Assembly: GCA_020073445.1 (NCBI GenBank)
Contig: JAIQFE010000001.1
Span: 496,001-560,000 of the forward strand
DNA: 64,000 nucleotides
Source of the DNA: Terriglobia bacterium
GTDB taxonomy: Bacteria > Acidobacteriota > Terriglobia > Bryobacterales > Bryobacteraceae
Direction of reading: 5' to 3'
The notes beneath the pieces are model-generated. The model was not told the origin of the DNA. It saw only the letters and a list, made by a program, of their open reading frames with translations, and did not search any database. The position numbers and the translations under genes are program-made. This document shows, in pieces, positions 1 to 64,000 of the stretch (its first letter is position 1; every line of letters starts with the position of its first letter).

Positions 1-188
1 GTTCCGGAACGGGATCGACCGGGGCGGCCGCTGCGGCGCTGGCCCGGGGTTGGGTGCGAAGCCCAATCCACGTCGATACCTCTGCCGGTCCTCTGGAGTT
101 GCGGGTGGAAAATGACGATATCTACCTGGAAGGACCTGCCGAGATCGTCGCAGAGGGCCAGTTTTATTACGAGAGAGGACGAAATTAA
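1..188 (+). CDS. dapF: Diaminopimelate epimerase-like protein, C-terminal fragment (partial)
   Basis: Only the last 61 codons lie in the window; the gene starts upstream. The reading frame begins at base 3 and ends with TAA at 186-188. The fragment opens with a glycine-rich SGTGSTGAAAA stretch followed by a short beta-rich tail ending FYYERGRN, which resembles the second catalytic loop and C-terminus of DapF (LL- to meso-diaminopimelate epimerisation in lysine and peptidoglycan synthesis). In classical DapF the loop reads CGTG with the second catalytic Cys; here the codon at that place is TCC (Ser). The preceding residue ends in GT and could be Cys, so the active site cannot be judged from this fragment. 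A DapF-fold protein of other function is possible. Confidence 0.6.
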   Translation, partial: SGTGSTGAAAAALARGWVRSPIHVDTSAGPLELRVENDDIYLEGPAEIVAEGQFYYERGRN

Positions 189-194
189 CCTAAG

Positions 195-1502
195 ATGACG
201 AATCATTACGAAGAGCTGCGGCGAAAAATCGAGAAGCACAGCGCCCACGTAGGAGTGGTCGGATTGGGATACGTGGGTCTTCCACTGGTGGTGGAATTCG
301 CCCACGCGGGATTCTGTGTTACCGGAATCGATGTGCAGCAATCCAAAGTCGACGCCATCAACCGCGGCGAGTCTTACATTCAGGACATTCCCACGTCCGC
401 GCTCGAGCCATATGTTAAGGCCGGCAAAATCCGAGCGACCACCGATTTCAGCGTGGTCAAGGATCTGGACACCATTAACATCTGCGTGCCGACGCCGCTG
501 CGCAAGACCAAAGATCCGGACATGAGCTTCATCGTCAATGCCTGCCAGGAGATCGCGAAACACTTTCATCCCGGCACGCTGGTGATTCTGGAATCGACTA
601 CCTATCCCGGCACGACCGATGAGCTGATGCTGCCCATGTTCGAAGAAGCCGGGCTCAAGGTGGGCAAGGATTTCTTCATGTGTTTCTCGCCGGAGCGCGT
701 GGATCCCGGCAACCCCAAATACCAGACTAAGAATATTCCGAAAGTGGTCGGTGGCATTACGCCGGCTTGTACCGAAATCGGCGCGCTTTTCTACAAACAG
801 GCGCTCGATACGGTCGTTCCCGTGGGATCCACCAGCGTCGCCGAAATGGTAAAGCTGCTCGAAAATACCTTCCGCATGATCAACATCGGTCTGGTCAACG
901 AACTCGCGTTGATGTGCGACCGCATGGGGATCAATGTATGGGAAGTGATCGACGCGGCGGGCACCAAGCCATTCGGCTACATGCCGTTCTATCCCGGCCC
1001 GGGCCTGGGCGGCCACTGCATCCCCATCGATCCGTTCTATCTCTCTTGGAAGACCAAGCAGGCCGGCATCGAGGCGCGATTCATCGAGCTCGCGGGCTAC
1101 ATCAACGGCCAGATGCCGCACTTCGTCGTGGACAAGATTCAGAATGCGCTGAATGATCACACCAAGCCCCTCAAGGGTTCGCGTGTGCATGTGATGGGCG
1201 TGGCGTACAAGCGCGATATCGACGACGTGCGCGAGTCTCCGGCGCTCGACATCATCCATCTGCTGGGCAAGCGCGGCGCTCTGGTCAGCTACAGCGATCC
1301 GTTCGTGCCCCACATCAATGCCGACGGCACCGAAATGAAAGCGATCGACGTGGATGCCGGGGTGAGCAAGGCCGACTGTGTGGTGATCGTCACCGATCAC
1401 AAGAAGTTCGATTATCCGGCCCTGGTGAAGAACGCCAAGCTGATCGTCGATACCCGCAATGCCCTGAAGGGCATTGAATCGGACAAAATCGTCCGGCTGT
1501 AG
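195..1502 (+). CDS. Nucleotide-sugar dehydrogenase (UDP-N-acetyl-hexosamine 6-dehydrogenase type)
   Basis: A 435-residue cytosolic enzyme of the UDP-glucose/GDP-mannose dehydrogenase family, which oxidises C6 of a UDP-sugar to the uronic acid with two NAD+ for surface polysaccharide. The Rossmann motif GLGYVGLP is at residues 23-30. The catalytic cysteine lies in GLGGHCIPIDP (C275), followed by the third, UDP-binding domain with the VAYKRDIDDVRESP segment near residue 335. The GGHCIPIDP form and overall length fit the WbpA/TviB/WecC branch (UDP-GlcNAc or UDP-ManNAc) better than UDP-glucose dehydrogenase. It starts 6 bp after the dapF-like stop, so they may be co-transcribed. No glycosyltransferases are adjacent, so the polysaccharide is unknown. 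Confidence 0.9.
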   Translation: MTNHYEELRRKIEKHSAHVGVVGLGYVGLPLVVEFAHAGFCVTGIDVQQSKVDAINRGESYIQDIPTSALEPYVKAGKIRATTDFSVVKDLDTINICVPTPLRKTKDPDMSFIVNACQEIAKHFHPGTLVILESTTYPGTTDELMLPMFEEAGLKVGKDFFMCFSPERVDPGNPKYQTKNIPKVVGGITPACTEIGALFYKQALDTVVPVGSTSVAEMVKLLENTFRMINIGLVNELALMCDRMGINVWEVIDAAGTKPFGYMPFYPGPGLGGHCIPIDPFYLSWKTKQAGIEARFIELAGYINGQMPHFVVDKIQNALNDHTKPLKGSRVHVMGVAYKRDIDDVRESPALDIIHLLGKRGALVSYSDPFVPHINADGTEMKAIDVDAGVSKADCVVIVTDHKKFDYPALVKNAKLIVDTRNALKGIESDKIVRL

Positions 1503-1515
1503 TAGAGATTGCTGA

Positions 1516-1603
1516 AAACGGGGACAGGCTACTCTGTCCCCTCCAGCAAACTCCTGACTTCGCCCGACAGCGTGGGAGTGGACAGAGCTGCCTGTCCCCG
1601 TTT
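1516..1603. repeat. 14-bp perfect inverted repeat around an 60-bp spacer
   Basis: Arms AAACGGGGACAGGC (1516-1529) and its exact reverse complement (1590-1603) bracket the 127-bp gap between the sugar dehydrogenase and the ABC ATPase gene. The spacer repeats parts of the arm (CTGTCCCCTCC at 1534-1544). The composition resembles the dispersed GGGGACAG repeats known from many soil bacterial genomes, often miniature mobile or REP-like elements; that assignment is by resemblance only. Confidence 0.6.
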
Positions 1604-1629
1604 AGCTTCTCCTAAGCGATACTGGGCCT

Positions 1630-2568
1630 ATGCCCCAGCCGGAGACCAAGGCCGCTCTGCGTGTCCGCAACCTTCGGAAGACCTACAAGGATGTGGTCGC
1701 CGTGGATGGGATCGACCTCGACATCCTCGCGGGCGAATGCTTTGGGCTGCTCGGTCCGAACGGGGCCGGTAAAACCACCACCATCGAAATCTGCGAGGGG
1801 TTGACCGAGGCCGATTCGGGCGAAGTCGAGGTGCTCGGCCTGCACTGGAAGTCCGATGCGTCGGCCCTGCGCCAGAAGCTCGGCATTCAGTTGCAAGAGA
1901 CGCAGCTTGCCGAGAAACTCACCGTCTTCGAAACGCTACGCTTGTTTCGCAGCTTCTTCCGCCAGGGACCGGGCGCGGAGGACGCGATCCGCATTGTCCA
2001 GTTGGAAGAAAAGCGCGATGCGCGAGTGGGTGGACTTTCGGGCGGGCAAAAACAGCGGCTCGCACTAGCTTGCGCGCTGGTCGGCGATCCGGATTTACTG
2101 TTTCTGGACGAGCCGACCACGGGTCTCGATCCGCAAGCTCGCCGTCAGCTCTGGGACCTGATCGAGGAGTTCAAAGCGGCGGGCCGTACCATCCTGCTCA
2201 CCACGCATTACATGGAAGAAGCCGAACGGTTGTGCGGACGGGTCGCCATTATGGATCACGGTAAGGTAATCGCGCAGGGCACGCCGCGCGAGCTGATCGC
2301 ATCCATCGGCGTGGAGCACGTGGTCGAATTCTCGGCTGGCGACGCGGTGCCCGATTTAGCCGGCATCGGCGCGATGGCCGGTGTTCGCGACGTCCGCACC
2401 GAAAACGGCAGCGTCCTGCTCCAGGTTACGGAACTGCACAAAGCAGTGCCGGGACTCCTGGACGAGTTGGGGCGGCAAGGAATCCCGCTCACCGAGCTTC
2501 GGACGCATTCCGCGACCCTCGAGGATGTGTTCGTTCACCTGACTGGACGGCATTTGCGCGATGAGTAA
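1630..2568 (+). CDS. ABC transporter ATP-binding protein (ABC-2 exporter, DrrA/CcmA type)
   Basis: A 312-residue ATPase. Walker A GPNGAGKTT is at residues 42-50, the signature LSGGQKQR begins near 136, and Walker B LLFLDEPTTGLD follows near 156. The C-terminal ~80 residues form the extra regulatory domain usual in DrrA/NatA-like exporters. Its last codons overlap the start of the downstream permease by 8 bp, so the two form one export complex. The substrate (drug, lipid or polysaccharide precursor) cannot be read from sequence. Confidence 0.92.
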   Translation: MPQPETKAALRVRNLRKTYKDVVAVDGIDLDILAGECFGLLGPNGAGKTTTIEICEGLTEADSGEVEVLGLHWKSDASALRQKLGIQLQETQLAEKLTVFETLRLFRSFFRQGPGAEDAIRIVQLEEKRDARVGGLSGGQKQRLALACALVGDPDLLFLDEPTTGLDPQARRQLWDLIEEFKAAGRTILLTTHYMEEAERLCGRVAIMDHGKVIAQGTPRELIASIGVEHVVEFSAGDAVPDLAGIGAMAGVRDVRTENGSVLLQVTELHKAVPGLLDELGRQGIPLTELRTHSATLEDVFVHLTGRHLRDE

Positions 2569-3586
2569 TCACCCGCTGTTCCAACTGACCCTGATGCGAA
2601 TGCGGGAGTTTATTCGCGAGCCCGAAGCGCTGTTTTGGTCCATGATCTTTCCCATCGCGCTGGCGGCGGGCCTGGGGATTGCGTTCCGCAACCGGCCTCC
2701 CGAGGTCCTCAAGGTCGCGGCAGTCACTCCGCGACTTGCGGAAGCTCTGCGCCAGGAAAAGCTCCTCGACGTAACGCAGCTGCCTCCGCAGTTGGCCGAA
2801 CAGTTCGTTCGAACCGGCAAGGTCGCCCTGGTCGCCGAGCCGGCTGCCGACGGCAGCGTGGTCTACCGATATGACGACACCAACCCGGAAGGCCGCCAGG
2901 CTCGAATGCTGGCCGATCAAGCCATCCAACGTGCGTCCGGCCGCCAGGACCCAATCGCTGGGAACGATCAGATCATGCGCGAACCCGGCTCGCGCTATAT
3001 CGATTTTCTGATTCCTGGCCTGATCGGAATGGGGATCATGGGTAACTCGATCTGGGGACCCGGATTTTCCATCGTCGACGCCCGGCGCAAGAAACTCATG
3101 AAGCGCATCGTGGCGACCCCGATGCCGAAGCACTACTACTTGCTGTCATTCCTGCTTTGGCGGATGATCCTGCTGCCGGTGGACGTCGGGGTGCCGCTGG
3201 CGTTCGGCGTCTTTGTATTTGGCATTCCCTTGAGGGGATCGTTCGGGGCTCTCGCAGCAATATGCGTGCTCGCCACGCTGGCCTTCAGCGCGGGAGGTCT
3301 CTTGATCGCGTCGCGCGTGCGGACCATCGAGGCTGCGTCCGGCCTGATGAATCTCTCCATGGTGCCCATGTGGATCCTGTCGGGCGTGTTTTTTTCCTCG
3401 CAGCGCTTTCCAGATTTGGTGCAGCCCATCATCAAAGCACTTCCTCTTACGGCGGTGATCGATGCGCTGCGCGGGAACATGCTGCAAGGTGCGGGGTTCG
3501 CGCAGATGGCTCCGCAGGCGGCCGTGCTCGGAGTGTGGCTGGTGGTTTGCTTCGGCCTCGCGCTGCGACTATTTCGCTGGCGCTAA
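2561..3586 (+). CDS. ABC-2 type membrane permease
   Basis: A 341-residue membrane protein that partners the preceding ATPase. There is one N-terminal transmembrane segment (about residues 25-45), a ~100-residue extracytoplasmic region, and five further hydrophobic segments from about residue 145 to the end, the usual ABC-2 exporter layout. The conserved stretch around [24 protein letters not shown] (residues ~270-295) is typical of DrrB-like permeases. The ATG lies inside the end of the ATPase gene, indicating translational coupling. Its 3' end overlaps the convergent foldase gene by 18 bp. Confidence 0.9.
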
Positions 3587-4450
3587 CGCCTGCTTGCCGA
3601 AATACTTCTCGTCGTACACGATCGGGGTCTTCGTCTTCAGGCCATCGATTGCCTTCTGACCCATCTCCGGCCGGATCTTCTGCTCGATCTCGCCGCGCGC
3701 TTCGTCGAAAGGCTTCGCTTTGCGATCTTCGACCAGGATGAGATGGTACCCGAAAGCGGTCTTGATCGGTTCCGTGACCTGCCCCACGGGCGCCTTGAAA
3801 ACCACTTCATCGAATTCCGGCACCATCTGCCCCGCGCCGAACGTTCCGAGGTCGCCGCCATTCTCGCCCGAGCCGGTGTCGTCGGACTCGATCTTGGCCT
3901 CATCCTCGAATTTCGCGCCCGCGACGATCTTGGCGCGTACTTCCTTGGCCTTTGCGAGCGCTTCAGCGTCGGTCAAATCTTTGTGCCCGTCGCGGACGGG
4001 TACACGCGATCCTTGCATGCGGATCAGGATGTGCCGTGCCTTAACCTCATCCCAGTCCTGCTTGTGGGCGGTGTAGTAAGCCCGCAGCGCGGCATCGTCA
4101 GGATCGCCGGCGGTCAATTGCTGATACACCGCGCCCGCCAGGATCTGATCCGACTGGAGCGCCAACTTCGCCTTCACCGCAGGAGACTGATCGAGCTTGC
4201 GGGCCCGGGCTTCCTGGGCCATCACCTTGAGTTCGGCTACCTGCTCGGCCAGACTCCGGCGCGCTTCGGGCGTCGTGAGCTGCGCCTGCTGCTGCGCCGG
4301 CAGGCTGGAGATGATCTCCTGGAACATGGACTGGGTGATCTTGTCCGAACCGACGGTTAGCACGACCGGATCGGCGTCGGCGGGCGCGGACTGTTGTCCC
4401 CACAACGACATGCTCAACACGATGCCCAGCACAAAGGGAAGGGATTTCAT
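3569..4450 (-). CDS. Parvulin-type peptidyl-prolyl cis-trans isomerase / periplasmic foldase
   Basis: About 293 residues with an N-terminal signal peptide ([20 protein letters not shown]), a SurA-like N-terminal helical region (~30-140) and a rotamase (PPIC) domain (~150-270) with the ARHILIR entry strand, the [18 protein letters not shown] core and the [11 protein letters not shown] exit strand. It should act outside the cytoplasmic membrane as a folding helper for exported proteins. I prefer the ATG at 4450, which puts the signal peptide at the N-terminus with a GAG-containing ribosome site just upstream; another in-frame ATG lies at 4462. The gene is convergent with the ABC permease and divergent from the acyl-CoA dehydrogenase operon. 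Confidence 0.88.
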
Positions 4451-4502
4451 AAACTCAAGCATAGCAGCCCGATTTGAAGGGCTTTAGTCAAGTTCCCATC
4501 TC

Positions 4503-6167
4503 ATGTCTACCCCTTATGGCGGCTCCTTCCTATTAGACGCGCCGCTCGATATATTCACGCCCGAAGACTTCACGGCTGAGCATCGTGCCATCGCCAATGC
4601 CACGGATGACTTCTGGACGCGCGAAGTGGAGCCTAACCTCGAAGCCATCCAGCAGCAGGACTTCGACGTTCTGAAGCGCACCCTGCGCAAATCGGCCGAG
4701 CTGGGACTCGTCGGCGTGCTGCTGCCCGAGCAGTACGGCGGTATGGAGCTCGATCTGGTTTCGTCGATGATCGTGGCCGAGGGCATCGGCCGCGACGGTT
4801 CGTACGCCGTCTGCCACGGCGCGCAGGCTGGTATCGGAGTATTGCCGATATCGATGTTCGGCACGGAAGAACAGAAGCAGAAGTATCTTCCCCGGCTCGC
4901 TTCGGCCGAACTCATCGCTGCTTACGCACTCACGGAGGCGCAGGCCGGGTCGGACGCTATGGCTGCCCGCACGCGGGCGGATCTTTCACCGGACGGAACG
5001 CACTACGTGCTCAGCGGCCAAAAAGTATGGATCAGCAACGGCGGCATCGCGGACCTGTACACAGTGTTCGCGAAGGTGGGCGGCGAAAAGTTCACGGCGT
5101 TTCTGGTGGAACGCGCCTGGCCCGGCGTATCGCCCGGCGCCGAAGAAAAGAAGATGGGGCTGAAGGGTAGCTCTACCACTGCCGTTTATTTCGATAACGT
5201 CAAGGTCCCAGTCGAAAATGTTTTAGGCGAGATCGGCCGTGGCCACATCGTCGCGTTCAACATCTTGAATATCGGGCGGCTTTCGCTAGCCGTCTCCGCG
5301 CACGGCAAATGCCGCTACACGCTGGCGGGTGCGATCCGTTACGCTCAGGAACGCCGGGCGTTTGGAAAGTCCATTTCCGAATTCGGCCTGATCCAGCATA
5401 AGCTGGCCGAAATGGCGGTCCGGATGTACGTGAATGAGAGCATGGCGTATCGCCTGATCGGGCACATCCAGGATTCGGGCCAGCCTCTCATGAAAGCGGG
5501 CGAAGAGTTCGCCGCCGAATGCGCTTTCCTCAAGATCTTCGGTTCGGAGACGCTGGATTACGTGGTGGACGAATCCCTGCAGATCCACGGCGGTTACGGC
5601 TACCATCAGGATTATCCCGTGGAGCGCGCGTACCGCGATGCCCGCATCAACCGCATTTTCGAAGGCACGAATGAAATCAACCGATTGCTCGCCACGGGCA
5701 TGCTCCTGCGCCGCGCACGAAAAGGCACTCTTCCACTGGCCAATGCGATGAAAAATCTTTCGACGACGGCGACGCCGGATGTAATTGCGAACGCGAAGAA
5801 GGTCGGACTATTTTTGCTGGGAGTCGCCTCGAAGAAGTATGGCGAATCTCTCGAAGAACAACAGGAAGTAGTCGCCGGCATCACGGATGTCTTGATGAAC
5901 GCATTTGCCTTGGAATCCGCCACCGCGCGTGCGCGAAAAACAGGTAAACAAAACGCCGCCGACATGGCCGCCGTATTCGCCGATGAGACGATGGAGAATA
6001 TCAAGGCTTCCGCAAAAACCTTGCTGGCCGCCTGCTCGGAAGGCGACGCGCTGCGGACGAATCTGGCATTACTTCGCGGCATGACGGCGTATGAACTGGT
6101 GAATTCGATCGCCCTGCGGCGCAGGATCGCGGGCCGCTTGCTGCAAGCCGGGAAGTATATCGTATGA
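4503..6167 (+). CDS. Acyl-CoA dehydrogenase (VLCAD/ACAD9-like long form)
   Basis: A 554-residue FAD-dependent acyl-CoA dehydrogenase catalysing alpha,beta-oxidation of acyl-CoA. The N-terminal helical domain, the middle beta-domain ([13 protein letters not shown] near residue 142; [18 protein letters not shown] near 222) and the C-terminal helical domain are all present. The [14 protein letters not shown] motif carries a glutamate (E387) at the place of the catalytic base of short- and medium-chain enzymes. About 150 further residues follow, as in VLCAD/ACAD9-type proteins of bacteria. It heads an operon with the AtuA-like proteins and an enoyl-CoA hydratase, which suggests branched-chain or terpenoid acyl-CoA breakdown. 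Confidence 0.93.
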
Positions 6168-6207
6168 AATACGTTTCCGAGCCGCGACAGTCATGGAGCG
6201 GTTGCGC

Positions 6208-7578
6208 ATGATTAGAATCGCCAACGGCCAAGGTTTCTGGGGCGACTCCCTCGAGGCCCCTGTCGACCAAATCCGGCGCGGGCCCATCGACTACCTGACG
6301 CTCGACTATCTGGCCGAGGTCACCATGTCCATCCTGCAAAAGCAGCGCATGCGTGATCCCCAGGCTGGCTACGCCCGCGATTTCGTCGATCTGATCGCGC
6401 GCGTGCTTCCCGATCTCAAGGAGCGGCGCGTCCGCGTGATCGCCAATGCGGGCGGCATTAACCCAATGGGTTGCCGAGATGCCGTGCTCGATCGAGCCGC
6501 GCGCCAGAATATTCCGCTGAAAGTAGCCACGGTCACCGGCGATGACATCACCGATCGTCTCGACCAGTTCATGAAGCGCGGTATCGAGTTCAAGAATATG
6601 GACACCGGCGAGCCGCTGAGCGCCATCCGCGCGCAGGTCGAGCGGGCAAACGTTTACTTCGGCGCTTTTCCAGTAGCCGAAGCGATGGGTCTTGGTGCGG
6701 AAATCGTGATCACCGGGCGCGTGGCCGACGCGGCTCTCACGCTCGCTCCCATGATCCATGAGTTCGGGTGGAAGGAAACCGACTGGGACAAACTTACGGC
6801 AGGCATCGTCGCGGGGCATGCGATCGAATGCGGCGCGCAAGTCACTGGAGGAAACTGCCAGGTGGATTGGGAGACTGTCCCGGATTTGGCGGACATCGGC
6901 TATCCGATTGTGGAAGCCGAGCCTGACGGTACGTTCTCAGTCACCAAACATGCGGGCACCGGCGGACGCGTCACAGTCGCATCGGTTAAGGAGCAGTTGC
7001 TCTACGAAATCGGCGACCCAACCCAATACATCACACCCGACTGTGTGGCCGATTTCACCACGGTTCACCTCGATCAAGCCGGGCCGGATCGTGTGCGGTT
7101 CAGCGGGATTGAAGGCCGCCCAGCCACGAATTACTACAAAGTCTCGATCAGCTACACGGCCGGATACAAGGCCATGGGATCGCTGGTTTACACCTGGCCC
7201 GATGCGTATAAGAAGGCCCGCGCGGCCGACCAGATTCTGCGCCAGCGTCTGAACCGCCTCGGCCTTCGGTTCGACGAAATACGCACGGAATTTCTGGGCG
7301 CGAACGCCTGCCACGGGATTCCCTCCGGCGAACCGAGCCCGGAAATCGAGCCGCACTTGCCGGAAGTGGTCCTGAGGGTCGGCGTGCGATCCGAGAATCG
7401 CGCCGCAGTGGACCGGTTCACGCGGGAGATCGCGCCCCTGGTGCTGAACGGGCCGCCGGGCGTATCGGGTCTCGGCCTGGGCCGTCCGCGCGTCGAAGAG
7501 ATCATCGCGTTCTGGCCGGCGCTGATCCCGAAATCCGAAGTCCGGCCGGAGGTGGCGATATGGCCAAGCAAAGACTGA
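6208..7578 (+). CDS. AtuA-family (DUF1446) acyclic terpene utilisation protein, large part
   Basis: About 456 residues of the DUF1446/AtuA family, beginning [13 protein letters not shown] as family members do. AtuA proteins occur in acyclic-terpene (citronellol) and related acyl-CoA catabolic clusters, but their reaction is not established. Conserved glycine-rich stretches (ANAGGINP near residue 83, [15 protein letters not shown] near 168, TGGNCQVDW near 213) are visible. I chose the ATG at 6208 because a GGAG lies 9 bp upstream; an ATG at 6193 would add five residues. In many bacteria this domain is fused to a ~100-residue ferredoxin-fold domain; here that domain is a separate gene overlapping by 19 bp. 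Confidence 0.85.
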
Positions 7579-7877
7579 TTGAGATCGCGCATGCGCGCTC
7601 CGGAGATAAGGGCGATCTGGTCAACATCGGGTTGATCGCCCGGAAGCCCGAGCATTATCCGATCCTGGTCCGCGAAGTCACGGTCGAGCGCGTGAAGCAG
7701 CATTTTACTGGGGTCTGCAAGGGTAGAGTCGAGCGATTCGAGCTGCCGAACCTAGGCGCTCTGAATTTCCTTCTGCATGAAGCTTTAGACGGCGGTGGAA
7801 CCATGGCGCTTAAGGCCGATCCGCAGGGCAAGACTTACAGCACGGCATTATTGCGGATGGAAATCGAGGTTGATTGA
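7560..7877 (+). CDS. AtuA-like ferredoxin-fold domain protein (small part)
   Basis: A 105-residue protein matching the C-terminal domain of fused AtuA proteins ([13 protein letters not shown] near residue 12, then the [19 protein letters not shown] stretch near 82). It overlaps the 3' end of the large AtuA gene and its stop overlaps the TTG that could start the next gene. The two AtuA genes therefore probably make a two-subunit form of a protein usually made as one chain. The reaction is unknown. Confidence 0.83.
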
Positions 7878-8632
7878 ACGTGTCGATTGAGTACGTTGCT
7901 GCCGACGGCGTTGCGAGAATCACGCTAAACCGTCCCGACAAGCGCAACGCGATCACCGGCGAAATGATGTCCTCACTGCGCGAAGCCCTGCAACGCGCGT
8001 CACATGATTCCGCGATTCGCATTCTGCTCATCCGAGGAGCCGGGAAGGATTTTTGTGCCGGTCTCGATTTGAGCGAAGTGCTGAAAAACGCCGAAAACGC
8101 AGACGCAGCGTTTGCCTCCGCGCGCCGGCTGGGCGACCTGTATATCGCCATGCGCCGCCATCCCAAGCCGATTATCGCGGCAGTGCAGGGACGCGCACTC
8201 GGCGGAGGCGCGGGAATCGCGACGGCTTCCGATTTGATCGTTGCTACTGAATCGGCATACTTCGGCTATCCGGAAGTGAAGCTGGGATTCATCCCGGCGA
8301 TCGTCGCCACCATGCTACGGCGAGCCGTCAATGAGCGCCAGGCGATGGAACTCGCCCTCACCGGCGAACCTTTGAGCGCGCCCCGCGCGCACGCCATCGG
8401 CCTGATAAACCGCGTGATTCCCGATGCGGAATTCGAAACCGCGGTCGAGAGCTACGCCAGTGCGCTCGCCGAACAATCCGCCACGGCCATGAGCATGAGC
8501 AAAGCGTTGCTTTATGAGACCGACGGACTGAGCTTTGAAGCCTCCATCGAAGCCGGCGTTCAGGCCAATGTCCAGGCGCGCATGACCGACGATTTCAAGC
8601 GCGGCGTGGAGCGGTTTCTCAAGAAGTCTTAA
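7874..8632 (+). CDS. Enoyl-CoA hydratase/isomerase family protein
   Basis: About 250 residues of the crotonase fold. Both oxyanion-hole segments are present (GKDFCAGLDLSEVL near residue 60 and ALGGGAGIATASDLIVA near 105), followed by FGYPEVKLGFIPA (~130-145). It would hydrate or isomerise an enoyl-CoA made by the upstream dehydrogenase. Translation may start at TTG 7874, overlapping the preceding TGA, or at GTG 7880; both keep the fold intact. It closes a four-gene operon starting at 4503. Confidence 0.9.
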   Translation: MNVSIEYVAADGVARITLNRPDKRNAITGEMMSSLREALQRASHDSAIRILLIRGAGKDFCAGLDLSEVLKNAENADAAFASARRLGDLYIAMRRHPKPIIAAVQGRALGGGAGIATASDLIVATESAYFGYPEVKLGFIPAIVATMLRRAVNERQAMELALTGEPLSAPRAHAIGLINRVIPDAEFETAVESYASALAEQSATAMSMSKALLYETDGLSFEASIEAGVQANVQARMTDDFKRGVERFLKKS

Positions 8633-8644
8633 GTTCGCATCATG

Positions 8645-9889
8645 TCACGTTCGTAACATGTCTTGGATCGACAAGGCGACCAGCGCCATGGTCAGGCCGA
8701 TCATCAACGCCACTGCGGCCCACGATATAAAGTTGTAAAAACGTGAGTTGATCCACTCATGCATCAGCTTCTTCTTGTTGATCAGCAGCGTCATGAAGAT
8801 GAGCACCACGGGAAGCAGCACCCCGTTGATCACCTGGGAGAACAGGATCATCTTCACCAGCGGGAATTGCGGAAACATGACCACCGCGCCGCCCACGACG
8901 ATCAGCCCGGTGAACAGCCAGTAGAATATCGGCGCTTCGCGGAAGCGATGGTTGACCCCGGACTCAAAGCCGAGGCCCTCGCACACCGAATAGGCGGTTG
9001 ACAGCGGCAGGATGCACGCAGCGAACAAGGACGCGTTGAACAGCCCGGCGGCGAACAACAGGTAGGCGTACGTACCAAACGGGCGTAGGCCCGCGGCCGC
9101 GTCGGCGGGGACTTGCAGGTCCCGCGGCGCAACCTCGTAGATGGTGCCCGCGCACGCCACGATGATGAAGAACGCGATCACCGACATGGCGATGCATCCG
9201 ACGATCACCTCGATCCGTGACTCCTTGTACTCCTTCGCCGTGACGCCCTTCTCCACCACCGCCGCTTGCAGATAGAACTGCATCCACGGCGCAATGGAAG
9301 TGCCCACCATTCCGATGAGCATGTAGATGTACGCACCTTGCAGCATCAGCACCGGCCGGACGCTGTAGATGGCTGCTTCCTTCCAATCCGGCTTCACCAG
9401 AATCGCGGAGACGATATAGGCGACGTACACCAGACACGCGAACAAGAAGATCTTCTCCACCGAAGCATACGTGCCCTTGACCACCAGCAGCCAGACGATC
9501 GCGGCGCCTATCGGAACGCTCACGTATCGCGGGATGTGAAAGATTTCGAGCGACCCTGCGATGCCGGCGAAATCCGCGATCATGTTGGTCAAGTTGGCCA
9601 GCACCAGCACGGCCATTGTGATGAAGGTGATGCGAAGGCCGAACTCTTCGCGAATCAGATCGGAAAGGCCCTTGCCCGTCACCGCGCCCATGCGCGAGGA
9701 CATCTCCTGCGTGACGATCAGAAGCAGCGTGATGGGAAGCAGGGTCCAGAGCGGAAGGTAGCCGTACTTAGCGCCGGCCTGGGAATACGTGAGGATGCCG
9801 CCCGCGTCGTTGTCCACCATGGCGGTGATGAACCCCGGGCCGATGACCGCGAAGAAGATGGCGATGTGATAGCGAAATCGTTTCCACAC
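8645..9889 (-). CDS. NRAMP-related divalent metal transporter, probably a Mg2+ transporter (NRMT type)
   Basis: A 414-residue membrane protein with 11 hydrophobic segments of the NRAMP (SLC11) fold, for proton-coupled or facilitated divalent cation uptake. The metal-site motifs are not those of Mn/Fe NRAMPs. The first-helix DPGN is DNDA (in GPGFITAMVDNDAGG), and the sixth-helix MPH is APW (in TSIAPWMQFY), so the metal-binding methionine is alanine. Loss of that methionine is the hallmark described for NRAMP-related magnesium transporters. The neighbouring gene, co-directional and 33 bp upstream, encodes a soluble MgtE-N/CBS protein, which supports Mg2+ as substrate. The gene is convergent with the enoyl-CoA hydratase. 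Confidence 0.86.
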   Translation of the reverse strand: MWKRFRYHIAIFFAVIGPGFITAMVDNDAGGILTYSQAGAKYGYLPLWTLLPITLLLIVTQEMSSRMGAVTGKGLSDLIREEFGLRITFITMAVLVLANLTNMIADFAGIAGSLEIFHIPRYVSVPIGAAIVWLLVVKGTYASVEKIFLFACLVYVAYIVSAILVKPDWKEAAIYSVRPVLMLQGAYIYMLIGMVGTSIAPWMQFYLQAAVVEKGVTAKEYKESRIEVIVGCIAMSVIAFFIIVACAGTIYEVAPRDLQVPADAAAGLRPFGTYAYLLFAAGLFNASLFAACILPLSTAYSVCEGLGFESGVNHRFREAPIFYWLFTGLIVVGGAVVMFPQFPLVKMILFSQVINGVLLPVVLIFMTLLINKKKLMHEWINSRFYNFISWAAVALMIGLTMALVALSIQDMLRT

Positions 9890-9922
9890 GTTCGGGGGGC
9901 TCCGGACTTACTTCTCGCATGC

Positions 9923-11176
9923 CTATTTCTCCCGCAAGACCGAAATGATGTCGTCAGCCGTGATTACACCGGCCAGCTTGCGTTCCTCGTCCACCACCGG
10001 GAGCGCGAGCAGGTTGTACTTGTCGAATAGCTCGGTAATACGGTCCTGCTGCTCGGTCACGGGCGCATCAATCAGCGTTTCCACGGCCAGGGAGCGGAGC
10101 AGTGTCGCGCCGTCGTGCAGGAACAGCCTTGCCAGGGGAACCGCGCCCGTCAGACGGTCGCTCGAATCCACCAGGAACAGCGTGTTCAGAGTTTCCATCA
10201 ACTCTTCGTTGCTCTTGAGCGCTTGAATGGCGTCCGCCACCGTAGCCGTTTCCGGAATCGCGACATACTCGGTGTTCATCATGCCTCCGGCCGAGTCCTC
10301 GTCGAACTCCAGCAGTTCGCGGACCTCCTGCTTAGGCTCATGCTCCATCTCTTCAAGAATCTCGTCGCTGGTCTCCTGCTCAAGTTCGGCCAGTACGTCG
10401 GCCGCTTCGTCCGGAGCCATCTCCTCCACGATCTCCGCCGCCTTTTCCGTTTCCAGCGATTCCAGAATGCTGGCCTGGATGTCCGGATCTACTTCCGACA
10501 GAGCCTCGGCCGCGACTTCGCTGTCGATATTCTCGAAGATCGCCTCGCGATGCTCCGGCGTGAGATCTTCGACGATGTCGGCGAGATCGGCCGGATGCAT
10601 GCCTTCCAGCAGCCGGTTGGAAATGTTGAGCCGCAGGCGCCGCTGCGGATCGGGCTCCAGAATGTTACAAAACTCCCAGCGGATGGAATTCGGCGGGATT
10701 CCGCCTTGCAGCTGCCGGATCCAGCGCGGAGGCAGCACTCCCTGTACCAAGCGGCGGAAGATCGCGCGCAGGCCGATGTCTACGTCCAGCACCCACAGCA
10801 CCTGGCCGCCATCCTCTTCGTGGATTTCGAACGTGACGTCGGTTACCCGCACCACCTTGCGGCCCTGCGCATCGATGATCTGCTGGTCCAGAAGATCCCG
10901 GACCACGCGCAGCATGTATTCATCGGAATGATACGGAGTCAGGATCTCGTCCCGCAGGTGGATCCCGTCGAGCGATAGGGAGCGAACCTGGTCGTGGCGT
11001 ACGGTAAGCCAGGCAGCGCCGCTGCCGATCAGGAAGCGATCGACGCGGACGGGGTCCAGAAGGGGCACAATGGCGGCGTCTTTGACCACACCGAGAGTGC
11101 GCCCCTTAAGGTCAAAGACCTTGAGGCCCAGCAGTTCGGTGAAGAACAGCCTTTGATCTGCCTTTTGTTCTGGCAT
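9923..11176 (-). CDS. Soluble MgtE-N / CBS-pair protein with PRC-like N-terminus (magnesium sensor-like)
   Basis: About 417 residues without transmembrane segments. A PRC-barrel-like region (~10-150) is followed by an acidic, leucine-rich superhelical MgtE N domain (~185-300, repeats such as LADIVEDLTPEHREAIFENI) and a CBS pair (~305-415). In MgtE these two cytosolic domains bind Mg2+ and gate the pore; here the pore is missing and an NRAMP-related transporter gene lies directly downstream. The protein may therefore regulate that transporter. I prefer the ATG at 11176 (MPEQK); an upstream start at 11266 would overlap the divergent gene. Confidence 0.85.
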   Translation of the reverse strand: MPEQKADQRLFFTELLGLKVFDLKGRTLGVVKDAAIVPLLDPVRVDRFLIGSGAAWLTVRHDQVRSLSLDGIHLRDEILTPYHSDEYMLRVVRDLLDQQIIDAQGRKVVRVTDVTFEIHEEDGGQVLWVLDVDIGLRAIFRRLVQGVLPPRWIRQLQGGIPPNSIRWEFCNILEPDPQRRLRLNISNRLLEGMHPADLADIVEDLTPEHREAIFENIDSEVAAEALSEVDPDIQASILESLETEKAAEIVEEMAPDEAADVLAELEQETSDEILEEMEHEPKQEVRELLEFDEDSAGGMMNTEYVAIPETATVADAIQALKSNEELMETLNTLFLVDSSDRLTGAVPLARLFLHDGATLLRSLAVETLIDAPVTEQQDRITELFDKYNLLALPVVDEERKLAGVITADDIISVLREK

Positions 11177-11240
11177 TGCCGGCCTAAGCCCATACTTTGC
11201 TTGGCGCGTGTGCAGATTGCCGCGGCGCGCTATTTTCACT

Positions 11241-13025
11241 ATGCCCGATGCGGCACTATGGCGCAAGTATTTTTGTCAAAAATATGCGAGCCTTGTGATC
11301 GTGTCTGCAGCTCAATCTCAACCTTCCATATACACCGGCGCCAGCGCCATGATCGAAGCCCTGGTGGACGCCGGAGTCTCGTATCTCTTCGTCAATCTGG
11401 GAAGCGATCATCCGGGAATCGTCGAAGCTATCGCGCAGGCCCGGGCCACCGGAAAGCCAGTTCCCAAAATCGTCACCTGCCCCAATGAAATGGTCGCGCT
11501 CACCTGCGCCCAGGGATTCGTGCAGATCAGTGGACGCCCCCAAGCGGTGCTGGTGCACGTCGACTGTGGAACCCAGGCCATGGCCGGGGCGATCCACAAC
11601 GTCGCCAAATGCCGCGTTCCGGTGCTGATTTTCGCCGGGGCATCGCCCTATACCCAGGAAGGCGAGCTTAAGGGCAGCCGCAATGAGTTCATCCACTGGC
11701 TCCAGGATGTGCCCGACCAGAGGGGCATCCTGCGCGGCTACATGAAATATGAAAACGAGCTGCGCACCGGCCGTAACATCAAACAGATGATTCACCGGGC
11801 GCTCCAGATCGCGTCCAGCGATCCCAAGGGTCCCGCGTATCTGATGGCCGCGCGCGAGGTATTGGAGGAAGAGATCTCGCCGATTTCTATAGACCCTGCG
11901 CGTTGGCAGCCAATCGCACCGCAGCCTCTGCCCGAAAGCGGGCTCGCAGAGCTGGTCGATAGTCTCGTTGCCGCCAAGCATCCGCTGGTCGTGACCAGCT
12001 ATCTGGGTCGTAATCCGGAGGCGGTGGAAGAGTTGGTCCGTTTGGCGGATCGCCTGGGAATCGGCGTCTTGGAATCCAGCCCGAGTTGCCTGAACTTCCC
12101 CTCTGACCATCCCTGTTACGTCGGCCAACAGGGGAATGAGCACATGCAGAATCCGTCGCTAGCAGAAGCCGATCTGGTTCTGGTGCTCGATAGCGACGTT
12201 CCGTGGATTCCCGCATTCAATAAGCCCACCGAGGGCGCGAAAATTTGCCACATCGATATCGATCCGCTGAAGGAACGCACTCCGCTCTGGTATATTTCCG
12301 CCACCCAGGTATTTCGTGCCGATTGCGCGACTGCCTTACGCCAGGTCAACCAGCGTCTGCATGAGACAAAGCCTGGCGCGCCCAAAGCCGCGAGCCGCGC
12401 AAGGCACAACGCTTGGGTGTCCGAACTGGGCCGGCGCGAACAAAAGCCGGCCGACGTCATTACCGCCGAATACTTGACTGCCTGCGTTCGCCGCCAGATC
12501 GATCGCGATACCGTGGTCGTGAACGAAGGCATCACTAATTTTTCGGCGATCAATAATCACATCGGGTGTACGAAACCCGGTACGCGCTTCACCAGTGGGG
12601 CGAGTTCGCTTGGCTGGAACGGCGGGGCCTCGATCGGCATGAAACTGGCTTGTCCGGACAAGACCGTCGTATGCCTCACCGGCGACGGGTCCTACATGTT
12701 CTCGGTGCCGTCCACAGTGCATTGGATGGCGCGCAAGTATCAGACCCCGTTTCTAACGGTCGTCTACAACAACCGCGGATGGCGAGCGCCCAAGTTTTCG
12801 ATGCTCGCGGTGCACCCGCAAGGCTACGCCAGTAAAGCTGAAGATATCGACGTCGCGTTCGATCCGCCGCCGGACTACTCGGGCATTGCGGCCGCTTCTG
12901 GCGGAGCGTTTGCAAGAATCGTCAAAGCCGTCGATGATGTGGAGCCGGCGGTTGCCGAAGCGCTAAGAGTCGTGCGTGAGGAAAAGCGCTGCGCGGTTCT
13001 CGACGTCTGGCTCGCGCACCTCTAA
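11241..13025 (+). CDS. Thiamine-diphosphate-dependent enzyme, acetolactate synthase-like
   Basis: A ~594-residue protein with the three ThDP-enzyme domains: Pyr domain (ALVDAGVSYLFVNLGSDH near the start, with the expected Glu in CPNEMVAL), central domain, and PP domain with the GDGSYMF...NNRGW metal/diphosphate motif near residue 475. It resembles the acetolactate synthase/benzoylformate decarboxylase superfamily, but the substrate is not recognisable and no ALS small subunit is near. The start is uncertain: ATG 11241 is taken, GTG 11301 would fit the domain edge closely and GTG 11208 is also open. None has a clear ribosome site. It is divergent from the MgtE-N/CBS gene. Confidence 0.85.
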   Translation: MPDAALWRKYFCQKYASLVIVSAAQSQPSIYTGASAMIEALVDAGVSYLFVNLGSDHPGIVEAIAQARATGKPVPKIVTCPNEMVALTCAQGFVQISGRPQAVLVHVDCGTQAMAGAIHNVAKCRVPVLIFAGASPYTQEGELKGSRNEFIHWLQDVPDQRGILRGYMKYENELRTGRNIKQMIHRALQIASSDPKGPAYLMAAREVLEEEISPISIDPARWQPIAPQPLPESGLAELVDSLVAAKHPLVVTSYLGRNPEAVEELVRLADRLGIGVLESSPSCLNFPSDHPCYVGQQGNEHMQNPSLAEADLVLVLDSDVPWIPAFNKPTEGAKICHIDIDPLKERTPLWYISATQVFRADCATALRQVNQRLHETKPGAPKAASRARHNAWVSELGRREQKPADVITAEYLTACVRRQIDRDTVVVNEGITNFSAINNHIGCTKPGTRFTSGASSLGWNGGASIGMKLACPDKTVVCLTGDGSYMFSVPSTVHWMARKYQTPFLTVVYNNRGWRAPKFSMLAVHPQGYASKAEDIDVAFDPPPDYSGIAAASGGAFARIVKAVDDVEPAVAEALRVVREEKRCAVLDVWLAHL

Positions 13026-14242
13026 TTCTTCCACCGGCGCATGCTCGTCGATAGCGCTGCGACTCCGGCCACGACCACGATGGTCGCGGCGCCGCCGAAC
13101 GCCACCGAGGGGACTGTGCCCATCAAGGCCGCGGCCACTCCCGATTCCACCGCGCCCCATTGATTGGAGGCAGCGATGAACAATCCGTTCACCGCCGATA
13201 CGCGCCCGCGCAACGCATCCGGCGTGCGCGATTGCACTAGCGAAATCCGCAGCACCACGCTGACGCTGTCGAAGGCACCGGTCAGAAACAGCATCCAGAA
13301 GGAAAGCCAGGCCGACGTCGAAAACGCGAAACCGATGGTGGCCGCTCCAAACGCCGCGACGGTCGCCAGCAGAACCACGCCCGCGTGGCGAATCGGCGGC
13401 TGGTGAGCGATCCAGATGGCCGTGAGGCCCGCACCGACGGCCGGCGCCGCCCGCAGCCAGCCCAGGCCAGTCGCGCCGATCTTCAGGATATCGGCGGCGT
13501 AAATCGGCAGCAAAGCGGTCGCACCGCCGAAGAACACGGCCAGAAGGTCCAGGCTCATCGCGGACAGAATCACTTTTTCTTTCCATACGAAGCGAATGCC
13601 TTCGGCGACGGCCTTCAGCCCGATTTCCGGACGCTCATGCGCTTCCCGTTCCGGCAGGCGCATCATGGCGAAGCAAATAGCGGAGAGCACACAGCAGACC
13701 GCCTGGCCGATATACACGGCTTCGCTGCCGAACGCCGCGATGAGCGCGCCGGCGAGCGCGGGTCCGCCCATGGTGGCCATCTCGCGTGCCGATCCGCTCC
13801 AGGAGATCGCCTGCGTCAAGTTTTCAGGTGGAACCGTCTGCGGCAACATGGCCGACGTCGCGGGCCATTGAAACGCGCGCGCCGTCGCCGTGAGGAACAG
13901 GCAGGTGTAGATCAGCACCACGCCTCGGCCGCTTCCCGCTCCCGCCAGGGCAAACGCCACCAGCGCCTGGGCCACTTGCGTCACCATGGCGGTGCGGCTG
14001 CGATTGTAGCGGTCGGCGACGTGCCCCGCGACGAACGTGAACAGCAGCACGGGAATGATCTGGACCAATCCGACGTTTCCAAGGACTACGGGCGAGCGGG
14101 TGGTGAGATAGAGATCCCACCCGACCACGGTCGCCAGCATCTGCTGGGCGAACATGGAAAGGGTTGTGGCTATCAGTTGGAATCGGAACGCCCGCGAAGA
14201 AAACGCGGCATATGCAGTCACTGCTTCTAAGCGTACACGCAT
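13022..14242 (-). CDS. MFS transporter of the EntS/MFS_3 type
   Basis: About 406 residues with roughly 12 transmembrane segments. The family loop between helices 2 and 3 (GHVADRYNRSRT) and the DALRGRVSAVNG motif in the second half are typical of the MFS_3/EntS exporter group. The substrate is unknown. Its 3' end overlaps the convergent ThDP gene by 4 bp. The start is ambiguous: ATG at 14242 abuts an inverted repeat, and ATGs at 14269 and 14329 read through that repeat. It is divergent from an EmrA-like adaptor, with which it might form a tripartite efflux system. Confidence 0.87.
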   Translation of the reverse strand: MRVRLEAVTAYAAFSSRAFRFQLIATTLSMFAQQMLATVVGWDLYLTTRSPVVLGNVGLVQIIPVLLFTFVAGHVADRYNRSRTAMVTQVAQALVAFALAGAGSGRGVVLIYTCLFLTATARAFQWPATSAMLPQTVPPENLTQAISWSGSAREMATMGGPALAGALIAAFGSEAVYIGQAVCCVLSAICFAMMRLPEREAHERPEIGLKAVAEGIRFVWKEKVILSAMSLDLLAVFFGGATALLPIYAADILKIGATGLGWLRAAPAVGAGLTAIWIAHQPPIRHAGVVLLATVAAFGAATIGFAFSTSAWLSFWMLFLTGAFDSVSVVLRISLVQSRTPDALRGRVSAVNGLFIAASNQWGAVESGVAAALMGTVPSVAFGGAATIVVVAGVAALSTSMRRWKN

Positions 14243-14293
14243 CCTCACGGGCGGGGCTTTATCCAACATTCCGGTACAGCCCCGCCCGTGAGG
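14243..14293. repeat. 16-bp perfect inverted repeat at the MFS start
   Basis: CCTCACGGGCGGGGCT at 14243-14258 pairs exactly with 14278-14293 across a 19-bp loop. The left arm begins one base beyond the 14242 start codon of the minus-strand MFS gene, so the hairpin would occupy its translation start or leader. Similar CCCGCCC palindromes are common REP-like elements in acidobacterial genomes. Confidence 0.7.
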
Positions 14294-14363
14294 GCGGGGA
14301 CCACGAACCCAACCTGCCCGCCGGAGCATCGAACGAACCTACGCTACCCTGGAAGCACGAAGC

Positions 14364-15566
14364 ATGAAGGTCTTGAAATGGGTTGTTGGGATTTTAGTCA
14401 TAACAGGGCTCGCGGTCGGAGGCTATACGGTCTGGGAGCGCCTTTCGCGCGTCGAGACCACCGATGACGCGCAGGTCGACGGTTCGATTTTCCCCCTGAG
14501 CCCCCGCGTGGCCGGCCACGTGATCAAGGTCACCGTGCACGATCAGGCGTCCGTGAAGGCGGATGACGTTCTGGTTCAATTAGATCCGCGGGATTTTGAG
14601 GTCGCCCTGGCCAAGGCCCGCGCCGAATTGGCCGACGCCGAAGCCACGCTGGCCAGCGCCCGCAGCGATATTCCGGTTCTGTCCGTATCGACCGCCAGCG
14701 CGCTCAGCGGGGCCAAGTCTTCCCGCCAGGATGCGACCGTGCAGGTGAGCTGGTCCGAGCAGGCGCTGGGAGCCGCCAGGGCGCGCCTGAAGACCGCGGA
14801 AGCCAACGTCCGTGTGGCCGAGGCGAACGCCAGCAAGGCTGCTCAGGACGTGGAGCGGTACAAGACTCTGGTGGCCCGTGACGATATTCCCCGGCAGCAG
14901 TATGAGAAAGCTGTCGCGGACCTCGAAGCGGCGCGCGCCAACGTCGATGCGCAGAAAGCCGCCGTAACCGAAGCGCAACAAAACGTTCTGGCCGCCGAGA
15001 AAAGCGTCGAGCAGGCTCGCGCTCGCGTCGGCCAGGCCGATGCGACGGTCGAAGGGGCCATGACCGGCCCGCAGCAAGTGAAGTCGTCCGAGGCTCGTGC
15101 CCAAGCCGCCGAAGCCAAGGTCGCCGAGAAGCGGGCGGAAGTCGAACAGGCCGAGCTGAATCTCAAATACACGACGATCACGGCGCCCAGCACTGGCATC
15201 GTAGCGCGCCGCTCCGTCGAGGTCGGTCAGTACGTCGAACCGGGACAACTGCTGCTGGCCATCGTCGATTTGAGCCATGTCTGGGTGGTTGCGAATTTCA
15301 AAGAGACCCAGCTCAAAGACATGAAGGTCGGGCAACGCGCCGACCTTGAGGTGGATTCCAACGGCCGCACCTACACGGGCCACATCACGAGTCTTGCTGG
15401 AGCCAGCGGGGCGCGTTTCAGCCTGCTGCCGCCTGAAAACGCTACCGGCAATTATGTGAAGGTTGTGCAGCGAATTCCGGTGATCATCGATTTCGATGCG
15501 GGCCAGAACAATGACCTGGCACTGCGCCCCGGCATGTCCGTAACCCCAACCGTCCACATCCATTAA
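14364..15566 (+). CDS. HlyD/EmrA-family membrane fusion protein
   Basis: A 400-residue periplasmic adaptor anchored by one N-terminal transmembrane helix (about residues 5-25), followed by the EmrA-type TTDDAQVDG motif, a first half-lipoyl domain, a long alanine-rich coiled-coil hairpin (~75-245), the second half-lipoyl/beta-barrel region (TAPSTGIVARRSVEVGQYV) and a C-terminal domain. It should connect an inner-membrane exporter with an outer-membrane channel. The usual EmrB partner is not downstream; the only nearby permease is the divergent MFS gene. Confidence 0.9.
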   Translation: MKVLKWVVGILVITGLAVGGYTVWERLSRVETTDDAQVDGSIFPLSPRVAGHVIKVTVHDQASVKADDVLVQLDPRDFEVALAKARAELADAEATLASARSDIPVLSVSTASALSGAKSSRQDATVQVSWSEQALGAARARLKTAEANVRVAEANASKAAQDVERYKTLVARDDIPRQQYEKAVADLEAARANVDAQKAAVTEAQQNVLAAEKSVEQARARVGQADATVEGAMTGPQQVKSSEARAQAAEAKVAEKRAEVEQAELNLKYTTITAPSTGIVARRSVEVGQYVEPGQLLLAIVDLSHVWVVANFKETQLKDMKVGQRADLEVDSNGRTYTGHITSLAGASGARFSLLPPENATGNYVKVVQRIPVIIDFDAGQNNDLALRPGMSVTPTVHIH

Positions 15567-15791
15567 CCGAATTTCCGCGTTCAAAAGTCGACTGGAATGA
15601 GTCGATAAAGAGTTTTGATTGGACTCGCGGCAGGTTCCAGGTTAATCTGCTGTTGTAGTTCAGCGTGTAGCGAAGTCGTCGCTGGTCCGTGTTATCCCAG
15701 CCGCGCTAACCGGCCCGCCCCGGCACCCCCCGTCCGTGTCTCCACCTCGAGTGGACGATTTCAAATTTCAGTGGCCACATTCGGAGGAAAA

Positions 15792-16421
15792 GTGTCACCT
15801 TTTTTGCGATTAGTACTATTTTCAAGTTTCGCGGTCACCTTGGCCGCGCAATCGGGCGGAGACGTTGTGTCGGTGGAAGAAGCGCGCAATCCCTTGCAGG
15901 GCAGATCCTTGCACATGATTCTCACGGCGCAGGAGCACCTGAGGTCGGGGCAGCACGAGCGCGGGATGCAGGAACTCCGCGACGCCATGAAGGATCCCGT
16001 GACGATGCCATACGCGATCACGATTCTCGGCGGCGAGCATCTGAAGGCCGGGCAACTGGACGTAGCTCTCGACGAGCTGGAGCAGGCGGTTCACCTGCTG
16101 CCGCGGTCGACAAGCTACTCTAACCTGGCCTACGTGCTTTACCTGAAGAAACAAACCGAGCGCGGGCTAGAGCTCGTGCGGAAGGCGATCCGAATGGACG
16201 GGGGCAAGCCGAAAACCCGCCTGGTTTTAGGCATGCTTCTGCTCCAGCAAGGCTCTCACGATGCTGAGGCGATCCGGCAACTGCAGGCCGCTGCGCCGGA
16301 AAATCCCGACGCCCATCTGATTCTGGCGCGGCATTACGATTGGGCCGGGAAGGCGCCGGAGGCGGAGAAGGAACGCCGCGCGTACGCGGTCACCAGCATG
16401 AGCCTCCTGGCTGGTAAGTGA
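15792..16421 (+). CDS. Secreted TPR-repeat protein
   Basis: About 209 residues. A signal peptide ends near AAQS, then at least four helical tetratricopeptide-like repeats follow (residues ~45-195), including GQLDVALDELEQAV and TERGLELVRKAIRMD. I chose the GTG at 15792 because an exact GGAGG is at 15783-15787 and the signal peptide then sits at the N-terminus; an open frame upstream to 15615 has no such support. Likely a periplasmic protein-protein interaction factor; no specific function is recognised. The 225-bp gap before it holds no gene that I can see. Confidence 0.75.
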   Translation: MSPFLRLVLFSSFAVTLAAQSGGDVVSVEEARNPLQGRSLHMILTAQEHLRSGQHERGMQELRDAMKDPVTMPYAITILGGEHLKAGQLDVALDELEQAVHLLPRSTSYSNLAYVLYLKKQTERGLELVRKAIRMDGGKPKTRLVLGMLLLQQGSHDAEAIRQLQAAAPENPDAHLILARHYDWAGKAPEAEKERRAYAVTSMSLLAGK

Positions 16422-16433
16422 CGCGAAAGCCCT

Positions 16434-16465
16434 GGTAGTGTCCTAAAAAGATTTAGGACACTACC
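16434..16465. repeat. Perfect 14-bp hairpin (GGTAGTGTCCTAAA arms)
   Basis: GGTAGTGTCCTAAA at 16434-16447 and its exact reverse complement at 16452-16465 enclose the loop AAGA. It sits between the TPR gene and tatA. No U-tract follows on either strand, so it is not a classical intrinsic terminator. The TAGTGTCCTA sequence resembles ends of some insertion sequences, so a solo IS end or MITE remnant is possible. Confidence 0.65.
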
Positions 16466-16514
16466 AAAGCCCTCCCGGGACCCCATGCTATGATGACCCT
16501 GGGAGGGCTCTACG

Positions 16515-17060
16515 ATGGGTACGCTTGGCGTACAAGAGATGGTCGTCATCTTCATCCTGGCCCTCGTTCTGTTTGGGCCGAAGAAGCTTCCAGAACTGGG
16601 GCGGACGATCGGGAAAGCGATCACCGAATTCCGTCGCGCCTCGAACGATTTGAAAGCCACGTTCGAGCGCGAAATGCAAACTCTGGAGCGGGAAAGTCAG
16701 TCCATAAGCCAGGTCGCAAACGTAACGGCAAGCGATATCTTCAATCGGGCCATCAACTACGATCCCGATCACGAAGTTCGCAGCTTGCCGCCGGCGGAAA
16801 CCGCTTGGAATCCGCTGGAGCCTCAAAAAGTGGACGCTGAATCGCAGGAATCGAATGCAACACCTGATTCCAGTGCTTCGGCGGAACACCAGACCTCGGC
16901 TTCCTTATCAACCGCTACCGATCCATCCACAGTAGGCGCTTCCGCAATTCCAGGCGCCGAATCAACTGAGACTATCGCCGAGACCGTGCCGTCGTCACCG
17001 GAACCCGTTCCGGCCATTGAGGGCACTGTGCCTCGCTCTGAACAGACTCAGCACAGCTAG
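16515..17060 (+). CDS. tatA: Twin-arginine translocase subunit TatA/TatB
   Basis: A 181-residue protein with a short N-terminal transmembrane helix (about residues 8-22), the hinge motif FGPKKLPELGRTIG and an amphipathic helix, followed by a ~110-residue acidic, Ser/Thr/Pro-rich tail. It forms the Tat pore or receptor with TatC. The motif does not cleanly separate TatA from TatB. GGGAGGG lies upstream of the ATG. Two tatC genes follow, the first 27 bp downstream. Part of the sequence coding for the tail (16932-16964) recurs between the two tatC genes. A Tat-signal protein is encoded at 60077. Confidence 0.88.
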   Translation: MGTLGVQEMVVIFILALVLFGPKKLPELGRTIGKAITEFRRASNDLKATFEREMQTLERESQSISQVANVTASDIFNRAINYDPDHEVRSLPPAETAWNPLEPQKVDAESQESNATPDSSASAEHQTSASLSTATDPSTVGASAIPGAESTETIAETVPSSPEPVPAIEGTVPRSEQTQHS

Positions 17061-17087
17061 TTAGGTTAAGTAGAACGTAACGTACGC

Positions 17088-18143
17088 ATGGATGAACAGC
17101 ACAACGGCGGAGGACCGCCTCCTGATGAAACTCCGCACGTAGTGTATCCCGACGATCCGGAGAGCGCCTTACATCCGGACATCGAGCCGCCTCTTCCGCG
17201 CGCGCTGACTTCGGGCGGCGGGACCAGAACCCCGCCGCCTCCTCCACCGGACGACGACGAAGACGACGAAGACTCCGGCATGCTGCGCATGTCTTTTATG
17301 GAGCATCTGGAGGAGCTCCGCTCGCGCTTAATCCGGTCCCTGATGGGTTTCGGAGTGGCGTTCCTGGCATGCCTGTGGTTTGCGTCGCCGCTGTGGGATT
17401 ACATCCAGGCGCCCGGGCTGGCTGCGTTCAAGGCGATTGGAAGAGGCGGATTCATCGCCATCGAGCCGATGGAGCAGTTCTCCATCATTTGGATGTGGGC
17501 GCCCCTGGTCGCGTCTCTGTTTATCGCCTCGCCCTGGGTCATTTATCAAGTCTGGGCCTTTATCGCACCCGGTTTGTATCCGAGGGAACGCAGGTGGGCC
17601 GTACCGTTTGTCTTGTGCACTGCGGGCTTGTTCATCTCGGGAGGCCTGTTCGCCTACTTCGTGGCTTTCCGTTTCGCGTTGACGTTTCTGTTCAACATCG
17701 GCGGCCCGGTAGGCGTGCTGCCCCTGATCTCCATCGATAAGTACTTCGACCTGTTTGTCGACGTGATGCTGGGAATTTCACTGGTCTTCGAGTTGCCAGT
17801 GTTGATCTTCTTCCTGACGCTGATCCGCGTGGCCTCGCCGGCCTTTCTTTTGCGGCATTCGCGCTACGCGATCCTGGCAATCGTAATTCTCGCCGCGATC
17901 ATTACTCCGACACCTGACGTCTTCAACCTGACTCTATTCGCCGTGCCCATGGTCCTGCTGTACTTCATGGGCGTATTCGCCAGCTACCTGCTGGTGATGC
18001 GACGCGAGAACCGCCGCTTCCCATGGCGGATCTTCCTGTACTGGCTGGCGGCGATGATCGCCGTGCTGATTATCTGTCTCATCGTGGCGATCCAGAAATA
18101 CAACTATCACTTTGCGCTTCACTGGCCGTTTCTCGTGAAGTGA
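17088..18143 (+). CDS. tatC: Sec-independent protein translocase TatC (first copy)
   Basis: A 351-residue membrane protein. A Pro/Asp/Glu-rich cytosolic N-terminal extension of about 60 residues is unusual for TatC. The conserved core then starts with EHLEELRSRL and contains six transmembrane segments, including YQVWAFIAPGLYPRER and the FELPVLIFFL helix with the conserved glutamate. TatC is the signal-peptide receptor of the Tat pathway. It follows tatA directly and is followed 71 bp later by a second tatC. Confidence 0.93.
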   Translation: MDEQHNGGGPPPDETPHVVYPDDPESALHPDIEPPLPRALTSGGGTRTPPPPPPDDDEDDEDSGMLRMSFMEHLEELRSRLIRSLMGFGVAFLACLWFASPLWDYIQAPGLAAFKAIGRGGFIAIEPMEQFSIIWMWAPLVASLFIASPWVIYQVWAFIAPGLYPRERRWAVPFVLCTAGLFISGGLFAYFVAFRFALTFLFNIGGPVGVLPLISIDKYFDLFVDVMLGISLVFELPVLIFFLTLIRVASPAFLLRHSRYAILAIVILAAIITPTPDVFNLTLFAVPMVLLYFMGVFASYLLVMRRENRRFPWRIFLYWLAAMIAVLIICLIVAIQKYNYHFALHWPFLVK

Positions 18144-18159
18144 AGCGTTAAGTAGTCCG

Positions 18160-18192
18160 GTAGGCGCTTCCGCAGCTCCAGGCGCCGAATCA
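18160..18192 (+). repeat. Copied fragment of the tatA 3' coding region
   Basis: These 33 bp match 16932-16964 inside tatA at 31 of 33 positions, in the same orientation, but here they lie outside any gene, just ahead of the second tatC. A shorter match, GTTAAGTAG, occurs after both tatA (about 17065) and the first tatC (about 18147). The arrangement is a footprint of the tandem duplication that gave two tatC genes. Confidence 0.8.
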
Positions 18193-18214
18193 CACGCAAT
18201 CATACGAGGGCCGT

Positions 18215-19102
18215 ATGAACCAACTGGAGCTGCCCGATCCACTATCGGATCCGGAGGAAGACGGCATGCTGCGCATGTCGATCCTCGAACACCTTGAGGA
18301 GCTGCGCTCACGTATCATCCGCGCACTGATCGGTTTCGGCGTGGCGTATCTGGCGTGCCTGTTTCTCGCCGGCCCGCTATGGAAATTCGTCCAAGCGCCC
18401 GGTCAAGCCGCCTTCAAAGAACTCGGTAGAGGCGGATTTATCGCGATCGGCGTGATGGAGAGATTTTCCATCATCTACGTCTGGACGCCGCTGGTGGCCG
18501 CCATCTTTGTGGCGTTTCCGTGGGTCATCTACCAGGTCTGGGCATTCATCTCGCCTGGCTTGTATCCGCGGGAGCGCAAGTGGGCCGTGCCGTTTATCGT
18601 GTGCACGGGCGGACTGTTCCTGTGCGGCGGGCTGTTCGCTTACTTCGTTGTGTTTCGTTACGCGTTGGTCTTCCTCCTGGGCATCGGGGAGGATGCCGAC
18701 GTAATTTCGCTGATCTCAATCGACGACTATTTCACGAAGTTCGTGAACGTCATGTTGGGAATATCGGTGACCTTCGAGTTGCCGGTCTTAATCTTCTTCT
18801 TGACGCTGATCCGCGTGGCCTCGCCGAGTTTTCTACTGCGCCATTCCGATTACGCGGTCTTGGCGATCGTGATCCTGGCCGCCGTGGTAACGCCTTCGCC
18901 GGATGCGTTCAACTTGACGCTGTTCTCCGTGCCCATGATCCTGCTGTACTTTCTGGGCGTTTTCGCGAGCTACTTGCTGGTGCTTCGCCGGGAAGGCCGG
19001 AAATTCCCCTGGAAGATCTTCCTTATTTGGCTGGCGGCGGTGCTGTTTGTGGTTGGCATCGGGATGGCTTATACCGGCTACTGGCGAGTCCTTGTGAAAT
19101 AG
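18215..19102 (+). CDS. tatC: Sec-independent protein translocase TatC (second copy)
   Basis: A 295-residue paralogue of the preceding gene without the proline-rich N-terminal extension. The core is very similar throughout (EHLEELRSRI, YQVWAFISPGLYPRERKWAVPF, FELPVLIFFLTLIRVASPSFLLRHS), with six membrane segments and the conserved transmembrane glutamate kept. Both copies look functional. They may serve different Tat substrates or form mixed receptor complexes; this is inference. The 3' end overlaps the convergent patatin gene by 25 bp. Confidence 0.92.
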   Translation: MNQLELPDPLSDPEEDGMLRMSILEHLEELRSRIIRALIGFGVAYLACLFLAGPLWKFVQAPGQAAFKELGRGGFIAIGVMERFSIIYVWTPLVAAIFVAFPWVIYQVWAFISPGLYPRERKWAVPFIVCTGGLFLCGGLFAYFVVFRYALVFLLGIGEDADVISLISIDDYFTKFVNVMLGISVTFELPVLIFFLTLIRVASPSFLLRHSDYAVLAIVILAAVVTPSPDAFNLTLFSVPMILLYFLGVFASYLLVLRREGRKFPWKIFLIWLAAVLFVVGIGMAYTGYWRVLVK

Positions 19103-21048
19103 GCCGCCACCATTTTCAGGAGGATCCGGCTGGCTGCGAATGCGAGCTTCAGTCGCGTGACCACGGGGAGCTTGCGATTGACCTCGTAGGTTTCCCGGAG
19201 ACGCTTTAGATCCTCCTCGTTTCCCGCGACGGCCAGAGTTGCTTCCTCGATCAAGGCATCTGCCTGTGGTGAATCGGGAGGCAATATGGCTCGGATGATC
19301 CGCTCAGCCGCGTCCAGGCGCCCCCACATCAGGTCGTTCTGCCGCCATTCACGATTTAAGAATGCGCCGAAGTGAAACAGCGCCGTGCCCGCCAACTTCC
19401 GCCGCCTCTCCGTGGGAGCATTCTCGTCAACAATACTGGTGGCGTCCCGAGGACTGATGCGGAACACCTCGCATAGCTCGGCTTCGCCCACCGAAGCTTC
19501 GTAGAAAATCGGGAAGGCGATCTGATCGTAGTATTCGAACTGATCGAAGATGCGCCGGGCGTCCGGATCGAGACAAGCCTCGGCATCCACCGCCGCCCGA
19601 ATGAAAGCCTCGCGAAAACGGTCCGCGATTGCCTCCGCCGTGGCATCCGGGCGGCGCAAACTCTTCAGCGTCGCGACGATCCGATTCAGTTTTCGCTTCG
19701 CGTCGGGATCACTTAGCTTACGCAGCAAGAACTGTATGCGCCGCTCGCGATACCTAAGGTCATACTGCAACAGGAAAGCGCTCTCGCTCCGTTCCGGATC
19801 CTGCTCGGAATAGTGTTCCCGCCGCCAGGCATCCACGACGCTGGAAGGCTGTCCCAGCATCGCGGCCAGATCATCAGTCACCGCGCGCACTTTTAGGCGA
19901 TGGTAGCCGGCATAACCCGGTCCACGGTCGCGAATTTCGTCCGCCAGAGTCCGGCGCTGATATTCAGCTCCACCCAAGCGCCCGACGAACTCTTTGACGT
20001 CCGCGTCTAGGTGCGAGGTAATCTCCTGAACCCGCTCGATCAGCTGGTTCCGCTCGATCACGCGCTGCAAGTCTTCCCGAATCGTTTCCTCGCGAGGCAG
20101 CGTGATGAGCGCATCCACCGTATTGCGCAGGAAGTTCGGCGCGGCCGAAGGCTGGTTGGCGTCTGGCAAATCCGGCGACGGCTCGACATACATCAGCTTC
20201 CGAGTCACCGGCAAATCCGTGCTGCGCTGGGATAGCGCTCGAATCGCGTGGGTGAACGGCTTGTTATTCAGGTATCCGCCGTCGCCGAATGCCCGCGTGG
20301 CATATCCATTTCCGTAGTCGGGGAAAAACGGCTGGGCCTGGATGTCCCCGAGGCACGCCGGTTCGAACGCGAACGGAAACGCCGACGTGGCGCGCGCGGC
20401 GAACGCCAGGAACGCATTCCTCTCCTGCGCAAAATGATTCTCGCCGTCCCCAAAGCGCAGATGAAACACATTCTTGTGGCGCTTCTCGAACACCGTTTTG
20501 TCAGCGAGCTGGATGGGCAACTCCAGTCCCTGAATGTCCGTCGCAGTGATGAACACGTCCATCTCTGCCTGCAGGGAGTTTTCCGTTCCGTCACGCTCCA
20601 TCCCGCTAAGGGCATCCAGGAGCTGTGTGTACATCGTCTGGCTGCTGAGCAGGCTGCGCGGACGTTTGTCTCGATTCAGTAAATCCTGAATATCGGCTTG
20701 ATCGAGCCACAGGCGGCTCACCTGGTCGAGCGTCTGGCCATTGGCGAAGGCTTTGCCCAAAAAGATCGCATTGATGCCGCCCGCCGAAGTTCCCGACGCG
20801 ATATCCACCAGGAACCGCGTATTCACGGTCCCGTCCGATGCGCTCGCAAGCTTCCGATATACGCGCTCGGTTCCGCTCAGCTCCGCATCGCCGACGAGCA
20901 GTTTTCCTTCCGCATCCACGGCCGTGGAGCGGACCAGGTGGAAAAACTCCTGCGTGACTCCGTGGATATAGATCGCCAGCGACGCGCCGCCGTATAAAAC
21001 CAGCGCAAAGCGCACCTCTCGTTCGAAGTTCGGCAATGCTGGGGACAT
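19078..21048 (-). CDS. Patatin-like phospholipase (DUF3376-type long form)
   Basis: A 656-residue protein. The patatin core is at the N-terminus: glycine-rich oxyanion loop (YGGASLAIYIHG, residues ~19-30), nucleophile in GTSAG (S88), and the catalytic aspartate in DGGYLNNKP near residue 255. A long C-terminal helical region of ~380 residues follows, as in the DUF3376-containing bacterial patatins. No signal peptide is seen, so it is probably cytosolic or membrane-associated and hydrolyses acyl esters of phospholipids. It is convergent with tatC. Confidence 0.87.
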   Translation of the reverse strand: MSPALPNFEREVRFALVLYGGASLAIYIHGVTQEFFHLVRSTAVDAEGKLLVGDAELSGTERVYRKLASASDGTVNTRFLVDIASGTSAGGINAIFLGKAFANGQTLDQVSRLWLDQADIQDLLNRDKRPRSLLSSQTMYTQLLDALSGMERDGTENSLQAEMDVFITATDIQGLELPIQLADKTVFEKRHKNVFHLRFGDGENHFAQERNAFLAFAARATSAFPFAFEPACLGDIQAQPFFPDYGNGYATRAFGDGGYLNNKPFTHAIRALSQRSTDLPVTRKLMYVEPSPDLPDANQPSAAPNFLRNTVDALITLPREETIREDLQRVIERNQLIERVQEITSHLDADVKEFVGRLGGAEYQRRTLADEIRDRGPGYAGYHRLKVRAVTDDLAAMLGQPSSVVDAWRREHYSEQDPERSESAFLLQYDLRYRERRIQFLLRKLSDPDAKRKLNRIVATLKSLRRPDATAEAIADRFREAFIRAAVDAEACLDPDARRIFDQFEYYDQIAFPIFYEASVGEAELCEVFRISPRDATSIVDENAPTERRRKLAGTALFHFGAFLNREWRQNDLMWGRLDAAERIIRAILPPDSPQADALIEEATLAVAGNEEDLKRLRETYEVNRKLPVVTRLKLAFAASRILLKMVAAYFTRTRQ

Positions 21049-21071
21049 CTGCTCGCAGTAGAGCAGAGGTC

Positions 21072-21099
21072 GGGAGATCCACTGTCGCGCGGATCTCCC
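21072..21099. terminator. Hairpin between the metallo-hydrolase and patatin genes
   Basis: GGGAGATCC (21072-21080) pairs with GGATCTCCC (21091-21099) over a 10-base loop. It lies just past the stop of the minus-strand metallo-beta-lactamase gene and ahead of the patatin start, where a terminator or attenuator would sit. No clear U-tract follows. Confidence 0.4.
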
Positions 21100-21123
21100 A
21101 GGTGGGCCGTTACACGAGACTTA

Positions 21124-22701
21124 TTACGACTTGCCTGCGGAGAACTTCAATTCCTGCAGCGTCACCTTGCGCGTCGCCGGGTTCGGAAGATGGATGGGAA
21201 TGATGCGGTCGACATCCAGATGCAAGCGCTCGATGTTGGCCAGCAGGTTGATCTGGTATTGATTGGGCATCGGCACCGGCGCGGTCGGAGTCGGATTGAG
21301 GACGTTGAATTCATCCGCCTCAATCAGGATCTTCTGCTTCGGCAGGTACACCACCATCATGTTGGCGTCGTGAGTGCTGTTCATCAGGTGATGCAGCTCA
21401 ATCACGTGTTCACCGTCCGTCAGAACCTTCTTGTCGCCGGCGTATTCCACCTTGATCTTGGGCTTCGCGTTCTTCTTTTGCAGATTGTCGGGAACCAGCG
21501 TGTGCGGATTGGCCAGAACCTTTTCGAAATAGCCCTTGTTGCCCTGATTGGTGATGATCGTGGCGCCTTCGGCCACGAAGTCCCGCAGTCCCTGGGAGTG
21601 ATCGAAGTGCGCATGGGTGTTGATGACGTACTTGATCGGCTTGTTCGGAACCAGGCGCTTGGCCTCGCTGATGATCTGGTCGACGCGCGCGTCGCCTGAG
21701 GGGCCTTCTATCACGATGATGTAGTCTTTGAAGGTCGCGACCACGGCGCCGTAACCGCCCGTGACCAGCCAGAAGCCGCCGCCCAGATCCTCGCTCTCGA
21801 TCGCCGCGGGAGCAGCGGGACCGCGTCCGCCGCCCGGACCGCCCTTACCTTTTCCGTCGCCGCCCGCGAACTCCGGAGCGCCCTTGCCATCGCCGCCTTT
21901 GGCAGCACCGCCCTTGGCGCCGCCAGGACCACCGGGACCACCCTTGCCGCCGCGCCCCGCGGGAGGCGTCAGATCCACCGGCTGGTTGGCTTTCACATCG
22001 GAAACGGCCATTTCCAGGATCTTCGGACCACCCTGGCGCTGCACAATGCTGGTCGGGAATTTCACGCCGCCGAAGTCCTTATAGTTGGTGAACGCAACTT
22101 CCCACTTGATGTCGCCGAGCATTCCCTGGTCGATCATGGTTTCCACTCTCTCGACGAGACCCTGATCGTTGATATAGCCCTTCACGTTGGTTTTATACGC
22201 CGTGCCATTTTCCATCGGAAAGGTCAGGACGGTGTACTTCTTCTCTTTCGAGACCGTGGCGTTCTTTTCCAGCGCCATCTTCAAGAAGCCCAGAGGCAGC
22301 ATGGCGAACTGAATTTGATTGTTGAAGTTGTTGGCCGTAGTCACCGTGGGAGGCTGGGGCGTGATGGCGGATAGCGGGCACGTGGTTCCATTCCCGCCGC
22401 ACTGGCCGGTGGGTTCTCCCTCGCCGCGCTCTCTAACGTCGCGCCATGCCTTAGCGTCGAAATCGACCGAACGGACCCAATTCTTGTCCGCGAACCAGCG
22501 CCAGCGGTCCGAGCGAGGATTGTACTGCTGCCCCACCGCGCCATCGCCGCCGTCGGGAGCGGTAATCGTGAGCGTCTTCACGTTCTCGACGCCCATGGCC
22601 TTCATGGATTTGTCGACGACGCCCTTCAGATCGCTCTGGGCGGCAACTACAAAGACCAACACGGTCGCGAGTCCAGCAGCAATAAGAACTTTCTTGAACA
22701 T
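21124..22701 (-). CDS. Secreted metallo-beta-lactamase-fold hydrolase with Gly/Lys-rich linker
   Basis: About 525 residues. A signal peptide (MFKKVLIAAGLATVLVFVVAAQ) is followed by a ~240-residue domain of unknown function, a low-complexity Gly/Lys/Pro linker of about 50 residues (~245-300), and an MBL-fold domain with the zinc motif THAHFDH near residues 361-367 plus later ligand segments (MNSTHDANM). The start at 22701 is favoured by GGAGG eight bases upstream. It would hydrolyse a small substrate in the periplasm, but the substrate is not evident. The two-domain layout recurs in Acidobacteria annotated only as MBL-fold. Confidence 0.82.
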   Translation of the reverse strand: MFKKVLIAAGLATVLVFVVAAQSDLKGVVDKSMKAMGVENVKTLTITAPDGGDGAVGQQYNPRSDRWRWFADKNWVRSVDFDAKAWRDVRERGEGEPTGQCGGNGTTCPLSAITPQPPTVTTANNFNNQIQFAMLPLGFLKMALEKNATVSKEKKYTVLTFPMENGTAYKTNVKGYINDQGLVERVETMIDQGMLGDIKWEVAFTNYKDFGGVKFPTSIVQRQGGPKILEMAVSDVKANQPVDLTPPAGRGGKGGPGGPGGAKGGAAKGGDGKGAPEFAGGDGKGKGGPGGGRGPAAPAAIESEDLGGGFWLVTGGYGAVVATFKDYIIVIEGPSGDARVDQIISEAKRLVPNKPIKYVINTHAHFDHSQGLRDFVAEGATIITNQGNKGYFEKVLANPHTLVPDNLQKKNAKPKIKVEYAGDKKVLTDGEHVIELHHLMNSTHDANMMVVYLPKQKILIEADEFNVLNPTPTAPVPMPNQYQINLLANIERLHLDVDRIIPIHLPNPATRKVTLQELKFSAGKS

Positions 22702-22805
22702 GCTCGCCTCCACTTCGCTTTACACTGCTGATAAATGCCCCGGAGTGTATCTACGGGTTCCGGGCCACGGGTCAGTATAACACCAGTTACACGGTTTCCC
22801 GGGCT

Positions 22806-23852
22806 TTAGAACCCGGTGGTGCGAATCCAGAAGCTCTCGCTCCACTTGCCGCCCGGCGGAATCGTCTGGAGATCCGGATACTTGCCTTCATGAGCCAGGT
22901 TCACCGCGCTGGTGATGCCGCTCATCGGCTCGAAGCAGATGAACGGCTGCGGCTGTCCGTTCGGACCGTTAGGCTCCCACACCACAGCCGCCGGATACTT
23001 CGGTCCAAAAAGCGCTTCCACTTTCATCTTGCCGGACTCGATGGAAAACACCGCGCGGCCATCGGCATCGCGCTGCAGATCAATGAAGCCGTCGTCCAGC
23101 GTCCGGCCTTGCAGCGGAAATTTCTCGGGAATGTCCATGGCGCGATACTCGCCGGTGGGAATCAGGCGATTGTCGGCGACTACGCGGCGGCGCGCCGGGA
23201 TGTGGCCCGTCCATTGATCGCGCGGCACATCGGGGATGCGGTAGTAGGGATGAAACCCAATGGCCACCGGCATCGGATCGTTGCTCAGGTTGGTGATCGT
23301 AACGTGGACTTCGAGCACGCCGTCTTTGAGCGTGTAGGTCATCTCGTATTCGTGTGCGAAGGGCCACTGGGCCATCAGTTCGGGGTATCGCCAGAACTCC
23401 AGGCGGCTGGTGGTGCGGGCCGACCGCTTGTCGCCCGCCACACTGACTACTTGCCAGTACGGCGAACTGGACAGTAGACCATGGATCGGGTTGGCTCCCC
23501 GGACATTCCCCAGTTCCATGTCGAAGGCGTACTTCTTGCCGTTGGCCCAAAAGTCCTGCTCGTTGAGCCGGTTCGCCCACGGCGCCAGGAAGGGAATGCC
23601 GCTCAACTGCGGATTCTTCTGAAACTCTGACACGTCGGCGTAGGGGAAGTACAGGATGTTCTTCCCGTGCACGTTCATCTCGTACGCCGTGTTTCCGACC
23701 GACGGCACAATCGCGACCTCGACGCCGTTCGTCGGGTCCGTGAGGCGGACGACCGGGATGCCGTGGTCGGTGGTCCGCTCGGCTCGATAGTCTTGTGCTT
23801 TATCTTGCGCGAGCGCGACAAAGGAGAGCGCCAATATCAGAACAGGCCGCAT
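22806..23852 (-). CDS. Secreted aldose 1-epimerase family protein
   Basis: A 348-residue galactose-mutarotase-fold protein with a short signal peptide ending near ALAQ. The sandwich begins with TNGVEVAIVPSVGNTAYEMNV. Active-site histidines occur in NPIHGLLSSSPY and GFHPYYRIP, and the glutamate region lies near the C-terminus (CFEPMSG). It interconverts alpha and beta anomers of sugars, here presumably outside the cytoplasm. It is in the same direction as the MBL-fold gene, ~100 bp upstream. Confidence 0.87.
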   Translation of the reverse strand: MRPVLILALSFVALAQDKAQDYRAERTTDHGIPVVRLTDPTNGVEVAIVPSVGNTAYEMNVHGKNILYFPYADVSEFQKNPQLSGIPFLAPWANRLNEQDFWANGKKYAFDMELGNVRGANPIHGLLSSSPYWQVVSVAGDKRSARTTSRLEFWRYPELMAQWPFAHEYEMTYTLKDGVLEVHVTITNLSNDPMPVAIGFHPYYRIPDVPRDQWTGHIPARRRVVADNRLIPTGEYRAMDIPEKFPLQGRTLDDGFIDLQRDADGRAVFSIESGKMKVEALFGPKYPAAVVWEPNGPNGQPQPFICFEPMSGITSAVNLAHEGKYPDLQTIPPGGKWSESFWIRTTGF

Positions 23853-23913
23853 GCCTTAGTGAGTATAATCCAGCGCGGGTACGGTAATTACGATGAAACG
23901 TTGAGCTCTGTTG

Positions 23914-23936
23914 TGGCACAGGCCTTCAGCCTGTGC
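23914..23936. repeat. REP palindrome, left of the RAYT
   Basis: TGGCACAGGCCTTCAGCCTGTGC; the GCACAGGC/GCCTGTGC arms (23916-23923, 23929-23936) enclose CTTCA. The reverse complement recurs at 24527-24549 with a single difference, so a REP pair in opposite orientation brackets the transposase gene. Confidence 0.85.
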
Positions 23937-23962
23937 TTTTGGGAAGGTGGTGAGAGATTTTC

Positions 23963-24556
23963 ATGGGCCGATCCACTTCTCTTTCCAAAGTGTATCGCCG
24001 AAACCTTCCTCATTGGCATCCGCCCGGCGCCGCTGTGTTCGTCACCTGGAGGCTCTTCGGCTCACTCCCACGCCAAGCCGCCGTAAAGATTGTCTCGTCC
24101 GAGGATGCCGGGATGGCATTTCGAGATCTTGACGTTCATTTGGATCGCGCCGAGTTTGGTCCAACATGGTTGGCGTGGTCACCCGTTGCTGAACACCTGG
24201 TTCACATCATCAAGTCGGCCGACAACGCGCGCGGCTTATGCGCCCTGCATGCGTTTGTGGTGATGCCGAACCATGTGCACTTGCTGATCACGCCGATGAA
24301 ACCATTGTGTGAGGTGACCAAGTGGATCAAGGGCGCATCGGCGCGTGAGGCCAACCGACTCTTGACGAGGACTGGCGAACGATTTTGGCAGGACGAATCA
24401 TTCGATCACTGGGTTCGGAACGGAGCCCAGTTTGAGAAGATCCGAGAGTATATCTGGAGCAATCCTGTTAAAGCAGGTCTAGTAGAACACCCTGGTGAGT
24501 GGCCTTATTCAGACTGCCCGCGAAGAGCACAGGCTGAAAGCCTGTGCCACGGATGA
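23963..24556 (+). CDS. REP-associated tyrosine transposase (RAYT, IS200-like Y1 family)
   Basis: A 197-residue protein of the TnpA-REP family. The HUH metal motif is NHVHLL near residue 109, and the nucleophilic tyrosine is in EYIWSNPVKAGLV near residue 165. Such enzymes cut single-stranded REP DNA and are thought to mobilise REPs in trans. The gene is flanked by REP palindromes with the same stem; the right REP lies inside the end of the reading frame and encodes the last residues up to the stop. This direct association supports these REPs as its substrate. Confidence 0.92.
   Translation: MGRSTSLSKVYRRNLPHWHPPGAAVFVTWRLFGSLPRQAAVKIVSSEDAGMAFRDLDVHLDRAEFGPTWLAWSPVAEHLVHIIKSADNARGLCALHAFVVMPNHVHLLITPMKPLCEVTKWIKGASAREANRLLTRTGERFWQDESFDHWVRNGAQFEKIREYIWSNPVKAGLVEHPGEWPYSDCPRRAQAESLCHG
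24527..24549. repeat. REP palindrome, right of the RAYT (inverted copy)
   Basis: GCACAGGC (24527-24534), loop TGAAA, GCCTGTGC (24540-24547). Read on the minus strand it matches the left REP at 22 of 23 positions. It overlaps the 3' end of the RAYT coding region. Confidence 0.85.
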
Positions 24557-24575
24557 AGTGATATGCTGAGCGACT

Positions 24576-25235
24576 ATGCGACTTGCCATTATTGCCTGTG
24601 TATTCGCGATTGTCGCGACCGCGCAATCAGACGCCGCTAAATCAGACATTGACTCGCAGTCGTTCAGCCGCCTTCCGCTGATCAAGCGAGAACAGCTTTC
24701 CGGCGATGCGCTACGTGTCTATGATGCCGTTGTCGGCAAGGACGCGAATGGCAAGGATCGGCCCATTCCGCCGCTGGGTCCGGCAGCGACGTCTCTCTAC
24801 AGCATGGGGGTCGCGCTCCCGATGGACCAGCTCAACAAATATCTGCGCAATACAGTGGTCGGCACCGCGATGTACCAGATCTGCACGCTGATCGCGGCCC
24901 GCGAGTTCGACGAGAATTACGAATGGAATTCGCACGAAGCCGGGGCTAAGCGCGCCAACGTGGATCAGAAGACCATCGACGCGATCAAATTCAATCGCCC
25001 GCTAGATGGTTTGCCGGAAAAAGACGCTCTGGTGGTTCGTTTCGGCCGTGCGATATTCCAGGACCGCAAGGTCAGTCCCGAACTTTATGCCAAGGTTATC
25101 GAAGTCTTCGGCCAGCAGGGCATGTTCGAGCTAACGGCCGTCATGGGGGATTACGCCATGGCCGCGATCATGCTGCGTGCCGTCGACCAGCACGTTCCGA
25201 ACGCGACCAGCGAGCTACCGAAAATCAAGCATTAG
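24576..25235 (+). CDS. Secreted carboxymuconolactone decarboxylase/AhpD-like protein
   Basis: A 219-residue protein with a signal peptide (MRLAIIACVFAIVATAQ). The all-helical CMD-like core (~residues 80-200) includes ICTLIAAREFDENYEWNSHEAGAKRANVD. The usual AhpD CxxC pair is absent, so peroxidase activity is unlikely. Similar secreted proteins are frequent in Acidobacteria without assigned function. A TATGCT -10-like hexamer lies about 13 bases before the ATG, hence the promoter may overlap the end of the RAYT gene. Confidence 0.78.
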   Translation: MRLAIIACVFAIVATAQSDAAKSDIDSQSFSRLPLIKREQLSGDALRVYDAVVGKDANGKDRPIPPLGPAATSLYSMGVALPMDQLNKYLRNTVVGTAMYQICTLIAAREFDENYEWNSHEAGAKRANVDQKTIDAIKFNRPLDGLPEKDALVVRFGRAIFQDRKVSPELYAKVIEVFGQQGMFELTAVMGDYAMAAIMLRAVDQHVPNATSELPKIKH

Positions 25236-25246
25236 TAGAGCCCCAA

Positions 25247-26806
25247 CTACTTCCCGTCCACCGAAAACGCCATCAGAATGTTGCCGCCCTGCCCGCCCGC
25301 GAAGGCGTAGCCGGAGGTTGCGACCACCATCCCATTCGCGATGGCCGGGCCGCCGCCGTTGAACGCTCCGCCTTTGCCTGGGAGTCCGTTCACCGTGTCG
25401 GCGAAAGTGCGGACCGCGTCGAAATCCCACACAATCGATCCGTCCTTGGTTGAATAGGCTCGCAGGTGTCCTCCGAAGGACGCGGAGAACGCAATCCCAG
25501 GCATCGCCGAAACCGCGGACGATTGCGCCCTATTGCCAGCGTTCTGCGGAGCTGGCGTGCTCCAGATCTTTTCGCCTGTATCGATCTTCAGTGCGTACAG
25601 TCCCGGAGTTCCGTCCGGCTTGTTGATATCGGCGATTGCGGCATAAACGGTCTGTCCCTCGGCGGCCATGCCCCAGCCGATTCCGCCCAACAGGCCGTTC
25701 CCGACGCCGATCCGTGTCTTCCAGATAACCTTGCCGCGCTGCTCGGGATCCAAGGCGTAAACGACGCCCGATTTCTGACTGGCGAGAATCACGTCGCGCC
25801 CGCCCACTTGACGCAAGAGCGTCGAACTGCCGAAATCGTAATCGTCGCCGGGATTTTCGGGACACAACGGTCCGCGGGGGCAGCCGGGAACCCAGTTGTC
25901 GCCCGGCGTCACCTGGTTCGACCACAGCAGGCTGCCGGTTTCCAGATCGAATGCGAGAATCGCATCGGTGGTCGGCAGCTCGATTCCGGTGTACGAATTG
26001 CCGCTGCCGATGTAGATCCGTTTGCGTTTTTCGTCGATGATCGGTGCCGACCAGAGGCTCGCGCCTGCCGGTCCGAACATCTTTCGTCCATCGGCAGTCG
26101 TTTTGTACTGCTTGGGCGGATCGGGAATTGTATAGGTCTTCCAGATCACTTTTCCGGTCTTGGCGTCGAGTGCGGACAGGCTGCCGCGGAATTTGCAGCA
26201 TTCATAATCCTTGGCTCCCGATCCGGTTTCCTCGCCGGATGACATGGGAACATACAGGCGGCCGTTGTTGTACACCGGCGATCCCGTGATGCGGGCCAGC
26301 GGGAAATCGTCGACTTTCGTCTTCCAGATCCCTTGGCCGGTGAGCGCATCCACTGCGTGCGCCGTCCCGCCGCTATCGCCGAAATAGGCGATCCAGCGAG
26401 TATCGTTCGCCAGCTTCACGATTTGAATCGCGGTGCGCGCGATGTTGCCGGTATCGTAGGTCCAATAGGTGCAGCCCGTCGCCGCATCCAGTGAAAATAC
26501 AGTACCGCTGGCGCTACCGACGAACACGCGCCCGCCGACGATCACGGGCTGGGCCTGATTGCGCTGATTGACGGGTCCCGGAAACGCGAAGGACCATTTG
26601 AGCTTGAGCTTGGGCACGTCGGCCGCGGCAATGCCGGGGGTCGGCTGAAAACGCGAGCCGGACGCGTCGACGCCCCATCCGTTCCAATCGCCCGCGCCTG
26701 GAGTGAAGGGCTTGGGTGTGCCGGTGCATTTCCCGGTCACAGGATCGGCGGGGGGTGTCTGAGCTAATAAGGACGTGGCGAGAGCGGCGAACAAAAACAA
26801 GCGCAT
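25247..26806 (-). CDS. Secreted PQQ-dependent dehydrogenase-like beta-propeller protein
   Basis: A 519-residue protein with signal peptide (MRLFLFAALATSLLAQ). It carries several W-motif repeats of the quinoprotein propeller (WTYDTGN, GQGIWKTKV, GKVIWKTYT, GSLLWSNQV, GEKIWST). Overall it resembles polyvinyl-alcohol dehydrogenase-type quinoproteins but lacks a cytochrome c CxxCH domain, so electron transfer would need a partner. The substrate is not evident. It is convergent with the AhpD-like gene, with 11 bp between stops. Confidence 0.8.
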   Translation of the reverse strand: MRLFLFAALATSLLAQTPPADPVTGKCTGTPKPFTPGAGDWNGWGVDASGSRFQPTPGIAAADVPKLKLKWSFAFPGPVNQRNQAQPVIVGGRVFVGSASGTVFSLDAATGCTYWTYDTGNIARTAIQIVKLANDTRWIAYFGDSGGTAHAVDALTGQGIWKTKVDDFPLARITGSPVYNNGRLYVPMSSGEETGSGAKDYECCKFRGSLSALDAKTGKVIWKTYTIPDPPKQYKTTADGRKMFGPAGASLWSAPIIDEKRKRIYIGSGNSYTGIELPTTDAILAFDLETGSLLWSNQVTPGDNWVPGCPRGPLCPENPGDDYDFGSSTLLRQVGGRDVILASQKSGVVYALDPEQRGKVIWKTRIGVGNGLLGGIGWGMAAEGQTVYAAIADINKPDGTPGLYALKIDTGEKIWSTPAPQNAGNRAQSSAVSAMPGIAFSASFGGHLRAYSTKDGSIVWDFDAVRTFADTVNGLPGKGGAFNGGGPAIANGMVVATSGYAFAGGQGGNILMAFSVDGK

Positions 26807-26879
26807 GGGACCTACTTTATCTCAACTTCCCGAAATCGCGCACAATGGAGCTCGGCAACACCCGCCGCGCCCTGTGCGC

Positions 26880-27377
26880 TTAACTTCCAGCCAACTGCGT
26901 CTTGAGGTAGTTGGCGAGCCCACCGAGCTCCAGGATCTTCTTGACCGAATCGGGGAGCTGCGGGAAGGCATACTCTTTGTCGCGCAGGCGGATCTTGCTG
27001 GCTGCAAGATCGATGCGGAGCGAGTCACCTTCCTGCACGTCGGGATACAATTCAGGGCACTCGAAAATCGGCAAGCCATCATTGATCGCGTTGCGATAGA
27101 ACGTGCGTGCGAAGGAACACGCCACCACGGCCTGGATGCCGAGCCCTTGAATCGCCGTCGCGGCCTGCTCGCGCGCACTGCCGCAGCCGAAATTGCGGCC
27201 CGCGACCAGGATCTGGAACTCGCGCAGCTTAGCCGGGAAGCCCTCACCCAGGACTTCGAAAGCGTGCTGGGCCAGTCTTTCGCGATCGATGTAGATCAGA
27301 TAGCGGCCCGGGATGATGATGTCGGAATTGATGTTGTCGCCGAACTTGTAGACGCGCCCTTGAATGGTCGATTCCAT
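26880..27377 (-). CDS. leuD: 3-isopropylmalate dehydratase small subunit
   Basis: A 165-residue swivelling-domain subunit of the LeuD/HacB kind. The substrate-recognition loop (FGDNINSDIIIPGRYL, residues ~12-27) and the swivel motif (VAGRNFGCGSAREQA, ~60-75) are intact, as is SFARTFYRNAINDG. With LeuC it isomerises 2- to 3-isopropylmalate in leucine synthesis. It follows leuC by 16 bp. The short form also fits related homoaconitase-type enzymes, so substrate is not certain. Confidence 0.88.
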   Translation of the reverse strand: MESTIQGRVYKFGDNINSDIIIPGRYLIYIDRERLAQHAFEVLGEGFPAKLREFQILVAGRNFGCGSAREQAATAIQGLGIQAVVACSFARTFYRNAINDGLPIFECPELYPDVQEGDSLRIDLAASKIRLRDKEYAFPQLPDSVKKILELGGLANYLKTQLAGS

Positions 27378-27393
27378 TTAGAAAAACTCGTCC

Positions 27394-28656
27394 CTAGAAG
27401 AATTCACGAGGATCAGAGATCACGCCCTTGATCGCCGAAGCCGCCAGCGTCGCGGGACTCGAAAGATAGATCTCGGCCTTGCTGCTACCCATGCGTCCGA
27501 TGAAATTTCGATTCGCAGTCGAGAGGCAAACTTCGCCATCGGCCATGATTCCGCCGTCGCCCGCGCAGGCGCCGCAGCCGGGATTGGTGAACATCCCCCC
27601 GGCTTCGAGCAGGGTCTGAAAAACGCCGGTTTTCGAGGCTTCCAGCAGAATCTGCTTCGACCCCGGGGTAATAATCAGCCGGACGTTCGGATGCACGCGT
27701 CGGCCTTTGAGAATGCGCGCCGCCACTTCCAGGTCTTCGTATTTGGCGTTGGCACAGGATCCCAGGAACGCCTGATCGATCCGCGTGCCTTCCACCTGTT
27801 GAATCGGCTTGGTGTTTTCAACTTCGTGAGGACAAGCGACCATGGGCCCGAGTTTCCCTAGGTCCACAGGAAGCTCTTTTTCGTAGACTGCGTCCGCGTC
27901 AGCGGAAACAGGATGATATTGCTTGGACTTGTCCATGCGCCCGCGAAGATATTCTTCGGTCTTCGCATCCGGAGGCACGAAGGCGCACTTCACGCCCATC
28001 TCCATCGCGAGATTGGTCATGGTCATGCGTTCGGAGACGCTGAGGCCGGTGGTCGCGTGACCATGAAACTCCACCGCTTTGTATCCGCAGCCGTCGGCGC
28101 CCAAGGTCCCGATCAGGTGCAGCATCAGGTCCTTGGAATAAACACCCGGCGCGAGCTTTCCGCTCAGGACGATCTTGAACGTCTCCGGAACCTTCATCCA
28201 CAGCTTGCCGGTGATCCACACCGAAGCGACTTCGGTATAGCCGATGCCCGTTCCTAGCGCGCCCAGGCTGCCGTAAATGGTGCAGTGCGAATCGGTGCCG
28301 ACAATCAGATCGCCCGGGACGACGTGCCCTGCTTCCATTAGCACCAGGTGAGCGATGCCGGCGTCCACGTCGTAAAACTTGTTGATCCCGTTGGTGCGCG
28401 CGAAATTGCGGCTCACCTGCTGGTCGGTAGCGTTCTTCTCAGTCTTCGCGGGAGCGATGTGGTCCAGAACCACCGCCAGCCGGTCCGGATCGTAGAGCTT
28501 GGTCGCGCCGACCTTCTGCATCACGCTGACGGAACGCCACGTCGCCGTGTGGCTCATCACCAGATCGGGATAGGCGTCGACGATCTCACCCGGCCGCACG
28601 GAGGTCCTCCCGGACTTCGCGGCGAGAATTTTTTCGGCAATTGTAAATCCCGGCAT
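27394..28656 (-). CDS. leuC: 3-isopropylmalate dehydratase large subunit (Fe-S cysteines intact)
   Basis: A 420-residue aconitase-superfamily large subunit of the archaeal-like LeuC/HacA branch. All three [4Fe-4S] ligand cysteines are present: one in GSCANAKYEDL (about residue 297) and two in NPGCGACAGD (about 354 and 357). The catalytic GTDSHCTIYG segment is near residue 120. It forms the leuCD pair with the downstream gene. It is divergent from the operon at 28718, which encodes a second, cysteine-free copy of the same enzyme family. Confidence 0.9.
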   Translation of the reverse strand: MPGFTIAEKILAAKSGRTSVRPGEIVDAYPDLVMSHTATWRSVSVMQKVGATKLYDPDRLAVVLDHIAPAKTEKNATDQQVSRNFARTNGINKFYDVDAGIAHLVLMEAGHVVPGDLIVGTDSHCTIYGSLGALGTGIGYTEVASVWITGKLWMKVPETFKIVLSGKLAPGVYSKDLMLHLIGTLGADGCGYKAVEFHGHATTGLSVSERMTMTNLAMEMGVKCAFVPPDAKTEEYLRGRMDKSKQYHPVSADADAVYEKELPVDLGKLGPMVACPHEVENTKPIQQVEGTRIDQAFLGSCANAKYEDLEVAARILKGRRVHPNVRLIITPGSKQILLEASKTGVFQTLLEAGGMFTNPGCGACAGDGGIMADGEVCLSTANRNFIGRMGSSKAEIYLSSPATLAASAIKGVISDPREFF

Positions 28657-28717
28657 CGTGTATGATTTGGGGCCTTTCTGCTAACATAGCAGTCGCGAAA
28701 GTGCGGTCGTTATAAGC

Positions 28718-29947
28718 GTGTCGAATCAACGTCAACCGGTGGTGGGCTGGCAGGTGCTGGCGGCATCGTTCACCATCCTGATGGTGGCGTTTTCTTTTGC
28801 CCTATTTTCGCTCCCGATCTTTTATCCCTTCTTGCGAAAGACGTACCACTGGAACGCGGCACAAGCCTCGTCGGGCGGGTCGATCGTGCTGTTGTTGATC
28901 GGCGTGCTGGGTCCATTCATCGGGAAGCTTACCGACCGGTTCACGCCGAAAAAAATACTGCTGACAGGCATGTGCATCAGTACGGTATCTCTCGCCCTGC
29001 TTTCGACCATCGCTGGCCTGACGCAGTATTACGTGTTCTGCGTTCTGTTAGGGATCGGCACGGCCGCAGTCTCGCTGGTACCGACTTCGATGCTGATCGC
29101 GCCGTGGTTCTCGACCAAACGTGGCCTGGCTGTGGGCATCATCAACGCGGGTGTCGGTGTCGCCGGATTCATTGCGCCGAATTTGACCAGGAAGCTGATC
29201 GAGACGTTCAGCATGTCAGATGCGTTCCTGGTCCTAGGGGCGTTGATGATGATCCCGTTTGTGGTGACGCTGGCTCTCGTGCGAGGTGTCAGTCGCGCGC
29301 CCGCCTCCGCGCCACGGCACAGTCTGGCTAAGGCCGGCGACGTGATCAAGACTCCCATGTTCTGGATATTCGGATTCGGCCTGTTTTTCGCCGCGCACAC
29401 GCTGACCGGGATCCAGCAGCACCTGGCGCTGTACATGACCGGACACGGCGTGACTCCCACCAACGCGGCGTTCGCTTTGAGCATGCTATTGGGTGCGAGC
29501 GCGGTCGGTAAGATCGGCGGCGGAGCGATTGCCGACAAGTATTCGTCGCGCGTCTCGCTGCTGTGGAGCATTGTGTGCCTTGCGGCAGGGATCGGTGGCC
29601 TATTATCGGTGGAGCCGGGTTCGCCAGTGGTCTACTGGTCGGCCGCGATGTTCGGATTGGGATATGGAGGCGTCTTCAACGCGCCGCCGCTGATCGCTTT
29701 CGAGCATTTCGGAACTGAAAGAGTCGGCACGATATTGGGGCTCTTCATGATGTTCTTCGGCGTCGGAACGTCTTCCGGCGGGCTGGTAGCGGGGATGATT
29801 TTCGATCGAACACACAACTACGCGAATTCTTTCACCGTGGATCTGGTTTCTTGCGGCATCGGATTCCTGCTGTTATTCGCCGCTGCGCGACTTAAGAGCA
29901 CCGGTCCTCAGAGGCTTGCGGCGGAAGCCCGCGTCAGAGTGGCATGA
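28718..29947 (+). CDS. MFS transporter (oxalate/formate antiporter-like)
   Basis: A 409-residue permease with 12 hydrophobic segments. It has the inter-helix 2-3 motif GKLTDRFTPKK and GKIGGGAIADKYSSR in the second half, like monocarboxylate/oxalate-formate (OFA-type) carriers. It starts with GTG at 28718, 61 bp from the divergent leuC start, and heads a long operon; its TGA overlaps the ATG of the LeuD-like gene. As first gene of the cluster it probably imports or exports the organic acid handled by the pathway. Confidence 0.87.
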   Translation: MSNQRQPVVGWQVLAASFTILMVAFSFALFSLPIFYPFLRKTYHWNAAQASSGGSIVLLLIGVLGPFIGKLTDRFTPKKILLTGMCISTVSLALLSTIAGLTQYYVFCVLLGIGTAAVSLVPTSMLIAPWFSTKRGLAVGIINAGVGVAGFIAPNLTRKLIETFSMSDAFLVLGALMMIPFVVTLALVRGVSRAPASAPRHSLAKAGDVIKTPMFWIFGFGLFFAAHTLTGIQQHLALYMTGHGVTPTNAAFALSMLLGASAVGKIGGGAIADKYSSRVSLLWSIVCLAAGIGGLLSVEPGSPVVYWSAAMFGLGYGGVFNAPPLIAFEHFGTERVGTILGLFMMFFGVGTSSGGLVAGMIFDRTHNYANSFTVDLVSCGIGFLLLFAAARLKSTGPQRLAAEARVRVA

Positions 29948-30462
29948 GCTCTCCATTAATTCTGGAAGGCAACTGCTGGAAGTTCGGCCACAACATTCCC
30001 ACCGACATGATCACGCCCACGGCGTACGTGATGCGCGGCATGGGCGAGATGGTAAAGCATGTTCTCGAAAACGCCAATCCGGACTTCCCCAAGAACGTGC
30101 AGAAGGGCGACATCATCGTTGCCGGCCGCAATTTCGGCTGTTCGTCGGGACGCGCTATCGCGCCCAAGGCGATCAAGGCGACCGGCGTCGGCGCGGTGAT
30201 CGCCGAATTTTTCTCGCGCACTTTTTATCGCAACGGACCGGAGATCGGACTGCCGCTACTCGAAGCTCCTGGACTGCACGATCTGGTCGAAACCGGCCAT
30301 CGCATCCGGGTGAACATCGAAGCGGGTATCGTGGAGAATCTGACGACGGGCAAATCCATTCAAGGACGCGCGCCTTCGGGGCTGCTGCTCGACATGTTGC
30401 GCGCGGGTGGTTTGATCCCGTTGCTGAAAACCGACGCCGGGAAGATTTTACTTCGATCATGA
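29944..30462 (+). CDS. LeuD-like (aconitase-superfamily) small subunit of a catabolic operon
   Basis: A 172-residue swivelling-domain protein. It keeps the substrate loop (FGHNIPTDMITPTAY, residues ~15-29) and swivel motif (VAGRNFGCSSGRAIAP, ~60-75) but differs from the nearby LeuD throughout, so it is a separate lineage and not a recent copy. The presumed partner is the LeuC-like protein encoded five genes away at 33326, which lacks Fe-S cysteines. Both ends overlap neighbours by ATGA junctions, which implies translational coupling. It is probably half of a hydratase or isomerase acting on a carboxylic acid. Confidence 0.84.
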   Translation: MSSPLILEGNCWKFGHNIPTDMITPTAYVMRGMGEMVKHVLENANPDFPKNVQKGDIIVAGRNFGCSSGRAIAPKAIKATGVGAVIAEFFSRTFYRNGPEIGLPLLEAPGLHDLVETGHRIRVNIEAGIVENLTTGKSIQGRAPSGLLLDMLRAGGLIPLLKTDAGKILLRS

Positions 30463-31535
30463 CGCTGCTGCTAACGAATGAAGAAGTGGAGCAGGCGCTG
30501 ACTCCGCAGGACGCGATCGCTGCCACCGAGAGTATTTATCGAGAACTCGCCGAGGGCAAGGCGCTCAATCGCGCGCGGTCGCAGGTGTATCTGCCGGCCG
30601 AATCGCGCGAGCACCCGGGTTTCCAGTACCGCATGAAAACCCAGGAAGGCGGCAGTCTGGATTGCGGCGTGTGGGCGCTGCGCGTCACCTCCGATATGGC
30701 CGGCTTTTCGTATACCGCGGGGGTCAAGCGCCGCCGAATCCTTCCCGTCGCCACGGGTAACAAGTATTGCGGCCTGGTGATTCTGTTCGACGTCGAGAAG
30801 ATCGAACCAGTGGCGATCATGCCCGACGGTGTGATCCAGAAGGTCCGGGTGGCGGCGATGAGCGCGGTTGGCGCGCGCTATCTGGCTCCGGAGAAGCCGA
30901 AGGTGCTCGGATTATTCGGCAGCGGATGGCAGGCCAGCGCGCATCTCGAGTTCCTGGCTGCGCAATACAAATTCGACCAGATCAAAGTATTCAGCCCAAA
31001 CCAGGAACACTGCCGCGAGTTCTGCCGGGGCATGTCGGAGAAGTTGGGCCGCGAAGTTCGCTCTGTGAGCACGCCCAAGGAAGCGGTCGACGGTAGCGAC
31101 TTTGTCCAAGCCGCGACGGCCGCCTGGGACCCCGTGTTCGACGGCCACTGGGTCGAAAAAGGCATGTACGTGGCGTCCATCGGCGGCGCGGATGCGAGCA
31201 ACAAACGCCGCGAGATCGACGACGAGACCATTCGGCGCACCGACGTGTACTTCGTCCACTCGAAAGAAGTCGCGCGCAACGATCAGTCGCCCGATGTGTG
31301 GGAGGCCGCGCAGAAGGGAATCGTGCGCTGGGAAGATATCGGCGAGCTTCAGGATCTGGTCGCAGCAAAGCTCCCCGGTAGAACTAGTCCCGATCAGGTC
31401 ACGCTGTTCAACAACAATACCGGCGCGGGAACCCAGTTCGCGGCCGTGGGTTCGGCCGTGGTGAAGCGCGCGCGGGCGTTGGGCCTGGGTCGCGAGCTGC
31501 CGACAGAGTGGTTCCTGGAGAGCGTGTCGCCTTAG
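30459..31535 (+). CDS. Ornithine cyclodeaminase / mu-crystallin family protein
   Basis: About 358 residues. The N-terminal dimerisation/substrate domain has RMKTQEGG near residue 52; the Rossmann domain has LGLFGSGWQASAHLE near residue 150. The family includes ornithine cyclodeaminase, alanine dehydrogenase, imino-acid reductases and EutC of ectoine utilisation. The ATG at 30459 overlaps the LeuD-like stop (ATGA); an open frame continues far upstream but is not coding. In this operon it probably reduces or deaminates an amino or imino acid intermediate, which is inference. Confidence 0.86.
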   Translation: MTLLLTNEEVEQALTPQDAIAATESIYRELAEGKALNRARSQVYLPAESREHPGFQYRMKTQEGGSLDCGVWALRVTSDMAGFSYTAGVKRRRILPVATGNKYCGLVILFDVEKIEPVAIMPDGVIQKVRVAAMSAVGARYLAPEKPKVLGLFGSGWQASAHLEFLAAQYKFDQIKVFSPNQEHCREFCRGMSEKLGREVRSVSTPKEAVDGSDFVQAATAAWDPVFDGHWVEKGMYVASIGGADASNKRREIDDETIRRTDVYFVHSKEVARNDQSPDVWEAAQKGIVRWEDIGELQDLVAAKLPGRTSPDQVTLFNNNTGAGTQFAAVGSAVVKRARALGLGRELPTEWFLESVSP

Positions 31536-31537
31536 CC

Positions 31538-32590
31538 ATGCAGAGGATCAACGAACACAGGCGGACGCAGCTGTTGAATCTTATGACCGAGCGCGGTTGG
31601 GATTCGATCTTGCTGTACGGAAACGCGTGGCGCAAGGATCCGTTCCGCAGCCTGGTGAATATCAACTTCTCTGGTGACCACGCTCTCGCGCGTTTGTCGC
31701 GCTCCGGCGATGTGACGGTAACGTTCAGTGATCCCTGGGACGCGGAGACAGCGTCCGCGGCGCTGCAGGCCGATTTCGCGAAGGCATTCGCCGGCGGGGC
31801 AGCAGCTGTTGCGGGCCTCGAGTTCATGGAGGAACGATTCGTCGCAGCCTGCGGGACGCTGCCGGTTTCAGCGACGACCGAGGTCGAAGAGCTGCGCCGC
31901 GTCAAGACCGCAGAGGAAATCGGGTACATCCGACAAGCCTGCGATCTCGCGGATCGCGGCTACCAGAGGTTCGTCGAAGTCGCCGAACCCGGCATGCGGG
32001 AATTCGAGTTGGTCGCTGAAGTGGAGGCGTTCTTGAAAGAGAACGGCGCCGAGGACAACTTCATGCTGATCGCGTCCGGCGGGATCGAAGTGGTCGGGAT
32101 GAAGCCGCCTACGGATCGAAAATTGCAAAAGGGCGATTCGATCACGACCGAGCTGACTCCGCAGGTCAACGGCTACTACGCGCAGATCTGCCGGACGCTG
32201 GTTTTAGGAGAGCCTTCGCCAGACCAGCTTAAAGCCTTCGAGATTTTTTCGGAAGCGCAGTGCGCCGCGCAGGATCTGATTAAGCCCGGCGTCACTGCTG
32301 CCGACGCCGCGCGCGCCCAGAACGACGTCTTTCGCAAGTACGGCTATGGCGAATATACCGGAGCGAAGTACACGCGGGTCCGTGGGCACTGCCTGGGCCT
32401 TTATCCGGACGAAACGCCGCACATTCTGGAAGACGTGGATTACGTGCTCAAGAAAGATATGGTGGTGATCGCGCACCCCAACACCTATCTGCCTCTCTCG
32501 GGGTACATGGTGTTCGGCGATGTGCTGTTGATCACGGAAACGGGCAACACGCGGCTTAATAAAACCGAAAAGAAGTTGTTCACGAAATGA
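31538..32590 (+). CDS. M24-family (creatinase fold) protein with degenerate metal site
   Basis: About 350 residues: creatinase N-terminal domain (~1-120) and complete pita-bread domain (~125-340). Compared with aminopeptidase P, four of five metal ligands are replaced: Asp to Glu205 (ITTELTP), Asp to Gln216 (YYAQICRT), Glu to His313 (VIAHPNTY) and Glu to Gly327 (MVFGDVL). Only His284 (RGHCLGLYPDE) remains. It is therefore not expected to be a metallopeptidase. Creatinase and the ectoine hydrolase EutD/DoeA are known members that work without metal on small molecules. It starts two bases after the cyclodeaminase-family gene. Confidence 0.85.
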   Translation: MQRINEHRRTQLLNLMTERGWDSILLYGNAWRKDPFRSLVNINFSGDHALARLSRSGDVTVTFSDPWDAETASAALQADFAKAFAGGAAAVAGLEFMEERFVAACGTLPVSATTEVEELRRVKTAEEIGYIRQACDLADRGYQRFVEVAEPGMREFELVAEVEAFLKENGAEDNFMLIASGGIEVVGMKPPTDRKLQKGDSITTELTPQVNGYYAQICRTLVLGEPSPDQLKAFEIFSEAQCAAQDLIKPGVTAADAARAQNDVFRKYGYGEYTGAKYTRVRGHCLGLYPDETPHILEDVDYVLKKDMVVIAHPNTYLPLSGYMVFGDVLLITETGNTRLNKTEKKLFTK

Positions 32591-32600
32591 AGCCCAAGAA

Positions 32601-33329
32601 ATGAAACGCGGACTGATCACCTGGGACAAGGTCGAGCTGCCGCCTTCGGTGTTCGAAGCACGGCTGGCACGGGCGAGGAAGGCGCTCGCCGCGCAAGATT
32701 TGCCGGCCCTGCTGGTGTATTCCGACGTGTGGCGATCCAACGAAGGGCGGCATCTGACCAACTACATGCCGTATTGGAACCGGTCGCTGATCGTGATCCC
32801 ACGGGAACAACCGCCAGTCCTTTTGTGCGGGCTTTCGCCACGAGTCTATCCGTGGATCAAGTCGGTGACGGTGTTCGAAGAGATCCGTCCCGCATCGAAG
32901 CTCGTGCCGACCTTACTGCAACTCTGCACGGAGCGCGGATGGACCAAGCTCGGCGTACTCGACCTTCCCAGGTTGCCGCATGAGATCTACGCGCCGCAAA
33001 AAGCCTCCGGTGTGGAAGCATCCGACGTCCAGTTCGATCTTACGGATGACGCCGAGATCGCCATGCACCGGCGCGCCGAACAGATGGCTCAAGAGATCCT
33101 GACGGCCGAATTGCCTAGGGGAGCGGGGCTTACGGATTACCAGTTCTCAGGACTCTTGGAACGCGCTTTTCGGCGGGCCGGGGCCGAAGACTTGGTGCTG
33201 CTGTTCAGCACAGGCGACTCAGCACCGCGTCCCGCCTGCGGCACGATGCTCGGCGACAAATACTCGGTCGCGGTGGCTCTCGAATATCGCGGACATTGGG
33301 CACGCGTAAGGCGAGGTTTGCCGCTATGA
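32601..33329 (+). CDS. Short M24/creatinase-like protein, half pita-bread domain
   Basis: A 242-residue protein with a creatinase-type N-terminal domain (~10-135) and only the first ~100 residues of the pita-bread domain; all the metal-ligand segments of the fold's C-terminal part are missing. The end is abrupt (WARVRRGLPL) but the stop overlaps the ATG of the next gene (ATGA), so the short length may be native. It could be a non-catalytic partner of the M24 protein encoded upstream, or a decaying paralogue. Confidence 0.75.
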   Translation: MKRGLITWDKVELPPSVFEARLARARKALAAQDLPALLVYSDVWRSNEGRHLTNYMPYWNRSLIVIPREQPPVLLCGLSPRVYPWIKSVTVFEEIRPASKLVPTLLQLCTERGWTKLGVLDLPRLPHEIYAPQKASGVEASDVQFDLTDDAEIAMHRRAEQMAQEILTAELPRGAGLTDYQFSGLLERAFRRAGAEDLVLLFSTGDSAPRPACGTMLGDKYSVAVALEYRGHWARVRRGLPL

Positions 33330-34585
33330 ACATGATCGAAAAGATTCTTGCCAAGGCCAGCGGCAAGAAGGAAGTGGTGCCGGGCGACATTGTCGTCGCC
33401 AATGTGGACCGCATGGTTTTGCACGATCTCAGCTCGAACCTGGTCTCGAAGGTTTTCGAAAACGAGATGGGTGGAGGCACCATCTTCGATCCCGACCGTA
33501 TCGCCTTCGTCTTCGATCACACCTTCTCGCCGCCCAGCCAGGCCGATGCCGACGTTCTCACCGAAGCCCGCCGGTTCGCCGCAAAATACGGAATCCGTAA
33601 CGTGTTCGATTCCGGCTCGGGCAGCATCCACCATGTCATCATCGAAAACGGCTTGTGGGCGCCCGGCGACGTGATCATCGGCTGCGATTCGCACACCACC
33701 GTTTATGGAGCGCTGGGTGTTTTCTCCACCGGCGTGGGAAATAATTCCATGGCCGCGCTGGGCTACGCGCACGGTAAAGCCTGGTTCCGCGTTCCCGAAA
33801 CTATCCAAGTGGTCCTTCATGGGCCGCCGCCGGCCGGCACCACTCCGCGCGACGTCGCCCAGTATCTCGAAGGCTTTCTGGGCGAGGACAGCGCGGTCTA
33901 TCGTGCCGTCGAGTACGCAGGTCCGTTTATCGAAAATCTGTCGATCGAAGACCGCATGCTGTTTCCGCTGATGGCGATCGATCTCGGCGCCAAGGCCGGT
34001 TACATCAATCCGGACGAGAAGACCGCCGCCTATGCGCACAAATACTCGCGCAAGAAACATTTCGAGCTTTTCAAGAACGATCCAGGCGTGCAGTACGCCA
34101 AAGTCATTGACGTCGACCTGGCGCAGCTCGAACCGCAGGTGGCTTGTCCACCCACCGTCGGCAACGTCAAGCCGATCGGCCAAGCCGCGGGGATCGAGAT
34201 CCAGTTGGCCGAAATCGGCGGCAGCACCGGAGGACGGCTGGGCGATATCCGCGTTTTGGCGCAAGCGCTCGACGGAAAAACAGTTCATCCGAACGTCCGT
34301 TTGCAAGTAGTGCCGGTTACGCGAGGCGTGTATCTCGCGGCGCTGCGCGAGGGATTGCTTGAAACCATCGTCGAAGCGGGCGGCATCATTTTCCCACCCA
34401 GCGCCGGCTCGAACCAAGCCGTCAACATGGGCGCGATGAGCGAACAGGAGGCGATGATCTCCACGCAGGCGCGGAATTTCCCCGGCCGGAACGGGCACCC
34501 CAAGGCGAGGCACTATCTGGCATCCGCCGCGACAGTCGCCGCTTCCGCATTGGCCGGCCGAATCACCGATCCACGCAAAAGCTGA
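33326..34585 (+). CDS. LeuC-like aconitase-superfamily large subunit with all three Fe-S cysteines replaced by serine
   Basis: A 419-residue homologue of isopropylmalate dehydratase large subunits, aligned over full length with intact flanks. The first ligand motif, normally IGSCTN, reads IGGSTGG, with Ser300 at the cysteine position. The second, normally GCGxCxG, reads PPSAGSNQ, with Ser359 and Ser362 in a SxxS spacing. The substrate-side GCDSHTTVYGALG (119-131) is kept. Without thiolates a normal [4Fe-4S] cluster is unlikely, so dehydration would need another mechanism or metal. It starts by an ATGA overlap and presumably pairs with the LeuD-like protein at 29944. Confidence 0.85.
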   Translation: MNMIEKILAKASGKKEVVPGDIVVANVDRMVLHDLSSNLVSKVFENEMGGGTIFDPDRIAFVFDHTFSPPSQADADVLTEARRFAAKYGIRNVFDSGSGSIHHVIIENGLWAPGDVIIGCDSHTTVYGALGVFSTGVGNNSMAALGYAHGKAWFRVPETIQVVLHGPPPAGTTPRDVAQYLEGFLGEDSAVYRAVEYAGPFIENLSIEDRMLFPLMAIDLGAKAGYINPDEKTAAYAHKYSRKKHFELFKNDPGVQYAKVIDVDLAQLEPQVACPPTVGNVKPIGQAAGIEIQLAEIGGSTGGRLGDIRVLAQALDGKTVHPNVRLQVVPVTRGVYLAALREGLLETIVEAGGIIFPPSAGSNQAVNMGAMSEQEAMISTQARNFPGRNGHPKARHYLASAATVAASALAGRITDPRKS

Positions 34586-34663
34586 AGTCGCAAGCGTCGG
34601 TTCGGTATGATGTACGAGCGGCCCTCGTCAGCCTAAAATGGCTCGGCTGCAATGGAGACTGGG

Positions 34664-35695
34664 ATGATCATCGACTCACACGGCCACGTTACTGCCCCCG
34701 AAAAGTTGTACGTCTACAAGGCCAACATCTTGTCCCATCGGGGCGCGCACGGCCGCGGCAGCCACGGCGCCTCCGACCAGGAGATCAAGGACGCTCTGAA
34801 CTCGCCGGTCTTCGGCGGCACCTCCCACCTGGAGCAACTCAAGGAAGTCGGGACCGACATGCAGTTGATCTCGCCGCGTCCCTACCAGATGATGCACAGC
34901 GAGGATCCCAAGGTCGTGCGCTGGTTCATCGAAGAGACCAACGACATCATCTACAAGCAGACCAAGTTCTACCCCAACGTGTTCCGTGGAGTCTGCGGAT
35001 TGCCGCAGAGTCCGGGAGTCAGCCCCAAGGAAGTGCTGCCGTATCTCGAAAAATGCGTCAAGGAAATGGGATTCGTCGGATGCCTGCTGAACCCAGATCC
35101 GAGCGAAGCCACATCCACTACGACTCCTCCGCTGGGCGACCGCTTCTGGTATCCGCTGTACGAAAAAATGGTGGAGCTGGACATCCCCGGCCACATCCAT
35201 TCGGCCGGCTGCCGATCGCCGCGCCTCCCGTACTCCCTGCACTTCATCAATGAGGAGAGCATCGGGGTTGTGTCGTTGCTCGAATCGAACGTCTTCAAGG
35301 ATTTTCCGGCGCTGAAGATTCTCGTCTCGCACGGTGGCGGCGCGATTCCCTACCACTGGGCGCGCTTCGAAGCCAGCTCGCTGCGCCGCGGCGGAGAGCG
35401 TTTTTCGGAAAAGATGCGCAACCTGTACTACGACACGGTGCTCTATTCCAGCGAATCGCTCCAGCTGTTGATTAAGACCGTCGGTGCGGATCGATGCTTG
35501 TTCGGCACCGAACGCCCCGGGGTCGGCACCGTGAAGGATCCGCGCACGGGCCGGTGGCTCGATGAAACACGCTTCCTGATCGAAGCATTCGACTGGCTCA
35601 GCGCGGCCGACAAGAAGCTGATTTTCGAGGACAACGCCAAGAAACTCTTCAAGCTCGACGTCCCGGCCCAGTCAAGCGCCAAGGGAGTCAGCTGA
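34664..35695 (+). CDS. Amidohydrolase-fold hydratase resembling 4-oxalomesaconate hydratase (LigJ)
   Basis: About 343 residues of the COG2159 (ACMSD/LigJ) branch. With the start at 34664, which has GGAG seven bases upstream, the HxH metal pair is H6/H8 (MIIDSHGHV), further ligands are near H177/H179 (GHIHSAG) and H223 (VSHGGG), and a glutamate is at 283 (FGTERPG) where many relatives have Asp. This spacing and the Glu recall LigJ, which hydrates 4-oxalomesaconate in protocatechuate 4,5-cleavage. Decarboxylases of the same fold are the alternative. Two LigK/RraA-like aldolases lie downstream. A 78-bp gap from the LeuC-like gene may hold an internal promoter. Confidence 0.84.
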   Translation: MIIDSHGHVTAPEKLYVYKANILSHRGAHGRGSHGASDQEIKDALNSPVFGGTSHLEQLKEVGTDMQLISPRPYQMMHSEDPKVVRWFIEETNDIIYKQTKFYPNVFRGVCGLPQSPGVSPKEVLPYLEKCVKEMGFVGCLLNPDPSEATSTTTPPLGDRFWYPLYEKMVELDIPGHIHSAGCRSPRLPYSLHFINEESIGVVSLLESNVFKDFPALKILVSHGGGAIPYHWARFEASSLRRGGERFSEKMRNLYYDTVLYSSESLQLLIKTVGADRCLFGTERPGVGTVKDPRTGRWLDETRFLIEAFDWLSAADKKLIFEDNAKKLFKLDVPAQSSAKGVS

Positions 35696-36726
35696 TGAGA
35701 TCGCGCACCTGGCTGGCATTCCTGCTCGCGGCTGCTCTACTGGCTCCTGCCGCGTTCGCCCAGAAGATCACGCTGATCTATCCCAACCGCAGCGGCTCGC
35801 AGTGGCCGTTGTTCCTGGCGAAAGAAGGCGGCTATTACCAAAAATACGGGCTCGACGTGGATCTCAAGTTCGTCGTGCATCCCGGCAGCATCGCTGCGCT
35901 CGTCAGCGGAGATGCCGCGCTGGTGAATTCGTCGCTCGAGCAGTTGATGCAGGCCGCATCCAAAGACGGCTCAATGGTCATCGTGGGCAGCTCGCTCAAC
36001 AAGGGCACCTTCGCGCTGATGGCCCGCAAGGACGTCGCGAGCATCAAGGACCTTAAGGGCAAGCGGATCGCAGTCGGCCAGGTCGGCGACGCGCCGTACG
36101 GATATGTGGTCGCACTGCTGGCGAAATCGGGATTGAAGCCGCGCGATGTCGCATGGGTTCCGGTGGGCACCGACGTGAGCGGCCGCGCTGCAGCACTTGA
36201 GAGCGGTCGCGCCGATGCAACCATGCTGACTGCTCCCGCGTATTTCAAGCTGGAGGACGCCGGATTCAAGACGCTGGCGAATCTGGCCGAGCACGACGAT
36301 ATTTTCGCTTCGACGGGCTACCTGATGAAGAAGAGCCAGATTCAGGCCAATCCCAAGCTGCCCGAGTTGCTGATCAAGGCGCAGGCCGAAGCCATCAAAC
36401 GCTTCTATGCCGACAAGGCCTTCGCGGTGAAAGCCTACATGGTTTACGATAAGCAGCCCCAGGCCGATGTGGAACGGATCTACGACCTCTATGCCAAGCC
36501 CACGGCCTTCGAGCGCGTGCCTTATGTGCTCGCCGCCGCCGTCAAATCGGTAGTAGAGCAGCAGTCCGACCCGCAGATCGCCGCGCAGATGAAGGCTTAC
36601 GACTTCCACAAGGTGGTCGACAACAGCACGGTGGATCGGCTGGTGAAAGAGAAGTTCTTCGAGACGCTGTTCGGCGCGACCATAAAAGCGGAAGAGGATC
36701 GGAAGGCGAAGCTCGCGTTCAAGTAG
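35695..36726 (+). CDS. ABC transporter substrate-binding protein, NMT1/SsuA (NitT/TauT) type
   Basis: A 343-residue secreted binding protein: signal peptide (MRSRTWLAFLLAAALLAPAAFAQ) and a two-lobed SsuA/THI5-like fold with ITLIYPNRSGSQWPLFLAKEGGYYQKYGLDV at the ligand-entry side and LKGKRIAVGQVGD in the hinge region. It starts on the last base of the amidohydrolase stop. With the next two genes it forms a complete importer. Family ligands are sulfonates, thiamine precursors, riboflavin and aromatic acids such as phthalate; the ligand here is unknown. Confidence 0.9.
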   Translation: MRSRTWLAFLLAAALLAPAAFAQKITLIYPNRSGSQWPLFLAKEGGYYQKYGLDVDLKFVVHPGSIAALVSGDAALVNSSLEQLMQAASKDGSMVIVGSSLNKGTFALMARKDVASIKDLKGKRIAVGQVGDAPYGYVVALLAKSGLKPRDVAWVPVGTDVSGRAAALESGRADATMLTAPAYFKLEDAGFKTLANLAEHDDIFASTGYLMKKSQIQANPKLPELLIKAQAEAIKRFYADKAFAVKAYMVYDKQPQADVERIYDLYAKPTAFERVPYVLAAAVKSVVEQQSDPQIAAQMKAYDFHKVVDNSTVDRLVKEKFFETLFGATIKAEEDRKAKLAFK

Positions 36727-36745
36727 CGGCACGTTCGAGTAAAAA

Positions 36746-37543
36746 ATGGTCAAGCTGTCCATCGAGCACCTTTCCAAGCGCTACTGGTTCGAGCGTGAAG
36801 ACCGTGAAGTGCTCGCCGTGAACGATGTCTCGCTCGCGGTGGAGGACGGCGAATTCCTGGCGATCGTGGGTCCCAGCGGCTGCGGCAAAACCACTTTGCT
36901 CAACATCGTTGCGGGGCTGCTGCCCTACGAAGAAGGCACCGTCAGCATCGACGGGAAACGCGTCGACGGGCCGGGTGTGGACCGCGCCGTCGTATTTCAG
37001 CATTCGAGCCTGCTGCCCTGGCGGACCATCGCCGGCAACGTTCGCTACGGCATGGAAATGCAGCGCCGCTTCGATGAAGCGACTATGCGCGAACGTGCGG
37101 ATCATTTCGTGAAAATGGTCGGTCTCAACGGATTCGAGAAGCATTTTCCCAACGAGCTCTCCGGCGGCATGCAGCAGCGCGTGAATCTGGCGCGCGCGCT
37201 CGCGGCCGATCCGAAGGTGCTCCTGATGGACGAACCGTTCGCGGCGCTCGACGCGCAGACCCGCGAATTCATGCAGTCCGAGTTGCTGAAGATCTGGTCG
37301 CAGGACCGCAAGACCGTGCTGTTCATCACGCACCAGATCAATGAAGCCGTGTACCTGGCGGATCGCGTCGCGGTGATGAGTGCACGGCCCGGCCGGTTGA
37401 AAGGCGTTTTCAAGATTCCGTTCGGAAGGCCTCGCACGCTGTCTTTGAAACGCGATCCTCAGTTCCTCGAGATCGAAGATTCCATCTGGCAGCTGATCGA
37501 AGAAGAATCGCAAAAGCTCAACATGGTTCTGGCTGAGAAATAG
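36746..37543 (+). CDS. ABC transporter ATP-binding protein, SsuB/TauB type
   Basis: A 265-residue ATPase. Walker A is GPSGCGKTT near residue 46, the Q-loop lies in VVFQHSSLLPW, the signature is LSGGMQQR near residue 137 and Walker B is VLLMDEPFAALD near 156; the switch histidine follows in FITHQINEA. The ALDAQTR and LPW features are those of nitrate/sulfonate/taurine-type importers. It lies between the binding protein (19 bp) and the permease (2 bp). Confidence 0.93.
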   Translation: MVKLSIEHLSKRYWFEREDREVLAVNDVSLAVEDGEFLAIVGPSGCGKTTLLNIVAGLLPYEEGTVSIDGKRVDGPGVDRAVVFQHSSLLPWRTIAGNVRYGMEMQRRFDEATMRERADHFVKMVGLNGFEKHFPNELSGGMQQRVNLARALAADPKVLLMDEPFAALDAQTREFMQSELLKIWSQDRKTVLFITHQINEAVYLADRVAVMSARPGRLKGVFKIPFGRPRTLSLKRDPQFLEIEDSIWQLIEEESQKLNMVLAEK

Positions 37544-37545
37544 TC

Positions 37546-38346
37546 GTGTCTAAGAAAAAGAAATCCGGACGCCCTCACCAAAGCTTCTACGCGAAACACG
37601 AGGCGGTGATTCTCGGCAGCCTGTCGATCGTCATCATCATTGGAATTTGGCAAGCGTGCTGGTCGGCCGGAATGATTTCGCCGCTGTTTTTCAGCAGCCC
37701 CTCGGCCATCGTGAAGCAATTCCGGTACACGTTGGTGGAGGGAACCCTGCTCGCGGACATGAAGTACAGCGGCACAAACTTTGCGATTGGATTCGTGCTC
37801 GCCGTCATCACTGGAGTGATCGCAGGAGTCCTCATCGGCTGGTACCGGCGGCTGCGGCTGTTCTGCGATCCATTCTTGAACGCGTTTTACGCCACGCCCC
37901 GTATTGCGATGGTGCCGCTGATTATTATCTGGTTCGGAATCGGAATCTGGTCGAAAGTCTTTATCGTGTTCCTGTCGGCGTTCTTCCCGATCCTGGTGAA
38001 CACGGTCGGCGGCGTCCGGGCGCTCGATCGCGATTTACTGCGCGCCGCCAAGGCCTACTGCGCTTCCGACTGGCAGATTTTCAAGACACTCGCGATTCCC
38101 GGATCGGTGCCGTTCATCCTCACCGGCATCCGGCAAGGTGTTGCCCTGGGATTGATCGGCATGGTGGTCGGCGAAATGGTGGGAAGCAGCCAGGGCGTCG
38201 GCTTCATGGTGGCTTACGGCGGACAGACTTTCAATACCGACACGCTCTTCGTGGGCATGATCGTCATCGCGTTTTCCGGGATCCTGCTGACGTGGCTCGC
38301 CGAGCGCCTGGAACGTCGCTTTTCCCGCTGGAGACCCGAGCGTTAG
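37546..38346 (+). CDS. ABC transporter permease, SsuC/TauC type
   Basis: A 266-residue inner-membrane protein with six hydrophobic segments and the BPD inner-membrane motif (RAAKAYCASDWQIFKTLAIPGSVPF, residues ~165-190) that contacts the ATPase. It completes the NitT/TauT-type importer. It starts with GTG, two bases after the ATPase stop. Confidence 0.92.
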   Translation: MSKKKKSGRPHQSFYAKHEAVILGSLSIVIIIGIWQACWSAGMISPLFFSSPSAIVKQFRYTLVEGTLLADMKYSGTNFAIGFVLAVITGVIAGVLIGWYRRLRLFCDPFLNAFYATPRIAMVPLIIIWFGIGIWSKVFIVFLSAFFPILVNTVGGVRALDRDLLRAAKAYCASDWQIFKTLAIPGSVPFILTGIRQGVALGLIGMVVGEMVGSSQGVGFMVAYGGQTFNTDTLFVGMIVIAFSGILLTWLAERLERRFSRWRPER

Positions 38347-38352
38347 GAATTT

Positions 38353-39006
38353 ATGAACGAATTTGTCGCGCGGCTAAGCCGCCTGGATTCCTGCGCGGTT
38401 TCCGATGCGCTGGATAAACTCGGACTCAAGGGTTCGGTCACCGGGATCGAACGTTTTTCGACGGACCGTCGGATCACCGGACAGGTGTTGACGGTCAAGC
38501 TCGACCGCGCTGAAGGCCGGACCAATACTCGTCATCTCTGTACGACGGCAATCGACGCGGCGAAGCCCGGGGATATCATCGTTGTCGAGCAGCGCACGGG
38601 CCTCGATGCCGCGTCATGGGGCGGGAATCTGTCGATCGGCGCGCAAGTTCGCGGCGTGGCCGGCGTGATCGTCGAGGGTCCCGCGCGCGATATCGACGAC
38701 AGCCGCAAACTCGACTTCACAGTATTCGCGCGCAGCCATACGGCGCGGACCGCGCGTGGGCGGATCGTCGAAGTCGCCACCAACGAACCGATCACCGTCG
38801 GCGACGTCATCGTTTCACCCGGCGACTACGTGATCGCCGATGCCAGCGCGGTGGTCTTCGTAGCGCAGAGCGAAATCGAGCGTGTGCTCGAAGCCGCGGA
38901 AGGCATCATGCAGCGTGAAGATGCTCTGGCGCAGGCGATTCGTTCGGGCACGCCGATCAGCCAGGTGATGGCCGGGAACTACGAGAACATGCTGAAGAAA
39001 GCTTAG
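38353..39006 (+). CDS. RraA-family aldolase-like protein (first copy)
   Basis: A 217-residue protein of the RraA / 4-hydroxy-4-methyl-2-oxoglutarate (HMG) and 4-carboxy-4-hydroxy-2-oxoadipate (CHA) aldolase family. The active-site Arg-Asp pair is R112-D113 (EGPARDIDD), and the preceding WGGNLSIGAQVRGVAG segment replaces the more usual WGEL motif. Such class II aldolases split off pyruvate with Mg2+. It follows the permease by 6 bp. It differs clearly from the next gene, so the two probably have different substrates or form a heteromer. Confidence 0.85.
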   Translation: MNEFVARLSRLDSCAVSDALDKLGLKGSVTGIERFSTDRRITGQVLTVKLDRAEGRTNTRHLCTTAIDAAKPGDIIVVEQRTGLDAASWGGNLSIGAQVRGVAGVIVEGPARDIDDSRKLDFTVFARSHTARTARGRIVEVATNEPITVGDVIVSPGDYVIADASAVVFVAQSEIERVLEAAEGIMQREDALAQAIRSGTPISQVMAGNYENMLKKA

Positions 39007-39009
39007 AGA

Positions 39010-39678
39010 ATGCCAGACGATAAGCTAAAGAACGACAAGAATGTCGAGAGAGCCGCGAAGCTCGATACGACGGCGATTAGCGACGCCATGGACCGGCTCG
39101 GCATCGCCGGACAGTGCCTCAACATCAAGCCCCTGGACCCACGTTTCAGACTGACTGGCCGCGCGTTCACGATTCTCTACGGTCCTGCTGGAACCCCTCC
39201 CGGCACCGTCGGCGATTACATCGAAGATGTGCCTCCAGGCGGAGTGGTCGTGCTCGACAACGGTGGCCGCGAAAATGCAACCGTCTGGGGCGATATTCTC
39301 ACATGGGTCGCGAACCGGCGCGGCGTGGCGGGTACGGTGATCGACGGGGCCTGCCGCGATACGCATCTGGCGCGCGAACTCGGGTATCCCATTTACAGCC
39401 GCAGTTACTCGATGCGCACGGGCAAGGATCGCATCCAGGTGGAAGCGATGGGCGGCCCCGTGAACATCGGCGATGCACGCGTCAATCAAGGTGACATCCT
39501 GCGCGGCGACGCGGACGGAGTCGTCGCAATTCCCCAGGCGCATGAAGATGCGATCCTGACCAACGCCGAACAGATCGACGCCGCGGAATCGGAAATTCGC
39601 CGGCTGGTGAATGAGGGGAATACCCTCACGGAAGCGCGCAAGAAGCTCGGGTATCACAACCTCCAGACCAAGCGTTAA
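39010..39678 (+). CDS. RraA-family aldolase-like protein (second copy, LigK/ProA-like)
   Basis: A 222-residue protein closer to characterised HMG/CHA aldolases: WGDILTWVANRRGVAG near residues 97-112, R116-D117 in GACRDTH, and the QGDILRGDADGVVAIP segment near residue 160. CHA aldolase cleaves the product of LigJ to pyruvate and oxaloacetate, so together with the LigJ-like hydratase this gene suggests a hydration-then-cleavage sequence ending in central metabolism. It begins 3 bp after the first copy. Confidence 0.88.
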   Translation: MPDDKLKNDKNVERAAKLDTTAISDAMDRLGIAGQCLNIKPLDPRFRLTGRAFTILYGPAGTPPGTVGDYIEDVPPGGVVVLDNGGRENATVWGDILTWVANRRGVAGTVIDGACRDTHLARELGYPIYSRSYSMRTGKDRIQVEAMGGPVNIGDARVNQGDILRGDADGVVAIPQAHEDAILTNAEQIDAAESEIRRLVNEGNTLTEARKKLGYHNLQTKR

Positions 39679-39682
39679 ACAC

Positions 39683-41017
39683 ATGCGAAGTGCGCTGTTT
39701 GCCCCGTTGCTCTTATTAGGCGGGGTGCTTGCGCTACCGGCGATCGCGCACGACATCCCCAATGACGTCACGGTGCAAATGTTCCTGCACCCCTCCGGTA
39801 ACAAGCTCGATCTGCTGGTCCGCGTGCCACTTAAATCCATGCGCGACATCGATTTCCCGAAGCTCGGTCCCGGCTATCTGGATCTCTCCCGCGCCGACCA
39901 ATTCTTGCAGGACGGAGCCACCGTATGGTTGGTGCGCGCCATCGAAGTCGATGAAAACGATACACGCCTGCCGGCACCGCGCCTGCTGGCGGTGCGCCCG
40001 TCACTTGAATCCGACAAATCGTTTGCATCATACGAGACGGCGATGGCGCACATCACCGGCCCCAAGCTTCCCGAGAGTACTCAGGTTCCCTGGGACCAGG
40101 TCATGCTCGATGCGTGGCTGCAGTATCCGATTACCTCGGAACGTTCGCAGTTTTCGATTCGCCCGAACGTCGATACGCTCGGTGTGCGCGTGATCACGGT
40201 CCTGCGATTTTTACCCCCTGGCGGAACACTTCGCGCGTTCGAATTCGAAGGCGACGAAGGCCTGATCCAGCTCGACCCAAGTTGGTATCAGGCGTCCCTG
40301 CGATTCGTCCGCGCCGGGTTCCTGCACATCCTGGATGGCACGGATCACCTGCTGTTTCTGCTGTGCCTGGTGATTCCGTTCCGCCAATTCCGTCAGCTGC
40401 TCCTGATCGTGACGTCGTTCACAGTGGCGCACTCGTTCACATTGATCGCGTCGGCGTACGGGCTCGGGCCGGATGCGCTGTGGTTCCCGCCATTGATCGA
40501 AACCCTGATCGCCATGTCTATCCTATACATGGCACTCGAGAACATCGTCGGGGCCAGCAGCGTCGGCCGCCGCTGGATGGTGACCTTCGTCTTCGGCTTG
40601 GTGCACGGGTTTGGCTTCTCCTTCGCCCTCCGCCAGACGCTCCAGTTCGCCGGGTCCCACCTGCTAACGTCCCTCGTCTCCTTCAACCTCGGCGTGGAGC
40701 TGGGCCAGCTTCTGGTGCTGGCGATCTCTATCCCCTTGCTAGATCTGCTGTTCCGCTACGTGGTCGCCGAGCGGATGGGGACCATCATCCTCTCGGCCCT
40801 GGTGGCCCACACGGCTTGGCACTGGGTGGTCGACCGGTGGGGCGTGTTGCGTCAGTTCCCGATCACGATGCCCGTACTAAATGCAGAATTTTGGGTGTCG
40901 GCCATGCGCTGGACCATGGTTCTGGTCGCCTTGGCCGCGCTGGTCTGGCTGGTGTCATTGTTCCTCAAGAAAGGCGCCTCAAAAAAAGATCGAACAAGCC
41001 CGCTTAGGCCAACGTAG
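39683..41017 (+). CDS. HupE/UreJ-family membrane protein with secreted N-terminal domain
   Basis: About 444 residues. A signal peptide (MRSALFAPLLLLGGVLALPAIA) and a ~200-residue extracytoplasmic domain precede a HupE/UreJ-like membrane domain of about seven helices starting with ILDGTDHLLFL and VTSFTVAHSFTL, motifs associated with nickel/cobalt handling. The start at 39683 is 4 bp after the aldolase stop, so it may belong to the same transcript. Family members with this layout are common in environmental bacteria; their substrate is unproven. Confidence 0.8.
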   Translation: MRSALFAPLLLLGGVLALPAIAHDIPNDVTVQMFLHPSGNKLDLLVRVPLKSMRDIDFPKLGPGYLDLSRADQFLQDGATVWLVRAIEVDENDTRLPAPRLLAVRPSLESDKSFASYETAMAHITGPKLPESTQVPWDQVMLDAWLQYPITSERSQFSIRPNVDTLGVRVITVLRFLPPGGTLRAFEFEGDEGLIQLDPSWYQASLRFVRAGFLHILDGTDHLLFLLCLVIPFRQFRQLLLIVTSFTVAHSFTLIASAYGLGPDALWFPPLIETLIAMSILYMALENIVGASSVGRRWMVTFVFGLVHGFGFSFALRQTLQFAGSHLLTSLVSFNLGVELGQLLVLAISIPLLDLLFRYVVAERMGTIILSALVAHTAWHWVVDRWGVLRQFPITMPVLNAEFWVSAMRWTMVLVALAALVWLVSLFLKKGASKKDRTSPLRPT

Positions 41018-41036
41018 GAAGATTACGCGAGGGATT

Positions 41037-41312
41037 ATGAAGACTCTCGGAGCCATCGCCATCGTAATTTGCCTGCTTACAGCCGGTTGCGGGTATCACG
41101 ACCGGTATCGCCACCGCGCCGAAATCCGGCGAGCCCAGGACGAGATCCGGCGAGCAAATAACCAGATTCGCCGCGCCGGCTGGGAAGCCCGGGAAGACCT
41201 CCGGCGCGCCCGGCAGGACGTCCAACGCGAGCTGCGTGACGCCCGCGAGCAGTTTCACCGAGAAATGCGGGACGCCCACCGGGACTTTCGAGACGAATTC
41301 GACCGCCGGTAG
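41037..41312 (+). CDS. Small lipoprotein with Arg/Glu-rich helical repeat
   Basis: A 91-residue protein starting MKTLGAIAIVICLLTAGC, a lipoprotein signal with Cys18 as the lipidation site. The mature part is one long charged helix with repeats of about 7-11 residues built from RRA, REL and RDA units (for example EIRRANNQIRRAGWEAREDLRRA). It lies 19 bp after the HupE-like gene with a GAGGG upstream of the ATG. I do not recognise a family; a coiled-coil, envelope-attached role is possible. Confidence 0.65.
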   Translation: MKTLGAIAIVICLLTAGCGYHDRYRHRAEIRRAQDEIRRANNQIRRAGWEAREDLRRARQDVQRELRDAREQFHREMRDAHRDFRDEFDRR

Positions 41313-41416
41313 GCTTTATCAGCCGCGCGGATACCCGCCATCAGCGAACCTGCGTTTACAATCCTGCAAGACGCGCTATTCTGTTAGATTCGTCGAAATC
41401 CTTCCGCGTAGTCAGC

Positions 41417-42865
41417 ATGATCCTGAAACTTAACCACCTTAAGGTGAAGGCCGCCGCCACCACGCAGGGCGTGATCGAGGCCGTGTACGCGCTGGTGGAA
41501 GAAGGGCGCATCGATCAGGGTCAGTTCGCGCGCCTCCAGGTGGAACTCGATTGGATCCAGTACAAATCCAATTTTCGCGAAGCCGTCACCGCCACCCAAG
41601 GCTACAACGCTTTCGGCCAGCCCGCGCCCATCATGGACGTGCACGTGGACACGCGCCAGGTGGTCCCGGAAACCTTGCGTGGCGATCTGCTGCGCGCGAT
41701 TCACCGCGCCCAATCTGGAGCGGAGGAGGATGCCTGCCGTCTTCCGCTTGAAGAGTTCCAGTCGCTCCGCACCAGCATCGTCTGGACCTTCAACCGATTC
41801 TTCTGGCGTCATCTGCTGGCCTGGGAAGCCGCTACCGGCCAGGGCTATGACAAAGCGCTCCCAGGCGGCGCTTCCGATGGCCATAATCCCCGCGCTATTG
41901 CCGAAGATGTGGCCGAGTTCCTGGACCTGCTCTGCCTTCTTCGATCCAAGAACCAACTGCCGGCCGAGGTGAATCTGCTCGAAATCGGCGTCGGCAACGG
42001 ATCGCGCTGCGCCCAGTGGCTCGATAAGTTCCAGGAACTCGACCAGCAACGGGGCACGGGTCTGTATTCCCAGATTTGCTTTTACATGGGTGATTATTCC
42101 GAGGACACCCTCAATAAGGCCAGGCTCACCGTGGCAAAGCATATCGACCAGTGCCGCTTCGTCCAGGTGGACGCGATCAACCCCATCAAGTCGCTGGCCC
42201 ATTTGCGCCACAAGATCCTTCAAGTGCATCTAACAAATGTGTATGACAACCTGCCGGACGAAGAAGTGGTTCGCCGCGACGGCAAGTTGTATTTTGTGCA
42301 AGTGCGTGCTTATGTGCCCATCGCCGCAGTGAACAGCATCGGCGCAAAGTACGGGATCCCCGCGGAACTTTTTCGGGACCGTGTCTATCACATGCTCGAA
42401 ACCGGGTTCGACAGCTTCGGCGGGCCGCAGCACGGTGTTCCCTTCTGGCAGGAGCTGTGGGCCGCGATGCGGCTGGAGGAACGCCTGGTGCAGCTCGAAG
42501 ACCTGCCCGAGTTTCCATTCCCCGATGGGCTTGACGCCGGCAGAATGGAAGACATTCTGCAGGACGCCCCTACCGATTTTCGCTTTCACCTGAGTTCGGG
42601 CGCGCTCGAGAGCTTCGTCCGCACTCTGCCGCTGCTTCATCCGCGCGGTTACATGCAAGTTTTCGATATTTTCGTCACCGACCTGGCCCAATACCGCACC
42701 GGTTTCTTCGGACCCGGGAAACTGGACGGTTCACTGCTCAACTGGGTCAACGGTGCTCTACTAAAAGAGGTAGCGCAGCGCGAGGGGTATGATGTGCACT
42801 TCCGGCCCTTTAAATACCGCGCGAATACGCATACTTCCATCCTTTACACGACGCGTAGGGAGTAA
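41417..42865 (+). CDS. SAM-dependent methyltransferase (class I, uncharacterised)
   Basis: A 482-residue protein. SAM-binding motif I is LLEIGVGNGSRCAQW near residue 193; acidic post-motif segments (YMGDYSEDTL near 225 and VQVDAIN near 250) follow, and NVYDNLPDEEVVRRDGKLYF near 275 resembles MidA/COG1565-type enzymes. The N-terminal ~170 residues are family-specific. It ends 9 bp before the MetE-like gene and seems to open the one-carbon operon. The acceptor substrate is unknown. Confidence 0.8.
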   Translation: MILKLNHLKVKAAATTQGVIEAVYALVEEGRIDQGQFARLQVELDWIQYKSNFREAVTATQGYNAFGQPAPIMDVHVDTRQVVPETLRGDLLRAIHRAQSGAEEDACRLPLEEFQSLRTSIVWTFNRFFWRHLLAWEAATGQGYDKALPGGASDGHNPRAIAEDVAEFLDLLCLLRSKNQLPAEVNLLEIGVGNGSRCAQWLDKFQELDQQRGTGLYSQICFYMGDYSEDTLNKARLTVAKHIDQCRFVQVDAINPIKSLAHLRHKILQVHLTNVYDNLPDEEVVRRDGKLYFVQVRAYVPIAAVNSIGAKYGIPAELFRDRVYHMLETGFDSFGGPQHGVPFWQELWAAMRLEERLVQLEDLPEFPFPDGLDAGRMEDILQDAPTDFRFHLSSGALESFVRTLPLLHPRGYMQVFDIFVTDLAQYRTGFFGPGKLDGSLLNWVNGALLKEVAQREGYDVHFRPFKYRANTHTSILYTTRRE

Positions 42866-42874
42866 CCCAATTTA

Positions 42875-43876
42875 ATGACTCTTCCCATTCTTCCCACGGC
42901 GATCGTCGGCAGCTACGCCATGCCAGGCTGGCTCGAGCGGCTCAAGACCGACTATTTCGCACGCCGCATCTCGCGCCATGATCTCGACGAGATCTACGAT
43001 GCCGCCGTTAAGGCCGCCATCAAGGACCAGGAAACGGCCGGCCTCGATGTCATCACCGATGGCGAACTGCGCCGCGACAACATGGTCGATTACTTCGCCG
43101 AAAGACTCCCCGGGGTGCAGATCGACCGATCCTCCAAGAAGTTCTATTACGATTTCTATGACAGTGCCGTGATGGGCAAGCTTCCCATGGCATCCATGGG
43201 CCTGGTGCAGGATTTCACTTTCCTCAACACGTTTACGGACCGTGTCCCCAAGTTCTGCGTGACCGGCCCGCACTGCCTCACCAAGCGCATCCGCAACCAG
43301 TTTTATCCGAGCGAAGAAGCTTTCGCCACCGACATCGCACGCGTGATGAATATGGAGCTGAAGGCTCTGGTTAAGGCAGGCGCCACGTTCATCCAGATCG
43401 ACGAGCCCTACTACTCCGGCTTCCCCGAGGATCTGGCGTGGGGCGTCAACGTCATCAATACGCTGGTGGAAGGCGTGGAGGCCAGGATTGCGGTTCACAT
43501 CTGTTACGGCAACCGCTACGGCAAGCCTTCCTGGGAAGGCAGCTACCGTTATCTGTTCCCCACGATTCTCAAAGCCAAGGTCCAGCAGTTGACGCTCGAA
43601 TTCGCGCGCCGCGGCGGCGAGGATCTGGACCTCTTCAAGGAATTCAACGCGCCGTTCGAATTGGGCCTCGGCGTCATCGATGTGAAGAATACGGATATCG
43701 AGACTCCCGACATGGTCGCCCAACATATTCGCAAGGCGCTCGAGGTGATACCCGCCGAGCGGATCCACGTCCTGACCGATTGCGGGTGTTTTCATCTGCC
43801 CCGCGATGTCACGTTCGCGAAGATGAAGGCCATGGTGGAAGGAACCAAGATTGTTCGCAAGGAGCTAGGTAAATAA
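42875..43876 (+). CDS. Core MetE-like methyltransferase (cobalamin-independent methionine synthase catalytic domain)
   Basis: A 333-residue protein consisting only of the catalytic UROD/MetE-like barrel; the N-terminal half of classical 750-residue MetE is missing. Zinc-ligand candidates are His208 and Cys210 (HICYGN), Glu242 (LTLEF) and Cys303 (TDCGC). Such core MetE proteins may take the methyl group from a corrinoid protein instead of methyl-THF, and the same fold includes coenzyme M transferases, so the methyl donor is open. It sits directly before a MetF-MetV fusion gene (2 bp). Confidence 0.85.
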   Translation: MTLPILPTAIVGSYAMPGWLERLKTDYFARRISRHDLDEIYDAAVKAAIKDQETAGLDVITDGELRRDNMVDYFAERLPGVQIDRSSKKFYYDFYDSAVMGKLPMASMGLVQDFTFLNTFTDRVPKFCVTGPHCLTKRIRNQFYPSEEAFATDIARVMNMELKALVKAGATFIQIDEPYYSGFPEDLAWGVNVINTLVEGVEARIAVHICYGNRYGKPSWEGSYRYLFPTILKAKVQQLTLEFARRGGEDLDLFKEFNAPFELGLGVIDVKNTDIETPDMVAQHIRKALEVIPAERIHVLTDCGCFHLPRDVTFAKMKAMVEGTKIVRKELGK

Positions 43877-43877
43877 G

Positions 43878-45395
43878 ATGGCAGTACCGAATCCCGTCCG
43901 GGAAGCGCTCACGTCCGGCCGCTTCAGTTACATGGTCGAGTTGGTCGCCGGAGCCAAGAGCACGGAAGAGCACCTGGTGGAAATCGCCGCCGGCTTCATG
44001 CAGATTCCGGGAGTGCTGGCGGGCAGCGTGACCAGCTTCGCGGGTGGCTCGGCCGGACTCGATCCGGTTCATGTCGGCGCCGCGATGCAGGCGAGCGGGT
44101 TGACCTCCAATATCCACCTCACCTGTGTCGGGCGCGACCGGCTGAATATTCGCAATGCGCTCCAGGAGCTGCAGAGACTCGGGATCGAGAACGTCTTCGC
44201 GATCACCGGCGATTTTCCCAAGGGCAGTAAGGAGCCGGCGGACGTACTGTACGATCTCGATTCCGTCCAGCTGGTGGAATTCATCCGCGAGGTACGCGAG
44301 CAGACGGGCTTTCCGTTCTACATTTCCGTGGCGGTCTCGCCATTCAAATATACGGAGCCGGATTGCGCGTATCAGTATCTCAAGCTCGAAAAGAAGATCG
44401 CCGCGGGAGCGGATTACGCGATCACTCAGCTCGGCTACGATTCGCGGAAGATGCGCGAGCTAAGACGGTACATGGATGAACGCGGGTTGCGGACTCCCGT
44501 GTTCGGGAATGTGTACGTCCTGCCGCTGGGGGCGGCTAAAAGATTCCATAAAGGCGAGCCTCCCGGCTGTTTTGCATCGAAAGAGTTGGTGGAGCAGATC
44601 CAGGCTGAAGTCGACGCGTCTACCGATAAGGGAATGGCCGCTCGGCTGGAGCGCGCCGCGAAGATGGTCGCGATTCAGCGGGGCCTGGGATTCGCCGGGT
44701 CCTATATCGGCGGCGATCATCACGCGGACCGCATCCGCTGGATCATCGAGCGTTCGGAAGTTTTGGCGCCCAAGTGGGAAGAACTGGCGGCAGAGCTGGA
44801 GTACGCCCCCAAGGGTGGATTCTACTTCTTCGAATCTCCCAAGAGTGAACCGCAGAAGCAGACCTTCTGGAACCACGTCGCCGATATTGTCGAGCCGGCC
44901 AATACGCCGCGCGCGTTAAGAAGCGTCATAACGGGTACTCTGCGTTTGATCGACAAGAGTCCCACGGCGGCGGCCGCGCTCGAAAGCCTGGAACTCGCGT
45001 TCAAGCAGCCGGTGTTCGGATGCCAGGCGTGCGGCAATTGCGTGCTGGGTCTAATGGAATACGTCTGCCCGATGACGTGTCCCAAGAATCTCCGCAACGG
45101 TCCCTGTGGCGGCACGCACGACGGCCAGTGCGAAGTGATCCCGGAACGGAAGTGCATCTGGGTTGAGGTCTACAACCGCGCGAAGGCGGCCGATCGCGTG
45201 GACGATCTCAAAACCTACATCCCGCAGCGGGACCGATCGCTCAAAGGGACTAGTTCCTACATCAACTATTTCCTCGATCGCGACAGCCGGCCGGAGCATC
45301 CGCAGCCGTTGATCCAGATCGACGTTGCGACGCCGCCAAAGCCGGCGGCGAAAGCCGAGGCACAGCCCGAAGAAAAACTCGTTAAGAGCAACTAA
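43878..45395 (+). CDS. Methylenetetrahydrofolate reductase fused to MetV-type cysteine-rich domain
   Basis: A 505-residue protein. Residues ~1-310 form the MetF flavin barrel that reduces 5,10-methylene-THF to 5-methyl-THF. Residues ~315-450 match the MTHFR C-terminal (MetV) domain with eight or more cysteines (CQACGNC, CPMTCPKN, PCGG, GQC from residue 382), a likely metal or Fe-S site. In acetogens MetF and MetV are separate subunits; here they are one chain, followed by a Lys/Ala/Pro-rich tail. The neighbours are core MetE and formate-THF ligase genes. Confidence 0.88.
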   Translation: MAVPNPVREALTSGRFSYMVELVAGAKSTEEHLVEIAAGFMQIPGVLAGSVTSFAGGSAGLDPVHVGAAMQASGLTSNIHLTCVGRDRLNIRNALQELQRLGIENVFAITGDFPKGSKEPADVLYDLDSVQLVEFIREVREQTGFPFYISVAVSPFKYTEPDCAYQYLKLEKKIAAGADYAITQLGYDSRKMRELRRYMDERGLRTPVFGNVYVLPLGAAKRFHKGEPPGCFASKELVEQIQAEVDASTDKGMAARLERAAKMVAIQRGLGFAGSYIGGDHHADRIRWIIERSEVLAPKWEELAAELEYAPKGGFYFFESPKSEPQKQTFWNHVADIVEPANTPRALRSVITGTLRLIDKSPTAAAALESLELAFKQPVFGCQACGNCVLGLMEYVCPMTCPKNLRNGPCGGTHDGQCEVIPERKCIWVEVYNRAKAADRVDDLKTYIPQRDRSLKGTSSYINYFLDRDSRPEHPQPLIQIDVATPPKPAAKAEAQPEEKLVKSN

Positions 45396-45401
45396 CCGAA
45401 A

Positions 45402-47300
45402 ATGCCCCATAAACTATCGAACCTCCTTACCCCTGTCCCTAGCGATATCGAAATTGCCCAGGCCGCGACGCCGCTGCCGATCGGCCAGATCGCGGCCGAG
45501 GCCGGGATCCTTCCCGATGAGCTGGAGCTATACGGCAAGTCCAAAGCCAAGGTTCACTTGTCGGTTCGCGACCGGCTGAAGAATTCCCCCAACGGCAAGT
45601 ACATCGTGGTGACCGCGATCACGCCAACGCCCCTGGGCGAAGGCAAGACAACGACCACGGTCGGCCTGAGCCAGGCTCTGGGAGCTTATCTCGGCAAGAA
45701 AGTGTTCACCAACATTCGCCAGCCCAGCCAGGGTCCCACGTTCGGAATCAAGGGTGGCGCGGCGGGCGGCGGCTACAGCCAGATCGTTCCCATGGAGGAG
45801 TTCAATCTCCACCTCACCGGCGATATCCACGCGATTGTCGCCGCGAATAACCTGCTGGCGGCGGCCATCGACGCGCGCATGTTCCACGAAAGCACCACCG
45901 ACGACGCGGCGCTGTTTGACCGGCTGGTGCCCGCCAAGAAAGACGGCAGCCGTAAGTTTACGACGATCATGCTGCGGCGCCTGAAGAAGCTGGGGATCAC
46001 TCAAACCGATCCCAATCAACTCAGTCTTGAAGAGCGCAGCCGCTGGGCGCGCCTGGATATCGATCCGGAGACGATCACGTGGCGCCGCGTGGTCGACACC
46101 AACGATCGTTTTCTTCGGCAGATCACCGTCGGCCAGGGTCCCGAAGAGAAGGGCGCGACTCGCGTCACCGGTTTCGACATCGCCGTGGCCAGCGAGATCA
46201 TGGCGGTCCTGGCGCTGACCACCAGCCTGGCCGATATGAAGGAACGCTTCGGCCGCATGGTGATCGGGTCCAGCCGCAAAGGCGAGCCTGTTACCGCGGA
46301 CGACATCGGTGTCACCGGTGCGCTGATGGTGCTGATGAAGGACGCCATCATGCCGACGCTCATGCAGACCATCGAAGGCACGCCCGCATTTGTGCACGCC
46401 GGGCCGTTCGCCAACATCGCGCACGGTAACTCGTCGATTGTCGCGGACCAAATTGCCTTGAAGCTCGCCGGGGCCGATGGTTACGTGCTTACCGAAGCCG
46501 GGTTCGGCGCCGACATGGGCATGGAGAAGTTCTTCAACATCAAGTGCCGCTACAGCGGGCTGACTCCGGATTGCGTGGTTCTGGTCGCGACCATCCGCGC
46601 GCTCAAGATGCACGGCGGCGGGCCCAAGGTTGTCGCCGGTAAGCCTCTCGCCCACGAATATACGCAGGAGAACTTGGATCTGCTCGAAAAGGGTTGTTCG
46701 AACCTGATCCGCCACATCGGCAACGCCCGCAACTTCGGCATTCCGGTGGTGGTGGGTGTGAATCGCTTCAAGGACGATACTCCGGCGGAGATCGAGCTGG
46801 TCAAGAAGCTAGCCAAAGCGGCCGGCGCTGAAGATGCGGTAGTCAGCAACCACTGGGCCGAGGGTGGTGCGGGCGCAGTCGAGCTGGCCAACGCCGTGGT
46901 CGCTGCGTGCAAGAAGCCGAGCAAATTCAAATTCCTGTATCCGCTGGAGATGAGCATCAAGGACAAGATCGAGACCATCGTGAAGGAGATGTACGGTGGG
47001 GCTGGCGTCGAGTACTCGCCCGAAGCGGAGAAGAAGATCGAAGTCTACACGCGCCAGGGATTCGACAAGATCCCCATCTGCATGGCCAAGACGCATCTGT
47101 CGATCAGCCACGATCCGAACCTGAAGGGCGCACCCAGCGGATTCATCGTGCCGGTGCGCGATATCCGCGCCAGTGTCGGCGCCGGATTCCTATATCCGTT
47201 GCTTGGAACGATGGCGACGATGCCGGGGCTGTCGACGCGTCCAGGCTATTACGATATCGACGTGGATACGGAGACCGGCCGGATTATCGGGCTGTCGTAA
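45402..47300 (+). CDS. fhs: Formate-tetrahydrofolate ligase
   Basis: A 632-residue enzyme making 10-formyl-THF from formate, THF and ATP. The P-loop-like [11 protein letters not shown] covers residues 76-86 (K82), followed by [20 protein letters not shown] and [12 protein letters not shown]. The RQPSQGP...MEEFNLH form and the length are those of the eukaryotic C1-THF synthase domain, not of the common ~557-residue bacterial enzyme. It starts 6 bp after metFV. The 3' end is partly duplicated at 48188-48240, beyond an inserted accessory gene. Confidence 0.95.
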
Positions 47301-47351
47301 GCGCTTGTTCGCGTGAAAAGAGGGAACAGCCGAATCCTTTTCGTTCTGGCC

Positions 47352-48140
47352 TTACTGCAGTGTTTTGCCGCGACCATATATATCTACCAGTTGCTTAATC
47401 GATTCGATATCTGCTCGTTTAAGCATCCAGAGCGGGCGGTGATCAGATTTCATTGCGCAGAGCTCAGAATACTCCGCGGGAATCTTCGAACCCACGAAGA
47501 GCCGAAATTCTATTCCCGGGATGTGGAACCCGTATTCGTGGAATCCTGCCTTTGACTCCAGAACGGGCACCGCTGCAGTATCGATCAATCTCGCGAGGTT
47601 CGATATCCGGATCGCAAGCGCCATCTTGTCTGGAAACGGCGCCATCGCTAACAGGAAATTCCGCAGCTGGTCCTCATAAGGTCCAAGATCGATTGATGTG
47701 GTTGCGGTGGGGGTGACACGCCACGTTTTCACCGCTGAACGCCAAAACACACTCGCCGCAAAGTAGCAAAGCTTATCCATGTTGATGTCTGGAACTTCGG
47801 CACACGCCCACACGGCGCTGCCATCCTTTGCGTAAAGCGGCGCTACGCTGGCTAATCTTTCCCGTAGAGGAAAACCCGCAGCTCGCCAGCAGTTTGCAAG
47901 TACCCAATCTTCCCCTCCGACGCGGAACCGAGTCTCACATTCCTCGCAAAGAAGGGGCGCGTGCATCTGCCACGAAGTCTGAACAACTGCATGCTGTGAA
48001 ACTAGCACTGGATTCGGATTCCCCGGATGACGTGCCCGAAGGCTCTTATAGGTTGCTTTTGGGAGCAAGTGACTCTGGCAAAGCGGTCGGTCAAATCCAC
48101 AAAGTGCGCATGGTCCGTGTGCGCGTGGAGATTTTGACAT
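47352..48140 (-). CDS. Accessory protein with HNH-like zinc-knuckle N-terminus, function unknown
   Basis: About 262 residues. The N-terminus has CALCG, a histidine in CQSHLLPK, and then CEEC near residue 68, a pattern seen in HNH-like or zinc-ribbon nucleases, but an HNH catalytic set is not complete enough to be sure. The remaining ~190 residues are not recognisable. The ATG at 48140 has AGAGAGG just upstream; an earlier in-frame ATG is at 48167. Its base composition is visibly more AT-rich than its neighbours, it reads against fhs, and it lies between fhs and a decayed copy of the fhs tail, which suggests horizontal gain. Confidence 0.7.
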   Translation of the reverse strand: MSKSPRAHGPCALCGFDRPLCQSHLLPKATYKSLRARHPGNPNPVLVSQHAVVQTSWQMHAPLLCEECETRFRVGGEDWVLANCWRAAGFPLRERLASVAPLYAKDGSAVWACAEVPDINMDKLCYFAASVFWRSAVKTWRVTPTATTSIDLGPYEDQLRNFLLAMAPFPDKMALAIRISNLARLIDTAAVPVLESKAGFHEYGFHIPGIEFRLFVGSKIPAEYSELCAMKSDHRPLWMLKRADIESIKQLVDIYGRGKTLQ

Positions 48141-48187
48141 AGCCTCTCTATGACTATTCTGCCTCACACAGAGAGAGCGAGCCTAAA

Positions 48188-48240
48188 TTCTACGACATCG
48201 ACGCCGATTTCCAAAGAGAAGCCTGATCGGACTGTCGTAA
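48188..48240 (+). pseudogene. Decayed duplicate of the fhs 3' end
   Basis: These 53 bp parallel 47247-47300, the last 17 codons and stop of fhs. Both ends match well (TACGA-ATCGAC at the left, ATCGGxCTGTCGTAA at the right, the latter continuing to GC at 48242), and the middle is diverged with one base missing. Read with the frameshift it gives FYDIDAD...LIGLS-stop against YYDIDVD...IIGLS-stop. It marks the far border of the inserted accessory gene. Confidence 0.7.
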
Positions 48241-48241
48241 G

Positions 48242-49078
48242 CTACTTCCCGGCGAGCTTCTTCCTATATTCCGGATACATCGTCTCGGGACCACCGAGGG
48301 CGGCGTCCACCGGGATCTTCCACTTGTCGGCGAATTCGTGCAGGAACGGATTCTCGCCCGGCATGAAACTCGGAACGCGAGTGTTGTCGTGATTGGGCAG
48401 CTCCTCGACGTACTCACACGGCCACAGCCAATTGCCGCCGGTATTGTCGTTTAGCAAGTAGTCTTCGCTCTTGACCAGAGGCTCGGTTAGGTACACCGGA
48501 TCCGTGACCACGCTGACGTGCGTCAGATGGTTGTCGTGCCGGATGAAATGGTCCACCAGCGTGATGCGGTCGCTGGAGGGCAATCCGTTGCGGCGGGTCC
48601 AGCCCTGCTTGATATGCGTGGTGTAGATGGTGAGGATGTTGCCTTCCCACTTGCCGGTTGAAAATCCCTGCCAGGTGTGAGCTGCGTACTCGGGAGGATG
48701 CGGACGCCCGTCCATCCATACGACCCGGTTCTGCTCGTAGGTGCTGCTGTACAGCCGGATTGAGACCAGGTCTTGCGTTTGCGGATCGCGTTCCTCCCAA
48801 ATCCGCAAGCGGAGCGGGCCGCGGTGAATATAAGCGGCCGTGTGGACCTGGCACTGATGCTCGGGCAAACCCAGCCGGTCCGGATCCCAGCTCAGCGCCC
48901 ACTGGCGCGCGGCGGCGTTGATCGGCAGGCCCAGGAAGTCGACCAGTTCGGGTCCCGGTCCACGTTCTGCGCTGTCCTCGTGAAAGGTAGGGCCCCAAAC
49001 GCCGGAGAGATCCACCTGAGAAAACGCGGGAGCCCCGATCAAGGCGAGGAGGGTGAGCAGCAGCAGAAAACGTCTCAT
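48242..49078 (-). CDS. Secreted hypothetical protein
   Basis: A 278-residue protein with a signal peptide (MRRFLLLLTLLALIGAPAFSQ) followed by VDLSGVW, an opening found in many secreted acidobacterial proteins of unknown function. The body is beta-rich with conserved-looking segments (WKWEGN-like TGKWEGNILTIYTTHIKQGW near residue 140, and SSDRITLVDHFIRH near 168). No catalytic motif is recognised. It reads towards fhs and its stop abuts the decayed fhs copy. Confidence 0.75.
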   Translation of the reverse strand: MRRFLLLLTLLALIGAPAFSQVDLSGVWGPTFHEDSAERGPGPELVDFLGLPINAAARQWALSWDPDRLGLPEHQCQVHTAAYIHRGPLRLRIWEERDPQTQDLVSIRLYSSTYEQNRVVWMDGRPHPPEYAAHTWQGFSTGKWEGNILTIYTTHIKQGWTRRNGLPSSDRITLVDHFIRHDNHLTHVSVVTDPVYLTEPLVKSEDYLLNDNTGGNWLWPCEYVEELPNHDNTRVPSFMPGENPFLHEFADKWKIPVDAALGGPETMYPEYRKKLAGK

Positions 49079-49123
49079 GTGGGTTGCCTCTGGTACATTC
49101 TATGTGAAACCGCTTTCCAAAAC

Positions 49124-49642
49124 ATGACCCGGTCTATCTGGTCTGAATCGCTCGCGGCGTTCTCTGATTCTGTCGCCGCCACGCGGCCCGCGCCTGCTGG
49201 CGTTGCGGCTGCCGCCGTCGCAGCCGAGCTGGGAATCGGCCTGCTGATCAAAACGCTCGCGATTACCGGCGGCCACGGTGAACTGCTGGATGCGGCGCGC
49301 CAAGAACGGGCCCAGCTGCGCGGCGCCGCGGACGACGATATCGGCGCGGTGATGGCGTATATGCAAACTCGCGACGCCGCCGCTCTTCGACAGGCGATTG
49401 AAGCACCGCTGCGAGCCGCGCGTGCCGCAGTCGCGGGGCTGGAGCTGTGCGCGAAGGCTTCGGGCGCAGTGAAAAGCTCGCTGACTGCTGACCTCGGAGC
49501 CGCCCAAGCCCTGCTAGCGGGTGCCCTGCGAGCGATTCTCATCTGCATCGACGCGAACCTGCAAGGCCGCGAAGAGCAACATCCAGACGCAGTCGCGGAG
49601 CGTCGTGCGATCGAGGACCGGGCTCGTGTATACTCGCGCTGA
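49124..49642 (+). CDS. Formiminotransferase-cyclodeaminase C-domain protein (FchA-like)
   Basis: About 172 residues, all-helical, matching the cyclodeaminase domain of FTCD and clostridial FchA, which convert formimino- or methenyl-THF. The family's start (SLAAFSDSVAATRPAPAGVAAAAVAAELG) with Pro-Ala-Gly loop is present. With fhs, metF and core MetE nearby it would provide the methenyl-THF cyclohydrolase step. The ATG at 49124 is chosen because the family begins there; the open frame extends further upstream without support. Confidence 0.8.
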   Translation: MTRSIWSESLAAFSDSVAATRPAPAGVAAAAVAAELGIGLLIKTLAITGGHGELLDAARQERAQLRGAADDDIGAVMAYMQTRDAAALRQAIEAPLRAARAAVAGLELCAKASGAVKSSLTADLGAAQALLAGALRAILICIDANLQGREEQHPDAVAERRAIEDRARVYSR

Positions 49643-49654
49643 ACGGAGTCCTCC

Positions 49655-50479
49655 ATGCGCAAGATTCTTCCCATCGTGTTGGCGCTAGCCGCGCCTGGAT
49701 TTGCTCAGACCTCGGCCCAACTCTCGCCCACCGCGGCGTGGGCGACGCACGTCGCCAACGAATATCAGATGTACCCCAACGTTACTTATCTGACGATGGG
49801 CGATACCCAGCTCAAGATGGATATCTATCGCCGCCGCACCGCGACGACGCCGCAGCCCACCATCATCTACATGCACGGAGGATTCTGGGTCGCGGGCAAC
49901 AAGGAAGCCGCCATCCTGAACGTGCTGCCGTGGATGGAGATGGGCTGGAACGTGGTCAACGTCGAATACCGTCTGGGGCCCAACACGCTGGCGCCCGGAG
50001 CCGTGGAGGATTGCTTCTGCGCGCTGCGCTACGTGGCACAGCAAGCCATGATGTACAACGTCGACGTGAATCGCATCGTGGTCACCGGCGAATCAGCGGG
50101 CGGGCATCTCGCGCTTGCTCTGGGCATCCTCCCGGAGAGCGAGGGGTTCGACCGCGAGTGCGCGGCCAACACACCGATGCCAAAGGTCGCGGCGGTGCTC
50201 AACTGGTTCGGCATCAGCGACGTGCCGGACGTGATCGATGGTCCGCATCGCGCCGCGGCTGCGGTGCGCTGGTTCGGCAGCCTGCCGAACCGTATGGAGA
50301 TTGCCAAGCGCGTCTCGCCGATAACCTACGTCCGCGCGGGGCTTCCGCCGATCCTGAGCGTCCACGGCGATGCCGATACCACCGTTCCCTACCAGCAGTC
50401 CGTGCAACTGCACGCGGCGCTCACCAAGGTGAAGAGGGCGTTTACAGACCTCGTAGTACAATCTCATCTATGCGCTTGA
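49655..50479 (+). CDS. Secreted alpha/beta hydrolase (esterase), C-terminally truncated
   Basis: A 274-residue protein with a signal peptide ending near FAQ. The oxyanion HGG is in YMHGGFWVAG (~73-82), the nucleophile in GESAGG (~149), and the acid in HGDADTTVPY (~245). It resembles BD-FAE/carboxylesterases, but the chain ends about 25-30 residues after the acid, before the region that normally carries the catalytic histidine. Its last bases overlap the ATG of the next gene. The last residues look like translated non-coding DNA, so a deletion may have removed the end. Confidence 0.78.
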   Translation: MRKILPIVLALAAPGFAQTSAQLSPTAAWATHVANEYQMYPNVTYLTMGDTQLKMDIYRRRTATTPQPTIIYMHGGFWVAGNKEAAILNVLPWMEMGWNVVNVEYRLGPNTLAPGAVEDCFCALRYVAQQAMMYNVDVNRIVVTGESAGGHLALALGILPESEGFDRECAANTPMPKVAAVLNWFGISDVPDVIDGPHRAAAAVRWFGSLPNRMEIAKRVSPITYVRAGLPPILSVHGDADTTVPYQQSVQLHAALTKVKRAFTDLVVQSHLCA

Positions 50480-52080
50480 GGATTGCCATGCTACGGCTGG
50501 TGGCCGCGCTGGCGATCGCTGGCACTGCTTCCCCGACTCTCTTTGCCGCTAACCGGCAACTCCTGAATGACTGGGATGTCCGAAATGAGATCCAGCTCGC
50601 GCCGGGCGTCAATCCGGCCCTCGTGAAGGATTACTTCCCGTCGTTTTACGACTATCTGGATATGGTCCTGTTCCATCCGACCGCCGGTTACTACTCGAGC
50701 GGGCGCGTGGATTTCACTAACCATTACCGGACCTTCCCGGGCGCGCTTGCTCCGGTCTTCGGCCACATGGTTGCCGAGCAGATGTTCCGGATGTGGGATG
50801 GCATGCGCAAGGCCGGCACCCTGGGACCCACGGAGAAGTTCACCATCGCCGAGTTCGGCGCGGGCGATGGCGCCATGGCCGAATCGGTGCTCGACTATAT
50901 CGATCAGCAGGCCGCGACAAGTAAAGACCCGCGCTGGCGCGAATTCAAGCAGCAGGTGGTGTACGCCTGCTACGATCGCTCGCCGGCGTTGAGTGAGATT
51001 CAACGCAAGCGCAATTCCCGATTCGGGCCGCGGTTTGAAGCGCGCCAAGGCGACGCCACCAATCCCAGCGCGACCATCGCGCGCGGGAGCCTGAAGGGCG
51101 TGATTCTCTCCAACGAGCTGCCGGACTGCTTCAGCGTGTACAAGGTGATTCTGGACGTGAGCGGCACCGCCGAGATCGCCTACACGGTTCCGTCCGTTCC
51201 CAATGACGTGTGGGCCAGGATCGAGCCGAGCCTGCCGGCGGCCGCGCGAAACCTCATCCAGAAAGACGACGAGGCGATCTATCACAAGCTGTTCGCCGAT
51301 AAGAATCCCCAGAATCCCAGCGCCCCGCGCGATCGGGTTTATTTGAGCCGCGCCGGATTTTCGGCCATTCTGGGTGCGCTCAACGCGTCGGCCAACTACG
51401 AAAATAACGTGAAGCTGCTCCAGTTCCAGGAGCTGTACGTTCCCGCGACCGTGCTCCCGGAACTCGCTGAGCATCTACGGCAATACGCCCGCTCCTATGC
51501 GTACGCTCTCACGAAGAGCGGCAAGGGGATGGTGACCTACATCAACCTGGGCGAAGGCAAATTCATCCAGGGCGCAGGCGCGGCGCTCAAAGCCGGCTAC
51601 GTGATCACGATCGATTACGGTTCCAATTGGGAAGGGACCTTGGGGCAGGAGTTCGATCATCTGCGCATGTATGGGCCGGGAAGCTCGCAATCCCATGCCG
51701 ATCCGTATCATTCCCCGACTCTGAATGACATGACCACGGACGTCAACTTCAGCCATATCGCGGCGGAAGGGAAATCCGTGGGACTTCAGGCGCTGTATTA
51801 CGGACCCCAGCACTCCCTGCAAATGGGGACGCCGATCGACCTCGACCAATTGCCGTCCAGCCGCCCGCAAACTCCCGATCAAACGGCCGACTTCCAGCAG
51901 TGGGCTGGTTTGTTCTACTCCTGGGAAGCTTACAAAGTTCTAATCCAGCAGAAGGACAAAACCGACGCTGCATATCGATATCCGGGCGAGGCAGCGGAAG
52001 CTCTGACCATCTCGGAAAACGGACTCAGCCCAGCGGAGCGCCAGAAGCTCGCGGATATCGAGAAGAAGCTCGGTCGCTAG
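50470..52080 (+). CDS. Exported MidA/NDUFAF7-like methyltransferase-fold protein
   Basis: A 536-residue protein. The N-terminus (LRLVAALAIAGTASPTLFAA) is a clear signal peptide. The rest resembles COG1565 (MidA/NDUFAF7): FHPTAGYYSSGRVDFTNHYRTFPGA near residue 75, the SAM motif IAEFGAGDGAMAESVLDYI near 132, LSNELPDCF near 218 and TIDYGSNW near 378. Family members are normally cytosolic or mitochondrial protein-arginine methyltransferases. It overlaps the truncated esterase by 10 bp. Confidence 0.82.
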   Translation: MRLRIAMLRLVAALAIAGTASPTLFAANRQLLNDWDVRNEIQLAPGVNPALVKDYFPSFYDYLDMVLFHPTAGYYSSGRVDFTNHYRTFPGALAPVFGHMVAEQMFRMWDGMRKAGTLGPTEKFTIAEFGAGDGAMAESVLDYIDQQAATSKDPRWREFKQQVVYACYDRSPALSEIQRKRNSRFGPRFEARQGDATNPSATIARGSLKGVILSNELPDCFSVYKVILDVSGTAEIAYTVPSVPNDVWARIEPSLPAAARNLIQKDDEAIYHKLFADKNPQNPSAPRDRVYLSRAGFSAILGALNASANYENNVKLLQFQELYVPATVLPELAEHLRQYARSYAYALTKSGKGMVTYINLGEGKFIQGAGAALKAGYVITIDYGSNWEGTLGQEFDHLRMYGPGSSQSHADPYHSPTLNDMTTDVNFSHIAAEGKSVGLQALYYGPQHSLQMGTPIDLDQLPSSRPQTPDQTADFQQWAGLFYSWEAYKVLIQQKDKTDAAYRYPGEAAEALTISENGLSPAERQKLADIEKKLGR

Positions 52081-52143
52081 CTAGCCTGCAACTGCCGGCT
52101 TTCCTAAATCCCTAACACCCGCCAGCATCCGCCGATACCCCGC

Positions 52144-52172
52144 TTGACGCCGAGATCATGCGGGAGTATGCT
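52144..52172 (+). promoter_or_regulatory. Sigma70-like promoter of the first TonB receptor
   Basis: TTGACG (52144-52149) and TATGCT (52167-52172) are separated by exactly 17 bp. Transcription would start near 52179, giving a leader of about 65 nt before the ATG at 52246. The second receptor gene has the same arrangement and shares TTGACGCCG. Confidence 0.6.
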
Positions 52173-52245
52173 TCATTGAGTTTTGGTTTCCGGGATGGGG
52201 TTCTCAGATTCCAGACTGAATCAGTTACTCCAAGGGGGACGTAAC

Positions 52246-55200
52246 ATGCGTTCACTGTATCTTGTGGCGGGGGCACTTCTGCTCGCTCTGACGATGTTTG
52301 CGCAGACCGATCGCGGAACCATTACCGGGACGATTGCGGATCCCGCGGGCGCGGTTGTATCCAACGCCAAGATCGAAGCCAAGAACGTCGCGACCAGCGC
52401 CGTATACGAGGTTGCCAGCACCGACACGGGCAACTACACTCTCGCGCAGTTGCCGGCCGGGACTTACGAAATAACGGTGACCGTGCCGGGGTTCAAGAAG
52501 TTTGTCCGCCAGAATCTTACGGTCCAGGTGGCGGGCACCATTCGAATCGACGTGATTCTAGAGGTCGGCACGTCCAGCGAATCTGTCACGGTGACGGAAG
52601 CCGCTCCGCTGCTCAAAACCGAAAGCGGTGAACTCAGCCACAACGTCTCGACCGACCGGCTGAATAATCTGCCAGCCATCACGCTAGGCGCGTCCGGTGC
52701 GCTCGGCAATATTCGAAATCCGCTGCAAGCGGTTACCTTGCTGCCAGGTACACAATTTGCGAGCGACAACACTCTCCGGGTAAATGGCATGCCCTCCAGC
52801 ACGTATTCGATCCGGGTCGAGGGCCAGGACGCCACCAACGGGATTACCCGCCAGAGTACGCAGGTAAACCAGGCAGGCCTGGATGCGATCCAGGAAGTGT
52901 CGGTTCAAGTCAGCAACTACGCCGCGGAATACGGCCAGGCAGGCGGCGGGTACTTCAACTACACGATGAAGTCGGGCACCAATCAATTCCATGGAAGCGC
53001 CTATGACTACCTGGTGAATGAAGCCCTGAATTCGCCTGTGCCTTTCACCGACGATGGGACCGGGCACCATCTCCGCAATCGCCAGCGCCGCAATGACTAC
53101 GGATTTACGTTCGGCGGTCCCATCGACATTCCGAAGGTCTATGACGGCCACGACAAGACCTTCTTCTTTTTCAACTTCGAACAGTTTCGCGAAACCCAAA
53201 GGGTCACCACGGGATTGGATACGGTGCCCACACTGGCCTACCGCAACGGCGACTTCAGCGGAGCTCTGTTGGGACGCTTGACCATCGCCGGACAGCCGGC
53301 GTCCGACGCCAACGGCACCGCGATTTTCCAGAACCAGATTTTCGATCCCAAGACTACACGCACGGTGAACGGCGCTACGGTGCGGGATCCCTACGCGAAC
53401 AATACGATTCCGAAGACGGATATGGACCCGGTGGCCCTGAAGATCCAAGCCATGTTCCCGCTCCCGGTGGGAACGCGCGCCACGCAAGCCATCAACAACT
53501 ACGAAGCCCCGGCTTACGACAACTACCGGCACACCACCATTCCATCCATCAAGCTGGACCACAATCTCAGCTCGATGATCAAGATATCGGGTTACTATTC
53601 GCAAACCCGCGCATATTCACCTCAGGTCAATGACTTCCAGGGCCCGTTTACCAACTCGGTCATCCAGGACAGCAAATCGCATACCGTTCGAATCAACTAC
53701 GACCAGAGCGTCACGCCGACCATGCTGCTTCATTTAGGCGCAGGGCTCCTTTACACCACGCAACCCAACCTAACCCCGAAGTTCGACCAAAGCAGTCTGG
53801 GCTGGGCGAAGAACTTCGCCGCTCCGACACTTTTCCCCTGGCTGAGTATCGGTCAGGATGCGTCCAAGGGCGGCATGAGCTACACCGGTGGGATTTTCAA
53901 TCCCTACGCCTACCTTGAGGACATCAAGCCCACGCAGAACGCCTCCCTGACCTGGGTGAAAGGGAACCACACCTTCAAAATGGGCGGCGAGATGATCTTT
54001 GAAGGATTTCCCGATTTGAGCTATTCCCGAGCCAATGGGAATCTGGGCTTCGGAGCGCAGCAAACTGCGGATCCTTGGGAAACCGGCAAAGGTACGAACG
54101 CGTTTACGGGATTCTCCTACGCCAGCTTTCTGTTGGGCCGCAGCCTTTCCCTGAATCACGGTACCGGATCAAGCAACCGGCTCGGCAACCACTCTTTGGG
54201 TTTGTATGTCCAGGACACCTGGAAGGTGACACGCAAATTCACTCTCGACTACGGGCTGCGCTACGACTATCAAACTTTGCTTAAGGAACAGTATGGCCGC
54301 ATGCAGGACGCCGCCTTCAACACGCCGAATCCGGTGGCCGGAAACCGCAACGGCTCGGTGCTCTACGAAGCGACATGCAATTGCAGCTACAATCACAACT
54401 ACCCCTGGGCTCTTGGACCGCGCCTGGGCGCCGCCTATCAAATCACACCAAAGACGGTTTTCCGCGCAGGGGTCGGCGTGGCGTACGGAACATCTCCCTA
54501 CCAGGCCACGCTCTCCCCGAACGTGGGAGACTTCTACACCGTCAGCCCCACTACGTATGGAGATGCCGCAACCTTCCTGCAGGACGGGAATCCATTCGCC
54601 GCCGGCAACCGCTTCGGCAATGCCCCGATCTTCTGGCCGGATTTCCGCCCGAATTATCCGAGCCAGACCGCTCCAGGAGTCCGGCCGCCGCAATCGCCGT
54701 TCATCGCCGTCGACCGGAACTCGGGCCGGCCGCCCCGCATTTTCCAATGGAGCATCGGTTTGCAGCGGGAACTCACGCACGATCTGGTCGTCGAGGCGGC
54801 CTACGTAGGGAATCGAGGCGTCTGGTGGACCGCTCCGCTGTTGTCGACGTATGGCTACAACGGACTTCAGCCGGACACTCTGAAATCGACGTATGGCATC
54901 GACGTTTCCGTCCCCGGAGACCGCACCCTGCTTACAACGCCGATTAGTTCCCCATTGGTCACCTCGCGGTTCCCGTTCCTGGCGAATCCCGACAACGTGT
55001 ATCCGGGCTTCCCGGGGGGACAAACTCTGAGCCAGGCGCTGCGGCCCTATCCCCAATGGACCGGAATTCCGCCCTTCCTAGGACCCCCACTGGGCACGAC
55101 CTGGTACGACTCCTTGCAAGCCAAGGTGACCAAGCGCATGTCGCACGGCCTGAGCGTGGACTCGGCATTCAGTTGGCAAAAAGAGCTGAATCTGGGTGTT

Positions 55201-55986
55201 GCCTCGGACACCTCATACTTAACGCCTGCGCCGAACCTGATCAACGACGTTTTCAATTACCAGCAGAACAAGCAGATTTCGGCCTTCAGCCGGCCGTTTA
55301 TGCTGGTGATCACCGCCAACTACACCACGCCCGGATTCGCCGCGAGCAGCACGAGCATGAAAGCGGTGTCCTGGCTTGTACGCGATTGGACGCTCGGCAC
55401 GCTGCTGCGGTACCAGAGCGGCCAAGTCATTCGCACTCCTCCCTCGAGCAACGGCTTTTTCAATCAGATTCGACGAACGGACAATCCGGCCACCTTCGGC
55501 GGAGCGAATACCTTCTTCAATCGGGTTGCCGGCCAACCGCTGTTTGCGAACGGAATCGATCCGAACTGCAAGTGCTTCGACCCGACGACCCAACTGGTGC
55601 TGAATCCGGCTGCGTGGACGGATGCTCCCGCAGGCACCTTCGGCACGTCGGCGCCCTACTACAATGACTACCGCTGGCAGCGCCAACCGGCGGAAAACAT
55701 CAGCCTCGGCCGCATCTTCCGGGTGGCCAAAGAAGGCCGAATCACCCTGAACGTCCGGGCGGAATTCCAGAACATGTTTAATCGCGTGTTTCTGGCGAAT
55801 CCTCTGGCCGTCTCGGCCAGTTCCTCTCCGTTTGTGGTTGGCGCCGGTGCTCCCAACCCTCTGTCGCCGACGGTCCGGGTTCCCGGTACGCAAACGCTGT
55901 CGTCGGGATACGGGTTCGTGAACACGTTCAACGGCGGCGCGGCGCAGCCGCGCACGGGCCAGATCGTGGCGAGGGTCACCTTCTAG
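52246..55986 (+). CDS. TonB-dependent receptor, Oar-like, with carboxypeptidase-regulatory domain (first copy)
   Basis: About 1246 residues in the outer membrane. Signal peptide (MRSLYLVAGALLLALTMFAQ), a carboxypeptidase-regulatory-like beta domain (~25-105, DRGTITGTIADPAGAVV), plug domain (~115-250, with SIRVEGQDATNG and SNYAAEYGQAGGGYFNYTMKSGTN), then a 22-strand-type barrel ending in GQIVARVTF with a terminal Phe. A GGGGGAC ribosome site precedes the ATG at 52246; an upstream GTG-type extension to 52183 is not favoured. Such Oar/SusC-like receptors import oligosaccharides or other large molecules in Acidobacteria. Confidence 0.92.
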   Translation: MRSLYLVAGALLLALTMFAQTDRGTITGTIADPAGAVVSNAKIEAKNVATSAVYEVASTDTGNYTLAQLPAGTYEITVTVPGFKKFVRQNLTVQVAGTIRIDVILEVGTSSESVTVTEAAPLLKTESGELSHNVSTDRLNNLPAITLGASGALGNIRNPLQAVTLLPGTQFASDNTLRVNGMPSSTYSIRVEGQDATNGITRQSTQVNQAGLDAIQEVSVQVSNYAAEYGQAGGGYFNYTMKSGTNQFHGSAYDYLVNEALNSPVPFTDDGTGHHLRNRQRRNDYGFTFGGPIDIPKVYDGHDKTFFFFNFEQFRETQRVTTGLDTVPTLAYRNGDFSGALLGRLTIAGQPASDANGTAIFQNQIFDPKTTRTVNGATVRDPYANNTIPKTDMDPVALKIQAMFPLPVGTRATQAINNYEAPAYDNYRHTTIPSIKLDHNLSSMIKISGYYSQTRAYSPQVNDFQGPFTNSVIQDSKSHTVRINYDQSVTPTMLLHLGAGLLYTTQPNLTPKFDQSSLGWAKNFAAPTLFPWLSIGQDASKGGMSYTGGIFNPYAYLEDIKPTQNASLTWVKGNHTFKMGGEMIFEGFPDLSYSRANGNLGFGAQQTADPWETGKGTNAFTGFSYASFLLGRSLSLNHGTGSSNRLGNHSLGLYVQDTWKVTRKFTLDYGLRYDYQTLLKEQYGRMQDAAFNTPNPVAGNRNGSVLYEATCNCSYNHNYPWALGPRLGAAYQITPKTVFRAGVGVAYGTSPYQATLSPNVGDFYTVSPTTYGDAATFLQDGNPFAAGNRFGNAPIFWPDFRPNYPSQTAPGVRPPQSPFIAVDRNSGRPPRIFQWSIGLQRELTHDLVVEAAYVGNRGVWWTAPLLSTYGYNGLQPDTLKSTYGIDVSVPGDRTLLTTPISSPLVTSRFPFLANPDNVYPGFPGGQTLSQALRPYPQWTGIPPFLGPPLGTTWYDSLQAKVTKRMSHGLSVDSAFSWQKELNLGVASDTSYLTPAPNLINDVFNYQQNKQISAFSRPFMLVITANYTTPGFAASSTSMKAVSWLVRDWTLGTLLRYQSGQVIRTPPSSNGFFNQIRRTDNPATFGGANTFFNRVAGQPLFANGIDPNCKCFDPTTQLVLNPAAWTDAPAGTFGTSAPYYNDYRWQRQPAENISLGRIFRVAKEGRITLNVRAEFQNMFNRVFLANPLAVSASSSPFVVGAGAPNPLSPTVRVPGTQTLSSGYGFVNTFNGGAAQPRTGQIVARVTF

Positions 55987-56077
55987 CTGCGAATTTCAGG
56001 ACTGGGCGGGCATCCATGCGGATTTGCATGCAGCCAAGATCGACTGTGCATACGGCAATTATTTACAAAGATCTTCC

Positions 56078-56106
56078 TTGACGCCGGGTTTCTCCCGGGG
56101 TAGACT
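56078..56106 (+). promoter_or_regulatory. Sigma70-like promoter of the second TonB receptor
   Basis: TTGACG (56078-56083), 17 bp, TAGACT (56101-56106). The spacer contains a small CCGGG/CCCGG palindrome. The leader of about 60 nt ends in a GGGGAGG ribosome site before the ATG at 56175. It matches the promoter of the first receptor in -35 sequence and spacing. Confidence 0.55.
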
Positions 56107-56174
56107 GACTCAGTTTGTTTTTTGGGGGGCGGGGATAATACCCCACCACGACTCTGTTTGTTGGGGAGGCTATT

Positions 56175-59100
56175 ATGCGCACACGTCTGCGTATTGCCGG
56201 TGTGTTCCTTTTTGCTGCTTGCTCGATGTTTGCACAGAGCGATCGCGGCGCAATTACAGGTACGGTGTCTGATCCCGCCGGTGCGGTTGTCGCAGGTGCC
56301 GCGGTAGAAGCAAAACACGTCGATTCCGGAACGGTCTACAACGTCGCCAGCACGGCCACGGGCAATTTCACGCTTGCTCAGTTACCGATCGGGAACTACG
56401 AAGTCACCGTCACCGTCACGGGTTTTAAGAAATTCGTCCGGCAGAACATCACGGTCCAAGTAGCGACCACGACGCGTGTAGACATCACGCTGCAAGTGGG
56501 CGCCACGACGGAATCGATCACGGTAAGCGAATCGACTCCTCTGCTCAAAACCGAGAGCGGCGAAGTCAGCCACAACTTCGACTCCAACCGCCTGAACAGT
56601 CTCCCTGTCATCACGCTGGGCGGCGCCGGACTTGGTAACGTGCGAAACCCTCTGCAAGTCGTCAACCTGATGCCGGGAGCGTCATTCGCCAATGACAACA
56701 CGCTTCGAGTGAACGGGATGCCTTCCAGCACCCAATCCATTCGCATTGAGGGTCAGGACGCCACCAACGGTATCTGGCGTCAGATCAACCAGGATACGCA
56801 GCCCAGCCTGGACGCAGTTCAGGAAGTGGCGGTCCAAACCAGCAATTACGCTGCCGAATATGGGCAGGCGGGTGGCGGGTACTTCAACTTCACGATGAAG
56901 TCGGGCACGAACCAATATCACGGTGGGGTGTACGACTACTTCGTGAATGAAGCGCTCAACGCAGGCACCCCGTTCACCGATGCCGGTCTCACCGATTCCT
57001 TGAAGAATGGCCAGCACATTCGGAATCGCCAGCGCAAGAATGACTATGGATTCACTTTCGGCGGCCCGATCAATATCCCTAAGATCTACGACGGCCACGA
57101 CAAGACATTCTTCTTCTTCAACTTTGAGCAGTATCGTGAAACCCAGAACATTGGCACCGGAACCTCCACAGTACCGTTCGCGCCCTATTTGGGCGGGGAT
57201 TTCAGCGGTGCTCAGGGAGCCCAGATCACGGTGAACGATCCCACTGATCCTCTTGGCGTGAGAAAGATACCGGCCGTCGATTCCATCGGAAACAATTTAT
57301 TTCAAAATCAGATCTTCAACCCGGCCTCACAACGTTTGGCGGCCGATGGATCGTTGGTCCGCGATCCTTTCGTCGGAAACAAGATTCCTTTGACTTCGAT
57401 CGACCCGGTGGCGGCGAAGGTCCAGGCAATGCTTCCGTTAGCAACCAACGCCACCGCAAAAACAAACAACTACATCATCCCTGGCTATAGCAATTTCCGG
57501 CATACGACCATTCCATCCTTCAAGCTGGACCACAACCTCAGCGCGAAGGTTAAATTGTCGATGTACTATTCCTACACTCACACCGTCTCGCCCGGCGCCA
57601 ACGGCTTTACCCAGGTGTTTACTACGGCCCAGCCTTCGGACACCGAGTCGCAAACCACCCGTATCAACTACGATCAGACGGTATCGCCCACGATATTGCT
57701 GCACTTGGGGATCGGGCTGTTAACGACGAACCGTCCCGCCATCTCGCCATCGTTCGACCAGGGGCAATTTTGGGCGCCGAACAAACAGTTCTATATCAAT
57801 CAGTTCCCGAGCATCGGCGGCCTAAATGATATCTTCCAGGGCGGCAATAGCATTGGTTTGGGTCCGGGATTCGGCGCGCTTTTTGTGAAAGACCTCAAGC
57901 CTACCGCTAACGCCAACCTCACTTGGGTCAGAGGCAACCACACGTTCAAGCTGGGCGGAGAAATGGTTGTCGAAGGAATTCCGACGCTGAACACCTCGCG
58001 CGCGAACGGCATCATCAGCTTCGGCGCTAACCAGACAGGCACTCCGTGGGAACTCGGAAAGGGAGGCAACGTCACCACTGGATTCGGCTACGCCAGTTTC
58101 CTGCTCGGTACGGTAGGTGGCCTGCAAATCACGCCGGTCGCGGAAACCCGGCTGGGCAACCACTCCTTCGCGATGTATCTTCAGGACACCTGGAAGGTCA
58201 CTCGCAAGCTGACTCTCGACTACGGACTCCGCTACGACTACCAAACGGAATTGAAGGAGCAGTATGGCCGCATGCAGAACGCCGCGTTTAATACGCCAAA
58301 TCCGAACGCCGGCGGGCGGAATGGGACGGTGATTTACGAAGGCCAGGGCGGGGGCCGCTGCAATTGCAATTTCCAGAGCAACTACCCCTATGCCATTGGA
58401 CCGCGAGTGGGTGTTGCATACCAGATCGACTCTAAAACGGTATTTCGCGCAGGCGCGGGCCTGGCGTACGGTTCGGCTCCGAACAACGCTTTCCTGTCCT
58501 ATAGCGTGAACGATTTCTACCCGATCGCCCCGGCTTACGCCCAGGTCGTCAGCCAATTGAAGGACGGGAATCCGTACCAGGTGGGTAATCCGCTGGGGAA
58601 CCCCCCCATCCACTACCCGGATTTCACGCATGGCTATCCCTTCGCGACGTCGCCCGGAGTTGTGCCCCCGGTGTCGGTGTTTATCTCGATCGACCGTAAC
58701 GCCGGCCGGCCACCGCGCATTTTCCAGTGGAGCATTGGGATGCAGCGCGAAATCGCGCGAGACCTGGTGGTCGAGGCCTCTTACGTCGGCAACCGCGGTG
58801 TCTGGTGGACGGCTCCTCTGCTGTCGACCATCAATTACAACGCGCTTCAGCCCTCGGATCTCGCGAAGGTTGGCATCGATTTGACCAAGTCCTTTGATCG
58901 CAACCTGCTGTCTCTGCCGATCGCATCGCCGCTGGTGACCGCCCGGTTCCCGTATCTGCAGAATCCCAATAACGTCTACCCCGGATTCCCGAACAGCCAG
59001 CAGCTGATCCAGGCCCTCAAGCCGTATCCGCAGTGGCTCGGTATTCCGCCGTTCCTTGGGCCGCCGCTCGGCGATACCTGGTACGATTCGCTCCAGGCGA

Positions 59101-59363
59101 AGGTCACTAAGCGCTACTCGCACGGTCTGGATGTCCAGGGTGCATTCACCTGGCAGAAGGAACTCACGCTCGGCGTTAACTCCGATACCTCCTACCTGAC
59201 CCCCGCAGGCGCCGCTGATCAACGATGTATTCAACTATGCCCAAAACAAGCAAATTTCGGGTTTCAGCCGGCCCCTGCAGTTGATCATTTCCGCCAACTA
59301 CACCACGCCCGGATTACACGGCGATGGAGCCGCGATGAAAGCCATGTCGTGGGCCGTGCGTGA
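56175..59363 (+). CDS. TonB-dependent receptor, Oar-like (second copy), 5' part of a frameshifted gene
   Basis: Paralogue of the preceding gene: signal peptide (MRTRLRIAGVFLFAACSMFAQ), regulatory domain, plug and most of the barrel, 1062 codons in this frame. Similarity to the first receptor holds up to SDTSYLTPAG near base 59208. From there the matching sequence (PLINDVFNYAQNKQIS) continues in the +1 frame, while this frame runs into unrelated residues and stops at 59361-59363. One extra base around 59205-59212 explains it. The C-terminal strands needed for outer-membrane insertion would be missing from this product. Confidence 0.85.
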   Translation: MRTRLRIAGVFLFAACSMFAQSDRGAITGTVSDPAGAVVAGAAVEAKHVDSGTVYNVASTATGNFTLAQLPIGNYEVTVTVTGFKKFVRQNITVQVATTTRVDITLQVGATTESITVSESTPLLKTESGEVSHNFDSNRLNSLPVITLGGAGLGNVRNPLQVVNLMPGASFANDNTLRVNGMPSSTQSIRIEGQDATNGIWRQINQDTQPSLDAVQEVAVQTSNYAAEYGQAGGGYFNFTMKSGTNQYHGGVYDYFVNEALNAGTPFTDAGLTDSLKNGQHIRNRQRKNDYGFTFGGPINIPKIYDGHDKTFFFFNFEQYRETQNIGTGTSTVPFAPYLGGDFSGAQGAQITVNDPTDPLGVRKIPAVDSIGNNLFQNQIFNPASQRLAADGSLVRDPFVGNKIPLTSIDPVAAKVQAMLPLATNATAKTNNYIIPGYSNFRHTTIPSFKLDHNLSAKVKLSMYYSYTHTVSPGANGFTQVFTTAQPSDTESQTTRINYDQTVSPTILLHLGIGLLTTNRPAISPSFDQGQFWAPNKQFYINQFPSIGGLNDIFQGGNSIGLGPGFGALFVKDLKPTANANLTWVRGNHTFKLGGEMVVEGIPTLNTSRANGIISFGANQTGTPWELGKGGNVTTGFGYASFLLGTVGGLQITPVAETRLGNHSFAMYLQDTWKVTRKLTLDYGLRYDYQTELKEQYGRMQNAAFNTPNPNAGGRNGTVIYEGQGGGRCNCNFQSNYPYAIGPRVGVAYQIDSKTVFRAGAGLAYGSAPNNAFLSYSVNDFYPIAPAYAQVVSQLKDGNPYQVGNPLGNPPIHYPDFTHGYPFATSPGVVPPVSVFISIDRNAGRPPRIFQWSIGMQREIARDLVVEASYVGNRGVWWTAPLLSTINYNALQPSDLAKVGIDLTKSFDRNLLSLPIASPLVTARFPYLQNPNNVYPGFPNSQQLIQALKPYPQWLGIPPFLGPPLGDTWYDSLQAKVTKRYSHGLDVQGAFTWQKELTLGVNSDTSYLTPAGAADQRCIQLCPKQANFGFQPAPAVDHFRQLHHARITRRWSRDESHVVGRA

Positions 59364-59928
59364 CTGGACGTTCGGAACTGTATTGCGCTATCAGAGCGGA
59401 GCCGTTATCCGGGTTCCCGGTTCCAACAACGGGTTGTTGACCCAGTTGGGCCGCGGGCCGGCGAACAATCCCGCCCTGTGGGGCGGCGGCGCCACCTACG
59501 TCAACAGAGTTCCGGGGCAGCCGTTGTTTTTGAGCAACACGGATCCCAATTGCCACTGCATTGATGCGACCCAGCAGCTGGTGCTGAATCCCGCAGCCTG
59601 GACCGATGCGGCCGCGGGCCAGTTCGGTACGGCAGCGCCGTACTACAACGATTACCGATGGCAGCGGCAGCCCCAGGAGGCTCTGAACTTCGGCCGGAAC
59701 TTCAAACTGGCGAAGGAAGGCAAAGTCAACCTCAATGTCCGGGCGGAGTTCCAGAACGTATTCAACCGCGTAACTCTGAGCAGTCCGAGCGCCAACAACA
59801 TCGCCTCACCGACCGCAAACAACAATCCCGGCAAGGCGCTCTCGGCAGGCTTTGGGTTCGTGAACACCTTCAATGGCGCCGGAACCGCTCCGCGGTCGGG
59901 CCAGATTGTGGCGCGGCTCACGTTCTGA
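59210..59928 (+). pseudogene. TonB-dependent receptor (second copy), 3' part after frameshift
   Basis: This frame continues the receptor barrel from about PLINDVFNYAQNKQIS through VRDWTFGTVLRYQSG to the C-terminal GQIVARLTF with a terminal Phe, matching the end of the first receptor residue by residue. Without the shift the gene would run from 56175 to 59928. An internal TTG at 59281 is open but an independent product is unlikely. Either a real inactivating mutation or a single-base assembly error. Confidence 0.82.
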
Positions 59929-59954
59929 ATTCATCGCAAGTTAGTGAACATCTC

Positions 59955-59990
59955 GCCGCTTCCGATCATCGGAGGCGGCAAGGTGTTTTT
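59955..59990 (+). terminator. Rho-independent terminator after the TonB receptors
   Basis: GCCGCTTCCGAT (59955-59966) pairs with ATCGGAGGCGGC (59968-59979) with one G-T mismatch and a minimal loop; TTTTT follows at 59986-59990. It lies 27 bp past the receptor stop codon. Confidence 0.7.
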
Positions 59991-60076
59991 AGGGCCCTGT
60001 TTTCCGTGCGACATTTTCCGATGCGACGTTTGACCCCGCGTGCCGGCGGTGATAACGTCGGGAAGTTGGAGGCGTC

Positions 60077-62275
60077 ATGAAGACCACCCGAATGGATCGC
60101 AGGTCTTTTCTCCGCGTAACGTCCGTGGCCGGCGGCGGCATGCTCCTCGGTCTGTACGTGAAGGAGCCACTCTTTGTCGAAGGGCAGGGGCAAGGCCCGG
60201 CGACAGCGTTCAAGGCGGATGCGTTCATCCGCATCGCCGCCGACGGATCCGTCACCATCATGGCGAAGAATCCAGAGGTCGGTCAGGGCTCCCAAACCCA
60301 CTTGCCGATGATCATCGCGGATGAGCTGGACATCGATTGGAAGGACGTCAAGATTAAGCTCGCCGACCTCGATCAGGCCAAGTACGGTCCGCAATCAGCG
60401 GGCGGCAGCAACTCGACGCCTACCAATTGGGATCCGTTGCGATTAGTCGGCGCCACGGGCCGCCAGCTGATGCTCACGGCGGCGGCGCAGACCTGGAACG
60501 TGCCGGAATCGGAGTGCGCAACGGGTTCGGGCAAGGTGACGCACCGCTCCAGCAACCGAACTGTGGGCTATGGGGCGCTGGCTGCGAAGGCTGCCACGCT
60601 TCCCCTGCCCGATCCGAAGTCGGTGAAACTGAAGGACGCCAAAGATTATAAGATCATCGGCCAGCCGTTGGCGGGCTATGATGTGGCGAACATCGTCACC
60701 GGGAAACCTATATTCAGCATTGATTTCACGGTTCCCGGCATGCTTTTTGCCGTGTACGAGAAGTGTCCCGTGTTCGGCGGCAAGGCAAAGTCGGCCAACC
60801 TGGACGCGATTAAAGCCATGCCGGGCGTTCGCCACGCGTTCCTCGTCGAGGGCGGCACGCAGCTCACCGGGCTGCTCTCGGGCGTCGCCATCGTTGCGGA
60901 TACGTGGTGGCAGGCGCAATCGGCACGGAAGAAGCTGCAAGTGGTCTGGGATGAGGGTCCGACTGCGGCTCAATCCACCGCCGGGTTCGCGCAAAAGGCC
61001 GATGAACTGGCGAAACAGCCCCCCGGTTTCTCGCTCCGAAACGACGGCAACGCGGATACCGCGCTGACGGGTGCCGCGAAAGTGGTCGAGGCTGCCTACT
61101 CTTACCCGTTCATCTCGCACGCGCCGCTCGAGCCGGAGAACACCGTCGCGCATTTCAAGGACGGCAAGCTCGAGATCTGGGCTCCCAGCCAGACCCCTGC
61201 GGCGGGACTCCAGGTGGCCATGCAGACGCTCGGATTGCAGGCGAGCGACATCACATTCCACCAGGTGCGCGGCGGCGGAGGCTTCGGCCGCCGGCTCACC
61301 AACGATTACGTCGCCGAGGCGGCCTGGATCGCCAAGCAGGCCGGGGTGCCGGTGAAGCTCCTGTGGACCCGCGAGGACGATATGGCGCACGACTTCTATC
61401 GTCCCGGCGGCTTCCATTATCTGAAGGGCGGTGTGGATGCCTCGGGGAAACTGGTCGCCTGGCACAACCACTACGTGAGCTTTGGCGAAGGCCAACGGTT
61501 CGCGCCGCAGGCGAACATTAACCAGAACGAATTTCCCGCCACGTTCATACCTAACTTCTCGTTCCAGTCCACGCTGATGCCACTGGGCGTACCCACGGGC
61601 GCCATGCGTGCTCCGCGCAGCAACGGCTTCTGCTTCGCCTTTCAATCCTTCGTCGATGAGCTGGCGCACGCCGCCGGCAAGGACCCGCTGCAATTCCGCA
61701 TCGACCTTGTGGGGCAGGCTCGCGTTGGGACCGAAGCGGATCAGGACTTCGTCGCTTCCCGCATGCGCGGCGTTCTGGAACTGGTTCGCGAAAAATCCGG
61801 CTGGGGCAAACGCAATCTGCCCAAGGGCCGGGCCATGGGTGTGGCGTTCCAATTCGCACACCGCGGCTATTTCGCCGAGGTTGTCGATCTGACCGTCGAC
61901 GCCAACAGCAAGGTGAAGGTCAACAAGGTGTGGGTGGCGGCGGACATCGGCCGTCACATTATCAACCCGAGCAATGCCGTGAATCAGGTGCAGGGATCGG
62001 TGATCGAAGCGCTGAGCAGCGTGATGTCCTGGGAGGTCACCATCGAGCGAGGCCGGGCGGTGCAGTCGAACTTCGACAAGTATCCGCCGGTGCGCATTAC
62101 GCAGGCGCCGCCGGAAATCGAAGTGCACTGGCTGAAGTCGGATAATCCGCCGACGGGGCTGGGAGAGCCCGCGGTTCCCGCGATCCTGCCGGCGGTGACG
62201 AACGCAATCTTCGTCGCGACGACGAAGCGCATCCGCTCGCTGCCGTTAGCGAAACACGGCTTCAGCTGGGCGTAG
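60077..62275 (+). CDS. Tat-exported molybdopterin-binding subunit of an aldehyde/isoquinoline oxidoreductase
   Basis: A 732-residue xanthine-dehydrogenase-family large subunit of the IorB type. A twin-arginine signal (RRSFLR, residues 8-13) marks it as a Tat substrate. Molybdopterin-site segments include [13 protein letters not shown] (~65-77), [13 protein letters not shown] (~398-410) and the catalytic Glu697 in GLGEPAVPA. Such enzymes hydroxylate aldehydes or N-heterocycles with water as oxygen donor. The [2Fe-2S] small subunit normally encoded beside it is not in the window. The stop codon is the first three bases of a REPIN. Confidence 0.9.
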
Positions 62276-62335
62276 GTAGGTCCGGCCTTCAGGCCGGACA
62301 GGTTGCGCGTCCGGCCTGGAGGCCGGACCTACCTA
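62273..62335. repeat. REPIN: two inverted REP hairpins between convergent genes
   Basis: The outer arms TAGGTAGGTCCGGCCT (62273-62288) and 62320-62335 are exact reverse complements. Inside are two hairpins with identical stems GTCCGGCC/GGCCGGAC (62280-62299 and 62309-62328) and loops TTCA and TGGA. The first three bases on each strand, TAG, are the stop codons of the two convergent genes. Confidence 0.9.
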
Positions 62336-64000
62336 ATTACTCGCGGGTAGCGCGAACGCGACCAATTCCGCGTTATATCCCTGGCCGCTGATCGCGACCA
62401 CGATATACTGCTTGCCGTTGAGCATATAGGTCATCGGCGACCCGCTTTGCGGAGCCGGGATGTACACCTTGCCGGCATCCGCGCCGGTGGCCTTGTTGTA
62501 AGCCCGTAGATACGCCCCGCGGCGGCCGTCCGCCATGGTGACGACGCCCTTTTCACCGGCGACCAGTAGCGTCTTGGTGACCAGCGTGCCAGCCTGGCCC
62601 GGACGTCCGGTGCGCGGGATATTCAAGCCCTTGAGCGCCGGATGATCCCGGATATTATCCGGAGTGTCGCCGTGGGCCACCTGCCAGGCAATCTCGCCCT
62701 TGTTCAGATCGATCGCCGTGATGCGGCCGTAGGGCGGCTTGAGCAGCGGCAAGCCCTGTACGGTGAGCCCACCACCTCCACCAGCAGCAGCCGCAGCAGC
62801 GGTACCGCGACCACCACCTGCGGGAGCCGCGGCGCCCGGAGTCGGCTCAGGACCGCGCGCCTGACCCGAGATGTACATGATGTCGGAGCGCGTTCCGCCC
62901 GGCACCAGACCGATTGCCGTTACCGTCGTTTGAGAGGACACATACGCAATGTGCGTCTCCGGATCGTAAGAGCCTCCCGGCCAGTTCGATCCGCCGCCGG
63001 CAGTGGCCGCCGTCAGGGTCGCCAGCGGGCCTTCGAATTTACTCACCACGCCGGGCGTGAACATCGGACCGATCTTATATTTCGAAACTAACTGCACGGC
63101 TTCGGCGCGAAGCTGCGGCGTGAAGTCGATCAGGTCGTTGATCGAGATGCCCTGCAGATCGAACGCCGGAGGCTTGGTCGGAAACGGCTGCGTGGGCGAA
63201 TACCATTCGCCCGGGACAGTGCCCTTCTCGACGGGCTTCTCCACGATGGGCCAGATGGGTTCGCCGGTCTCGCGGTTCAGCACATACATGAACGCCTGCT
63301 TGGTGGGCTGGGCCACCGCTTTCACCGTGCGGCCGTTGACGGTGATATCGGCCAGGATCGGCGGGCAGGGATTATCCATGTCCCAGATGCCGTGGTGAAC
63401 GTATTGGTAATGCCACTTGCGCGCGCCGGTCTTGAGATCCACCGCGACGATGCTCTCGCCGAACAAGCCGGCGCCCGGACGAGGGCCGCCATAGTAGTCG
63501 CCAGTCGGAAGCTCGACGCCGATATAAACCAAGCCGAGCTGTTCATCGATCGCCATTTGCCCCCAGGCGCCGGTGTTGCCTGTATACGACCAGGAATCCT
63601 GTTCCCAGGTGTTGAGCCCGTACTCGCCCGGTTTGGGAATGGTGTGGAAGATCCACAGCCGCTTGCCGGTGAGCACGTCGAATCCGCGGACGTAGCCCTT
63701 CACGTTGGTTTTGCTGGCCGGAACACCGCCGGGCTTGTGCGCCGCACCGATGATCACCGTGTTTCCGGAAACGACTGGCGCCGAATGCAATCCGATGTCG
63801 GGATTGAGCGGCTCGATTTGTTGATCGTCTTCATCCTTGAGATCCACGATGCCGTTCTTGCCGAACGTGGGGATTCGGTTGCCGGTCTTGGCGTCCAGCG
63901 CGACCATCTGATAGCCGGGAGTGACGTAGATGATGCGCTCTTGGCCGCCATCGGTCCAATAGGACAGCCCGCGTCCGGAAAGCTGGCGAGGCGCGACGGT
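62333..64000 (-). CDS. PQQ-dependent dehydrogenase (quinoprotein glucose dehydrogenase-like), N-terminus outside window
   Basis: At least 555 residues; the frame is open to the right edge of the window (RGLSYWTDGGQERIIYVTPGYQMV precedes the internal ATG at 63907), so the true start lies beyond. Beta-propeller W-motifs are visible (GKRLWIFHTIP, GARKWHYQYVHHG, GEIAWQVAHGD), as are DMDNPCPPIL and NRETGEPIWP, typical of membrane or periplasmic glucose-dehydrogenase-like quinoproteins. A low-complexity Pro/Ala/Gly insert of ~30 residues interrupts the C-terminal third. The stop codon is the edge of the REPIN. Confidence 0.87.
   Translation of the reverse strand, partial: TVAPRQLSGRGLSYWTDGGQERIIYVTPGYQMVALDAKTGNRIPTFGKNGIVDLKDEDDQQIEPLNPDIGLHSAPVVSGNTVIIGAAHKPGGVPASKTNVKGYVRGFDVLTGKRLWIFHTIPKPGEYGLNTWEQDSWSYTGNTGAWGQMAIDEQLGLVYIGVELPTGDYYGGPRPGAGLFGESIVAVDLKTGARKWHYQYVHHGIWDMDNPCPPILADITVNGRTVKAVAQPTKQAFMYVLNRETGEPIWPIVEKPVEKGTVPGEWYSPTQPFPTKPPAFDLQGISINDLIDFTPQLRAEAVQLVSKYKIGPMFTPGVVSKFEGPLATLTAATAGGGSNWPGGSYDPETHIAYVSSQTTVTAIGLVPGGTRSDIMYISGQARGPEPTPGAAAPAGGGRGTAAAAAAGGGGGLTVQGLPLLKPPYGRITAIDLNKGEIAWQVAHGDTPDNIRDHPALKGLNIPRTGRPGQAGTLVTKTLLVAGEKGVVTMADGRRGAYLRAYNKATGADAGKVYIPAPQSGSPMTYMLNGKQYIVVAISGQGYNAELVAFALPASN

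Follow-up and report, generated by a model that had tools for sequence, protein, structure and literature searches.

A LeuC-type large subunit lacking the three cluster-ligand cysteines, and its gene module, in Terriglobia and other bacteria

Enzymes of the aconitase type classically depend on a [4Fe-4S] cluster as their cofactor. A stretch of 64,000 nt from a Terriglobia bacterium (contig JAIQFE010000001.1, positions 496,001–560,000; hereafter, the window) encodes a LeuC-type large subunit, designated here LeuC', without the cysteines that hold this cluster, which raises the question of whether its product is still an enzyme and, if so, how it would work. The relevant features of the window are:

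26880–27377 (-), LeuD partner of the Cys-bearing LeuC
27394–28656 (-), Cys-bearing LeuC partner, not the housekeeping protein
28718–29947 (+), MFS transporter, also found in 7/8 acidobacterial loci
29944–30462 (+), LeuD', small subunit with motif GRNFGCSSGR, present in 19/19 related loci
30459–31535 (+), protein of the ornithine cyclodeaminase/mu-crystallin (OCD) family, 358 aa, overlapping LeuD' by 4 bases
31508–32590 (+), M24-family protein passing the Pfam M24 cut-off, start codon not settled
32601–33329 (+), M24', a second, diverged M24-like protein, its C-terminus shortened in this lineage
33326–34585 (+), LeuC', cluster-less LeuC-type large subunit, 419 aa, intact ORF; ligand positions Ser300 at 34223, Ala360 at 34403 and Asn363 at 34412
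34652–39678 (+), Amidohydrolase_2, NMT1-type binding protein (35695–36726), ABC ATPase, permease (ATPase and permease named by eye) and two RraA-like genes

A 458-aa open frame lies antisense to LeuC' (33137–34513, -); it is most likely a shadow ORF of a GC-rich gene. Apart from these features, an ORF at 23963–24556 (+) carries the motif MPNHVHLL, typical of REP-associated/IS200-like transposases.

Former ligand positions and active site of LeuC'

LeuC' was compared with IPM isomerase/homoaconitase (4nqy, 4kp1 and 4kp2) and mitochondrial aconitase (1b0m) using HMMER alignments, ungapped through both ligand motifs. We take Cys358 of aconitase to be the cysteine of the SCTN motif, and Cys421 and Cys424 those of the CGPC motif. 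These three residues are the cluster ligands in the numbering of PMC8184944. The first ligand cysteine aligns with Ser300 of LeuC' and the Cys-x-x-Cys of the second motif with Ala360-Gly361-Ser362-Asn363. The absence of the three cysteines, indicated in a preliminary description of the locus, thus holds in all four comparisons; that description had also placed the ligand positions exactly at Ser300, Ser359 and Ser362, of which only Ser300 is correct, since the other two serines are the residues one before positions 360 and 363. As aligned, the change is from Cys to Ser/Ala/Asn and not a concerted change from Cys to Ser, and the ligand-motif alignment rules out a triple Cys-to-Ser change. The LeuC-like product of 27394–28656 (-), the internal control of that description, does contain the three cysteines; it is not the housekeeping protein, a 471-aa LeuC encoded with its own LeuD elsewhere in the genome.

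LeuC' matches Pfam Aconitase and passes the cut-offs of NF001614 (425.6 versus 385 bits) and TIGR01343 (414.2 versus 385.7), with Ser300/Ala360/Asn363 in the place of the cluster-ligand cysteines of this family. It fails the IPMI_arch model TIGR02086 (394.8 versus 410.15) and the LEU2 equivalog TIGR02083 (389.9 versus 610.65), which the Cys-bearing partner also fails (456.4 bits), and is below the HacA_Meth cut-off (341.6 versus 550). In an AF2 model from 17 aligned rows (mean pLDDT 83.0, pTM 0.85), LeuC' is predicted to adopt the fold of large-subunit domains 1–3 of the aconitase superfamily, with low confidence at the cluster region: mean pLDDT falls to 51 at residues 121–140, 54 at 361–370 and 59 at 381–390. 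These stretches surround the former cluster, and the model therefore says little about the pocket. Its best Foldseek matches are the Methanocaldococcus IPM isomerase/homoaconitase large subunits (4kp1/4kp2; TM-score 0.9), with 0.82–0.85 for mitochondrial aconitase and AcnB. LeuC' resembles archaeal LeuC (MJ0499, 4kp1/4nqy) in length, fold (TM-score 0.9), sequence (38% identity), the D-H, DSH and RNFxGR motifs and the separate small subunit, whereas it lacks the three cluster cysteines and the Asn before RNF, its small subunit lacks the Arg of the PGR motif, and its loops read GGSTGGR/GGHGGGR, rich in Gly, and FPPSAGSNQ. Likewise, it shares fold and motifs with HacA (MJ1003, 4kp2), but differs in the same losses and in the HacA_Meth score.

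According to PMC8184944, the fourth iron of aconitase is surrounded by a network of Asp165, His167 and His147, while Ser642 serves as the base and His101 as the acid. The aconitase DSH motif aligns with Asp121-Ser122-His123 of LeuC', in agreement with the DSH segment noted before, and the His of IIHQ with His102. The DH motif of IPM isomerase pairs with His65, which probably corresponds to aconitase His101, the alignment to aconitase beginning only after this point. Proposed earlier as a partner, the LeuD-like gene at 29944 proved real by family match and by alignment to 3vba, in which Ser68 pairs, without gaps, with the leading Ser of the canonical SSR. Across the family, the general-base Ser, the DSH and D-H motifs and the Arg residues, to which we assign substrate roles as in the aconitase superfamily, are present in 17/17 large subunits and in 23/24 small subunits, the remaining one being cut. 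By these alignments, the residues equivalent to the fourth-iron network and the base serine of the small subunit are kept.

The small subunits form two types: GxxFGxSSGR occurs in 23/24 LeuD' (the 24th, from locus L013, is cut at a contig end) and GC[GN]S[AS]R in 15/15 partner LeuD, with the first small subunits of L023 and L025 scoring best with LeuD' and counted as partner LeuD by motif and place. Members outside Acidobacteriota have Gln in place of the Cys in the LeuD' motif. Additionally, LeuD' lacks the Arg of the PGR motif found in acidobacterial and deltaproteobacterial LeuD, which we take to bind the substrate.

A cysteine-less family under purifying selection

A scan of genome contigs retrieved 20 loci, of which 19 (L008–L026) encode a cysteine-less protein and one (L027) an ordinary protein with the three cysteines (CCC) at 29% identity. 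With further genome loci added, and after removal of exact duplicates and of two extra copies of window proteins, the tree comprised 24 cysteine-less rows, window included, and 24 CCC rows: 15 module partners (counting that of the window), others from the same genomes, and L027. Each row had to align in one stretch of at least 250 residues, by which housekeeping LeuC, aligning in two pieces, drops out; paralog matches for which no locus was retrieved, including several in genome G403, lie outside the row set.

None of the 24 family members has any of the three cysteines, and all 24 comparison rows are Cys/Cys/Cys. The ligand positions are Ser/Ala/Asn in 12 members, all from Acidobacteriota, and His/Thr/Asn (eight) or His/Ala/Asn (four) in the others, all from outside this phylum: Deltaproteobacteria-labelled bins, Lachnospiraceae, Peptococcaceae, Spirochaetota and one further genome in the phylum of L015. 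The Ser/Ser/Ser members sought as relatives thus did not appear in alignment or tree, and a concerted replacement giving serine ligands does not fit, with two positions being Ala/Thr and Asn and the third His in 12/24 rows. Since position 300 is Ser or His and position 360 Ala or Thr, the family conserves no new ligand set at the old cluster site.

The 24 cysteine-less sequences fall on one side of a single branch (support 100/100), on a stem of 1.55 changes per column where long branches meet, making their sister group unsure. LeuC' being one group on a long stem, with the housekeeping LeuC elsewhere in the genome, we rejected an origin as a copy of housekeeping leuC. In an alignment of 17 LeuC' rows, with the near copies L008 and L010 and the broken L025 left out, D64, H65, H102, D121, S122, H123, S362, N363, Q364, R383, N384 and R388 are invariant (17/17). 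None of the 23 columns that carry any cysteine is invariant, the fullest having one in 12/17 rows. The acidobacterial member L026 has Gly instead of Ser359, and Glu196 is His in Bacillota and Spirochaetota. The residue before the RN motif is Ala (15), Val (1) or Pro (1) in the 17 rows and Asn in 23/24 CCC rows; this Asn appears to have been lost together with the cysteines.

The dN/dS ratio was 0.023–0.099 in 10/10 LeuC' pairs (Nei-Gojobori), although dS was above 1 in six of the ten, which makes their ratios approximate; purifying selection maintains the protein. Because of this selection and the contrast of 24/24 with 24/24 rows, the loss of the cysteines is more than chance or error. In a Treponema metagenome bin, LeuC' (L025:8001–9248) contains an in-frame stop.

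A module of patchy distribution

Within the order, an exact-motif scan detected LeuC' in 8/150 genomes, window genome included; the Cys-bearing partner LeuC (E <= 1e-150, 78–100% identity) occurs in the same eight of 150, with both genes on different contigs in genomes G438, G454 and G492. Identical sets of eight would have a chance of 2e-13 if independent, a value far too extreme given shared ancestry and linkage; part of the co-occurrence seen in a single order reflects common descent. The exact motif appeared in 1/396 genomes of the phylum, again counting that of the window, and, centre genomes included, in 2/297 genomes of the phylum of L015, 1/247 of the phylum of L023 and 1/299 of the family of L018; the scan relied on exact matching, which misses variants. 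The best listed identity to LeuC' among plasmid records was 39.5%, and 361/361 matches, compared by identity only, were below 60%. The locus is an accessory module of patchy spread, and LeuC' is half of a two-enzyme set.

LeuD' accompanies LeuC' in 19/19 loci (two cut by contig ends) and a Cys-bearing LeuC is nearby in 14/19. Among the five loci without an adjacent Cys-bearing LeuC, the genome of L014 has one on another contig (L064), that of L013 a piece of 82% identity where a contig ends, and that of L024 a 37% candidate; for L012 the only match was a 43% piece of 99 residues, and the genome of L017 yielded no clear Cys-bearing LeuC partner. Both M24 and M24' are found in 13/19 loci (8/8 acidobacterial, 5/6 from Bacillota/Spirochaetota and 0/5 Deltaproteobacteria-labelled), as is the OCD-family gene (8/8, 0/6 and 5/5, respectively), gene absences being weak because several loci span only 4–6 kb. 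Loci L018 and L020 (Bacillota) and L023 and L025 (Spirochaetota) show two tandem LeuD' after LeuC', a PreA-like gene and an AbrB-type membrane protein, these two families having been identified on L018. The amidohydrolase adjoins the module only in L008–L010, and the RraA genes only in L009. On the deltaproteobacterial contig of L021, three UbiD-family decarboxylase genes (L021:3667–6729 and 12697–14127) flank both LeuC/LeuD pairs; they would fit unsaturated acids as intermediates.

The nearest solved sequences to the OCD-family protein are delta1-pyrroline-2-carboxylate reductase (6t3e) and iminosuccinate reductase (6rqa), and it is probably an imine reductase. In the M24-family protein, compared using what we take to be the prolidase metal-ligand numbering of 1pv9, the ligands D/D/H/E/E are E/Q/H/H/G in 14/14 rows (window 31508–32590, L008–L014, L018–L020, L023, L025 and L026). 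Because four of the five metal ligands are replaced, this protein may be a metal-free, creatinase-like hydrolase. For M24', a profile of 11 relatives matched prolidase 9kw9 (E 2.4e-9). No His is invariant in the 11 aligned rows, and the 3' end of the gene lacks around 200 bases in this lineage compared to L009, directly before LeuC'.

Genes of the AcnX type lie near OCD-family imine reductases, and the breakdown of cis-3-hydroxyproline follows a dehydratase/reductase logic comparable to that suggested for the module. EutC and EutD belong, by NCBIfam and PDB matches, to the OCD and M24 families, as do the module proteins, whereas EutB is of the threonine-dehydratase family, unlike LeuC'. PMC5924519 describes a proposed hydroxyectoine route with a dehydratase, a reductase and a ring hydrolase. 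On the ectoine hydrolase model the window M24 protein reaches 64.4 against a cut-off of 613, and on EutC the OCD protein reaches 98.6 against 471.65; with both scores this far below, ectoine degradation was discarded. By analogy, the module would resemble hydroxyectoine or cis-3-hydroxyproline logic, but both the M24 and the OCD protein fall short of those family cut-offs.

A putative aconitase-type enzyme without the cluster

We favor, with a probability of around 0.6, that LeuC' and LeuD' together make up a catalytically active heterodimer, belonging to the IPM isomerase/homoaconitase branch and working without a [4Fe-4S] cluster. This reading is supported because the cysteine loss defines one group (24/24), dN/dS is 0.023–0.099 and the catalytic residues are kept; the predicted fold, the small-subunit motif in 23/24 LeuD', the presence of its own LeuD' in 19/19 loci and of a Cys-bearing LeuC in 14/19, the loss of the Asn before the RN motif, and the identical sets of eight genomes also count for it. 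Counted against it are the poor model at the cluster region, the variable residues at positions 300 and 360, the lost PGR Arg, the change of Glu196 to His and the broken L025. The core of the preliminary description, an enzyme maintained without the cluster, is thus upheld at the level of sequence by cysteine loss across several phyla, purifying selection and retained catalytic residues.

In such an enzyme, the subunit interface would bind the substrate through Arg383, Arg388 and Arg70 of the small subunit, with Ser68 of the small subunit as the putative base and His65 as the acid. The substrate is probably a di- or tricarboxylate and, as the neighbours weakly hint, perhaps amino- or imino-substituted. 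There may be no metal, if no hydroxide leaves, and the reaction could be a 1,3-proton shift, an epimerisation or the elimination of a better leaving group; this proton-transfer or elimination chemistry we put forward tentatively, as less likely than not. Almost as likely, by our estimate, is that a single metal ion replaces the oxygen-sensitive cluster in tandem with the cluster-type pair, aiding the reaction from His102, Asp121 and His123, joined in the non-acidobacterial half by His300 in place of a cluster Cys. For a metal, these residues (17/17 for the first three) appear to be a better candidate set than the Ser/Asp/His proposed initially; the non-dehydrating reaction offered there as the alternative stands about level with a metal. 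The pair would act beside a cluster-type LeuC/LeuD, an imine or PreA-like reductase and, often, an M24 protein with altered ligands; the whole set has the appearance of an import-and-degrade module, and the adjacent genes hint at a dehydration step, then reduction of an imine or alkene and hydrolysis of a C-N bond.

The close company of a Cys-bearing paralog could also be explained if LeuC' were a pseudoenzyme, binding substrate or the Cys-bearing LeuC/LeuD pair and tuning that pair without catalysis, and the strict pairing fits such a role as well. A second paralog pair, M24/M24', in 13/19 loci points the same way: M24' lacks an invariant His (11 rows) and has a shortened C-terminus in this lineage, and here, too, an altered paralog would stand next to its counterpart. 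However, pseudoenzymes usually lose catalytic residues, whereas here base, acid and network residues are invariant (17/17 large subunits), and LeuC' keeps its own conserved LeuD' in 19/19 loci, with two copies in four of them; we consider a pseudoenzyme unlikely. We see still less room for a cluster bound through other ligands, be they shifted cysteines as in AcnX or His300 and Asn363 at former ligand positions, and judge it very improbable. AcnX types I and IIb do use partly shifted cysteine sites, according to PMC8184944 and PMC10040528, but LeuC' has no invariant cysteine column (the fullest of 23 reaching 12/17), the Cys in the LeuD' motif gives way to Gln in non-acidobacterial members, and Ser/Ala/Asn gives no usual cluster ligand set. 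AcnX, a phosphomevalonate dehydratase, is comparable to LeuC' as a divergent dehydratase of the superfamily with an altered cluster site; unlike LeuC', it still binds an Fe-S cluster through cysteines (same sources), and AtAcnX has a cysteine at the His147 position (PMC8184944), where LeuC' has His102. With 13–16% identity and a TM-score of 0.51–0.57 to AcnX, and being closest to IPMI, LeuC' does not belong to that group. Finally, random decay of a redundant leuC, or sequencing error, could draw on the stop inside the gene in L025 and on the origin of most members in metagenome bins; the same loss in 24/24 members, intact surrounding motifs and dN/dS of 0.02–0.10 rule it out for practical purposes.

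Neither a cysteine-less LeuC/HacA clade nor the gene set of the module was described among the matches listed in the open-licence PMC literature. One published scenario (PMC8184944) holds that the common ancestor of the aconitase superfamily was cluster-free. If the favored reading is true, a living clade without the ligands but with the acid-base machinery would make the role of the cluster testable. Additionally, the NCBIfam subfamily models pass such cluster-less proteins as ordinary members, and the close association of LeuC' with its Cys-bearing sister hints at a catabolic pathway.
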